Positions 1 to 38,808 of a stretch of DNA of 38,808 bases are shown here, one piece after another (the stretch's first letter is position 1; every line of letters begins with the position of its first letter). The stretch comes from Thermoanaerobaculia bacterium (GTDB taxonomy: Bacteria; Acidobacteriota; Thermoanaerobaculia; Multivoradales; JAIOJS01): the NCBI GenBank assembly GCA_030429235.1, contig JAUIDB010000034.1, forward strand, positions 1-38,808, given 5' to 3'. The notes under the pieces were generated by a model that saw only the letters and a list, made by a program, of their open reading frames with translations, did no database searches and had not been told where the DNA came from. Position numbers and translations under genes: made by a program.

Positions 1-72
1 CTCAGGACTGTCCTCGAGCCGCCTCCCGCACAGCTCGACGACGCCGATGAACAACTCGCGCTCAGCGCTTGA
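1..72 (+). CDS. possible C-terminal end of a gene entering from the left
   Basis: Frame 1 is open from the window edge to a TGA at 70-72 and ends in ...DDADEQLALSA. It may be the tail of a gene that begins outside the window, but 23 codons are too few to recognise a family or to exclude chance. No homology can be claimed. Confidence 0.22.
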   Translation, partial: LRTVLEPPPAQLDDADEQLALSA

Positions 73-387
73 CCGATATCAGGATCTGACGTGGCCCTTC
101 GTACACCACTTGACAGGACGTGACCCAGCGCCGAGGGCGCTGCGAAGGATCTCGAAAGAGGCGGGCGCCAAGCGCCTTACCACACGAAGTACGGGATGGA
201 CTCGGCCTTCGACCTGATGGAGATCGAGACCCAGCCGGTTGCCGGTAGTTGGCCGGGACTGCAGAGAAGGTGCCGGCTGGCGTGGCTCGCTAGGATTTGG
301 CTGGCTCGACCTCGAGGTGGTTTCTTGGTGTCAGTCTGGCCTCCGAGCAGCTCTGCATGCAAGTTGTAGACAGGTCTGGCACTCGGA
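73..387. other. no convincing gene
   Basis: Between the possible left-edge gene tail and the 3' end of the FG-GAP gene I see no supported gene. A short plus-strand open stretch from about 196 (MDSAFDLMEIETQPVAG...) has a start codon but no recognisable domain and no good ribosome site, so it is not called. Confidence 0.4.
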
Positions 388-2802
388 TCAAGGTACGGCT
401 GACCACTCGTTGGTGTTTCCGGATTCGAAACCATCGGTAAACACCGGGAGTGCACTCCAGAAGACCGCTCCCGATTCGGGCCCCAGCGGCAGGCTCCCTC
501 GGGAGTATGCGCCGGAAGCAGCTCCGTACTTGGAGAGACTCGTGTGGAACCCAAAGTCAAAGACGAAGGGGGCTTCCTCTGAGCTTCCCATCGCGTGTGC
601 CAGGGTCCAATTGTCATCGGACTCTCCAAAGAGGTAGACGGACCCTGGGGACCCCGTCGAGTCGTCTGAGGGTGCGCTGACCAGAAGGTAGTTTCCCTCG
701 AGGTCGACTGCAGTCCCGAAGCCGTCGGAGGAAGGTGAGTCGGAAAGGGCGATTCGCTCTGTTTCAGTCCATGAGCCCAATTCGAAGTCAAACAGGTAGA
801 CAGCTCCGCGACTGGGGACCGAGTTGGGAACACCGATGGCTGCTCGGTCTCCTTCCAGGTCGATACTCCTTCCGAACGAGGTTTCTCCCGCCCGAACCGA
901 CGAGATTCGGCCGTCCTCGAGCCACTGCGCGCCGTCTCGCCGATACGAGAAGACGACGCCGCGAGATTGAGACCCTAGGGAGTCGCGGCTTAGCGCGGAG
1001 ACCAGCAGTCGGTCGGCATCGAGTGCAACCGCCCAACCAAAGTGGTCGCCCTGCGCCAGATCGTTCGGCGCTAGCTTTGCTCCCTCAATCCAGGAAGAAC
1101 CGTTGAACTCGAACAGATAGACCGCTCCGGCATCTATGCCTCGTTCATCGTTCTCAGGAGCTCCGACGGCTGCGGTGTTCCCCGAGATACTGACGGATGC
1201 TCCGAAGCGGTCGAGGAGGAGTCCATCCGAAGGGAGTAGTTCACTGGTTTCGGTCCAAGTGCCTCCCTGGAGATCGAAGACGTGGGCCGTTCCCTGTACC
1301 AACTCGCTTCGGCCGTCCGCGCCGACGAGCAATCTGTCCTCCTCCAAACTCACCACATGTCCGAATCGTCTTCGCTGATCTTGGTTCAGAGGCGTGATCT
1401 TCTCGCCTTGATTCCAGCCATCTGTGTCTAATTCGAACACATAGACTGATCCAGCGTGTCTCCCTCCGTCGTTGCTGTCCCGCGGGGCACCAATGGCCAG
1501 CCGGCGCCCGCTCATGCTCGTGCTCCAGCCGAAGTGATCCTCCGAGGGGGTTTCGTCGGAGACCAGAACGGCTTGTCGGTTCCAGCCCTCACTATCAGGC
1601 GAGAAGACGACAGCGGCACCGCAACAACCGTAGTCGGGCGCCCCAACGAAGGCGAAACTATCGGTGAGGCCAACCGCCGAACCGAACAACTCGTTGTCAC
1701 CCTTCTCGGTCTGGAGACTACCCTGTAAAAACCAGGACAGTCCGTCGAACGTGAAGAGAAAGGCCTCCTCACCGCTCGTGCTCGAACGCGAACCAACTAG
1801 GAGCCGGTCGTCGAGGAGGCTGACGCTCTTTCCGAAACCGTTGGTGGCCCCTACTTCGCTGCCGGAGATGATCTCCTCTTCGATCCAGCCGGTTTCTTCG
1901 CGGAAGAGATAGACTGAGCCGACGGAGCCAGAGCCCTGATCAGGGGCACCAACCGCCACCCGGCTTCCGGAGAGACTCACGTGATAGCCGAAGCGATCTT
2001 GAGGCGTGGAGTCCGAGCCGAACAGGGTTGCAGACTCGACCCAGTCGCTGCCGTCGTAGTCGAAGACGTAGGCGGCCCCGCTCCCGTCGACCCCATTGGC
2101 GTCGGCGGCTTCCGCACCTACGACGATTCGGTCGCCGTCGATCGCCACGGTCGCACCGAAGTCGGAGTGCTCCATGCCGGTTCCCTCGGCCAGCCTCACC
2201 GGAGTACCCCAGGAGCTCCCGTCCCATGTGTAGACATAGGCTGCCCCAGTAGCTTGATCTTCCGAGGCTCCAACGACCATTCGGTCCCCGTGAAGGTCCA
2301 GGGAGATACCAAAGAAGCCACCACCGCCAGGAGCGAAGACTCGGGCAGTCTGGTGCCACTCGCTACCGTCGAACTCGAAGACGTAGACCGAGGGGTTGAA
2401 GGGCAGGTCGACACCAGCGATGGCTCGGTTCCCGTCGATCGCGACGCGACTTCCGAAATCGGTCTCGTAGACTTCACCCGAGGTCAGAGTCGCAGTCTGC
2501 TGCCATTCGTTGGCGATGAGTTCGTAGATCAATGCCGCACCACTGCTACTGTCGACCGAGCGACGCCTACCGGCGGAGACGATAGCTGTGGTGCCATCGA
2601 GGTCGAGCCGAAATCCCTGGCTGTCGCCATAGTTTCCGACGGTATCGTCTGCGGTAGGAAACAGTTCTGGGGACAGGAACTCCGTCTCCAGCCCAGCCGC
2701 GAACAGCGCGGAAGCAGCGAGTACCAATGACACCATGGTGCAGACCAGCCTCTGGCGGAGGGGACGGTTGTGTCCCCAAAGCAAGACCTCGATTCGGTTC
2801 AT
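388..2802 (-). CDS. secreted FG-GAP repeat (integrin-alpha-like) protein with DGFESGN C-terminal tag
   Basis: 804 residues. The N-terminus carries a basic stretch and a hydrophobic segment (about residues 20-37, MVSLVLAASALFAAG), read as a signal peptide. The body is about 14 repeats of roughly 50 residues, each with a core like FGxxVxLxGxRxxVGA followed by GxVYxF and W; this is the FG-GAP pattern of integrin-alpha-like beta-propellers, which are surface or secreted and often mediate binding. The last residues (TDGFESGNTNEWSAVP) match a tag shared with three other exported proteins in this window. The ATG at 2802 follows GAGG at a good distance. It is transcribed alone, and its ligand is unknown. 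FG-GAP family is clear; adhesion or any other specific role is inference. Confidence 0.88.
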   Translation of the reverse strand: MNRIEVLLWGHNRPLRQRLVCTMVSLVLAASALFAAGLETEFLSPELFPTADDTVGNYGDSQGFRLDLDGTTAIVSAGRRRSVDSSSGAALIYELIANEWQQTATLTSGEVYETDFGSRVAIDGNRAIAGVDLPFNPSVYVFEFDGSEWHQTARVFAPGGGGFFGISLDLHGDRMVVGASEDQATGAAYVYTWDGSSWGTPVRLAEGTGMEHSDFGATVAIDGDRIVVGAEAADANGVDGSGAAYVFDYDGSDWVESATLFGSDSTPQDRFGYHVSLSGSRVAVGAPDQGSGSVGSVYLFREETGWIEEEIISGSEVGATNGFGKSVSLLDDRLLVGSRSSTSGEEAFLFTFDGLSWFLQGSLQTEKGDNELFGSAVGLTDSFAFVGAPDYGCCGAAVVFSPDSEGWNRQAVLVSDETPSEDHFGWSTSMSGRRLAIGAPRDSNDGGRHAGSVYVFELDTDGWNQGEKITPLNQDQRRRFGHVVSLEEDRLLVGADGRSELVQGTAHVFDLQGGTWTETSELLPSDGLLLDRFGASVSISGNTAAVGAPENDERGIDAGAVYLFEFNGSSWIEGAKLAPNDLAQGDHFGWAVALDADRLLVSALSRDSLGSQSRGVVFSYRRDGAQWLEDGRISSVRAGETSFGRSIDLEGDRAAIGVPNSVPSRGAVYLFDFELGSWTETERIALSDSPSSDGFGTAVDLEGNYLLVSAPSDDSTGSPGSVYLFGESDDNWTLAHAMGSSEEAPFVFDFGFHTSLSKYGAASGAYSRGSLPLGPESGAVFWSALPVFTDGFESGNTNEWSAVP

Positions 2803-2914
2803 TCTCGATCCCTCTTCTCAGAATGATGAGTCTAGTTTGGGACTCCTAGCCTCGGAGCCGTGTCGGCTCGGACCCAGGTCACTAATATAGCCGGACTCGA
2901 TCTTCCCACCTACT

Positions 2915-3226
2915 GTGGGCAGCCTGAAAGTTTGCGTCGAGCGGCTAGGTGGTTTGTTGGTGACGGCTTCCATGGGGTTCTTCAGGCCGTACCGGGCCCT
3001 GGTGCTCGCATTGCACAATCGTTGGCGTGGTCGGGGAGTCGGCGGCGCGCTGCTCGACGCCCTCTGCAGCGGGCTTGCCGAGGCCGGAGTCGCCTCGGTA
3101 AGTCTCAGCGTGGAGGTCGACAATCCCAGTCGACGCCTCTATCTGAGGAGCGGTTTCGTCGACCACGGTTGGGTCGGTGGCACCTTCACGATGATTAGAG
3201 GACTCGAGTTCGACCAAGCCTCCTGA
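2915..3226 (+). pseudogene. N-terminally truncated GNAT acetyltransferase
   Basis: The 103-residue frame contains the C-terminal half of a GNAT-family N-acetyltransferase. RWRGRGVGGALLDAL is the acetyl-CoA pyrophosphate-binding motif A, followed by VSLSVEVDNPSRRLYLRSGF, the beta5/alpha4 part of the fold. Family members are usually 140-180 residues; here the first half is missing, and the only in-frame start is a GTG at 2915 without a good ribosome site. Upstream sequence in other frames does not restore the missing part. I read it as a decayed gene. A short functional protein is possible but would lack half the fold. Confidence 0.62.
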
Positions 3227-3393
3227 CCCGTACCTTCTGGCACCCTCGACAGGTCCGGTGTCCACCGTCGATCTCGGAGGTGGAAGCTCTTGTCGCCGGT
3301 TCCTCCGCTTCGGGTCGAGGGATCGCGGCTGGCAGGGCTCTCTCCGATGGCACCGTCGCCCCCGACGCGCTACCTTGCTAGCATCGGGTCTCC

Positions 3394-3654
3394 ATGGAAG
3401 TCAGCATCAATCGAGTGTTCGAACACCTCGGCCATCAGTACCACCTCCACTGTGAGGACCTCGGCGAGGAAGAGGCGGCCTTCGAGGTTCGTGTCATCAA
3501 ACAGGGCGGGATCCTCTGGCAGAAGCGAATCTCGTACGAAGACCTGAAGTCGAAAGCCGCTGGGCCTGGGTTGCTGCGCATGGCGGTGCGCACCAAGATG
3601 AACTCGACCGTGCAGACCGTCGAAGCAGCGATCGCCGCCGGGCGCATTACCTGA
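3394..3654 (+). CDS. small hypothetical protein (86 aa)
   Basis: 86 residues, acidic-basic mixed, no signal peptide and no membrane segment, so probably cytosolic. The sequence has coding character: a hydrophobic/charged alternation in FEHLGHQYHLHCEDLG and FEVRVIKQGGILWQKRIS suggests a small beta-sheet domain, with a helical C-terminus (TVQTVEAAIAAGRIT). I recall similar uncharacterised short proteins in Acidobacteriota, but cannot name a domain. The start ATG at 3394 lacks a clear Shine-Dalgarno sequence. It lies upstream of, and in the same direction as, the DUF2911 gene, 170 bases away. Function unknown. Confidence 0.6.
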   Translation: MEVSINRVFEHLGHQYHLHCEDLGEEEAAFEVRVIKQGGILWQKRISYEDLKSKAAGPGLLRMAVRTKMNSTVQTVEAAIAAGRIT

Positions 3655-3824
3655 GGGTTCACCATGCCCAGGTCGGGTGACTTCTTTGGGGCCGCTTCCT
3701 TGAGTCTGTAGCAGGGGCGACGCCGGTAGTCCGGAAGCTTTCCTGGGAGCGGTTGGGGCACTTGCCGGGAAAACCCGAGGACGGCCTTTTCGTATGGAGA
3801 CTGAGCCCCGACAGGAGGACACCC

Positions 3825-4700
3825 ATGCGAGTCGAGAAAAGAGCCAGCCGAGTGGTCATCCTGACCGCAGTCTTGCTGTCGGCCCCCCTGGCCGCAGAGC
3901 CTTCGGAGTTTCAGGTCCCCCGGTCGAGCCCGGCCGCCGTGGTGAACCAGCGGGTGGCCGCCACCGACATCGAAATCACCTACAACCGCCCCTCGGCCAG
4001 AGGTCGCGAGATCTTCGGTGGTCTGGTGCCCTACGGGCAGGTCTGGCGGACCGGGGCGGACCAGGCGACCCAGATCGCTTTCAGCACCCCTCTGAGCTTC
4101 GGCGGTACGGTCGTCGAGGCCGGAACCTACGAGCTGTTCACCATTCCGGGCGAAGCCGAGTGGACCGTCATCCTGCAACCGAGTCAGGACCAGTGGGGCT
4201 CGTACGCCTACGATCCTGCCCGGGACGTGGCCCGCGTACAAGCGACGGCGAGTACCTTGGCCGACCCTGTCGAGTCCTTGACCCTCGGCATCGGTGACCT
4301 CGGCTTCGCCTCCGCCACGCTGACCATCAGCTGGCAGCAAGCGCAGGTATCCATCCCGCTGGCGATCGACGTCGAGACGACGGTGGTTCCGCGGCTCGAA
4401 GCGGCCCTGCGCGGGAGCGAGGGCCGGAAGCTCTACTTCCGAGCCGCAATGTTCTACTTTGAGAACGATCTCGACCTCGACCGAGCCGCAGAGCTGATGG
4501 CGCTCGCAGTCGAAGGGGCTCCCGAACACCTTGGAATGCTCTACCGCCAGGCCCTCATCCTCGAACGAAAGGGCGATGTCGAGGGGGCGATCGCGGCCGC
4601 GGAGAAGTCACTGGACCTAGCCCGCGAGAGTGGCCAGGAGCTTCGCGACGAGTACATCAGGCTGAACGGCGCGGTACTGAAACGACTCCAGGGGGAGTGA
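3825..4700 (+). CDS. secreted DUF2911 domain protein with TPR-like tail
   Basis: 291 residues from the ATG at 3825, chosen because AGGAGG stands 6 bases upstream; an earlier in-frame start at 3753 has no such site. Residues 1-24 form a signal peptide ending near PLAAEP. Residues about 30-170 match DUF2911, with the typical phrases ITYNRPSARGREIFGGLVPYG, VWRTGADQATQIAF and AGTYELFTIPG. The C-terminal 90 residues (KLYFRAAMFYFENDLDLDRAAELMA... and EGAIAAAEKSLDLA) look like two TPR helical pairs, a common DUF2911 arrangement. DUF2911 proteins are exported and of unknown function. No operon partner is evident. Confidence 0.9.
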   Translation: MRVEKRASRVVILTAVLLSAPLAAEPSEFQVPRSSPAAVVNQRVAATDIEITYNRPSARGREIFGGLVPYGQVWRTGADQATQIAFSTPLSFGGTVVEAGTYELFTIPGEAEWTVILQPSQDQWGSYAYDPARDVARVQATASTLADPVESLTLGIGDLGFASATLTISWQQAQVSIPLAIDVETTVVPRLEAALRGSEGRKLYFRAAMFYFENDLDLDRAAELMALAVEGAPEHLGMLYRQALILERKGDVEGAIAAAEKSLDLARESGQELRDEYIRLNGAVLKRLQGE

Positions 4701-4778
4701 AGCCGCGGGAGTCTCGTTTCGGCTCGGGTCGAGAGCCCGGGGTCTCACAGGATGGGCAGCGTGTTCTAAGCTGTCGGA

Positions 4779-6644
4779 ATGCAAGCGACATCCAAGACCC
4801 CGGTCCTCACTGGTGGATTCCTGGGTTGCCTCGGAGCCTTCATCGCACTCGTGGCCGGGGTCCTGGTCGCCCTGTTCGTTCTCAATGCGCCAGACGACCT
4901 CGACCGCTCCGACGCCGTGGTTCGCGAGCAGCCCGATCCGAACCGCCAGGAGTTCGAGCCGACTGCGAGTGAGACCAGCCCTTCGGCCGAGCCGTCCGAG
5001 TGGGCTCCGCACCCCTCATACCCGACCCCCGAGGCCGCGGGGACTCAGGCGATCTACCTGCTCGAGGAGCCCGAACGCAGTCGCGTGGTGAAGCAGGGTC
5101 GGCTGCCGGCCGAAGCACCGGCACGTCAGTCGGAGCTCGCGTGGTCGGACCAGAGCTACTGCGAAGTGGGTTGGGACGGTGTCGCCTGCGCCCACGACAG
5201 CTCGGAGCGCGGGAGTGTCCACTTCCGGCGAGGGCGTGCATCCGGCTACGAGCGGGTCGAGCGCTGGCTCGGAGACCATCGGCAAGAGGCCTGGGAGACG
5301 ATCTTCGACGCCAACCAGCGGCCAGTTCAGATCGTGGCTCTCGACGAGTACGGCGAGGTCGTGTGGACCAGGAGCTACCAAGCGGACGCGACGGCCGTGC
5401 GGGTTCGGGCCCCGAACGGAGCAAACCTCCTCGAAGGATGCGGGCTCCTACGCTTGACGTGGGAGGGCCGCCGGGCGACGCAGGTCACCTGCGAACAGTG
5501 GGGTGGCCGGCCGATGGCAGACCGACGGGCGGTGGTGACGACCGTGATCGCACACGATGCGGCGGGCTTCGCCATCGAGGAGAGATACCTCGACTCCCAG
5601 GGCGAGCCGATGGAGAGCTCCGACCGAGTGCATCGGGAGACGATCCGTCGCGACCCGGTCGGCCGGGAGCTGCAACGGTCCCGCTTCGCGATCGATGGCT
5701 CGCCGGTGAGCTCCCTGGCCGATGGCTGCCACGCCGCCGAACTCCAACGCGACGAGCTCGGACGAGTGGTCGAGTCGCGCTGCTTCGATCATGAGGGTGG
5801 CCTCCACGCCGGGCGCGGACCGGTGGCGTCGCGCCGCTACGAGTACGACACCGCCGGTTGCCTCGTAGCCACCACGCTCTGGGGGGTGGACGGGGAGCCG
5901 GTGGAGGAGGGGCTCGGGCGCCACCGGGAGGAGTGGGAGATCGATACCCCTTGTGTTCGCTCCGCCGTGGTTTGTCGGAACCGGTCGGGCGACGAGGTGC
6001 GTTGCGGCCCCGGGCAACCGCCCCGAACGGAGTGGAGACGTGACCGGCAGGGCCGGATCGTCTCGGCCCGCCACTTCGCCGACGGCCAGCCGACCGGCGA
6101 TGCGGAGTTCGGGGTGTTCGAGGTCCGCTCGACCTGGGACGAGCGGGACAACCTGGTCGAGACCGCCTGTTTTGCCCCCGGGGGAGGGCCGATCGACTGC
6201 GGCCGCACGGGCTTCCATGCCCGTATCTCCATCTTCGACGACGCTGGACGCGAGATCGAGACCCGGTTCCGCTCCACCGACGGTGGCATCGGACAGAACA
6301 ACGGCGCCGTTCGACGCACGTACGTTTACGACATCTACGACCACCAGGTCGAGTCCAACGAGTTCGACGCCGCAGGCCACCCGACCGAGGTCCTCGGTGC
6401 CTCCCGGAGGGAAGATCTCTGGACCCACGGCCATCGCCTCTTCGCGGTCCGCCTCTGGGCCGCAGACGGCAGTCGAGCTCGCTTCGACGGCTGCTACTCC
6501 GGACATCGGTGCCCGACCATCCCCTGGCATGCAGTGCGGGTGGTGAGGGCCGAGAACGGGGAGGTGCAGGAGAATCTGTTCTTCGACCACGAAGGCCAGC
6601 TCATGGCGACGTTCTCCTGTCTACGGCACCAGTGCTTTCAGTGA
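4779..6644 (+). CDS. membrane-anchored YD/RHS-like repeat protein
   Basis: 621 residues. One transmembrane helix at about residues 12-38 (GGFLGCLGAFIALVAGVLVALFVL) is followed by a Pro/Glu-rich linker to about residue 100, so most of the protein should lie outside the cytoplasmic membrane. The remainder consists of about nine imperfect repeats of 40-45 residues with the pattern R-x-YDxxGxxVExxxFDxxGxP, for example YEYDTAGCLVATTLWGVDGEP and WDERDNLVETACFAPGGGP. These resemble YD (RHS) repeats and related single-strand beta repeats. There are many Cys, often paired per repeat, which fits an oxidising compartment. There is no RHS core or toxin domain at the C-terminus. The start has only a weak ribosome site. 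Function unknown. Confidence 0.75.
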   Translation: MQATSKTPVLTGGFLGCLGAFIALVAGVLVALFVLNAPDDLDRSDAVVREQPDPNRQEFEPTASETSPSAEPSEWAPHPSYPTPEAAGTQAIYLLEEPERSRVVKQGRLPAEAPARQSELAWSDQSYCEVGWDGVACAHDSSERGSVHFRRGRASGYERVERWLGDHRQEAWETIFDANQRPVQIVALDEYGEVVWTRSYQADATAVRVRAPNGANLLEGCGLLRLTWEGRRATQVTCEQWGGRPMADRRAVVTTVIAHDAAGFAIEERYLDSQGEPMESSDRVHRETIRRDPVGRELQRSRFAIDGSPVSSLADGCHAAELQRDELGRVVESRCFDHEGGLHAGRGPVASRRYEYDTAGCLVATTLWGVDGEPVEEGLGRHREEWEIDTPCVRSAVVCRNRSGDEVRCGPGQPPRTEWRRDRQGRIVSARHFADGQPTGDAEFGVFEVRSTWDERDNLVETACFAPGGGPIDCGRTGFHARISIFDDAGREIETRFRSTDGGIGQNNGAVRRTYVYDIYDHQVESNEFDAAGHPTEVLGASRREDLWTHGHRLFAVRLWAADGSRARFDGCYSGHRCPTIPWHAVRVVRAENGEVQENLFFDHEGQLMATFSCLRHQCFQ

Positions 6645-6859
6645 CGGTGGAGATCCTCGCGCAGGGTTCCCGGCTGCCCTAACCCCGAGCGTCCCGCGGA
6701 GAAGTAGCTGGTACGTACTCGTACTCGGCACGTAGTCTTGCGCGTGGCCAGCTACCGCGAGACGCAGCCGTCGGAATACCCATTCGGCTCGTACGTAGAA
6801 TAAAAGTGCGGGCCGGGGCATCCGGCGGCAAGTCTGGGTTCCAGCTCGAGGAGGCGCAG

Positions 6860-7333
6860 ATGCGGTATGGGAGCGAGAAAGACCTTTGGTTGATCGTCGT
6901 CAACTGGGTAACGGCGATTGTGATGATCGCGTGTTTTGCCATCATTTGGCTCGAGCCGACGGTCCCTTCGTGGCTGCGTTGGGTGTTGAGCGCGATTTCC
7001 CTGGGTGGCGTTGTGGTCCCTCTGTGGATGACGTATGGAACTTGGTACGAGGTGAAGGAGAGTGAGGTACTGATGCGGTCGGGACCACTGTTCTGGCGTT
7101 TACAACTCGAGGACATCGAATCCGTGAGGCCGAGCAGGAGCTTGCTCGCGGGCCCAGCCCTTGCGCTGGATCGGCTTGCGGTGCACTCGCGGAATCGACG
7201 AATCCCGGTGCTCATCTCTCCGGTGGATCGAGGTGCGTTCCTTCGGGATCTCGTCTCCGCAGCACCTCATCTCGAGCTAGGGACGGAGGGTCGTTCCGCC
7301 CACCGGGTCCATGCGATCCCTGGTAGTCGTTGA
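6860..7333 (+). CDS. two-helix membrane protein with bacterial PH-like domain
   Basis: 157 residues from the ATG at 6860, which has GAGGAGG 5 bases upstream; the earlier in-frame start at 6806 has none. Two membrane helices lie near residues 9-31 (LWLIVVNWVTAIVMIACFAIIWL) and 36-56. The soluble remainder begins with TWYEVKESEVLMRSGPLFWRLQLEDIESVRPSR, the pattern of the short bacterial PH-like domain (bPH_4/DUF1200 type): a strand pair, then an 'I-x-x-V-x-P-S/T-R' turn. It ends with RIPVLISPVDRGAFLRDL. Such proteins are inner-membrane and uncharacterised. It stands alone between the YD-repeat gene and the convergent TonB receptor. Confidence 0.75.
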   Translation: MRYGSEKDLWLIVVNWVTAIVMIACFAIIWLEPTVPSWLRWVLSAISLGGVVVPLWMTYGTWYEVKESEVLMRSGPLFWRLQLEDIESVRPSRSLLAGPALALDRLAVHSRNRRIPVLISPVDRGAFLRDLVSAAPHLELGTEGRSAHRVHAIPGSR

Positions 7334-7418
7334 CACTCTCCTGATCAAACCTGGCAGATTGAGTCCCACTCGCCTGGCGGGCCTGGGTTCCCGGTGCGTC
7401 GGTGGCGGAGCCGCCCGA

Positions 7419-9905
7419 CTAGAAGCGGTAGCGAGCCTGTAGTGCGATCTGCCGGCCGGGTTCGGCGAACTTGTAGTTCGGGGTTGGGCCGATGTCACCG
7501 GCCTGGCCGACGCCAGTCGTAGAGTCGCCGAGGCTAGAGGTCAACCTGTCGGTCAGGTTCTTGCCGATCAGCAAGAATCGCCAGCTCTCTCCGGCGGTGG
7601 CCAGGCTGATCGAGGCATTGATCTTGCCGTAGGCTTCCTGGGTGTCCAGCGGATCGTTGGTCAACTTGAAGTGGACGTCGTCTACCCAGTAGTAGAGGAG
7701 GTCGTAACCCAGTTCCATGCCGCGGCCGACCCCGAAGCCACCGCCGTTCAGGCGCACGTTGAACTGCCATTCGGGAGCGTAGGCCAGCGGTGTTCCCGCT
7801 AGATCCTGGACCGAGGACACAGCACCGTTGGGGAACGTGACCGAGACGCAGCCTTCCGCCATCGTCTGTCCCGGGTAGCAAGGCCCGTTTGGGAACTCTT
7901 CGTACTCCGCCTCGGTCCAGGCCGCCGCCGCGGCGAGCGTCGTGTACTCGGTCAGGCCGACCACGACCTCAGCCTCGATGCCCGTGGAGTTCGCCTCGGC
8001 CGCGTTGTTGACATTCTGGATGACGGTGACTGCATCGAAGGCCGAGACCTGGATGTCCTCGAAGTCTGTCGACCACACCGCCCAGCTGGTGCGAGCCCGA
8101 CCCTCGATGAACGTGTGTTTGCCGCCGATCTCGAGGTGTGAGGTGCTCTCGGAGTCGTACTCGACGAGGTCCCGCGTCAGCGCCGCCTGCGACACGTAGT
8201 TCGGGAACTGGAAGCCGCCGCTCTTGAAGCCCTCCGCATAGGTGGCGTAGAACATCGACCCCGTTGACGGCGTCCAACGCAGGGTGACGTTGGGGCTGAA
8301 GTCTGACTCCGACCGATCGAAGAAGCCCGAACTCGTGAACTGCGCCGGACCGCAATTGAAGCCGATTGGAATCCCCACGCCGTCGAGCGAATCAGTGACG
8401 TTCGGACAGTCCACCTGGTTGCCAGCGACCTCGAGGGAGTAGGGCGTCAGCACCGTCGTATTCGAGTCTGTCGCGCGGTCCTCCTCGGTGAAACGTCCGC
8501 CAAGGGTGAGAGTGAAGTCATCGTGCAGATACCAGTCGACTTGGCCGAAGAGCGCTAGCGACTCGGTGTCGAGAGTGGACCATCCGTGCCGCTGCAAACC
8601 GCGGAACGCAGGGTTCGTCGTACCCCCCTCACAGAGCGAGAACGGGCCGCGACAGAACATGAAGGACTGGATGAAGTCGTTCGTCTGCTCGCCGTAGTAG
8701 AGGCCCGCGATGTAGTCGAACTTCGTGCCGCCGAGCGAGGTGATCCGCAGTTCGTGCGAGGTCTGCGACCAGTCGTCGCCGACGAAGATGTGCGTCCACT
8801 CGAGGTCGCTGTGATCCGAGTCCCAGGCATCGAAGCCCTCGTACTCTGCGTGGTTCCCCAGGTAGGTCATGTAGGTGCGATCGAAGTACTTGTTGAGGAT
8901 CAGTCCGAACATCGAGTATCGGGTGTCGTGGGGCTCCCGCTGTGCCTCGCCGTTGATCAGGAACTGTACGTCCTTGGATGAGTTGAATCGGCAATCCTCG
9001 GAGGGGTCCCGCGGATTGGGCGAGGTGGCGTCGCCGACGCAGTTGTAGATCTCTCGGGCGCGTCCACTGTGTTCGAGATCGCCGGCCTGAATCATCAGCT
9101 TAGCCTGCAGTGTGTCACTGACTTGCCAGTCGAAGGTGCCACGAGCCGTGTAGTCTCGGCGCTCCTGGTCGTTGCGGCCGGTTCCCAGGTTCTCCACCCA
9201 CCCTTCGCGGTCCTCGATGCGGACCGCGAACCGCGCCTTCAGAGCCTCCGAGAGGGGCACGTCGACGGCCGATTCGAGGGACAAGCCTTGCCCGTCCTCG
9301 AAGTCGTAGGTCGTCGTGAGGTAGCCGCCGAAGACGTCTCCGGGCTCGCGTGTGGTGATGTTGATCGCGCCGACGCTGTTGTTCTTTCCGATCAGGGCTC
9401 CCTGCGGTCCCTTGAGGATCTCGACCTGCTCGACATCGAGGAACATCGTGCGCCCGAAGCGGCTGCGGCCGAAGAAGAAGCCGTTCACCACTTGGCCGAC
9501 GGCCTCCTCGAAGCCCAGGTTGGAGCCCGTGGTCCCGAGACCGCGGACGATGAAGCGATCGAAGCTGTTGACGTCCTCGGCGTGAATGAAGTTCGTCGCC
9601 GAAAGGGAGAGCGCGGTGAGATCCGAGATATTGGCCTTCTGCAGGCTGTCGCCATCGATGTGCGTGATCGCGATCGGTACCTCGGTCAAGAGCTCCTCGC
9701 GTTTGCGGGCGGTAACGGTGATCTCGTCGCCGACGGCCGTCCTCTCGGGAGCCAGCTCCTCCCCCTCGGCGGTACTTGCCTCGACGTCAGCTCCCGCCGC
9801 ATCGTTCTGCGCGAGGACCAGGCTCGCCGAGCCTAGGCTCAGCGCAAGGAGCAGGACGGCGAACCTCGATGTTTGTGTGAGAAAGGCGGCTCCGTTCTTC
9901 GTCAT
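7419..9905 (-). CDS. TonB-dependent outer-membrane receptor
   Basis: 828 residues from the ATG at 9905; an in-frame TTG two codons earlier sits against the GGAGAG ribosome site and is less likely. A signal peptide (FAVLLLALSLGSASLVLAQ) is followed by a short acidic linker and a TonB-box-like DEITVTARKREE. The plug domain runs to about residue 180 with LSLSATNFIHAE, RGLGTTGSNLGFEE and VEILKGPQGALIGKNNSVGAINI. The rest is a 22-strand-type barrel closing with QIALQARYRF, a terminal Phe for the BAM complex. Family members import siderophores, cobalamin, glycans or other large ligands using TonB energy. No ABC transporter, SusD or regulator lies next to it, so the ligand cannot be inferred. Confidence 0.95.
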   Translation of the reverse strand: MTKNGAAFLTQTSRFAVLLLALSLGSASLVLAQNDAAGADVEASTAEGEELAPERTAVGDEITVTARKREELLTEVPIAITHIDGDSLQKANISDLTALSLSATNFIHAEDVNSFDRFIVRGLGTTGSNLGFEEAVGQVVNGFFFGRSRFGRTMFLDVEQVEILKGPQGALIGKNNSVGAINITTREPGDVFGGYLTTTYDFEDGQGLSLESAVDVPLSEALKARFAVRIEDREGWVENLGTGRNDQERRDYTARGTFDWQVSDTLQAKLMIQAGDLEHSGRAREIYNCVGDATSPNPRDPSEDCRFNSSKDVQFLINGEAQREPHDTRYSMFGLILNKYFDRTYMTYLGNHAEYEGFDAWDSDHSDLEWTHIFVGDDWSQTSHELRITSLGGTKFDYIAGLYYGEQTNDFIQSFMFCRGPFSLCEGGTTNPAFRGLQRHGWSTLDTESLALFGQVDWYLHDDFTLTLGGRFTEEDRATDSNTTVLTPYSLEVAGNQVDCPNVTDSLDGVGIPIGFNCGPAQFTSSGFFDRSESDFSPNVTLRWTPSTGSMFYATYAEGFKSGGFQFPNYVSQAALTRDLVEYDSESTSHLEIGGKHTFIEGRARTSWAVWSTDFEDIQVSAFDAVTVIQNVNNAAEANSTGIEAEVVVGLTEYTTLAAAAAWTEAEYEEFPNGPCYPGQTMAEGCVSVTFPNGAVSSVQDLAGTPLAYAPEWQFNVRLNGGGFGVGRGMELGYDLLYYWVDDVHFKLTNDPLDTQEAYGKINASISLATAGESWRFLLIGKNLTDRLTSSLGDSTTGVGQAGDIGPTPNYKFAEPGRQIALQARYRF

Positions 9906-10322
9906 ATGCAACTCTCCAGAGTCAGTCTTGTTGACCGTCGTTGACCCGCGTCGCGGCCGGCGGCCCGCGGCTCCACGGCTTCGGTTTCCCTTCGATACGT
10001 GTGGTGCGCCCTCGAGTTCTGCACTGCCCTACGCGCCGACTCCGCTGAGGTCTCCGACTGGGGTGACACGAGTCTCGGTCAGAGCAGCGATAGTACCGAG
10101 AGAAGGCAGGGACAGTATCCGAGGTAGTGGCCGACCAGGATCGGGATGGCTCTCCCCGGCGGGCGAGGGACTGAATCGATGCGGCCTGGACGTCGCTAGC
10201 GAAGTGGCCCCTCCCCGGAGCCGAGCGGCGGCCAGGGGCCTATTCTGTCTCACCGTCCAACCTCTCTGGACTGCTGGGAGGTGTCTGGCACTCCCTCGTA
10301 GTGCCAGCCGAATTCCGGAGCC
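9906..10322. other. no gene seen; upstream region of TonB receptor
   Basis: About 415 bases with no supported gene. It holds the receptor's ribosome site (GGAG 8 bases before the ATG, minus strand) and, at 10280-10292, one copy of the dispersed GGTGTCTGGCAC element. Open frames here have no coding character. Confidence 0.45.
10280..10292 (+). repeat. dispersed GGTGTCTGGCAC element, short copy
   Basis: Reads GGTGTCTGGCACT preceded by CTGGGA, almost the same context as the copy at 23552. It lies between the TonB receptor promoter region and the broken secreted-protein gene. Confidence 0.6.
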
Positions 10323-10621
10323 CTACTTGGGTCGCGATTGCTGATCCAGGAACTCCGCGCGGTCCCAGGCCTCCTGGTCCGAGAGCATGCTGCCGGCGCT
10401 GGTAGCCGACGCCCACAGACTCGGGGGCATCACGGCCCCGTCCGGGCTGCCGTCCCAGGTCCGGCAGTCCCCGAACTGTCGCGGGATCTGACGCCCCCAA
10501 AGCAGTCGGCTGCAGTCCCGTTCTCGGCCAGCGCCGCTCCCGCGCCCAGAGCCGTCGCGGCGGCCCATCCCGCGAGTATCGCCAGGGCTTAGCTGACGGA
10601 CCGAACGCTTACGTTCCTCAT
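10323..10621 (-). pseudogene. broken gene for a small secreted protein
   Basis: An AGGAGG site precedes an ATG at 10621 (minus). The frame gives MRNVSVRSVS, then an in-frame TAA, and continues in the same frame with ALAILAGWAAATALGAGAALAENGTAADC, a complete signal-peptide core with an Ala-x-Ala cleavage site. Just after ADC the reading must shift frame to continue as SRLLWGRQIPRQFGDCRTWDG... to the TAG at 10323. The gene therefore carries one nonsense codon and one frameshift, both inside an otherwise well-formed start region. The intact ancestor would be about 98 residues, with two Cys in the mature part (about 70 residues). I do not recognise the family. A sequencing error could explain one lesion but hardly both. 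Confidence 0.6.
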
Positions 10622-10799
10622 CGGTGGACCTCCTGCTGCACGGCGAAGCCGCGAGTCGAGAATCGGTGTCTGGCTATCTGCGCCATGCTACCGGGGTCGA
10701 GGGGCCAAGGTATCGAGAGAAGGTGCTCTGGATCTAGCGCCGAGAAGTACCAGTTGTGTCTTGCATCTTCAGTGGACGGGGCGAACGTATGATGTCCCG

Positions 10800-11810
10800 A
10801 TGAGAACGCTCCTCGCAGCCGTCGTCCTTCTGCTCCTGCCACCAGCCGTCGCCGCCGATCCACCGGCCAACGGCACCGTCCTCCACCGCGAGCCGGTTCA
10901 GTTGGGGGAGGATGCACCCGAGGGCGCGAAGGAGAGGCTGGTGGGGGTCGAACTCGAGCGGTTGGTCTACTCGAGTGATGGGCTCGAAGTGGAGGCCTAC
11001 CTCGCCACTCCGATAGGCGACGCGGACCTCGCGCGTCCCGGGGTCGTATTCCTGCGGGGCGGCAACCGTGACTTCGGAGCCGTCACCTCGGTGCGAGCGG
11101 CGTTCCTTCTAGGACGCCTCGCCCAGGAGGGCTACGTGGCGATCGCGACCAACTACCGTGGCAACGGGCGGCCAGGTGTCGCCAAGTATCCGGGGGAGAG
11201 AATCTGCTCCGAATGCGAGAGTGCTATCGGCGGTGTGGGACGTGAGGAGTTCGGTGGGGCCGAGGTCGACGACGTGCTCGCCCTCATTCCTCTCCTCGAG
11301 GCGATGCCCGGCGTCGACGCCGAGCGCCTGGGGATCTACGGCTGGAGCCGAGGCGGGATGATGACCTACCTGACCCTGCGGCGCACCGATCGTTTTCGCG
11401 CCGCTGTCGTCGGAGCCGGAGTCGCCGATGTGGCGGCCAGCCTGCAGCAGCGCCCAGACATGGCGGAGCACGTGTACTCCGAACTGGTACCCGGTTGGTC
11501 CGAGGCTGCGACCCGGGCGCGCGAGATCGAGAAGCGATCCGCCGTCCTGTGGGCCGAGGAACTTCCCGAGAGCACGCCGATTCTCCTCCTCCACGGTACC
11601 GCCGACTGGCGGGTGGATCCGACCCAGGCTCTCGACATGGCGCGAGCCCTGCTGCTGGCCCGGAGGCCCTTTCGGCTCCAGCTCTTCGAGGGAGGGGATC
11701 ACGGCCTCAGAGAGTACCGGACGGAGGTCCACGACGCCGTCGTCGCGTGGTTGAACCACTACGTGAGGGACGGAGGTGAGCACCCGAGTCTGGAACCCCA
11801 CGGACGCTAG
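10800..11810 (+). CDS. secreted S9-type (prolyl-oligopeptidase-like) serine hydrolase
   Basis: 336 residues from the ATG at 10800, which begins a classic signal peptide (MRTLLAAVVLLLLPPAVAADP); an in-frame TTG at 10761 would spoil it. The body is an alpha/beta-hydrolase of the dipeptidyl/acylaminoacyl peptidase type without an N-terminal propeller. The nucleophile elbow is GWSRGG (Ser183), the acid is in LLHGTADWRVDP (Asp269), and the base is in EGGDHGL (His301). NYRGNGRPG after strand beta4 is typical of S9 enzymes. The predicted role is hydrolysis of short peptides or esters in the periplasm. The substrate is unknown. It is alone on the plus strand, convergent with the GyrI-like gene. Confidence 0.88.
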   Translation: MRTLLAAVVLLLLPPAVAADPPANGTVLHREPVQLGEDAPEGAKERLVGVELERLVYSSDGLEVEAYLATPIGDADLARPGVVFLRGGNRDFGAVTSVRAAFLLGRLAQEGYVAIATNYRGNGRPGVAKYPGERICSECESAIGGVGREEFGGAEVDDVLALIPLLEAMPGVDAERLGIYGWSRGGMMTYLTLRRTDRFRAAVVGAGVADVAASLQQRPDMAEHVYSELVPGWSEAATRAREIEKRSAVLWAEELPESTPILLLHGTADWRVDPTQALDMARALLLARRPFRLQLFEGGDHGLREYRTEVHDAVVAWLNHYVRDGGEHPSLEPHGR

Positions 11811-11915
11811 GGATCCGTCGGCTCGTGACGACGAGGGCAGGCGAGGCGGGAAGGCGTTTCACCCTACGGACCCTCACCATGACCAGGGAACTGGAGCGCG
11901 CCCGAGAGGATACGG

Positions 11916-12533
11916 TCAGCGGCTCGATGCGGGGCCGACTGGAAGGCGGAGGATCGTGCGCAGGCGATCTGGAGGTACCCGGCGGGGATCGCTCAGGTAG
12001 ATCTCGTGGTGCCAGAGGGTCGGAGTCAGATTCGCCTCCGCCGCCAGAGCGAGCATTGCCTCGAGTGTGGTGCCCTCGGATTCGTAGGGACCCACGTGCA
12101 GCGCCTGGACGCACTGCCCTTCCTCGAGGAGGGCCAGCTCGACGGCCTCGAAGTCGCCCTCCTTGCCGCGCGCTCTGAGCTGCTCTCTCGCGGACTGCAG
12201 GGCCGGCTCGTCGATGAAGTCGGGGACCCGGATCAGCAGCCGCCAGTTCCACTCCTCCTTGGGTAGCGAAGCGAGGTCTGATTGGTCCTGCCCGTCCACC
12301 CCGTAGAGCCCTTCGAGCTTGCTCACGGCGTAGTCCCGTCCCCTGGCCTTGCTCGCGAACTTGAGGGTGTAGGCCATCGCGTAGAGAGCCGCCACTCGCG
12401 ACTGGAAGAGCTCCGATCCGGGAGCGCCTCGACCGGTGACGGCCAGATAGCGGGCCGGGGCGATCTGCAGCAGAGTCGGTTTCCTTCGCGTCGAGTACTC
12501 CGCCCGGTTCTCTTTGACGAGATCGATCTTCAT
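11916..12533 (-). CDS. GyrI-like domain protein
   Basis: 205 residues from the ATG at 12533. This start overlaps the TGA of the upstream AraC gene (ATGA), which decides the start and implies translational coupling; longer versions of the frame only read through the AraC gene out of frame. Family landmarks are MKIDLVKENRAEY, APARYLAVTGRGAPG, RVAALYAMAYTLKF, DYAVSKLEGLYG and PKEEWNWRLLIRVPDF. These are GyrI-like small-molecule-binding proteins (SHS2 duplication), cytosolic, thought to bind or hydrolyse small hydrophobic or cationic ligands. Pairing with an AraC protein that itself ends in a GyrI-like domain suggests both sense the same compound. Confidence 0.88.
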   Translation of the reverse strand: MKIDLVKENRAEYSTRRKPTLLQIAPARYLAVTGRGAPGSELFQSRVAALYAMAYTLKFASKARGRDYAVSKLEGLYGVDGQDQSDLASLPKEEWNWRLLIRVPDFIDEPALQSAREQLRARGKEGDFEAVELALLEEGQCVQALHVGPYESEGTTLEAMLALAAEANLTPTLWHHEIYLSDPRRVPPDRLRTILRLPVGPASSR

Positions 12534-13417
12534 TGGATTCTCACGGCGACGTCGGTCAGCAGGTCCTCGGGCTCGGTGGAGTCCGGGTCGTTGAGGTAGA
12601 ACTCGAGGGAGGGTAGATCCCCTGGTTCGTGGGTCTGCGCAGCGAACCAGACGCCGAAGAGCGCGGCGTAGGTTCGACCGATCTGCTCGTAGGGCCCCTC
12701 GTGGAGCGCGATGGCGAATCGGCCGCCGGGGATCGACCGAATCGCGATGTCGCCATCGGAGGGGACGTCCGGACCCACGCTGACGCAAGCGTCGTAGTGG
12801 ATCTCGTCCGGGGGGGTTACCTCCGGATCGTGCCAGCAGGCACCGAAGAGGCGGTGCTCGGGACCGAAGAGGCAGTGGTATCCCACCCAGTCGGTCAGCC
12901 TCTCCCAAGCCGCCCCGGCGCCGTCGTAGGGTCCGACGTGTCGCACGTAGGCGACGCGAAGATCGGGAAGGGTCTCGATGCGTACGTTCATCATCTGCTC
13001 CTGTACGAAGACCGGCCTCAGGGAATCGGAGGCGGTCGTGAAGTGAACCTGGTTGGGGGACTCGATCCGGGCGGGTTGGTCGGAGTCGCGGAAGTCGCGA
13101 GGGGGGCAGCCGAAGTCGCGGCCGAACGCTCGAGTAAACGCCTCGTGAGCCTCGAAGCCGGCGTCGAAGGCGATGCTCGTGACCGACCGGTCAGTGTTCC
13201 TGATTTGATGTGCCGCCCGTTCCAACCGCAGGCGACGCACGTGGCGACGGACAGACTCACCGACCATGCCGCGGAAGACGCGATGGAAATGGAAAGGAGA
13301 GAAGGCGGCGACTCCGGCCAACTCCTCCAGGGAGAGCGCCGCGTCGAGATTGTGCTGAATGTGGATCAGCACCCTTCGTAGGCGTGTGGCGTAGTCTTCC
13401 TCGGTGGCCGTTCTCAT
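12530..13417 (-). CDS. AraC-family regulator with GyrI-like ligand-binding domain
   Basis: 295 residues from the ATG at 13417; a GTG three codons upstream is possible. Residues about 8-105 form the double helix-turn-helix DNA-binding domain of AraC proteins, here N-terminal (LSLEELAGVAAFSPFHFHRVFRGMVGES and SVTSIAFDAGFEAHEAFTRAFGRDFG). Residues about 140-295 form a GyrI-like effector domain (LPDLRVAYVRHVGPYDGAG, GGRFAIALHEGPYEQIG, PSLEFYLND). This architecture is that of Rob/SbmC-type regulators that respond to small cationic or hydrophobic molecules, often activating detoxification. It is translationally coupled to the downstream GyrI-like gene (4-base overlap), so it probably controls its own operon. 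Confidence 0.9.
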   Translation of the reverse strand: MRTATEEDYATRLRRVLIHIQHNLDAALSLEELAGVAAFSPFHFHRVFRGMVGESVRRHVRRLRLERAAHQIRNTDRSVTSIAFDAGFEAHEAFTRAFGRDFGCPPRDFRDSDQPARIESPNQVHFTTASDSLRPVFVQEQMMNVRIETLPDLRVAYVRHVGPYDGAGAAWERLTDWVGYHCLFGPEHRLFGACWHDPEVTPPDEIHYDACVSVGPDVPSDGDIAIRSIPGGRFAIALHEGPYEQIGRTYAALFGVWFAAQTHEPGDLPSLEFYLNDPDSTEPEDLLTDVAVRIQ

Positions 13418-13465
13418 GCTGGACACCCTAGCGTCGTTCTTCGGTGGCCGCTTGACCCTCTTTGC

Positions 13466-14026
13466 TCAGTTCTTCCGAGGTGTCTGGCAACCTACTGGGC
13501 ACCCCACTGACGCTGACGACTCCTGAGGTGTCGCGACTCGGTACCGGAACCGAGAGGACAATGGGTACGCCAACACCCCTCCGAGGTTGTGGACGACGTG
13601 GTTGAGCCAGGCTCTCTCGCCCTCGACGAGGCCGGTAGGAAGGCCGAGAAGGTGAGTGGCCTTCTCGATCTCGCACAGGGCGCACACCACCGCCAGGGCG
13701 AGGATGCAGGTCAGGCGGAACCGCGGGTTCGCCCACCGTCGCTCGGCGGCATCGATGCCGCCGGTCAGTCCGCCGTTGAGCAGGAAGACCACGGCCATCC
13801 CGCAGGGGATTGCCAAGATCTTGAAGTACTGGACGTTCAGATCGCCAGCCAGCGAGCCGTCGGTGGTCCGGGCCAGGAAGCGAAGGGGAGAGTCTCCGAG
13901 AATCGTCGCCCAGGTCGGGTCGATATCCGTCAGCAGGTCACAGAACAGCCTGAGTAGGCCGATCCCGGCCAGCAGGGCGGCCACGACGAGGCTCCACGAT
14001 GCGCGGTCCCCGCTCGAAGCTCTCAC
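13466..14026 (-). CDS. four-helix membrane protein, hypothetical
   Basis: 186 residues with four hydrophobic segments: about 12-34 (SLVVAALLAGIGLLRLFCD), 68-88 (KILAIPCGMAVVFLLNGG), 104-121 (RLTCILALAVVCALCEIE) and 141-160 (LNHVVHNLGGVLAYPL). The spacing and the late His/Asn/Gly-rich helix distantly recall VanZ-like proteins, but I would not name it. The GTG start at 14026 overlaps the stop of the kinase fragment (GTGA) and lacks a good ribosome site, so the N-terminus is uncertain. The last dozen codons (GCPVGCQTPRKN) are written by a copy of the dispersed GGTGTCTGGCA element, so the original C-terminus may have been replaced. Confidence 0.55.
   Translation of the reverse strand: MRASSGDRASWSLVVAALLAGIGLLRLFCDLLTDIDPTWATILGDSPLRFLARTTDGSLAGDLNVQYFKILAIPCGMAVVFLLNGGLTGGIDAAERRWANPRFRLTCILALAVVCALCEIEKATHLLGLPTGLVEGERAWLNHVVHNLGGVLAYPLSSRFRYRVATPQESSASVGCPVGCQTPRKN
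13479..13491 (+). repeat. dispersed GGTGTCTGGCA element, inside a 3' gene end
   Basis: Reads GGTGTCTGGCAAC with CCGA before it. It lies within the final codons of the minus-strand membrane-protein gene and seems to supply its stop region. Confidence 0.5.
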
Positions 14027-14229
14027 CTGGTGCTCGCCCGCCGGCGCAGGACTCTACTCGAGGCCCCTGCGGGGGCTAGGCACTCCGGATGGGCGGCTCC
14101 CTCCTCGGCAGGCACCTGGATCGAGAACTGGCGATCGAGTCGGGTGTCGGGCGCCCGGTAGGCGTCACCCATGCCTCCATGGCCGAGATCAGCGGTGATC
14201 TCGAATTGGGAGAGGTTCTTGCCGATCAT
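14023..14229 (-). pseudogene. N-terminal fragment of a Ser/Thr protein kinase
   Basis: The frame opens with MIGKNLSQFEITADLGHGGMGDAYRAPDTRLDRQ, which matches the start of Hanks-type kinases (glycine-rich loop LGxGGMG, then AxDTRLDR). The following strand reads SIQVPAEEG where the family has IKVLPEE, so the ATP-binding lysine is lost. Beyond about residue 45 no kinase lobe follows (no HRD, no DFG) and the frame stops after 68 residues. It is therefore a decayed scrap, not a working kinase. Its TGA overlaps the GTG of the downstream membrane protein. An intact kinase of a different sub-type lies at 17226-19982. Confidence 0.7.
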
Positions 14230-14526
14230 CGCCTAGATCCTATTCCCTCGAGGTTAGGCCAAAGAGGGGGCTTGATCTCGTGATCGAGCCTCTACCGCTG
14301 GCGAGAGGCGGGGGCCGGGAGGGACTCGACGGTGGCGCTCTGAGTCTGCGAACTGACGCTCCGGCTGGATCCCGGAGAGCGGCGTCGGTCTGCTCGCGAA
14401 CCGGGGGAGATCGGTCGCGACGGTGGTCATCGGGGAGTGACGAGACCCATGGTATAACCGAGCTTTCGTGCCACGGCCCCGCGGGGCTCTTCTGCGCCCA
14501 TCCCTTGCCCCCAAGGAGGTCGAACC

Positions 14527-16548
14527 ATGTCTAGTCCGCTCTCTCGCGCCCCGCAGCGGGTCCTCGCCCTCCTCGTACTGACGAGCGTTTCCCTCGCGGC
14601 GGAGGATCGCCTCGCCGACCAGATCCCGAGTGCGGCCACCGGGAATCCGGACATGGCCCAGTTGGCCGCTACCGAAGGTACGGGGACGATCGTTGCCGAC
14701 GGCAAGGGCTGCACGTTGGGCGATGCGATCACTTCGGCGAACACCGACATCGATACCGGCGGTTGCACCGGGGCCGGCGGCGTGGAGACCATTCAATTGG
14801 ACGGCGCCTTCATCAGCTCGGTCGCCGACGAGACCAGCTCGACACACTTCGACGGCGCCTTTGCCGCCCTTCCGGACGTCGAGAGCGAGATGACGATCAC
14901 CGCCGGCACCGCGACGCTCATCTCTCGGCTCGACAGTTTGACGTGCCCCGACGATGGTGTTGATCACTTCCGGCTCCTCAACGTGGTCGCTGGGGGGCGG
15001 CTCACCCTCGATGGCGTGACGTTGGAGAACGGCTGCGCTCCTTCCGGGGGCGCCGTCTATGTACAGGGCGAGCTCGTCCTGGTCGACAGCGTCTTCCGGG
15101 ACAACACCGCGCAGGGTGTGGATCTGACGGCAATTCAGCGGGGTGGGGTTCTCGATGGCCGCGGCGGGGCGGTGTACGTCGCGGACGTCGGCGAGCTCGA
15201 ATCGGTCACGGGCACGGTGTTCGAAGACAACCGAGCGGTCGGGTTGTCCGGCGACGGCTCGAATGGGGAGGGCGGGGCGCTGATGATCGAGAGTGGCGCC
15301 GCGGTCGGACCGATCCAGCTGTCGCTGTTCCGGTCGAACGAAGCCATCGGCGGCGGTGCCGCGTTCGACGGTGGCAGGGGCCGTGGCGGCGCGGTCTACT
15401 CCAGGGAAGATCTGACGGTGAACGACACACGCTTCGAGTCCAACCGCGCCCAGGGAGGATCGGGGAGCGTGGCCGCGGGCGGCGAGGCAGTAGGAGGAGC
15501 AGTCCATGTCAACGGCGCGGCGGCGACCTTCGAGCGGGTCGTTTTCGAAGGCGACCAGGCGAAGGGCGGTGTGACCGCAAGTCCGAACTTCGGGGGCCGC
15601 GGCTGGGGTGGTGCGATCTACGTCGAGGGGCTTCTCTCGATCAGCGATGCCCGCATCGCGGGGAGCTCGGCCGTGGGCGGCAACTCGTTGATCGGTACCG
15701 GGGGTACGGCCGCGGGCGGAGCGATCCTCTCCGGAGAGACGCTGATCGTCGCCGAGCGGGTGACGGTATCGGATTCCTGGGCTCAGGGCGGCAGTGGCGG
15801 AGGGGGTGGCAGTGGGGGAGCCGCAAGGGGTGGGGCGATCAACTCCCCGAGTGGTGGAACCGGGACCAACATCACACTGTCCGGCAACCTAGCGATCGGC
15901 GGCAACACCGCGGGGTCGTTGGGCGGCGGTGCGTCCGGAGGTGGCTGGTGGTCGGCCGGGACCCTGGACATCGTCAACGGGACGGTGATCGGTAACGTGG
16001 CCGCGGGGGGAACGGGAACGTCAGATGGGACTGCCGCCGGCGGCGGTGTCTTCCACGACTTGGGCATTGTCAGTTTCGTGAGTTCGATCCTCGGCAGCAA
16101 TGCGGTCGGCGTAGCCGGCGGCTCGTTCGCCGCCAACGACTGCGACACGGATTCGGGCACCTTCGTCAGCCATGGCTACAACCTGGTTGAGACTGCTTCC
16201 GGCCAGTGCCCGTTCGTCGGAACCAACGACCAGACCGGTCTAAGCCCCGGCGTGATTGGGCTCGTCGACCTCGGCTGCGCCACACCTTTGCCAGACGGCT
16301 CCTGCGTCCCGGTCCACGCGCTCCCGGTCGAGAGCCCGGCTGTCGATCAGGGGAGTTGTACGGTGGCTGGAGTCGCCGAAGACGCCCGTGAGACGGCGCG
16401 TCCGTTCGACGTCGACACTATCGCCAACGCCGACGACGGCTGCGACGCCGGCGCCCACGAGCTGTTCGACCAGGACGGCAACGGCGACGATGACTTCTTC
16501 CTCTTCACCGACGGCTTCGAGTCGGGGGATACGACGGGCTGGAGCTAG
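14527..16548 (+). CDS. secreted right-handed parallel beta-helix protein with DGFESGD tag
   Basis: 673 residues. The ATG at 14527 has a near-perfect AAGGAGGT 6 bases upstream. A signal peptide (RVLALLVLTSVSLAAED) is followed at about residue 60 by DGKGCTLGDAITSANTD, the CxLxxAIxxAN motif that opens many CSLREAI-type exported beta-helix proteins. Residues about 130-520 are Gly-rich short repeats of the form GGAVYV...L.L..S.F..N.A.GG, as in autotransporter- and polymorphic-membrane-protein-like beta-helices. Near the end come SPAVDQGSC and DDGCDAGAHEL, as in choice-of-anchor Q domains, then DQDGNGDDDFFLFTDGFESGDTTGWS, the C-terminal tag seen in three more proteins here. It probably sits on the cell surface. 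The 297 bases upstream hold only its leader and no other gene. Ligand unknown. Confidence 0.9.
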   Translation: MSSPLSRAPQRVLALLVLTSVSLAAEDRLADQIPSAATGNPDMAQLAATEGTGTIVADGKGCTLGDAITSANTDIDTGGCTGAGGVETIQLDGAFISSVADETSSTHFDGAFAALPDVESEMTITAGTATLISRLDSLTCPDDGVDHFRLLNVVAGGRLTLDGVTLENGCAPSGGAVYVQGELVLVDSVFRDNTAQGVDLTAIQRGGVLDGRGGAVYVADVGELESVTGTVFEDNRAVGLSGDGSNGEGGALMIESGAAVGPIQLSLFRSNEAIGGGAAFDGGRGRGGAVYSREDLTVNDTRFESNRAQGGSGSVAAGGEAVGGAVHVNGAAATFERVVFEGDQAKGGVTASPNFGGRGWGGAIYVEGLLSISDARIAGSSAVGGNSLIGTGGTAAGGAILSGETLIVAERVTVSDSWAQGGSGGGGGSGGAARGGAINSPSGGTGTNITLSGNLAIGGNTAGSLGGGASGGGWWSAGTLDIVNGTVIGNVAAGGTGTSDGTAAGGGVFHDLGIVSFVSSILGSNAVGVAGGSFAANDCDTDSGTFVSHGYNLVETASGQCPFVGTNDQTGLSPGVIGLVDLGCATPLPDGSCVPVHALPVESPAVDQGSCTVAGVAEDARETARPFDVDTIANADDGCDAGAHELFDQDGNGDDDFFLFTDGFESGDTTGWS

Positions 16549-16615
16549 TCTGGTCGCACCTCTGGAGGATCGGACGGAGCCTCGAAGGCAACTTCGAATG
16601 GTCTCTTACCTCTGG

Positions 16616-16900
16616 CTACTCGAGCGAGAGATCGAGCCTCAGTCCCAGGGCTCGAGCCCCGGCGCGAAGGAACCGAACCGTCGGGTTGCTGGACCAGCGT
16701 TCGGCCTGGGTCACGGCCTGCTGCGACCAAGCGAGCCGGGAGCCCATCTCGCGCTGCGTGACGCCGGCACTCTCTCGTGTCTGGCGCAGCAGATACCCGG
16801 CTGGATCCTCTTCCCAGGGCGGAAGACGCTGCCAGCGTCGCAGAGTCCCCAGCGGCCGGGGACCGACCCTGTGGACGGGGGAGGAACTCGCGGCGGTCAC
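16616..16900 (-). CDS. small XRE-type helix-turn-helix protein
   Basis: 94 residues from a GTG at 16900. Residues about 32-90 form an XRE/Cro-like helix-turn-helix: DPAGYLLRQTRESAGVTQREMGSRLAWSQQAVTQAERWSSNPTV. The recognition-helix region (SQQAVTQAE) is intact. The short proline/arginine-rich N-terminus has no match. Such single-domain proteins are cytosolic DNA-binding regulators and are often the antitoxin or regulator half of a two-gene module, but no partner remains: upstream lies only a VOC gene scrap and repeat, downstream the convergent beta-helix gene. The start codon is uncertain. Confidence 0.65.
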   Translation of the reverse strand: MTAASSSPVHRVGPRPLGTLRRWQRLPPWEEDPAGYLLRQTRESAGVTQREMGSRLAWSQQAVTQAERWSSNPTVRFLRAGARALGLRLDLSLE

Positions 16901-16975
16901 CAGGGTCTACAGCTCAGGTCTCGAGGCAGGGGCGACTCAGGCGGGATGCCCGTGCCCTGGGCCTGATTCCGTAGC

Positions 16976-17051
16976 CCACCGTAGTCCTGGTCGACGCTGG
17001 GGGCACGAACTCGGCACCGGCGGCCAGAGGGCGCTCGTTGACGCTGTCGAA
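16976..17051 (-). pseudogene. scrap of a VOC (glyoxalase-like) gene
   Basis: About 75 bases match the intact VOC gene at 23580-23990 at around four bases in five. The scrap translates on the minus strand as SVNERPLAAGAEFVPPAST, against TVYERALAAGAEVVLPNVH in the intact gene; two single-base gaps shift and restore the frame. Nothing before or after the scrap matches, and it stops next to a GGTACCTGACACC element at 17053. It is therefore a gene remnant left beside a repeat. Confidence 0.65.
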
Positions 17052-17052
17052 G

Positions 17053-17067
17053 GGTACCTGACACCTA
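17053..17067 (+). repeat. dispersed element, diverged copy (TGACACCTAGG)
   Basis: Reads GGTACCTGACACCTA; the right half matches the family core TGACACCTACG. It marks the breakpoint of the VOC gene scrap. The remaining bases to 17225 hold no gene that I can see. Confidence 0.45.
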
Positions 17068-17225
17068 GGGCCGGAGTTGGCCCCAAGGTACGAGAGCCGG
17101 CCTTCCACCCTGGCCCGAGGCCTCTTGGGGCACCGGTCTGCGAGCGGGACGGTAGTCCTCTCCATCGTGACGACCACAGTGACCCCCGTGCCCTCTCGCC
17201 AGCCAGTCGGCGTGATCCGTTTGAG

Positions 17226-19982
17226 CTAGTTCGGTAGCGTAACGTCGAAATCGATCGCCGCCACCTGTTCGGGGGCCTGGCCGATCTTGCGCAAGAAGGG
17301 TAGCCAGCGGGGATCCTCGTGGAGGTTTGCGAGGTAGGGATGGACCGGTGCTCTGATGAGATCAGAGTCACGGTCGTCGACCGCCGCCTCCAGCCACTCG
17401 AAGGCGCGATCGACATCGCCTCGGTAGGCGAGGACGAACGCGATCTGGAATTTGAACTTGTCGTACTTCTCGATCAGCTCTGCCAGCGCCTCGTCGGATT
17501 CGGCGGTGCGCCCGGCCGCGTGGTAAGCCGGAATGCGATTGATCAGTCGAGCGGCTTCCGAGGGCACGAACTCCACCTCGTCGAGTGCCGCCGCTACCTC
17601 ACCCTGGATCAAGAGTACTTCGGAGAGGGCTGAGTGAATCCCTCGCCAGTCCGGTCTGGTTTCCAACACGGCACGCCAGGTATCGATCGCCTCGTCATAG
17701 CGCCCGCTGTGGTATAGGACCGAAGCCAGCGTGGCCCGATGGCCGTCGTTCATCGGATCGCGAGCGACCAGAAACTCGTGGATCTCGACCATGAGGTCCA
17801 TGCGATGGAGAGTCGCAGCCAACAGGCTCGCATTGATGAGGACTTCCGTGTCATGTGGTGCGAAGGCGAGAGCCTTCGAGATATGCCGGGCACCGGTCCG
17901 GAGATCCCGGTCGAAGCTCAGCGCGATGTATCCGAGCTCGCCGTGGGCCATGGCGTTGTTCGGGTCGATCGCCAAAGCCCGATTGGCGGCCTCGCGAGCC
18001 AGACTGAAACCCTCGGTGTGGGAGCTGAAAAAACCGTCGTCGCGCTGGTAGTTGTAGACATTGGCGAGCCAGGCCCAGGTGAACGCGGCATCAGGGTCGA
18101 TGGCGACGGCTTGGCGAAGCAGGTCGACAGCTCGCCGATAGTCCTCGGCAGTCGGGAGCTGGACATGATGACGGGCCTCGAGAACGAGCGCGTAGGCCGC
18201 GGGATCCACCACCTCGGTCGTCGGCGGTTGGCCGACGAGCTCGACCTCGAGCTGGGATACGACCTCTCCGGCGATCTCGTCCTGAATGGCGAAGATGTCA
18301 TCCATCGTCCGGTCGTAGGTTTCGGTCCACCGAGGGCTGTCGGAAGCCACCTCGATCAACTGGGCGGTGATCCGCACCTGGTCGCCGTCGCGGCGCACGC
18401 TGCCCTCGAGCACATGGGCGACGCCGAGGCGGCGAGCGATCTCGGGGATCTGGAGATTCTGACCCTTGAAGGAGAAGGCCGAGGTCCGGGAGGTCACGCG
18501 CAGTTCGGGTATCCGGGTGAGCAGAATGAGCAGTTCCTCGGTGAGGCCGTCGGAGAAGTAGTCCTGGCTGGGGTCCCCGCTCCGGTTCGCGAAGGGAAGT
18601 ACGACGATCGAGCGGGGATCTGGGTCGAGTACCGATGCGGTCGAAGCCTCAGGCTCTGGTGTCTCGGTGGCCGTCACGGAGTGGCGCTGAAGGAGGAGAA
18701 GCCAGAAGCCCAAGAGCACGATGGCCGCCGCCGCGGCCGACCACAGCCATCGAGACACCCGAGAACCGCGTTGGCGTCGGGCGAGGGTTCTGTCCTTGGA
18801 AACCGCGAGGCGAGGCGGCGTCGCCTCGCCATCGAGGAGTGCGGCGAGTGCCGCAGCGACCTCGGCCGCGTCGGAGCATCGCTCCTCGGCGGATTTGATC
18901 AGCAACGACGCGATCAGGTCCGACAGCCCGGACGGAACGTCGAGACCCTCGGGCAGCGGCTCCGGATCGTCGTTGAGGATCGAGTGGATGACGGCCTGTG
19001 CGTTGCCGCCTCGGAACGGGCAATGGCCGACGAGACTCTCGTAGAGCAAGACACCAAGTGCCCAGAGATCGCTCTCGGGCCCCACGTCCTCGCTCTTCGC
19101 GAGTTCCGGTGACATGTAGGAAGGGGTTCCCAAAGACGAGCCGGCGACCGTCAGTCGCGTCGTGCCGCGGAGCCTGGCCAGGCCGAAGTCGAGGATCCTG
19201 ACGCCACCGGCTCTTTCGTCGCCCCGGCTCGACGAGATGGCGGGCGTCAGCATGATGTTGCTCGGTTTGAGATCCCGGTGGACGATCCCGGCGGCGTGGG
19301 CGGCGTCGAGCCCAGCCGCGATCTCGGCCGCGATCCGCACCGCTTCCGGCCACGGCAGGGGACCCTCGTCGAGCCTCTCCTCGAGGGTCTCCCCCTGATA
19401 CAGGGGCATGACCAGATACATCCTGCCGTCGTGGGTCTCGTCGACGTCGTAGACCACGCAGATGTTGGGGTGGTCGAGGCGAGCGTCGGCGCGAGCTTCG
19501 CGCAGAAAGCGAGCCTTGGAGTCTCGGTCCCGGCACAGCTCGGGCGCCAGGAACTTCAGCGCGACCGTACGCTCGAGCCGGCGATCCCGAGCCCGCCACA
19601 CCACCCCCATCGCGCCGCTGCCGATCTGCTCCTCGAGTTTGTATCGATCTGGGCTGCCGGGATCGGCCTCGAGCCAGGAGACGGGTGCGATCAGGCGGTA
19701 GCCGCGGCGCGGAATGGTCTCGATCACGGTCGGTTCGCGAGCATTGTCGTCGAAGGCCTTGCGGAGCTCCCAGATCGCATGCGAGAGCACTTCCTCGGCA
19801 ACGACCGTCTCTGCCCACGCGCTGTCGAGCAGCGCCTCTCGGGTCCTCACCGTGCCGGCGTGCTCGGCGAGGTCGATGAGCACCGCGACCGACTTGGGTT
19901 CGAGCTTGCGCGGTCCGTCTGGACCCTCGATCGTCCGAAGATCCGGACACACCCTCCAGTCGCCAACCCGAAAGTCCCTCAT
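17226..19982 (-). CDS. winged-helix / Ser-Thr kinase / TolB-like / TPR signalling protein
   Basis: 918 residues. Residues 1-102: OmpR/CadC-type winged helix (LEPKSVAVLIDLAEHAG, VLSHAIWELRKAFDD, IETIPRRGYRLIAP). Residues 113-385: Hanks-type kinase with GSGAMG (121-126), Lys143, HRDLKPSN (Asp237), DFG (265-267) and TPSYMSPE, all catalytic residues present. Residues about 412-432: one transmembrane helix. Residues about 455-585: a TolB/FlgO-like domain (SIVVLPFANRSGDPSQDYFSDGL, VLEGSVRRDGDQVRITAQL). The rest is TPR repeats (YALVLEARH..., NRALAIDPNNAMAHGELGYIA). The kinase and DNA-binding domain should face the cytoplasm, with the TolB/TPR part outside. Kinase-TolB-TPR and CadC-TolB-TPR proteins are both known; carrying winged helix and kinase together is less usual. 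No partner gene is adjacent. Confidence 0.93.
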   Translation of the reverse strand: MRDFRVGDWRVCPDLRTIEGPDGPRKLEPKSVAVLIDLAEHAGTVRTREALLDSAWAETVVAEEVLSHAIWELRKAFDDNAREPTVIETIPRRGYRLIAPVSWLEADPGSPDRYKLEEQIGSGAMGVVWRARDRRLERTVALKFLAPELCRDRDSKARFLREARADARLDHPNICVVYDVDETHDGRMYLVMPLYQGETLEERLDEGPLPWPEAVRIAAEIAAGLDAAHAAGIVHRDLKPSNIMLTPAISSSRGDERAGGVRILDFGLARLRGTTRLTVAGSSLGTPSYMSPELAKSEDVGPESDLWALGVLLYESLVGHCPFRGGNAQAVIHSILNDDPEPLPEGLDVPSGLSDLIASLLIKSAEERCSDAAEVAAALAALLDGEATPPRLAVSKDRTLARRQRGSRVSRWLWSAAAAAIVLLGFWLLLLQRHSVTATETPEPEASTASVLDPDPRSIVVLPFANRSGDPSQDYFSDGLTEELLILLTRIPELRVTSRTSAFSFKGQNLQIPEIARRLGVAHVLEGSVRRDGDQVRITAQLIEVASDSPRWTETYDRTMDDIFAIQDEIAGEVVSQLEVELVGQPPTTEVVDPAAYALVLEARHHVQLPTAEDYRRAVDLLRQAVAIDPDAAFTWAWLANVYNYQRDDGFFSSHTEGFSLAREAANRALAIDPNNAMAHGELGYIALSFDRDLRTGARHISKALAFAPHDTEVLINASLLAATLHRMDLMVEIHEFLVARDPMNDGHRATLASVLYHSGRYDEAIDTWRAVLETRPDWRGIHSALSEVLLIQGEVAAALDEVEFVPSEAARLINRIPAYHAAGRTAESDEALAELIEKYDKFKFQIAFVLAYRGDVDRAFEWLEAAVDDRDSDLIRAPVHPYLANLHEDPRWLPFLRKIGQAPEQVAAIDFDVTLPN

Positions 19983-20114
19983 TGGGTCGTTTCCGCTCCT
20001 GCTGTCTCGCCTTTCTAGCGCTCTGCGCTCCGGAGCACGCGAACCACGGCGAGGGGATCCGCCGACTCGGGACGCCTTTGTGAACTCAACAAGCTGATCT
20101 GTATGAGGAGTTTA

Positions 20115-20282
20115 CCCTGTCCCACAGATCTCCCCAAGAACTCCCCGAGGGTTTCCTCAGGACTCTCCGGCAGCTCGCTGCGACGATCGCCGCATCAAAA
20201 CGCAACCGCAGGAGATCACGATGACGCTCACCACCTGTAGCCCACCTTCGGGAACAAGGCTCCAGCCGATGAAAGGGAGACC
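20115..20282 (+). repeat. duplicated leader, copy 1
   Basis: This stretch aligns base for base, with few gaps, to 21987-22153. Both copies contain CCCTGT, then AGATCTCCCC exactly 11 bases on, CGATCGCCGCATC, the ribosome site CGCAGGAGATCACG and an ATGAC start, and continue about 60 bases into the coding region (AGGCTYCAGCC, GAGACC). Copy 1 belongs to the collapsed gene in front of the S8 protease. Confidence 0.75.
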
Positions 20283-20455
20283 ACGGGGGACTCTCAGTGG
20301 GGGGACTCCCTGTGACGGAGGTGCCCACTCTCGATTCATTGGGTCTCGCGGTGTCCAGAGCTCTCAGAGAGTCTCTCGTTCTCCTCACAGGTCAGCCGGG
20401 GCCCTCCCGGAGAACGATGGGCATCAGGAACAACCAGCAAGGAGAACCCACATGA
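20221..20455 (+). pseudogene. collapsed paralogue of the VPTL-tagged repeat protein
   Basis: The stretch starts like the intact gene at 22091: same ribosome site, ATG, then MTLTTCSPPSGTRLQPMKG against MTPDHMQPTFRTRLQPMER. In the next frame (from about 20291) it ends like that gene: LSVGGLPVTEVPTLDSLGLAV against FSVAGLSVIEVPTLSSVSLAV. The roughly 400 residues of repeats between are gone, and the membrane helix after VPTL is garbled (SRALRESLVLL). The remnant is thus both termini of a paralogue joined by a large deletion with a frameshift. Its final TGA overlaps the ATG of the S8 protease. It also supplies the protease's likely promoter and leader. Confidence 0.68.
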
Positions 20456-21921
20456 CTCGTGTTGTCCCTTCCTTCGCTCAACGCATAGCAACCTCCCTTG
20501 CCTTTCTGACTCTTGCGGTCAGCCTTCCGACTCTCGGCGAGGACCGGAGCTCTTCCCGTTCCGCGGTGCTGCCAGAGAGTCCCAGCTCGGATCAGGACGC
20601 TTTCATGATTCTCCTTCGGGAGAAGGCCGATCTGAGTCCAGCCTTCGAGATCCGCGATTGGGACGCACGCGGACGCTTCGTCACCCAGCGCCTCAGAGAG
20701 GTGGCCGATAGATCTCAAGCGGGCCTGCGCGAGATGCTCTCGGCGTCGGGAGCCGACTTCCAGCCCTTCTGGATCGTCAATTCGATCCTCGTCATCGATG
20801 GCGATCCGGCTTTTCTGTCTCAACTGGCGGCGCGGCCCGAGGTGGCCGAGGTTCGCGCTGCGGTGAGCGCCGAGAATCCGGAGCTGGTACCTGGGGAGCG
20901 CCGATCCGCCAACGGGACCATCGAGTGGAACATCGATCACATCGGAGCGCCGGTGCTTTGGTCGATCGGCACCACGGGCGAAGGAATCGTCGTGGCCAAC
21001 CTCGACTCCGGTGTTCACTACATGCATCCTGCCCTGGTGAGCCAGTATCGCGGCAACCTCGGCGACGGCACCTTTGACCACAACTACAACTGGTTCGACG
21101 CCACTGGAGCCAACTGTCCGAGCGAACCGTGTGACGACCCCGCCAGCCCCCACGGCACGTTCACCATGGGTTTCATGGTCGGCGACGACGGGGGTGCGAA
21201 CCAGATTGGCGTAGCACCAGGAGCCCGATGGATCGCCGCGGCCGGGTTTGGTGTCCCAGGCGGCGAGCTGGCGGCCGCACAATGGCTCCTCGCTCCGACC
21301 GACCTGGATGGACAGAACGCGAACCCAGATCTGCGCCCGCATGTGATCAATAACTCCTGGGGCTATCCTCCAGCGAGTTTTCGAGATGCCGTAGTGGCTT
21401 GGGTCGCCGCCGGTATTTTTCCCGCGTTCGCCCCCTCGAACGATGGCCCATCGTGCATGACGACCGTAGATCCCGCGAACTATCCGGAGAGCTATGCCGT
21501 TGGCGCCCACGACATCAACAACAGTCTGGCGGGCTTCTCGGCCAGGGGCCCCTCGCCCTCCGGCATCATCAAACCGGACATCGTCGCGCCGGGTGTCGAC
21601 ATCCGATCCAGCGTGATGGTCGAATTCGAACCCTCCGGCTATACCGTCTGCAATTGTACGTCTGGCTCAGCGCCGCACGTCGCCGGGGCTGTCGCGCTCC
21701 TCTGGTCGGGCAGGCCTGGCCTGATCGGAGACGTTACAGCAACTCGAGCAGCCTTGGACGGCAGCGCCATCGACGTGACGGACCTGAGCTGTGGAGGGAC
21801 TCCTGGGGACAACAACGCCTGGGGAGAAGGACGCCTGGATCTCCTGGCCGCCTTCGGGTTCGTCTTCGCGGACGGCTTCGAGTCCGGCGACATTACGGCA
21901 TGGTCCAGCGGGGCCCCGTAG
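20452..21921 (+). CDS. secreted subtilisin-like (S8) serine protease with DGFESGD tag
   Basis: 489 residues from the ATG at 20452, chosen for the AAGGAG site upstream and the signal peptide that follows (IATSLAFLTLAVSLPTLGE). Residues about 48-140 look like an I9-type propeptide. The catalytic domain has Asp185 (VVANLDSGVHY), His234 (SPHGTFTMG), the oxyanion Asn in HVINNSWG (Asn300/301) and Ser404 in NCTSGSAPHVAG. The serine motif is unusual: subtilases read GTSMAxPHVAG, but here Gly is replaced by Cys and Met-Ala by Gly-Ser. Cys400 and Cys402 flank the site. The protein ends in VFADGFESGDITAWSSGAP. Export and peptidase activity are likely; whether the altered motif affects activity is unknown. 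Confidence 0.92.
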   Translation: MTRVVPSFAQRIATSLAFLTLAVSLPTLGEDRSSSRSAVLPESPSSDQDAFMILLREKADLSPAFEIRDWDARGRFVTQRLREVADRSQAGLREMLSASGADFQPFWIVNSILVIDGDPAFLSQLAARPEVAEVRAAVSAENPELVPGERRSANGTIEWNIDHIGAPVLWSIGTTGEGIVVANLDSGVHYMHPALVSQYRGNLGDGTFDHNYNWFDATGANCPSEPCDDPASPHGTFTMGFMVGDDGGANQIGVAPGARWIAAAGFGVPGGELAAAQWLLAPTDLDGQNANPDLRPHVINNSWGYPPASFRDAVVAWVAAGIFPAFAPSNDGPSCMTTVDPANYPESYAVGAHDINNSLAGFSARGPSPSGIIKPDIVAPGVDIRSSVMVEFEPSGYTVCNCTSGSAPHVAGAVALLWSGRPGLIGDVTATRAALDGSAIDVTDLSCGGTPGDNNAWGEGRLDLLAAFGFVFADGFESGDITAWSSGAP

Positions 21922-21986
21922 GGAAGTCGCCTGTCGACCAGAGAAGGCCGACCAGCAGCCTCTCTCGGTTGGGCCGCCTCCGTTGC

Positions 21987-22153
21987 CCCTGTGCCGAAGA
22001 TCTCCCCAAAACTCCCCTACGGTCCGTCAGGACTTGCCCGCAGCCCCTTGCAACGATCGCCGCATCCAATCGAAACCGCAGGAGATCACGATGACACCTG
22101 ACCACATGCAGCCCACTTTCAGAACGAGGCTTCAGCCCATGGAACGTGGAGAC
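21987..22153 (+). repeat. duplicated leader, copy 2
   Basis: Second copy of the leader described at 20115-20282, in the same orientation. It gives the intact VPTL-tagged gene its upstream region, ribosome site and first 20 codons. The two copies bracket the S8 protease gene. Confidence 0.75.
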
Positions 22154-23533
22154 CGGGTGAGCGCGATGGTCAAGCCGGGTCCACGAACGCCTTTACGAAT
22201 CATGGTGGCCGCGCTGGGGGCTTGTTTCATCGGGACTCTCCCGGCCCTCGTTATTGCCCAGCCTGTCGTACCCATCGGCGGAGAGTTCCAGCTCAACACC
22301 TACACGACCGGCGCGCAGGCGAACGCCTCAGTCAGCTTCTCAGAAGACGGCGGTTTCGTCGCCGTCTGGGAGAGCGAGGGCTCGAGCGGTTCGGACGATT
22401 CGGGTTCGAGCATCCAAGGAAGGCTCTTTGGCCCGGATGGCAGCCCGATCTCAGCTGATTTTCAAGTCAACACCGTGACGGCGGGCAGTCAGACTTCGCC
22501 AGCGGTTGCTATGAACTCGAAGGGGGAGTTCTTCGTGGCATGGGCATACCCGAGGGACGACTTTTCTACGATCCAGGGCCAGGGCTTCGATTCGAACGGC
22601 AACCCGATAGGAAATGAACTGCAAATAGACTCTGGCGCGCCATACTACTGGGCGAACGAACCTTCCGTGGCGTCGGGTCCCGACGGTGGATTCGTCGTGG
22701 TGTGGAGGTCGTACGAGAGCGACTTGGATTCAAACTTTGTTCGTGCCCAACTCATAGACGCTGACTTTCAGCCGGTCGGCGACGGGTTCTCTGTCAGTTC
22801 TGGTGTGCATCCGGCGGTTGCTGTCGGAGGCTCGGGCGACTTTCTCGTCGTCTGGCGGGTAGCATCATGTGACTGTTGGCCACCGCCCCTCGGTCTCCGC
22901 GGCCAAAGCTATGCCTCCGATGGTTCGCCCCTGGGAGAGGAGTTCTTTATCTCTCCTCATGGGCGTCTTCCCGCAGTCGATTTCGGCTCGGACGATCGGT
23001 TCGTCGTCGTGTGGGAAAGCTGGGACTCCATCGGCACGGATGTCGACGGCAGCAGTGTTCAGGGCGCGCTCTTCTCGTCGACAGGTGAACCCATTGGGAG
23101 TGCGTTTCAGGTCAACAGCCTCACGACCGGCAACCAGGGATCGCCTTCGGTCGCCGTGGATCACGACAATGGGTTCGTCGTCGCTTGGCAGGGTGACAGC
23201 AGCTACGGTACCGACACGGACTCAACCAGCGTTCAGGGGCGCCGCTTCGGCCCGGGCGGTGATCCCGAGGGCCCGGAGTTTCAGGTCAATACGTCCACCG
23301 GCGGCCCCCAAGTCGCACCAGTGATCGCGAGTCAGGGAGCCGGTCGTCTACTCGTTGTCTGGTCGAGTGAAGATTCGGCTGGCGACGACAACTCCTCGAC
23401 GAGCATTCAAGGTCAGAGATTTTCAGTGGCTGGGCTCTCTGTGATCGAGGTGCCCACCCTCTCCTCCGTTAGCCTCGCAGTGCTCATGCTGGCGCTTCTA
23501 GTTTCCGGTGTGCGAAGGCTGCGTCTCGGCTGA
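22091..23533 (+). CDS. secreted repeat protein with VPTL (IPTL-CTERM-like) C-terminus
   Basis: 480 residues from the ATG at 22091, which has AGGAG at a good distance and a counterpart in the duplicated leader. A later in-frame ATG (about 22167, MVKPGPRTPLRIMV...) would give a shorter lead to the hydrophobic segment LRIMVAALGACFIGTLPALVIAQP. Residues about 65-445 consist of about six repeats of 50-60 residues built on FQVNTxTxGxQxxPxVAxxxxGGFVVxW and SSxQGxxFxxxGxPxG, probably a beta-propeller. The tail (VIEVPTLSSVSLAVLMLALLVSGVRRLRLG) has the VPTL-hydrophobic-Arg shape of IPTL-CTERM sorting signals, so the protein is exported and then processed or anchored. The binding partner is unknown. Confidence 0.85.
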   Translation: MTPDHMQPTFRTRLQPMERGDRVSAMVKPGPRTPLRIMVAALGACFIGTLPALVIAQPVVPIGGEFQLNTYTTGAQANASVSFSEDGGFVAVWESEGSSGSDDSGSSIQGRLFGPDGSPISADFQVNTVTAGSQTSPAVAMNSKGEFFVAWAYPRDDFSTIQGQGFDSNGNPIGNELQIDSGAPYYWANEPSVASGPDGGFVVVWRSYESDLDSNFVRAQLIDADFQPVGDGFSVSSGVHPAVAVGGSGDFLVVWRVASCDCWPPPLGLRGQSYASDGSPLGEEFFISPHGRLPAVDFGSDDRFVVVWESWDSIGTDVDGSSVQGALFSSTGEPIGSAFQVNSLTTGNQGSPSVAVDHDNGFVVAWQGDSSYGTDTDSTSVQGRRFGPGGDPEGPEFQVNTSTGGPQVAPVIASQGAGRLLVVWSSEDSAGDDNSSTSIQGQRFSVAGLSVIEVPTLSSVSLAVLMLALLVSGVRRLRLG

Positions 23534-23551
23534 TCGATCCGATTCTGGGAA

Positions 23552-23564
23552 GGTGTCTGGCACT
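23552..23564 (+). repeat. dispersed GGTGTCTGGCAC element
   Basis: Reads GGTGTCTGGCACT after CTGGGAA, as at 10280. It fills the 46-base gap between the convergent VPTL-protein and VOC genes. Confidence 0.6.
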
Positions 23565-23579
23565 CTCTCCGCCGGCGAC

Positions 23580-23990
23580 CTACTCCCCAGCGGCGAACGG
23601 ATCGTAGCTGCCCACGCTCCACAGGACGCCCTCGAGGTCCCGAAGGGTGAAGCCGCGCCCGCCGTAGTCCTGGTGGACGTTGGGGAGCACGACCTCGGCC
23701 CCGGCGGCCAGGGCGCGTTCGTAGACGGTATCGGGATCGGTCACGACGAGGTACGCGCTGGCGGTGTTCAGGCCACCGACGGCCGCGGGCGGCTTCTGGA
23801 GCTGGTCGAAGGGTCCGTTGGCGGCCGAGCCGAGCATGATCATCGCGTCGCCGCGTGTCAGCTGGGCGTGAGCGATGGTGCCGTTGGGTCCCTCGTACAC
23901 GGCGTGCGTCTCGAAGCCTAGAGTGGAGCACAGCCAGTCGATGGCGGCGGGGGCGTTGTCGTATCGGTAGGTCGGGATGATCTGGCCCAT
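23580..23990 (-). CDS. VOC-family (glyoxalase/bleomycin-resistance-like) protein
   Basis: 136 residues from the ATG at 23990, with GAGGAGG 5 bases upstream. It has the paired beta-alpha-beta-beta-beta units of vicinal-oxygen-chelate proteins: IIPTYRYDNAPAAIDWLCSTLGFET, then AHAQLTRGDAMIMLGSA, and in the second half SAYLVVTDPDTVYERALAAGAEVV and GGRGFTLRDLEGVLWSVG. It is closest to the PhnB-like branch; members are cytosolic and may bind or modify small molecules. It lies 27 bases downstream of an AraC-family gene on the same strand, so the two probably form an operon in which the regulator senses the compound this protein acts on. A relic of a close paralogue lies at 16976-17051. Confidence 0.9.
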   Translation of the reverse strand: MGQIIPTYRYDNAPAAIDWLCSTLGFETHAVYEGPNGTIAHAQLTRGDAMIMLGSAANGPFDQLQKPPAAVGGLNTASAYLVVTDPDTVYERALAAGAEVVLPNVHQDYGGRGFTLRDLEGVLWSVGSYDPFAAGE

Positions 23991-24017
23991 GGGGTCCTCC
24001 TCTGTGTGGACCCCACT

Positions 24018-24908
24018 CTACGCCGGCGCGAAGGCCGCGTCTTGAACAGAATGGACATCGGTACCAAAGCTGGGCCGCGACGCCGCTTCGAACGCGGTGG
24101 GAGTCAGCCCCGTGTGCCGCTTCACCTCCCGAGAGAGGTGAGCCTGGTCGCTGAATCCACACTGGTACGCCAGGTTCCCCCAGGAGGTGCGGCGCCCGCC
24201 GTCGATCGCTTGGGCGAGCCGCTGGAACCGGGCGAGCCGCGCGATCTCCTTCGGCGGCAGGCCGACTTGGTCCCGGAACAGACGCACCACGTGCTTGTGG
24301 CTGTAGCCCAGCTCGCGGACCAGCCGGCCGATGTCGACGGCTCCGCCCGTCGCCACGATGCGGTCGAGTCCCCAGCCCACGATCCGGGTGCGATCCGTCG
24401 GGTCCTGCAACGCGTCGAGCAGCGCCCGGTCGAGCCGAGCGAATCGGGAGGGCCAGTCGCCGAGCTCGGCCAGGCGCCACGGTAGGTCTCGGTGGGCCCG
24501 GGGGAGGAGGTCGACGACGGGCACGCAGCGCTCGGCCAGCTCGTTCAGAGGCACGCCGAAGAGCAGGCGCGCACCGAGCGGGGTCAGGGACAGCTGCATT
24601 CCGGCCTGGCGCCCGTCGCACAGGCAGTCCGCCCAGCGGCTGTAGACCCCGGCCACGAACCCCCCGCGGTAGCGCCCGCCCCGCTCGGTACCGGAGTCAG
24701 TCACCCGGATCGGTGGTGTGAACTCGATGACGGCGACCACTCCCACGCTGGGGAACTCGCGCCGAAGGAACGGCGTGGGCCGAGTCTCGACGTACCCGGA
24801 GTAGCTGGAGACCCACGATTTCAGCGGCAGCGGCGGCTCGCGTGTCGCCAGCTCCCACCGCCCGCCGTGGGCGGAACCGCCGACCACCGTAGTCGGTCTG
24901 TCGTTCAT
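24018..24908 (-). CDS. AraC-family transcriptional regulator
   Basis: 296 residues. The N-terminal 170 residues form an uncharacterised sensor domain of the kind found in many AraC proteins (PLKSWVSSYSGYVETRP, QAGMQLSLTPLGARLLFGVP, LAERCVPVVDLLP). The C-terminal third is the AraC double helix-turn-helix: VDIGRLVRELGYSHKHVVRLFRDQVGLPPKEIARL and NLAYQCGFSDQAHLSREVKRHTGLTPTAF. It is likely to activate itself and the VOC gene 27 bases downstream. The ATG at 24908 stands immediately after GGAGG with no spacer, and a 6-bp inverted repeat lies just before it, so either initiation is weak or regulated, or the true start is slightly different. Confidence 0.9.
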   Translation of the reverse strand: MNDRPTTVVGGSAHGGRWELATREPPLPLKSWVSSYSGYVETRPTPFLRREFPSVGVVAVIEFTPPIRVTDSGTERGGRYRGGFVAGVYSRWADCLCDGRQAGMQLSLTPLGARLLFGVPLNELAERCVPVVDLLPRAHRDLPWRLAELGDWPSRFARLDRALLDALQDPTDRTRIVGWGLDRIVATGGAVDIGRLVRELGYSHKHVVRLFRDQVGLPPKEIARLARFQRLAQAIDGGRRTSWGNLAYQCGFSDQAHLSREVKRHTGLTPTAFEAASRPSFGTDVHSVQDAAFAPA

Positions 24909-24911
24909 CCT

Positions 24912-24926
24912 CCGAGCATAGCTCGG
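24912..24926 (-). promoter_or_regulatory. inverted repeat overlapping the AraC ribosome site
   Basis: On the minus strand the bases before the ATG read CCGAGC-TAT-GCTCGG-AGG-ATG. The 6-bp arms pair perfectly and the second arm contains the first bases of the GGAGG ribosome site. It could be a hairpin that hides the ribosome site, or a small operator. No experiment is known to me. Confidence 0.4.
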
Positions 24927-24974
24927 CGTCGCTGAGCAGGTTGCGCTCGGGCGTCGGGCCTGCGCAAGGTCTCT

Positions 24975-25853
24975 CTAGACGGTTGAGGTCCCTCGGCGCC
25001 CGCGCAGGGCCAGCAGGACCCCCACGGCCATGGTCAAGGACAGCACCAACAAGCCGAGCGCCCCCAAGGTGGGGACCTCCGTAGCGAGGGGCCCCGTCGG
25101 AGCAGTCAGAGCCAGGCCCAGGTAGCGTTCCGGGACCGTACCGAACGTCGGTCCCTGGGCGGTCGCAACGCCGGTCCCGGGGTCGACTTCAAAGATCTGA
25201 TAGCTGTAGGCCGGCGGCGTCACCGGCGGAGCGTTGACGTAGAGCAGGCGCAGATCACCGTCCGGAGCCGCGTCCATCAGCAGCGGACTGCCCAGCGAAC
25301 TACCCGATGGCAGGTCGAACAGTGGGGTCGATGAACCAGTGCCTCGGTCGAGTTCCACCAGCTGCGCGGGGACTGGTCCCCCGGCATGGTGGGTCGCGAG
25401 GAGACGGTTGGACAGGGCGACGATAGCCCACGCCGACGTCGAACCGGTGACCTGGGTAGCCTGACCAGAGGACGCATCGAGGGAGAAGAGCCCGGAGTCG
25501 GAGGTGAGCCAAAGGGACCCGTCGGCGGCGAAGGCCAGGTCACGGGGCCCGATCATCGGGACACCGAGGACCCCGATCATGGTCGGCGTCGCATCGGTCG
25601 GATCGAGGCGATAGAGAGCCGGGCTCGCCGTGTGCGAGATGACGAAGAGATCCCCGACCGGGTCCAGTGCGACCGGTCCCGCCTGGAGACCTACGTCCCC
25701 GATGAAGGTCGCGAAGCCAGGGGTCCCGATGGCGTCCAGGTCGATGGCGTACAGCGAGCTACCCAGAGTCGTGAAGCCGGTCTGAGCCGAAGCAGGGCTC
25801 CAGAGAGCCAGGCCGAGAAGGACTAGCTTGAGTGACCTATTCAAGAACACCAT
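24975..25853 (-). CDS. secreted protein with VPTL (IPTL-CTERM-like) C-terminus
   Basis: 292 residues from the ATG at 25853, which starts a good signal peptide (MVFLNRSLKLVLLGLALWSPASAQ); a GTG 14 codons earlier would bury it. The mature part resembles a six-bladed propeller with LYxID/LYRLDP, DLFVISH, SLWLTSDSGLFSLD and IFEVDPGTG motifs, as in NHL- or SMP-30-like domains. The tail reads TEVPTLGALGLLVLSLTMAVGVLLALRGRRG, again VPTL + membrane helix + Arg cluster. Two different exported proteins in this window thus carry the same kind of sorting signal. Function unknown. Confidence 0.8.
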   Translation of the reverse strand: MVFLNRSLKLVLLGLALWSPASAQTGFTTLGSSLYAIDLDAIGTPGFATFIGDVGLQAGPVALDPVGDLFVISHTASPALYRLDPTDATPTMIGVLGVPMIGPRDLAFAADGSLWLTSDSGLFSLDASSGQATQVTGSTSAWAIVALSNRLLATHHAGGPVPAQLVELDRGTGSSTPLFDLPSGSSLGSPLLMDAAPDGDLRLLYVNAPPVTPPAYSYQIFEVDPGTGVATAQGPTFGTVPERYLGLALTAPTGPLATEVPTLGALGLLVLSLTMAVGVLLALRGRRGTSTV

Positions 25854-25929
25854 GGTTCCGAGACATCCTAACCTGGATCGTTGAGCGACTCGCACGAGAC
25901 AAGAAGCCTCTCTAAGCCGCTCCCTACTC

Positions 25930-26193
25930 CTAGTGAGTCCACATACGGATCACCTTCACGGTGTGTTCTTCGGGAAGGATCTGGTAGACGAGGCGGTGCA
26001 GGATGTTGATTCGACGGGAGTAGGCGCCGGCGAGGTCTCCAACCAGCTTCTCAAAAGGAAGGGGGGTACGCAGCGGATCCTCGCGCAACACCGTCCGCAA
26101 GTAGGAGGCCTTCTCCTTCAGGTTGGAGGAACCGAGTTTCTTGGCATCCTTCTGAGCCTGCCGCGTGAAGACCACGCGCCAGGGGCCTACCAA
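25930..26193 (-). CDS. yoeB: YoeB-type mRNA-interferase toxin
   Basis: 87 residues from a TTG at 26193, chosen because GAGGAG lies 5 bases upstream and because it overlaps the antitoxin stop by 7 bases, as in yefM-yoeB operons. The protein matches the YoeB/Txe family throughout: WRVVFTRQAQKDAKKL, LKEKASYLRTVLREDP, PFEKLVGDLAGAYSRRINIL, HRLVYQI and VKVIRMWTH. The catalytic Glu (PFEKL), Arg (YSRR) and His (MWTH) are present. The family ends in MWTHY; here TAG follows His, so the last catalytic-site Tyr is missing. YoeB binds the ribosome and cuts mRNA at the A site. Activity may be reduced without the Tyr. Confidence 0.9.
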   Translation of the reverse strand: MVGPWRVVFTRQAQKDAKKLGSSNLKEKASYLRTVLREDPLRTPLPFEKLVGDLAGAYSRRINILHRLVYQILPEEHTVKVIRMWTH

Positions 26194-26408
26194 CCAAGCT
26201 CCTCGACACAGTCGTCCAGCTTTGTCTCCATCCCGTCCTGTATCGACTCGCCCATCCCGGGAATCGAAAGAAGGTGGACAGTTTCCTGAAGGGCACGGAA
26301 GTCGCTTTCGGAAACCAACACTGCACTCTCGCGTTTGCCGTTGATCTGAACCGGCTCGCTCGTGACTGCAACTACAGAGCATCCCGAGGCGAACTCCCTT
26401 CGTTTCGC
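26187..26408 (-). pseudogene. yefM: YefM/Phd-type antitoxin, N-terminus missing
   Basis: Directly upstream of the toxin, the frame ending at the TAG 26189-26187 reads AKRREFASGC... then VTSEPVQINGKRESAVLVSE, SDFRALQETVHLLSIPG and TKLDDCVEELGW. This matches the body and toxin-binding tail of YefM/Phd antitoxins (EPVxIxxxxxxxVLVSxxDFxxLQETxxLL). An in-frame TAG at 26411-26409 stands just before the Ala, and there is no ATG, GTG or TTG between it and the conserved core. The first 5-10 residues, which help form the DNA-binding fold, are therefore missing, or a non-standard start is used. Loss of the antitoxin start beside a largely intact toxin is odd. Confidence 0.65.
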
Positions 26409-26472
26409 CTAGTCGCAGAGGCCTCTACCGGGGCGTTTGTGCGAGTTTGTGGGTGGCGCGTCCTACGGTCAG

Positions 26473-27543
26473 CTAGCCCGGCTCCGAGGACTCGTCTTCG
26501 CCGTCCAGCCTACGCGCCATCCGCCGATCGTGCCGACGTCGAGCCTCTTCACGCAGGTCGGAGACCTCGTCCGTCTCGTCGACGATCTCGACCCCGAACG
26601 CCGTTTCGATCAGATCCTCTAGAGTCACGATCCCGGCGACGCCCCCGAACTCGTCGCCTACCAGCGCCATGTGGTCCCTGGCCTCGATCATCCGCTCCAG
26701 CACCTCGTCGACGAAGGCGGTCTCGGGAATCACCGCAAGGGGCCTCGAGAACCGTTCGAGGGGCGTTTCGGGGGGCGTCCCGGTGGCGACCGCAGCGAGC
26801 ACCTCGCGCTGTAGAACATGGCCGACGACGTCGTCTCGACTCTGTCGGTAGAGCGGTATTCGAGAGAAGGCCTGGGCTGCCTCGTTGGCCAAGAGCTCGG
26901 CGATGGTCGCGTTCTCGGGGAGCATCGCGGTCACCGTGCGCGGCGTCATCACGTCCTCGAGCCGCACCTCGCGGAGGCGAAGAACGCTGCTCACCACACG
27001 GGACGTCTTCTCGTCGAGGCCCCCTTGCCGCGCCGCCGACGAGACCATGGCGGCAACCTCCTGGCGCGAGATGCGGGGTCGATGATCGGTCGTGACGAGT
27101 CCGCGAGTCAGCAGCCGGACGATCAGGAGTGGCAGCTTGAGGACCTTGGTCAATAGATCGGTGATGCGGGCCACGAGACCGGTGAGCCGAGAAGCGTGGA
27201 CGGTGCCCAGTGTCTTGGGGATGATCTCGGTGAAGATTAGGACGAGGAGGGTCAGAACGCCGGAGAACACGCCGACCCATGCGTCGCCGAAGACGATCGC
27301 AGCCTGCGCCCCGGCGAGGGCGGCTCCCACGGTGTGGGCGACCGTGTTGAGGGTGAGGATGGCTCCGATCGCGTCGTCGAGTCGCTGCTGCTTGAGCTCT
27401 AGCAGCAGGGTAGCGCCCCGGTCACCTCGTGCGCTTCGTGCCGTGAGCTCGACGGGTCGCGCCGAGAGCAGCGTCGCCTCGAGCACCGAGCACAGAAACG
27501 AGATCGTCAGCGCTCCACCGACATAGATGAGGAGAAGCGTCAT
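26473..27543 (-). CDS. CNNM/DUF21 membrane protein with CBS pair
   Basis: 356 residues. Residues 1-165 form the CNNM (DUF21) transmembrane domain: four hydrophobic segments starting with LLLIYVGGALTISFLCSVLEATLLSARP, then AIGAILTLNTVAHTVGAALAG, VLTLLVLIFTEIIPKTLGTVHA. Residues about 195-325 are a CBS-domain pair (VMTPRTVTAMLPENATIAEL, FSRIPLYRQSRDDVVGHVLQRE, EVLERMIEARDHMALVGDEFGGVAGIVTLEDLIE). The C-terminal CorC/HlyC domain of many homologues is absent; the protein ends in a charged tail. Family members are inner-membrane proteins linked to magnesium or other divalent-cation transport, regulated by nucleotide binding to CBS. It is a single gene. Confidence 0.92.
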   Translation of the reverse strand: MTLLLIYVGGALTISFLCSVLEATLLSARPVELTARSARGDRGATLLLELKQQRLDDAIGAILTLNTVAHTVGAALAGAQAAIVFGDAWVGVFSGVLTLLVLIFTEIIPKTLGTVHASRLTGLVARITDLLTKVLKLPLLIVRLLTRGLVTTDHRPRISRQEVAAMVSSAARQGGLDEKTSRVVSSVLRLREVRLEDVMTPRTVTAMLPENATIAELLANEAAQAFSRIPLYRQSRDDVVGHVLQREVLAAVATGTPPETPLERFSRPLAVIPETAFVDEVLERMIEARDHMALVGDEFGGVAGIVTLEDLIETAFGVEIVDETDEVSDLREEARRRHDRRMARRLDGEDESSEPG

Positions 27544-27731
27544 GCGGGCGCTGACTCAGAATTCCGGGGGTGACGCGTTGCGACCCCGTTCCACCCTCGG
27601 TCCCACGAACACCTTGATCTGGCCACGGCCGGTAGCGTAGCCGAAAAGTACGTGGCCCGCACTCGGCCTGCATTCCTGGAGCACCTACGCTGCGGCTTCC
27701 CGTCGAAAGGTACTGACAACTGAGTTCGTTC

Positions 27732-27743
27732 GACACCTACGTT
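27732..27743 (+). repeat. dispersed element, right half (GACACCTACGTT)
   Basis: Twelve bases identical to the right half of the dispersed element, preceded by GTTC. It lies in the promoter region between the CNNM gene and the PIN toxin gene. Confidence 0.5.
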
Positions 27744-27751
27744 CTCAGGAA

Positions 27752-27783
27752 AGGCCTCAACGAAACGGGTAGGGAAGATGGCC
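27752..27783 (+). repeat. second dispersed repeat (AGGCCTCAACGA...GGGAAGATGG), copy 1
   Basis: Thirty-two bases that reappear at 36071-36102 with four or five differences, in the same orientation. Both copies are intergenic and start AGGCCTCAACGA, ending GGTAGGGAAGATGG. No coding sense found. Confidence 0.6.
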
Positions 27784-27818
27784 GCCAACCAAGTCGTGAG
27801 ACCTCGCGTGGGGGATCG

Positions 27819-27838
27819 TGGTATTAAATGTGATACCA
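27819..27838 (+). promoter_or_regulatory. operator-like inverted repeat before the PIN/RHH operon
   Basis: TGGTAT and ATACCA form perfect 6-bp arms around an AT-rich 8-base centre (TAAATGTG). The repeat ends 7 bases before the GTG start of the PIN toxin. The AT-rich centre stands out from the GC-rich surroundings and could hold a -10 region. RHH antitoxins bind such palindromes to repress their own operon, so this is the likely operator. Confidence 0.6.
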
Positions 27839-27845
27839 TCGTCTG

Positions 27846-28271
27846 GTGCGAGTAGTGTTGGATACGAATGTGCTCGTCGCGGGACTTCGGTCGCGCAACG
27901 GGGCGTCGTTCCAGCTGCTTTCGGAGTTGGCGACTGAGGCTCCACGATTCGAACTGGTGGTTTCGGTCCCTCTGGTTCTTGAGTATGAGGCGGTGCTTCT
28001 CCGTCTGGAGTCGGATCTGGCACTCTCTCGCGATGCGATCACGGCGTTTCTGGACTACCTCTGTCTTGTCGGCGAGCCCCACGAGATCTTCTTTCTGTGG
28101 CGGCCGTTCCTGAAGGATCCCAAGGATGACATGGTGCTCGAATTGGCGGTGGCCGCAGCGGCGGATGCAATCGTGACCTTCAATCAGCGAGACTTTCGTC
28201 GTGTGGATCGGTTTTCGATGAGGGTGATCGGACCCCGAGCGCTGTGGGAACAGCTAGGAGACAAGAGATGA
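27846..28271 (+). CDS. PIN-domain toxin
   Basis: 141 residues from a GTG at 27846. It matches the 'toxin component, PIN family' type: VVLDTNVLVAGLRSRNGAS (Asp6), VSVPLVLEYEAVL (Glu46/48), FLKDPKDDMVLELAVAAAADAIVTFNQRDFR (Asp94/95, Asp116). The acidic residues that bind metal in PIN ribonucleases are present. It is probably an RNase that cuts tRNA or other RNA when free of its antitoxin. Its TGA overlaps the ATG of the RHH antitoxin (ATGA), toxin first, which is usual for this sub-family. No clear ribosome site is visible because the operator-like repeat occupies the region. Confidence 0.92.
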   Translation: MRVVLDTNVLVAGLRSRNGASFQLLSELATEAPRFELVVSVPLVLEYEAVLLRLESDLALSRDAITAFLDYLCLVGEPHEIFFLWRPFLKDPKDDMVLELAVAAAADAIVTFNQRDFRRVDRFSMRVIGPRALWEQLGDKR

Positions 28272-28498
28272 CAACCCTGAGTTTGCGACTTCCTGACTCC
28301 TTGCATCGCCAGGTCAAAGAGCTGGCTCGACGTGAGGGGATCTCGATCAATCAGCTGCTCACCACGGCCGCCGCGGAGAAGATCTCGGCGCTAGCCACCG
28401 AGGAGTACCTCATGGGTCGCGCCGCGCAGGGTGATCGAGGAAGCTATCGGAAGATCTTGGCAATGGTACCGGACGCGGAGCCCCGCGAAGGCGATTGA
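28268..28498 (+). CDS. RHH/HicB-like antitoxin of the PIN toxin
   Basis: 76 residues from the ATG at 28268, which overlaps the toxin stop by 4 bases. The N-terminus has the ribbon-helix-helix pattern: TLSLRLPDSLHRQVKELARREGISINQLLTTAAAEKISAL, with a short strand that should contact DNA and two helices that dimerise. The tail (TEEYLMGRAAQGDRGSYRKILAMVPD) is the likely toxin-binding part. It should neutralise the PIN protein and, with it, repress the operon through the inverted repeat at 27819-27838. Confidence 0.9.
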   Translation: MTTLSLRLPDSLHRQVKELARREGISINQLLTTAAAEKISALATEEYLMGRAAQGDRGSYRKILAMVPDAEPREGD

Positions 28499-28734
28499 GC
28501 GCGGGCGACGGTGGGGGTGGTGGGTCCGTCAGCCGGTCCTGCGAAAGTGACGGCTTTGAAATGGCTCGGCTGAGGTTGCTGCTACACCACCTCGGCCCTG
28601 ACACCCTGGTTTCGCGGTGTTCATGAAAAGGGCTGACGCCGTAGCGTACGTTTCGTCGTGAGCCTTCATGCGAGTCGCTGACACCTACGTTGCCTTCTCT
28701 CTGGCCCGTTGCAGCTCCATGCTAAGCTGACTTC
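28499..28734. other. intergenic spacer with repeat halves
   Basis: No gene seen. It holds a degenerate element copy (GGCTGACGCCGTAGCGTACGTT near 28631) and a good right half at 28678-28694. An imperfect inverted repeat (GGCTGAGGT...ACCTCGGCC, about 28565-28595) lies just after the PIN/RHH operon and might act as a weak terminator. Confidence 0.35.
28678..28694 (+). repeat. dispersed element, right half (CTGACACCTACGTTGCC)
   Basis: Seventeen bases matching the right half of the dispersed element, including the trailing GCC seen near 36677. It lies about 40 bases before the start of the small-protein/nucleotidyltransferase pair. Confidence 0.6.
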
Positions 28735-28995
28735 ATGTCTCGCCGCGAACCACCCCGGTGCTCCGACGCGGTCCCGGCTGTGGGCTCTGACGGACCGGAG
28801 AATCAGCGGGAGTATGAGCCCGTCTGGGGAAGCGATGGCTGGCCTCGACTAGGCTCCAACGGCCTCGACGAAGGGGATCTCTTGCTCCTACAGTCGATGC
28901 TGGCCCTGAGCCCTCTGGAACGGCTTCAAACCTTGAGCGGATTCATCGGAGTTTCGAGCGAGATTCGACGTGCCAAGCAGGTTCGACCCGACTGA
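28735..28995 (+). CDS. small partner protein of nucleotidyltransferase (module 1)
   Basis: 86 residues. The first 45 are low-information, but residues about 45-80 read GDLLLLQSMLALSPLERLQTLSGFI then SSEIRRAK. I know this form (DLxLLxxMLxLxPxERLxxLxxFV, then an Arg-rich end) as a short uncharacterised protein that sits directly upstream of AbiEii-like nucleotidyltransferases in many bacteria. It overlaps the next gene by 26 bases, which implies coupled translation. By analogy with MNT/HEPN-like pairs it may act as the partner or antitoxin, but that is inference. The start is uncertain because no clear ribosome site is visible. Confidence 0.65.
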   Translation: MSRREPPRCSDAVPAVGSDGPENQREYEPVWGSDGWPRLGSNGLDEGDLLLLQSMLALSPLERLQTLSGFIGVSSEIRRAKQVRPD

Positions 28996-29455
28996 GATTC
29001 TTCGTCTCCTGCTGGAGCACGAGGTGGACTTCGTGGTCGTGGGCGGAGTCGCGGCGACACTGGCCGGTTCACCGCTGGGAACCCGGGATCTCGATCTCGT
29101 GTTCGCCTGCCAGGCGGACAACCTCAAGAAACTCGTGCGGGTGCTGCGAAACCTCGACGCCACCTACAAGGATCCCGCCGGCCGGCGGATCGTTCCGGAC
29201 GAGGAGAAGTTGGCCAGAATTCGGGTCAACCTCCTCAATACTCGTCTCGGCGATCTCGATCTTCTGCAAGAGATCGGATCCGGACTCGACTACTCAGCCC
29301 TCCGCCATCGCACCGTCGAGTACGAGATCGAAGAACGTACCTTTCGGGCGATCGATCTCGCGACGCTAATCGAGAGCAAGACGGTGGCTGACCGGCCGAA
29401 GGATCACCAGGCCCTTCCCTATTTGCGGGAGCTGCTACGCCTCGCAGAGGAATGA
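28970..29455 (+). CDS. AbiEii-like nucleotidyltransferase (module 1)
   Basis: 161 residues from a GTG at 28970, inside the 3' end of the small partner gene. The N-terminal nucleotidyltransferase signature is complete: VDFVVVGGVAATLAGSPLGTRDLDLVF, with Gly25-Gly26 and the metal-binding Asp40-x-Asp42. Later come RFPDEEK-like PDEEKLARIRVNLLNTRLGDLDLLQEIGSG, HRTVEYEIEERTFRAIDLATLIESK and DHQALPYLRELL, all typical of the nucleotidyltransferases found with this kind of small partner. It probably transfers a nucleotide to RNA or protein. Related enzymes act as toxins in AbiE and MNT systems. The target is unknown. Confidence 0.82.
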   Translation: MPSRFDPTEILRLLLEHEVDFVVVGGVAATLAGSPLGTRDLDLVFACQADNLKKLVRVLRNLDATYKDPAGRRIVPDEEKLARIRVNLLNTRLGDLDLLQEIGSGLDYSALRHRTVEYEIEERTFRAIDLATLIESKTVADRPKDHQALPYLRELLRLAEE

Positions 29456-29702
29456 CGAAGGCCTTTGGAACTGTAGTGCCGGCCCTGATAGGGGAGGGTG
29501 AAGGTCGTCCCGAGGCAGGAATAGCCCGTGAGTGTTCGGAATGTGTTCGAAATGTGTCTGACACCACACCCCGAAGGGTGATGACATCCCCCTACGTTCC
29601 CGTTTCGAGAGGCGTCTGACTTACGTTCATCCCATCTGACACCTACGTTGGATGTGGCTGGCACCGACTAGGCGACCAGGGCACCGACGGAGGGCGTCGT
29701 GT
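29456..29702. other. spacer dense in dispersed-element pieces
   Basis: No gene. Within 29528-29660 lie three stepped GTGTTCGGA/GTGTTCGAA/GTGTCTGAC units, the palindrome TGTGTCTGACACCACA (29553-29568), TTTCGAGAGGCGTCTGACTTACGTT (29603-29627), CTGACACCTACGTTGG (29637-29652) and GTGGCTGGCACC (29655-29666). This is the densest cluster of the element in the window. Confidence 0.55.
29551..29666 (+). repeat. cluster of four dispersed-element copies
   Basis: Four partial or full copies in about 115 bases, all in the plus orientation: TGTGTCTGACACC, GGCGTCTGACTTACGTT, CTGACACCTACGTT and GGCTGGCACC. They follow the nucleotidyltransferase gene of module 1. Confidence 0.65.
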
Positions 29703-30821
29703 TCATGGTTGGCTGAAGATAGCGGTTGAGATGCCTGCCGGTGACTGCCATGTGGCGAGGACGCGCGAGCTCTGGGGTTGAGTGACGGCCCAGATCTCTC
29801 CTTCCCATCCGCCGGTGTCGTGTGCTTGATCGGGATCGATGTTCCCTGCGAAGACCAGTTGCCGGGTGGTGTGGTCGACGCGGTGGAGGGCGATCTGGCT
29901 GCCGGATAGGTTAACGAGGGAGAAGAAGGCTTCAGTGGTGGTACTCGGGTGCGGGATTGGGCTGGGGATGGTTGGGTGTTGTCGGGGGCGTTGGACCGGC
30001 CAGTGGCCAGGTGGCGGGGCGCTGGCTCTCTGAGTTGGGGCCATGAAGACACTGCGGCTCAGGTCTGGGTAGTCGGGTTTGTTGTGATTCCAGTAGTCGT
30101 CGTGTCCGCGATCAAGGATGGGAGGGAGATCCCAAGAGCCGTCGCTCATGAGGTCTTTGTGGTGGTTGTCGAGCAGATGTCCATCGGAGCCGATAGCGTG
30201 TGGGGTGTTGCTGGGGACTGCGCCTAGCAGGTGGAAGACTTCGTGGATGAGAGTGAACTCCCAGTGGTCGAGGCCAGAGTGTGCTGAGAGGGGGGCTCCG
30301 CAACTGGCGTCGCCGATAGCGAGGACGGCGACTTGTCCAGGAGTGAGGGGTGGCTGCGGTGCAGCGGCGCAGGGTGGGTAGTGACCCTGGTAGTAGGCGG
30401 CGTAGAGCTTGTTGGGCTGGATGTGGCCGCGAGCGACGAGCTGCCATTCGATGAAGCTGACAGGAACGCTGTGACTCTGGATCTGCTGGTCGGTGCGGTC
30501 GAGTTGAACAAACGTTATGTCGGGGTGCCCATTGCGAGTGTCGAGCCGAAGTGTCCGGCCTCCTGCGGTATTGAGCCAGTCGAGCGCGTGCTGTGCAGAT
30601 TGGGCGATGGTACCGTTGGTGTCGAGCTGGCGGTCGGTGCCACCTGCGGGAACCACATACAGGAGATGAAGCTGGTGGGGTAGGTGGTGGTCATCTGGCT
30701 GGTCGTGCGTGCTTCGGTCCGTGGCGGAGAGACTGGTGGTTAGAAGCAAGAGTAGGATCGTCGGCGCGAGGAATCTCCTTGGGGGTGATTGGATGTGGGG
30801 AGGACTCGCCTGGTGTTGCAT
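29703..30821 (-). CDS. secreted HExxH metalloprotease-like protein
   Basis: 372 residues from the ATG at 30821, preceded by GGAGA; a GTG 25 codons earlier is an alternative. A hydrophobic stretch (RRFLAPTILLLLLTTSLSATD) acts as signal peptide. At about residues 188-205 is TLIHEVFHLLGAVPSN, an HExxHxxG zinc motif (His193, Glu194, His197). It is followed by HAIGSDGHLLDNHHKDLMSDG and ILDRGHDDYWNHN, a pattern known from exported HExxHxxG proteins in which a distal His/Asp region completes the site. The composition is rich in His, Pro, Thr and Gln, unlike the neighbours, and hints at recent transfer. Peptidase activity is probable but unproven. Confidence 0.72.
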   Translation of the reverse strand: MQHQASPPHIQSPPRRFLAPTILLLLLTTSLSATDRSTHDQPDDHHLPHQLHLLYVVPAGGTDRQLDTNGTIAQSAQHALDWLNTAGGRTLRLDTRNGHPDITFVQLDRTDQQIQSHSVPVSFIEWQLVARGHIQPNKLYAAYYQGHYPPCAAAPQPPLTPGQVAVLAIGDASCGAPLSAHSGLDHWEFTLIHEVFHLLGAVPSNTPHAIGSDGHLLDNHHKDLMSDGSWDLPPILDRGHDDYWNHNKPDYPDLSRSVFMAPTQRASAPPPGHWPVQRPRQHPTIPSPIPHPSTTTEAFFSLVNLSGSQIALHRVDHTTRQLVFAGNIDPDQAHDTGGWEGEIWAVTQPQSSRVLATWQSPAGISTAIFSQP

Positions 30822-31238
30822 CTGGATCAGGTCTCCGGGGGCGCTCTGAAGGGGGTTGGTATCGATGAGGGTGAAGGGTGGGTGGGTGAACACCACTCCT
30901 GGCTGTCGGTGGGATCGCTGGGCGGTCTACGCTTCCATCGAGTCTCCTCGGTTCGGGAGGCTCAGACTGGCGAGCCAGCAACGATCGCTGTCAAACGGCC
31001 GGATCGATGGCCATTATGTGCGGGTGTGAACGGCTTCAGGCGGCAATAGTTACGCTTCTTGATGGGGTGACGACGGGCGGTCTGAGTGAAGGTCGGAATC
31101 CCGTGCCCCGAATCCGAGTCAGTGCTGGAGCAGTCCGACTCAGTGCCAGGTAGACTTCTAGAGCGACCTACTCATCCCAGACACCTACGTGTCCGACGTT
31201 CCGGGCACCGACTCGAATTCGGCCCATTGTGTCCTCCT
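30822..31238. other. no gene seen
   Basis: About 415 bases upstream of the metalloprotease-like gene (minus) with no supported gene. It holds a direct repeat (CCGAGTCAGTGCTGG / CCGACTCAGTGCCAGG around 31107-31150) and a half copy of the dispersed element at 31179-31190. Confidence 0.4.
31179..31190 (+). repeat. dispersed element, right half (AGACACCTACGT)
   Basis: AGACACCTACGT followed by GTCCGACGTT; close to the family core, lacking the last T. Confidence 0.45.
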
Positions 31239-31481
31239 CTATTCGATCCGCTGACGGATCCACTCTGCCAGTTCCGTCTCGGACAGCTCACCCTGTGCGG
31301 GAAAGGTGTTTGGCACCCGGAGCCAGGCACTCTCAGCCAGCTCCCGTAGTTTCTTAGCCCACTGAGAATAATCTGTTGAGACTGAGAGTAGGTTCTGTTG
31401 GGCACGTTCGTACCTACCGCATAGGCTCGCGCCCTGACTACGAATCAGCCAAGGATCATCAATCATGCACGCAGACGCCAA
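31239..31481 (-). CDS. possible small protein or fragment
   Basis: Up to 80 residues. The last 45 (STDYSQWAKKLRELAESAW..., then GELSETELAEWIRQRIE) look like a helical acidic protein tail. In the middle the codons for LRVPNTFP are written by a dispersed-element copy (GAAAGGTGTTTGGCACC), so the original sequence there was interrupted or the frame is fortuitous. The start overlaps the divergent oxidoreductase gene and is unclear. I do not recognise a family. It may be the C-terminal remnant of a small gene. Confidence 0.28.
   Translation of the reverse strand: MASACMIDDPWLIRSQGASLCGRYERAQQNLLSVSTDYSQWAKKLRELAESAWLRVPNTFPAQGELSETELAEWIRQRIE
31301..31317 (+). repeat. dispersed element, left half (GAAAGGTGTTTGGCACC)
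   Basis: Seventeen bases matching GAAAGGTGTCTGGCACC with one change. It is inside the doubtful minus-strand frame at 31239-31481. Confidence 0.6.
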
Positions 31482-31533
31482 AGACGCCCCCTACGCCACT
31501 CCCGATTCCCGCAACGGAGGTGGAGCCACGACG

Positions 31534-32502
31534 ATGAACGCCGTCACACGGGATCGCTACGGTGAAGCCCACGTCCTCGAGTTCCGGCGCGTCGACATCC
31601 CCAGCGTGGGCGACGACGAGGTCCTGGTTCGGGTTGCGGCCGCTGGCCTCGATCGCGGTGTATGGCACCTGATGACCGGCCGCCCGTACCTCATGCGCAT
31701 TGTGGGGTTCGGCGTCTTCGCCCCAAAGGTCCATACCCTCGGCCACGATCTCGCCGGCCGTGTCGAGGCGGTCGGCGCCAGCGTTACCCGGTTCCAACCC
31801 GGCGACGAGGTCTTTGGGGTTGGGGTAGGGGCCTTTGCCGAGTATGCCGTCGCCAAGTCCGAGAGGCTCGCGCTCAAGCCGTCGAACATCAGCTTCGAGG
31901 AGGCCGCGGCGATTCCGACATCGGCGGCGGCTGGGCGCAGTGCACTGCAAGTGGGCGCGCTCACCGCGGGCCAACGCGTGCTGATCATCGGCGCTTCCGG
32001 CGGCGTGGGCTCCTTCGCGGTCCAGTTTGCGCGCGACCTTGGCGCTCACGTCACTGGAGTGGCCAGTACCTCCAAGCTCGATATGGTCCGGGCTGCGGGG
32101 GCCGATGCGGTGCTCGACTACACTGCTGGAGACATCACCCGCACCGACGAGCCCTACGACCTCATCGTGGACATCGCCGGCAACCGCCCCTTGCGGGAAC
32201 TGCGGAAGGCGCTCACGGCCGACGGCACGATCGTCGTCGTCGGCGGCGAGAATGGCGGCAACATCCTCGGCGGCGTGCAGCGGGCGATCTTCGGTAGCCT
32301 CTTGTCACGTTTCCGGCGCCAGAAGACCCGCATGTTCTTCTCCGATCCGGGTCGCGACGAGATCGAGGCTCTGCGCGAGGCGGCAACTGCGGGCACGATC
32401 CGAGCGGTGGTGGATCGCAGCTATCCCCTAGCGCAGGCCGCTGACGCCATAAGCTTCCTGGTCGAAGGCGGGCCCCGAGGCAAGGTGGTCATCGTGCCCT
32501 GA
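31534..32502 (+). CDS. NAD(P)-dependent quinone reductase / MDR-family oxidoreductase
   Basis: 322 residues from the ATG at 31534 (GGAG 8 bases before); an ATG at 31465 would add 23 unmatched residues. It is a zinc-independent medium-chain dehydrogenase/reductase: N-terminal GroES-like domain (MNAVTRDRYGEAHVLEFRRVD, VHTLGHDLAGRVEAVG, RFQPGDEVFG), Rossmann domain with LIIGASGGVGSFAVQFARDLG for NADPH binding, then GADAVLDYT and YDLIVDIAGN. There are no zinc-ligand cysteines. Members reduce quinones or activated C=C bonds with NADPH in the cytosol. It has no operon partner. The substrate is unknown. Confidence 0.92.
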   Translation: MNAVTRDRYGEAHVLEFRRVDIPSVGDDEVLVRVAAAGLDRGVWHLMTGRPYLMRIVGFGVFAPKVHTLGHDLAGRVEAVGASVTRFQPGDEVFGVGVGAFAEYAVAKSERLALKPSNISFEEAAAIPTSAAAGRSALQVGALTAGQRVLIIGASGGVGSFAVQFARDLGAHVTGVASTSKLDMVRAAGADAVLDYTAGDITRTDEPYDLIVDIAGNRPLRELRKALTADGTIVVVGGENGGNILGGVQRAIFGSLLSRFRRQKTRMFFSDPGRDEIEALREAATAGTIRAVVDRSYPLAQAADAISFLVEGGPRGKVVIVP

Positions 32503-32557
32503 GCGGATCGTTGTGAGGCAGCGGCCAGATGCAGCGGCGAAGGCCGGCGCGTTATAG

Positions 32558-32668
32558 CAATTGCTGATCGCCAACACCTTTACGGGCAACAGCTCTGGAG
32601 GCGGCCAGATCGTCGGTACCGTGGTGCACATCGAGCCCAGCCTCTGTGACGGCACGCCATGTCCCTGA
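32558..32668 (+). pseudogene. C-terminal scrap of a secreted beta-helix-type protein
   Basis: After an in-frame TAG the frame reads QLLIANTFTGNSSGGGQIVG, VVHIEPSLCDGTPCP and stops. N-x-F-x-GN steps and a CDGTPCP end are typical of the last turn of exported right-handed beta-helix proteins. There is no start and nothing upstream continues it. It overlaps the ATG of the next gene. It could be the tail of a gene lost by deletion. Confidence 0.42.
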
Positions 32669-33489
32669 TACCCACACCCGCAACAACGACGGGTTGGTGG
32701 AACGTCGTGCTTGGCTTGCTGGCGGGTGTCGTGGGCCTCGCCAGCACCTCCACTGCTTTCGCGGAGGGGTTCGAGATGACGGTGCTGTCGGCCGACGTCA
32801 GCGCACTCATCGCTGGCGGCGTTGCGGAGGATGAGCACCTCGTCATTGACGATGGCAGCGGAGTTCTCAACATCTTCCTGTTCGGATTCCCGGATGCAAG
32901 GGATGTCGATGGCTACCACCAGTCCGCCGTAGGCGGCCATTGGTTCACCTTCGACAGTACGACGTCGGCCTTCGGGCAGGTAGTGGAACCCGGGGACGTC
33001 ATCTCGGCAACCGCGGGATTGCGTTTCGACGCTTCAGCACTGGGTCTTGCCAGAGGAGTCGACGTCGACGCTGTCAGTGAGTTCGCTGGGGACATGTTGC
33101 TCTCGTTCAGTACAGCGGTCGAACTGACGCCCGGCCAGGTTGCCGACGATGAAGATGTGGTTCGCTATGGGGCGGGCACACTGCACCTGCAACTCGACCT
33201 GTCGGCGATTGGTGTTCCTCCGAACCTGGACCTGGACGCGCTGCATCTGGATGAAGAGCGCGGCGTCTACTACCTGTCGTTCGACGGCCCGGGGCAGATC
33301 GCTTCCCTTCGTTTCGAAGGTTCAGACCTGCTCGCCTACGAACCGGGAGCGGGGTGGCGCATGGCTCGTCGAGGACGCGATGCGACGCTCCCGCTTCCGC
33401 GGGGTGCCGACCTCGACGGGGTCTTCGCCATCCCCGGTCTCTTCTCGGATGGCTTCGAAACGGGCGATCTCTCGCGATGGGCGCCCTAG
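32659..33489 (+). CDS. secreted protein with DGFETGD C-terminal tag
   Basis: 276 residues. A hydrophobic stretch (about residues 15-35, VVLGLLAGVVGLASTSTAFAE) is the signal peptide. The mature part has no domain I can name; it contains repeated beta-type segments around DVSALIAGGVAEDEHLVIDDGS, GVDVDAVSEFAGDMLLSFSTAV, LDLDALHLDEERGVYYLSFDGPG. Each has an acidic 'D-x-D-A-x-x-x-D/E' followed by (M/Y)xLSF, so there may be three repeats of one small domain. The end reads GLFSDGFETGDLSRWAP, a variant of the tag in three other proteins here. The ATG has no good ribosome site. Confidence 0.75.
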   Translation: MSLIPTPATTTGWWNVVLGLLAGVVGLASTSTAFAEGFEMTVLSADVSALIAGGVAEDEHLVIDDGSGVLNIFLFGFPDARDVDGYHQSAVGGHWFTFDSTTSAFGQVVEPGDVISATAGLRFDASALGLARGVDVDAVSEFAGDMLLSFSTAVELTPGQVADDEDVVRYGAGTLHLQLDLSAIGVPPNLDLDALHLDEERGVYYLSFDGPGQIASLRFEGSDLLAYEPGAGWRMARRGRDATLPLPRGADLDGVFAIPGLFSDGFETGDLSRWAP

Positions 33490-33550
33490 ACTCGCTTCGG
33501 AGCAAGAGAAGGGGCTCTGTCTGTACACCGATAACAGAAGCCACAAAGCT

Positions 33551-33571
33551 CCAGAGGGCCTCACCCTCTGG
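33551..33571 (+). terminator. perfect 8-bp hairpin after the DGFETGD gene
   Basis: CCAGAGGG-CCTCA-CCCTCTGG forms a perfect 8-bp stem with a 5-base loop, 62 bases after the stop of the upstream gene and before the CubicO-like gene. No T-run follows, so a classical Rho-independent terminator is not proven, but the position fits transcript ending or mRNA 3' protection. Confidence 0.5.
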
Positions 33572-33729
33572 GGTGCAGTCGAGTCTGGATCCACACGGTT
33601 CTCAGCCAAGTCGGGGATGTTCTCAGGGATGTCTCTGGGTTAACCTCGCGGGGAGGGGGAGGGATACCTCACCCTCTTGGTTGTGCCTGCCGCTCAGCCA
33701 GCGTAACGCCACACCTCCTAAGGAAAGAT

Positions 33730-35280
33730 ATGAATCGACGGTGGATTTTTCATTTGGGCTGGGCCCCACTCATGGCCGTGCTGCTTTCGGCGCCGTCGAT
33801 CTGTGCTGAAGAGACCAAGAGCGATTCGGATGCATCCCGGGATTCGGCCGCGCGAATCGACGACTTTCTCGAACGAAGCGTGGCCAACGGCTTTGCCGGC
33901 TCTGTCCTCGTCGCCCGAGACGGCGAGATCCTACTCGCCAAGGGCTATGGACTAGCTGACCGAGGCCTCGGGAAGCCAGTTGATACCGCAACGGTGTTCA
34001 ACACAGGTTCGGTCACCAAGCAATTTACTGCAGCCGCCATCCTGAAACTGGTCCAGCAAGGCAAACTGACGACTTCCCAGACCCTCGGCTCGCTCTTCGA
34101 CGATGTCCCCAGCGACAAGCGGGACATCACGATCCACCAGCTGCTCACTCATACCGCCGGTATCTCTCGTAGGACCGGCGGTTATCGCTACGACACCGTG
34201 GACCGATCCACCTTTCTGCGCGAGGTCTTCGCGGCCGAACTCGAGACCGATCCCGGCACACGCCACGAGTATGCCAACGCCGGCTACATCCTGCTGGCGG
34301 CCATCGTCGAAGTCGTTTCGGGAAAGGACTTCGACAGCTTTCTACAAGAGAACTTGTTCGAGCCGGCTGGGATGACGGCGACCGGCTATGACAAGACCCG
34401 CTGGAGCGATCGTCAAGTGGCTCATGGCTACTACTTCAGCCTCGAGGATGCCGGCTGGAAAGACTGGGGAGTGACCTCCGACCAGTGGGACGAGGGGCAC
34501 CCATCCTGGTACGCCATCGGCAAAGGCGACCTGCACTCCACAGTGGAGGATCTGTTTCGGTGGCACATGGCCCTCCAGGCCGGTACCGTTCTTCCCCGGG
34601 AGCTGGTGGCGCAGCTCGAGACCCCCTGGGTTCCGGAGAACTCCAAGGGCACCTCACACTACGGATACGGTTGGGCGATCTTTGAGTCTGATCGTGGCAC
34701 CAAGGTGGTCGCCCACAACGGCTCTAACGGTCTCTTCTTCGCCGACTTTCTTCGGTTTGTCGAAGAGGACGTGGTGATCATCTTTCTGACGAATGTGGCG
34801 CTGGCAGAGGATCCAGCCGACCTAGCCTGGGATCTGGCCAAGATGATCTTCGATCCGCAGTATGAGACTCGACCCATCCCAAAGAGCAGCTATGAGCTGG
34901 TCTTTCAGTTCACGAAAGACCATCGACCCGAGGCCGCTCCGAAGCTGCCGGGGTTTCTAGCCGAACGTCTCGGTCACGATCTAGAGAATCGCCGCGTTCT
35001 GAACGGCATCGGGTATCAGCTTCTGGCCAACGACCAGTGCGATTGGTCGGTTGCTCTACTCGAAGTCAACGTTGGTCTCTTCCCGAGCGATGGCAATCTC
35101 TTCGACAGCCTCGGCGAGGTGGCCCTGAAGTGTGGACGACGAGTTCTCGCGCGGAAGAGCTACGAACAGGCCCTGAGCTTGGCTCCTGGTGAGGATTGCG
35201 GCTGGTGCGAGAGTTCGCAGCAGGGATTGAAGGCCCTTTCCGAGCCCGAACGGCCGGGAAGTTCGATGCCGGACTCCTAG
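33730..35280 (+). CDS. exported beta-lactamase-like serine hydrolase (CubicO type) with TPR-like tail
   Basis: 516 residues; AAGGA precedes the ATG at 33730. Signal peptide near residues 9-26 (LGWAPLMAVLLSAPSICAE). The catalytic domain (about 40-375) is of the class C beta-lactamase/CubicO family: Ser94-Val-Thr-Lys97 in NTGSVTKQF, Tyr181-Ala-Asn183 in HEYANAGY, and His329-Asn-Gly331 in VVAHNGSNG in place of KTG. DITIHQLLTHTAGI is also typical. The last 110 residues contain NGIGYQLLANDQCDWSVALLEVNVGLFPSDGNLFDSLGEVALKCG, which resembles one or two TPR units. Enzymes of this group hydrolyse esters or D-amino-acid peptides in the periplasm. True beta-lactamase activity is not implied. Confidence 0.92.
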   Translation: MNRRWIFHLGWAPLMAVLLSAPSICAEETKSDSDASRDSAARIDDFLERSVANGFAGSVLVARDGEILLAKGYGLADRGLGKPVDTATVFNTGSVTKQFTAAAILKLVQQGKLTTSQTLGSLFDDVPSDKRDITIHQLLTHTAGISRRTGGYRYDTVDRSTFLREVFAAELETDPGTRHEYANAGYILLAAIVEVVSGKDFDSFLQENLFEPAGMTATGYDKTRWSDRQVAHGYYFSLEDAGWKDWGVTSDQWDEGHPSWYAIGKGDLHSTVEDLFRWHMALQAGTVLPRELVAQLETPWVPENSKGTSHYGYGWAIFESDRGTKVVAHNGSNGLFFADFLRFVEEDVVIIFLTNVALAEDPADLAWDLAKMIFDPQYETRPIPKSSYELVFQFTKDHRPEAAPKLPGFLAERLGHDLENRRVLNGIGYQLLANDQCDWSVALLEVNVGLFPSDGNLFDSLGEVALKCGRRVLARKSYEQALSLAPGEDCGWCESSQQGLKALSEPERPGSSMPDS

Positions 35281-35296
35281 GCTGATTCACCAGCTC

Positions 35297-35350
35297 CACC
35301 AAGTCGCTTCACCAAGTCGCTGAGGCCTCTATCGCGAGGCCTCTATCGGA
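35297..35350 (+). repeat. two abutting short tandem duplications
   Basis: CACCAAGTCGCTT is followed at once by CACCAAGTCGCTG (35297-35322), then AGGCCTCTATCGCG by AGGCCTCTATCGGA (35323-35350). After them come short AGGAAGCGGA/AGGCGCG steps. Two different units duplicated side by side suggest slippage. No gene lies here. Confidence 0.7.
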
Positions 35351-35449
35351 AGGAAGCGGAAGGCGCGTTCCGTGATACAACCCACACGTCCTTCTGACGT
35401 TCGAATCTGACCGCGACGAACCGATGTCGCCAGATCTTGGAGCCACCCG

Positions 35450-36004
35450 ATGACACCCCGCATTCGCGTCTACATCGCTACCTCTCTCGACGGCTTCATC
35501 GCCGGACCCGACGACGACCTCTCCTGGCTCACCGGGGAGACAGCCGCCAACCCGGGTGGACCCACCGATCCCGAGGCTCTGACCTTCGATGAGTTCATCG
35601 ACGACGTGGGAGCTCTACTTATGGGGCGGCGCACCTTCGACGTCGTGCAGGGAATGGACTGGTGGGGGTACGGAGAGCGACCGGTCCTCGTCGCCACCCA
35701 CAGGCCGCTGCGAGGTCCCCTCCGCCCGTCGGTGGTGGCTGTCTCCGGCTCGATTGACGAGATGCTGACGGCGGCGAAGGAAGCAGCCGGGGAGCGAGAC
35801 GTCTATCTCGACGGCGGGGACCTGATCCGGCAGGCGGCGATAGCGGACCGAATCGACGACCTCACGATCACCGTGGCCCCGATCGCTCTCGGGGCCGGGC
35901 ACCCCCTCTTCGCCGGGCTTGAGAAACCGTACCCCCTCGAGATCCTCAGTCACCGGACCTTCGAGGGTGGGATGGTCCAGATCCGGGCCCGTCCCCGCCG
36001 CTGA
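35450..36004 (+). CDS. dihydrofolate-reductase-like (RibD C-terminal) family protein
   Basis: 184 residues. The start MTPRIRVYIATSLDGFIAGPDDDLSWL is the hallmark of DHFR/RibD-C-like reductases. It continues with GALLMGRRTFDVVQGMDWWGYGERPVLVAT, EAAGERDVYLDGGDLIRQAAIADRIDDLTITVAPIALGAGHPLF, with the GG pair of the NADPH site. Members are small cytosolic NADPH-dependent reductases of mostly unknown substrate. The gene is single. No clear ribosome site (AGCCACCCG before ATG). Confidence 0.9.
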   Translation: MTPRIRVYIATSLDGFIAGPDDDLSWLTGETAANPGGPTDPEALTFDEFIDDVGALLMGRRTFDVVQGMDWWGYGERPVLVATHRPLRGPLRPSVVAVSGSIDEMLTAAKEAAGERDVYLDGGDLIRQAAIADRIDDLTITVAPIALGAGHPLFAGLEKPYPLEILSHRTFEGGMVQIRARPRR

Positions 36005-36329
36005 GACTGCGAGCAAGGAAGCTGCGACGACCGCGGCCCGCTTCGGTCAGGTGCTGCCGTCAAACAAGAGAGGCCTCAACGACTTGGTAGGGAAGATGGG
36101 CCGTAGCCCTGACCTGCTCTGAGTGACAGGGGAACTCCGCGTAGTTGTTGTAGGGGCAGGGATCCGTCGCCCGCCCTGGCGCCTCGAGCTGACACCGTAT
36201 CGATCGCGGTGGTTTCTCGACTTCGCCACCGACTCGACAATCTAGCTCTGACAAGATCCTGATACAGGGCTGAGGTCTCTTCCGCGCGAATCCCGAACAA
36301 TGAGCCACCTAGACCGAAAGGAGCAGGCC
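36005..36329. other. spacer with repeat copy and GC-rich palindrome
   Basis: No gene. It holds the second copy of the AGGCCTCAACGA repeat (36071-36102) and, near 36150-36175, GTAGGGGCAGGGATCCGTCGCCCGCCC in two parts (GGGC..GCCC arms), the general shape of intergenic GTAGGGGC-type repeats. The ribosome site AGGAG at 36319-36323 serves the truncated gene that follows. Confidence 0.4.
36071..36102 (+). repeat. second dispersed repeat, copy 2
   Basis: AGGCCTCAACGA, CTT, then GGTAGGGAAGATGG; matches 27752-27783. Same orientation. Confidence 0.6.
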
Positions 36330-36767
36330 ATGAACAGGATCAGTGTACGCAAACCACCCAGCCTCGCGGTCCGAGCTGGACTCACAGGCATGATCACGGT
36401 GGCTCTTCTGCTGAGCGCATTCGCCGCTCATGCGGGAGACGGTGTCATCGAGATCAGCCAGACACAGGCCGAAGCCGGCGGCGTAACCAGTGGCGATACG
36501 CCGGGCTTCCCGGTGACGCTGTCGGCACCGGGGAGCTACCGGCTTACCAGCAACCTGGACGTACGGAACGAGCCGAGCCCGGCTGATATCTCGGCGATTG
36601 TCGTGGAGGTGGCGGGAGCGTTCGAAAGGTGTCTGGCACCTACGTTCTCCCGGTGGCACCTACGTTCCTACGTTGCCTACCTGGGCAGGGTCACGCTGGT
36701 GCCGACACAACAGAGTGACCTCGGTCACTGTGGCCCGACATCCTCATTGCTACAGTTGCCGCCATGA
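36330..36767 (+). pseudogene. secreted protein truncated by the dispersed element
   Basis: From the ATG at 36330 (AGGAG 6 bases upstream) the frame gives a signal peptide (MITVALLLSAFAAHAGDG) and then DGVIEISQTQAEAGGVTSGD, PGFPVTLSAPGSYRLTSNL and ISAIVVEVAGA. That is the usual beginning of exported right-handed beta-helix proteins (DGVIEInQ...GFPVTI...GSYRLTsNL). At VAGA, about 100 codons in, the sequence switches at 36621 to TTCGAAAGGTGTCTGGCACCTACGTT and never returns to beta-helix repeats; the remaining frame is meaningless. The start signals look sound, so a short exported peptide may still be made. Insertion of, or recombination at, the element is the likely cause of the truncation. Confidence 0.68.
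36621..36677 (+). repeat. dispersed element, full copy plus second right half
   Basis: Full form TTCGAAAGGTGTCTGGCACC + TACGTT, then CTCCC, then GGTGGCACCTACGTT and CCTACGTTGCC. The core GGTGTC-T-GRCACC is nearly palindromic. It starts exactly where the upstream gene loses homology. Confidence 0.72.
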
Positions 36768-37453
36768 AGTGGCCTACCAGAAGTCTGTTCCTCGCCCTCC
36801 TCAGTCTCTCGATTGGCGGCACGCTACCGCTTTTTGGCCAGGGCGCCGCTATCGGAGCCCACGGCGGAACCCAGGGTCTCGGGCTGAGCCTCACGACCCA
36901 GTTCACGGAGAAAGTAGGGGCGCGGGTCATCGGCGGCCAGTACTCCACCGACCGGACCGTTTCGACGGACTCGATCGACTACCAGGGCGACTTTCAAATC
37001 GGCAGTGTTCTGGCTCTCATCGATTGGTACCCCTCGGGAGGAACCTTCCGGATCAGTGCCGGCATCGGTTGGAACGACAATCAGGTCGACGTCAGCGCGC
37101 CACTCGAGGCGCTCGTGCGCGATCAACTGCCTGATCTGCCGCCGTTGGATTTCGACCTCGGGACGGCTGAAGGCAACGCCAGTGGTGAAGAGTTGGTACC
37201 AGTCCTTCTCCTGGGCTGGGGCAACCCCTTCCGAGGCAGCCGAGTTGGAGTGTCGTTTGATCTAGGTGTGCTCTACCAGGGGGAGCCCACCGTCGAACTG
37301 GAGGCCCGTACCTCCCCCGCGGTCAACGCCATTCCCGGGGCACCAGCCATCCTGCAGGCCTTGGCCGACATCGAGGAATCGAGGCTCGAAGAGGAGCTGA
37401 AGGACTACTCGATAGTACCTGTGGTGAGCCTGGGAGTGACCTTCCGATTCTGA
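36764..37453 (+). CDS. small outer-membrane beta-barrel-like protein
   Basis: 229 residues. Signal peptide MKWPTRSLFLALLSLSIGGTLPLFGQ, then alternating polar/hydrophobic strands: GAAIGAHGGTQGLGLSLTTQF, KVGARVIGGQYST, DFQIGSVLALIDWYPSGGTFRISAGIGWND, and at the end VPVVSLGVTFRF. A terminal Phe after alternating residues is the signal for outer-membrane barrel assembly. The size suggests an 8-10-strand barrel of the OmpA/OmpW-like kind with one long charged loop (about residues 175-215). It overlaps the upstream frame by 4 bases (ATGA), but that frame is a pseudogene, so the overlap means nothing. A copy of the dispersed element begins 25 bases after the stop. Confidence 0.8.
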   Translation: MKWPTRSLFLALLSLSIGGTLPLFGQGAAIGAHGGTQGLGLSLTTQFTEKVGARVIGGQYSTDRTVSTDSIDYQGDFQIGSVLALIDWYPSGGTFRISAGIGWNDNQVDVSAPLEALVRDQLPDLPPLDFDLGTAEGNASGEELVPVLLLGWGNPFRGSRVGVSFDLGVLYQGEPTVELEARTSPAVNAIPGAPAILQALADIEESRLEEELKDYSIVPVVSLGVTFRF

Positions 37454-37477
37454 AGAGTGAGTTCAGAAGATCCACCC

Positions 37478-37507
37478 TTCGAAAGGTGTCTGACGCCTAC
37501 GTTGCGT
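37478..37507 (+). repeat. dispersed element, full copy
   Basis: TTCGAAAGGTGTCTGACGCC + TACGTTGCG, the best match to the copy at 36621. It lies just after the barrel-protein gene and runs straight into the GCGTAGAGG tandem repeat. Confidence 0.72.
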
Positions 37508-37555
37508 AGAGGCGTAGAGGTGCGCGTAGAGGTGCTGCGCGTAGAGGCGTAGAGG
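37504..37555 (+). repeat. GCGTAGAGG tandem array, five units
   Basis: GCGTAGAGG occurs at 37504, 37512, 37524, 37539 and 37547 (some overlapping by one G), separated by TGC or TGCT. It begins inside the last bases of the dispersed element, so it may have grown from its end. Confidence 0.75.
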
Positions 37556-37560
37556 TGCCA

Positions 37561-37876
37561 TGTAGATTCCGAAGGATCTCTGCAGGGCAGTGTTTCCCGA
37601 GGGTACCTTCCCACCGCGAAGACCTACGACCCTAGCCCGGCTTGATCTACGGCTGGGGTTGGTCTGACTCTTCCCGGTCGGGATCTTCCGAGGAACCGGT
37701 ATCTCCGTAGGTACCGAAACTGCTCAGAAGTGGAGAGCTTTGGGTGGGCGTTTTGGGGGGCAACATTCAACCCTCCGGGCGGCTCGATCGGTGTCAAAAA
37801 AGGCCACTGGCCGCTCTCTCGGAATCTACAAGGCACATACTCCGGCGGGCTGGGGAGTGGCCGGGGGGTGAGACGC
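37561..37876. other. no gene seen
   Basis: About 315 bases between the tandem array and the nucleotidyltransferase gene (minus) with no supported frame on either strand and no clear hairpin of note. Confidence 0.4.
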
Positions 37877-38365
37877 CTATCTCCGCGTCGGTCCGTCGTC
37901 CTGTGCGTCTCGCGCTTTCCGTGCCATTTTCAGCAACCTGACATCGGCCCGATCCTGATCTCGTCCTGCCACTTCCTTCTCGCGGATCAGGTCGTCCAGC
38001 CCTAGATACTGCGTGGGCACGTTTGCAAAGCGACCGACGGCACGTGCTTGCCAGACAGTGTCGAAGTCGGTCGCGTGAGACAGTTGGGCGAGAATATCGA
38101 TACGAGAAGGCGCCACCCCGAGTTGCACGATACTGCCGGTTTCGATCAAGTCGTCGAGGCTGAGGCCTAGGTCGGTACCTAGGAAGGTGCGAATAGCCTC
38201 CAGCGCGGCTCTGCCGTTTTCCGGGCTTTGATCGATCAGCAGATCGAGGTCCTTCGTCGCGCGAGGTTGCGCGTGGAAGGCAACAGCGTGCGCTCCGACT
38301 ATAAGGTACCTAACGCCGTGGTTGTTGAACGACTCTAGAAACTCTTCGTAGTCTCGGGAGCTCAT
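37877..38365 (-). CDS. nucleotidyltransferase, DUF6036-like (module 2)
   Basis: 162 residues from the ATG at 38365, with AAGGGG 5 bases upstream. The nucleotidyltransferase signature is HGVRYLIVGAHAVAFHAQPRATKDLDLLID: a G-A-H loop at 24-26 and metal-binding Asp39-x-Asp41. It continues with NGRAALEAIRTFLG, GSIVQLGVAPSRIDILAQLSHATDF and YLGLDDLIREKEVAGRDQDRADVRLLKM. This is the DUF6036-type minimal nucleotidyltransferase. It belongs to a different branch from the enzyme at 28970 but has the same arrangement: it starts inside the 3' end of a small partner gene (56-base overlap). Its function is unknown; a nucleotide-transferring toxin is possible. Confidence 0.84.
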   Translation of the reverse strand: MSSRDYEEFLESFNNHGVRYLIVGAHAVAFHAQPRATKDLDLLIDQSPENGRAALEAIRTFLGTDLGLSLDDLIETGSIVQLGVAPSRIDILAQLSHATDFDTVWQARAVGRFANVPTQYLGLDDLIREKEVAGRDQDRADVRLLKMARKARDAQDDGPTRR

Positions 38366-38543
38366 CGATACCCCTTGTCTTGAGGCTACTCAGGAGGCAG
38401 TCGGACACGGCTTCGACACGATCTTCCGGCGACATTCCCTCGAACCAGAACCGAAAGTCCTCGAGCTCTTGATCCTCCACCGGAACAACCTTGACGGTCC
38501 AGGTCTGACCCCGCCGACGGAGGATGCGATCATCGTCATGCAC
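38310..38543 (-). CDS. small partner protein of nucleotidyltransferase (module 2)
   Basis: 77 residues from a GTG at 38543. WTVKVVPVEDQELEDFRFWFEGMSPEDRVEAV then PRLRRVSRVV is the pattern of short proteins (FWxxxSPExRxxAVxxL...RLxRVxRVV) that I know from directly upstream of DUF6036-like nucleotidyltransferases. The SP-x-x-R turn also appears in the partner of module 1, although the two proteins are otherwise different. No signal peptide or membrane segment. It is likely to be translationally coupled to the enzyme and may bind or restrain it (inference). No ribosome site is evident. Confidence 0.7.
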   Translation of the reverse strand: MHDDDRILRRRGQTWTVKVVPVEDQELEDFRFWFEGMSPEDRVEAVSDCLLSSLKTRGIDELPRLRRVSRVVQQPRR

Positions 38544-38628
38544 GAGATAAGTCTACACCAAGGGGACTTCTGGCGATCCCGCTGAGCCATGAAAGCTGGC
38601 TCCAGAGTGCTTCAGAACGCACCCTCCA

Positions 38629-38727
38629 GAATGTGTCCGACACCACGTACCGTCCGTGTGGCTAGTGCCAGCTGCCAGCGGTGCCAGAAACTTTTCGAGT
38701 GTCTCTTGCGCTTTCGAAAGGTGTCTT
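38629..38727 (+). repeat. three dispersed-element pieces near the right edge
   Basis: AATGTGTCCGACACCACGT (about 38630-38648, plus), GCGGTGCCAGAAACTTTTCGAG (38678-38699, the only clear minus-orientation copy) and TTCGAAAGGTGTCTT (38713-38727, plus). From 38544 to the window end I see no gene. Confidence 0.55.
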
Positions 38728-38808
38728 CTATGAGTAGGTCGTCTAGGTCAAGGGCATTCTCCTCTTACCCGGCTTCTTCATTCATGCTCTTCCTTCTTCG
38801 ACTCTCGA

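Follow-up and report, generated by a model that had tools for sequence, protein, structure and literature searches.

A subtilisin-like protease gene between an intact and a collapsed paralogue of a secreted beta-propeller gene

Described systems and the setting of the locus

The protease encoded at this locus resembles peptidase family S8 (PF00082) in possessing a near-full domain and an intact Asp-His-Ser triad, and N-terminal to the domain its sequence can be aligned with the Tk-subtilisin and subtilisin E precursors. It differs from the S8 subtilases in having CTSGS in place of GTSMA. The neighboring gene encodes a protein with repeats of approximately 58 residues and a propeller-like model, as in the secreted beta-propeller repeat proteins with QVNTYTTG...GGFVVVWQS repeats. 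Its C-terminal tail recalls the IPTL-CTERM/exosortase H system, with which it shares a VPTL motif, a hydrophobic helix and a basic end, and exosortase H (XrtH) is encoded in the same genome (TIGR04177, 113.5 bits, above the cut-off of 86). However, the tail has VPTLSSVS where the motif is usually IPTL, and it scores slightly below the cut-off of TIGR04174 (19.6 bits in the genome search and 15.3 bits with hmmscan, against 20.5). Judged by sequence, the tail resembles IPTL-CTERM, yet the protein is not counted as a member. The arrangement of the genes is that of a tandem duplication with pseudogenisation by internal deletion, in that there are adjacent copies on the same strand, of which one is intact and the other retains no more than its ends and carries a frameshift and a premature stop. 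This locus departs from that pattern in having, between its two copies, an unrelated gene whose start falls on the final bases of the remnant.

The window, by which we mean the whole 38,808-nucleotide stretch of DNA analyzed, corresponds to contig C8 of a genome that comprises 92 contigs and 4.85 Mb. On one side of the locus is a gene for a 918-aa wHTH-kinase-TPR regulator (17226-19982), and downstream are a VOC-type gene (23580-23990) and an AraC-type gene (24018-24908), all three on the minus strand and named by sequence appearance. The closest relative in the comparison set shares only the genus, with approximately 62-65% protein identity at the regulator. The kinase-regulator orthologue is present in the sister species, but the genes adjoining it are unrelated to those of the window: SEL1-repeat-like and RHS-like genes (again by sequence appearance) lie upstream of it, and neither the protease nor the propeller gene is found next to it.

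For the locus as a whole, we consider it probable that a tandem duplication that included the leader was followed by collapse of the upstream copy, that a protease of a foreign lineage came to lie between the copies, and that this protease is transcribed from the leader of the dead copy. None of the sampled relatives is close enough to show how the locus was arranged prior to the collapse or the insertion. The rearrangement itself would be an unusual layout brought about by an ordinary kind of genome evolution, and the locus offers a readable example of how, by coming to lie behind a duplicate in decay, a gene from an outside lineage may acquire local control.

The duplicated leader and the collapsed paralogue

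The segments at 20115-20282 and 21987-22154 on the plus strand are 80% identical over 168 bases (E 2.5e-33 in a search of the whole 4.85 Mb genome), and there is no third copy anywhere in the genome. Local alignment of the two gives a score of 94, against a maximum of 16 in 300 shuffles. The first-pass annotation had proposed that a leader is present twice here and had named dissimilar leaders as the outcome that would speak against it; alignment bears out the duplication. Each leader carries an identical and well-placed Shine-Dalgarno sequence AGGAG, which lies at 20210-20214 before ATG 20221 in the leader of the collapsed paralogue (copy 1) and at 22080-22084 before ATG 22091 in that of the intact propeller gene (copy 2, annotated as 21987-22153). 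A consensus scan found no sigma-70-like promoter in either leader. Near the 5' end of each leader, GATCTCC can pair with GGAGATC of the Shine-Dalgarno region, and this possible long-range stem (20127-20133 with 20211-20217 in leader 1, and 21999-22005 with 22081-22087 in leader 2) is present in the predicted minimum free energy folds of both. A 7-bp stem common to both leader rows was seen in 1 of 300 column shuffles; the folding energies are no more stable than those of shuffles (z -1.2 and 0.3). Because the stem was noticed after the fact and without covariation, we treat it as a lead only, namely as a candidate that could possibly act as a translation switch.

The intact paralogue (22091-23533, plus strand) encodes a predicted secreted beta-propeller protein of 480 aa when read from ATG 22091, an assignment made from predicted structure and Foldseek. 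The single-sequence AlphaFold2 model is of moderate confidence (mean pLDDT 69, pTM 0.71), and its best Foldseek matches are sialidase-type and other beta-propellers (E 2.1e-8). No Pfam model reaches its cut-off with this protein. Sequences related to the propeller protein are present in 35 of 59 related genomes, with up to 55 matches per genome. Its IPTL-CTERM-like exosortase-H sorting signal, EVPTLSSVSLAVLMLALLVSGVRRLRLG, occupies 23450-23524. The signal peptide begins at about 22166, and codon scores are non-coding-like over 22091-22165 (-0.28) and coding-like over 22166-22390 (0.27), while the better Shine-Dalgarno sequence is at ATG 22091. The true start of the gene may be near 22166 or at 22091; in the former case, the two copies would share the leader and the tail and no protein N-terminus.

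Directly after leader 1, a 65-base block at 20289-20353 on the plus strand, encoding LSVGGLPVTEVPTLDSLGLAV, aligns without gaps and with 72% DNA identity to 23418-23482, where the downstream gene encodes its C-terminus. Among the 17 IPTL-CTERM-like ends of the genome, that of the adjacent gene is by far the closest to the remnant by DNA, with a score of 29 compared with 19 for the next; the background is given by 136 other pairs of ends (mean 15.1, sd 5.3). Two pairs of ends score higher than the remnant and its neighbor, at 42 and 32, and the former is itself a tandem pair, on contig C14. The remnant block also includes a linker (LSVGGLPV, compared with FSVAGLSV in the intact gene) that is absent from other sorting ends. 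In copy 1, the leader and the end block keep the order and the strand that they have in the intact gene, but approximately 1.26 kb is missing between them, including the signal peptide that begins at about 22166 in the intact gene and all of the repeats; no repeat region is left in copy 1. N-terminal coding homology between the copies extends over at most about 20 codons.

What remains of copy 1 does not form one reading frame. Relative to the intact gene, 2 bases are missing near 20271, so that ATG 20221 and the VPTL motif are not in frame with each other. In the VPTL frame, TGA 20270-20272 upstream and TGA 20453-20455 downstream leave only 20273-20452 open; from ATG 20221, by contrast, no stop is met and the frame continues into the protease (a 566-aa ORF, 20221-21921). 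In keeping with this, the 235 bases of 20221-20455 are not divisible by three. In bits per codon, the ATG 20221 frame scores -0.43, which is non-coding-like (the coding mean is 0.35, sd 0.12), and the VPTL frame has an intermediate score of -0.08, which fits decayed coding sequence. Copy 1 thus carries as disabling lesions the deletion of approximately 1.26 kb, the 2-base shift and TGA 20270-20272 in the VPTL frame.

The duplicated leader together with the adjoining C-terminal block indicates that copy 1 is a tandem duplicate that lost the 1.26 kb, and its sequence shows that, with this loss and the frameshift, it is a pseudogene. By our reading, the ancestor was a gene for a secreted beta-propeller whose tail was an exosortase-H-like sorting signal; this gene would have been duplicated in tandem with its leader, after which the upstream copy lost the sequence between its start region and its sorting tail. 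That one of two tandem paralogues collapsed to its two ends is well supported by the leader match, the end block and the nearest-of-17 comparison, in agreement with what the first-pass annotation had proposed. Its statement that the remnant lacks the repeats of the intact gene also stands. The further statement that the remnant retains both the N-terminus and the VPTL C-terminus is borne out in part: the VPTL end is present, but it is out of frame with ATG 20221, the N-terminal coding homology is short and the signal peptide is lost. No relative with the leader was found among the 71 other genomes of the order, and the sister species has other genes at the regulator.

The tandem pair on contig C14 (G000, ~9000-12000; loci L155 and L161) consists of IPTL-CTERM genes that are both intact and are alike in the body (69% over 417 bases) and in the end (76% over 82 bases); one member has an added stretch that we take to be DUF11-like. 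This pair indicates that tandem duplication of such genes occurs in this genome. By its sequence, the present locus is a tandem pair of the same IPTL-CTERM-like class with one member collapsed.

An improbable alternative holds that a mobile or regulon-wide regulatory element, seen here as the leader, came to stand before both genes independently, and that the VPTL-like block matches a motif common in this genome by chance. Its attraction is that IPTL-CTERM-like ends are indeed common in this genome, as the 17 matches attest, and that both leaders have the possible stem with the Shine-Dalgarno sequence. Against it, a genome-wide or order-wide element was rejected because there are only two copies in this genome and no convincing copy among the 71 others, in which we observed two weak matches only. 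One of these, a 46-base match in another genome (L185), was dismissed as chance; it sits in an acyl-CoA-synthetase-like ORF. A chance origin of the VPTL block is likewise opposed by the shared linker and by the score of 29 against 19.

The protease between the copies

The gene at 20452-21921 on the plus strand encodes a predicted secreted S8 (subtilisin-like) protease of 489 aa, identified from PF00082, triad motifs, alignment and a tree. PF00082 matches with E 1.6e-33 and 116.7 bits (cut-off 21.8) over profile positions 1-283 of 288. The catalytic triad is intact as Asp185, His234 and Ser404, according to motif positions and alignment with solved subtilases. The product is likely a secreted, tag-bearing and active subtilase.

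The closest relatives of the protease, with up to 54% identity, come from Chloroflexota, Actinomycetota and Myxococcota, whereas within its own order the best matches, among them another subtilase of this genome, reach 42-49%. In a 45-row tree, the window protease is set apart from all 20 sequences of the order, which were the order's best matches, by a branch with support of 100/98, and on the basis of these sequences it groups with actinobacterial and chloroflexotal subtilases and not with the order's own. The outside rows of this tree had been picked because they are close to the window protease, and the tree is rooted at its midpoint; an ancient paralogue with losses elsewhere could therefore also account for this topology. 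Most of the outside relatives extend well past the domain and have no C-terminal tag, in contrast to the window protease, which is short and tagged. The final residues of the window protease, FADGFESGDITAWSSGAP, agree with the ends of the order's subtilases but differ from those of the outside sequences. Since it ends in the tag typical of the order, the protease has probably adapted to local export after its arrival. The claim that the protease was inserted between the paralogues gains indirect support from its differing lineage and from the sister species, where neither it nor the propeller gene is found at the regulator orthologue.

The order's own C-terminal tag on the protease could also be explained if the protease were an old resident of an ancestral two-gene unit with the propeller, around which the propeller unit was copied. 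We assign little probability to this explanation, because the order's own subtilases form a separate clade and no propeller gene occurs in the stretches examined around protease relatives in five places of the order.

A Shine-Dalgarno sequence AGGAG of the protease gene, at 20440-20444 on the plus strand, lies 7 nt 5' of ATG 20452, and the signal peptide begins at this ATG. The ATG overlaps TGA 20453-20455, and the ATGA overlap that had been described is therefore real; the stop, however, belongs to the VPTL frame and not to that of ATG 20221, as the description had implied. Translational coupling through ATGA was rejected for this reason, as the leader ATG opens a frame other than that of the overlapping stop, and it is also unlikely because the protease has its own ribosome-binding site. 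These features lead us to regard the ATGA overlap as incidental and translation of the protease as independent. As for transcription, no other gene lies between leader 1 and the protease, so that transcription from the leader of the dead copy fits the layout, and it is plausible that the protease uses the promoter of the dead paralogue. It would probably be transcribed from that leader and translated from its own Shine-Dalgarno sequence. The least probable reading takes the ATG 20221 region as a real N-terminal extension, giving one 566-aa protease from the strong Shine-Dalgarno sequence of the leader; although the frame is open over 20221-21921 and the AGGAG is well placed and identical in both leaders, the extension has the codon score of a non-coding frame, 76 open codons in a row would arise by chance with a probability of 36% at this composition, and with 77 further residues in front of it, the signal peptide that starts behind its own AGGAG would be buried.

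A more speculative and rather doubtful extension is that the foreign protease was domesticated at both ends, at the front by the control region of a collapsed duplicate with an RNA stem able to cover the Shine-Dalgarno sequence, and at the back by an undescribed, order-specific tag that is found on about 90 proteins and would mark a shared export or surface route.

The C-terminal tag of the protease

The tag at the end of the protease, FGFVFADGFESGDITAWSSGAP, occupies 21853-21921 on the plus strand with the stop codon included. It is one of 91 matches in this genome, obtained by searching with an alignment of 14 such C-terminal ends. The consensus is [IL]F.DGFE[ST]GDT[ST]AW, and it is found on about 90 different proteins of this genome. 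Within the window, tag sites are located at 394-447 (minus strand) and at 16495-16545, 21853-21918 and 33433-33483 (plus strand). A pattern search of the same genome placed 83 of 93 tag ends at most 5 residues from the stop, and in 40 the tryptophan is the very last residue.

Other genomes of the order have up to at least 149 tag matches per genome, and the tag was found in 16 of the 18 sampled genera of the order, though not in the sampled species of genus g3. Of 149 genomes sampled across the phylum, two from the order have the tag frequently and two others have a single match each. By these searches, the tag is nearly confined to one order. No Pfam or NCBIfam family matches it, and a literature search found no mention of it. 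The tag is without the hydrophobic helix of exosortase-type tails, which makes a route other than the exosortase likely. Its near confinement to one order, its presence on about 90 proteins of this genome and the lack of a model in Pfam or NCBIfam suggest that these bacteria have an export or anchoring route not yet described. It is the most noteworthy by-product of this analysis.

The tag is also found on relatives of the propeller protein. In L017 and L174, from other genomes of the order, and at C26:49783-50772 of this genome (G000), such relatives have the DGFESGD...W tag where the window copy has the VPTL tail; by sequence, the same propeller domain occurs with either of two C-terminal signals. 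A second IPTL-CTERM-like end in the window, beginning TEVPTLGALGLLVLSL, belongs to a gene at 24975-25895 on the minus strand and scores 18.6 bits with TIGR04174.
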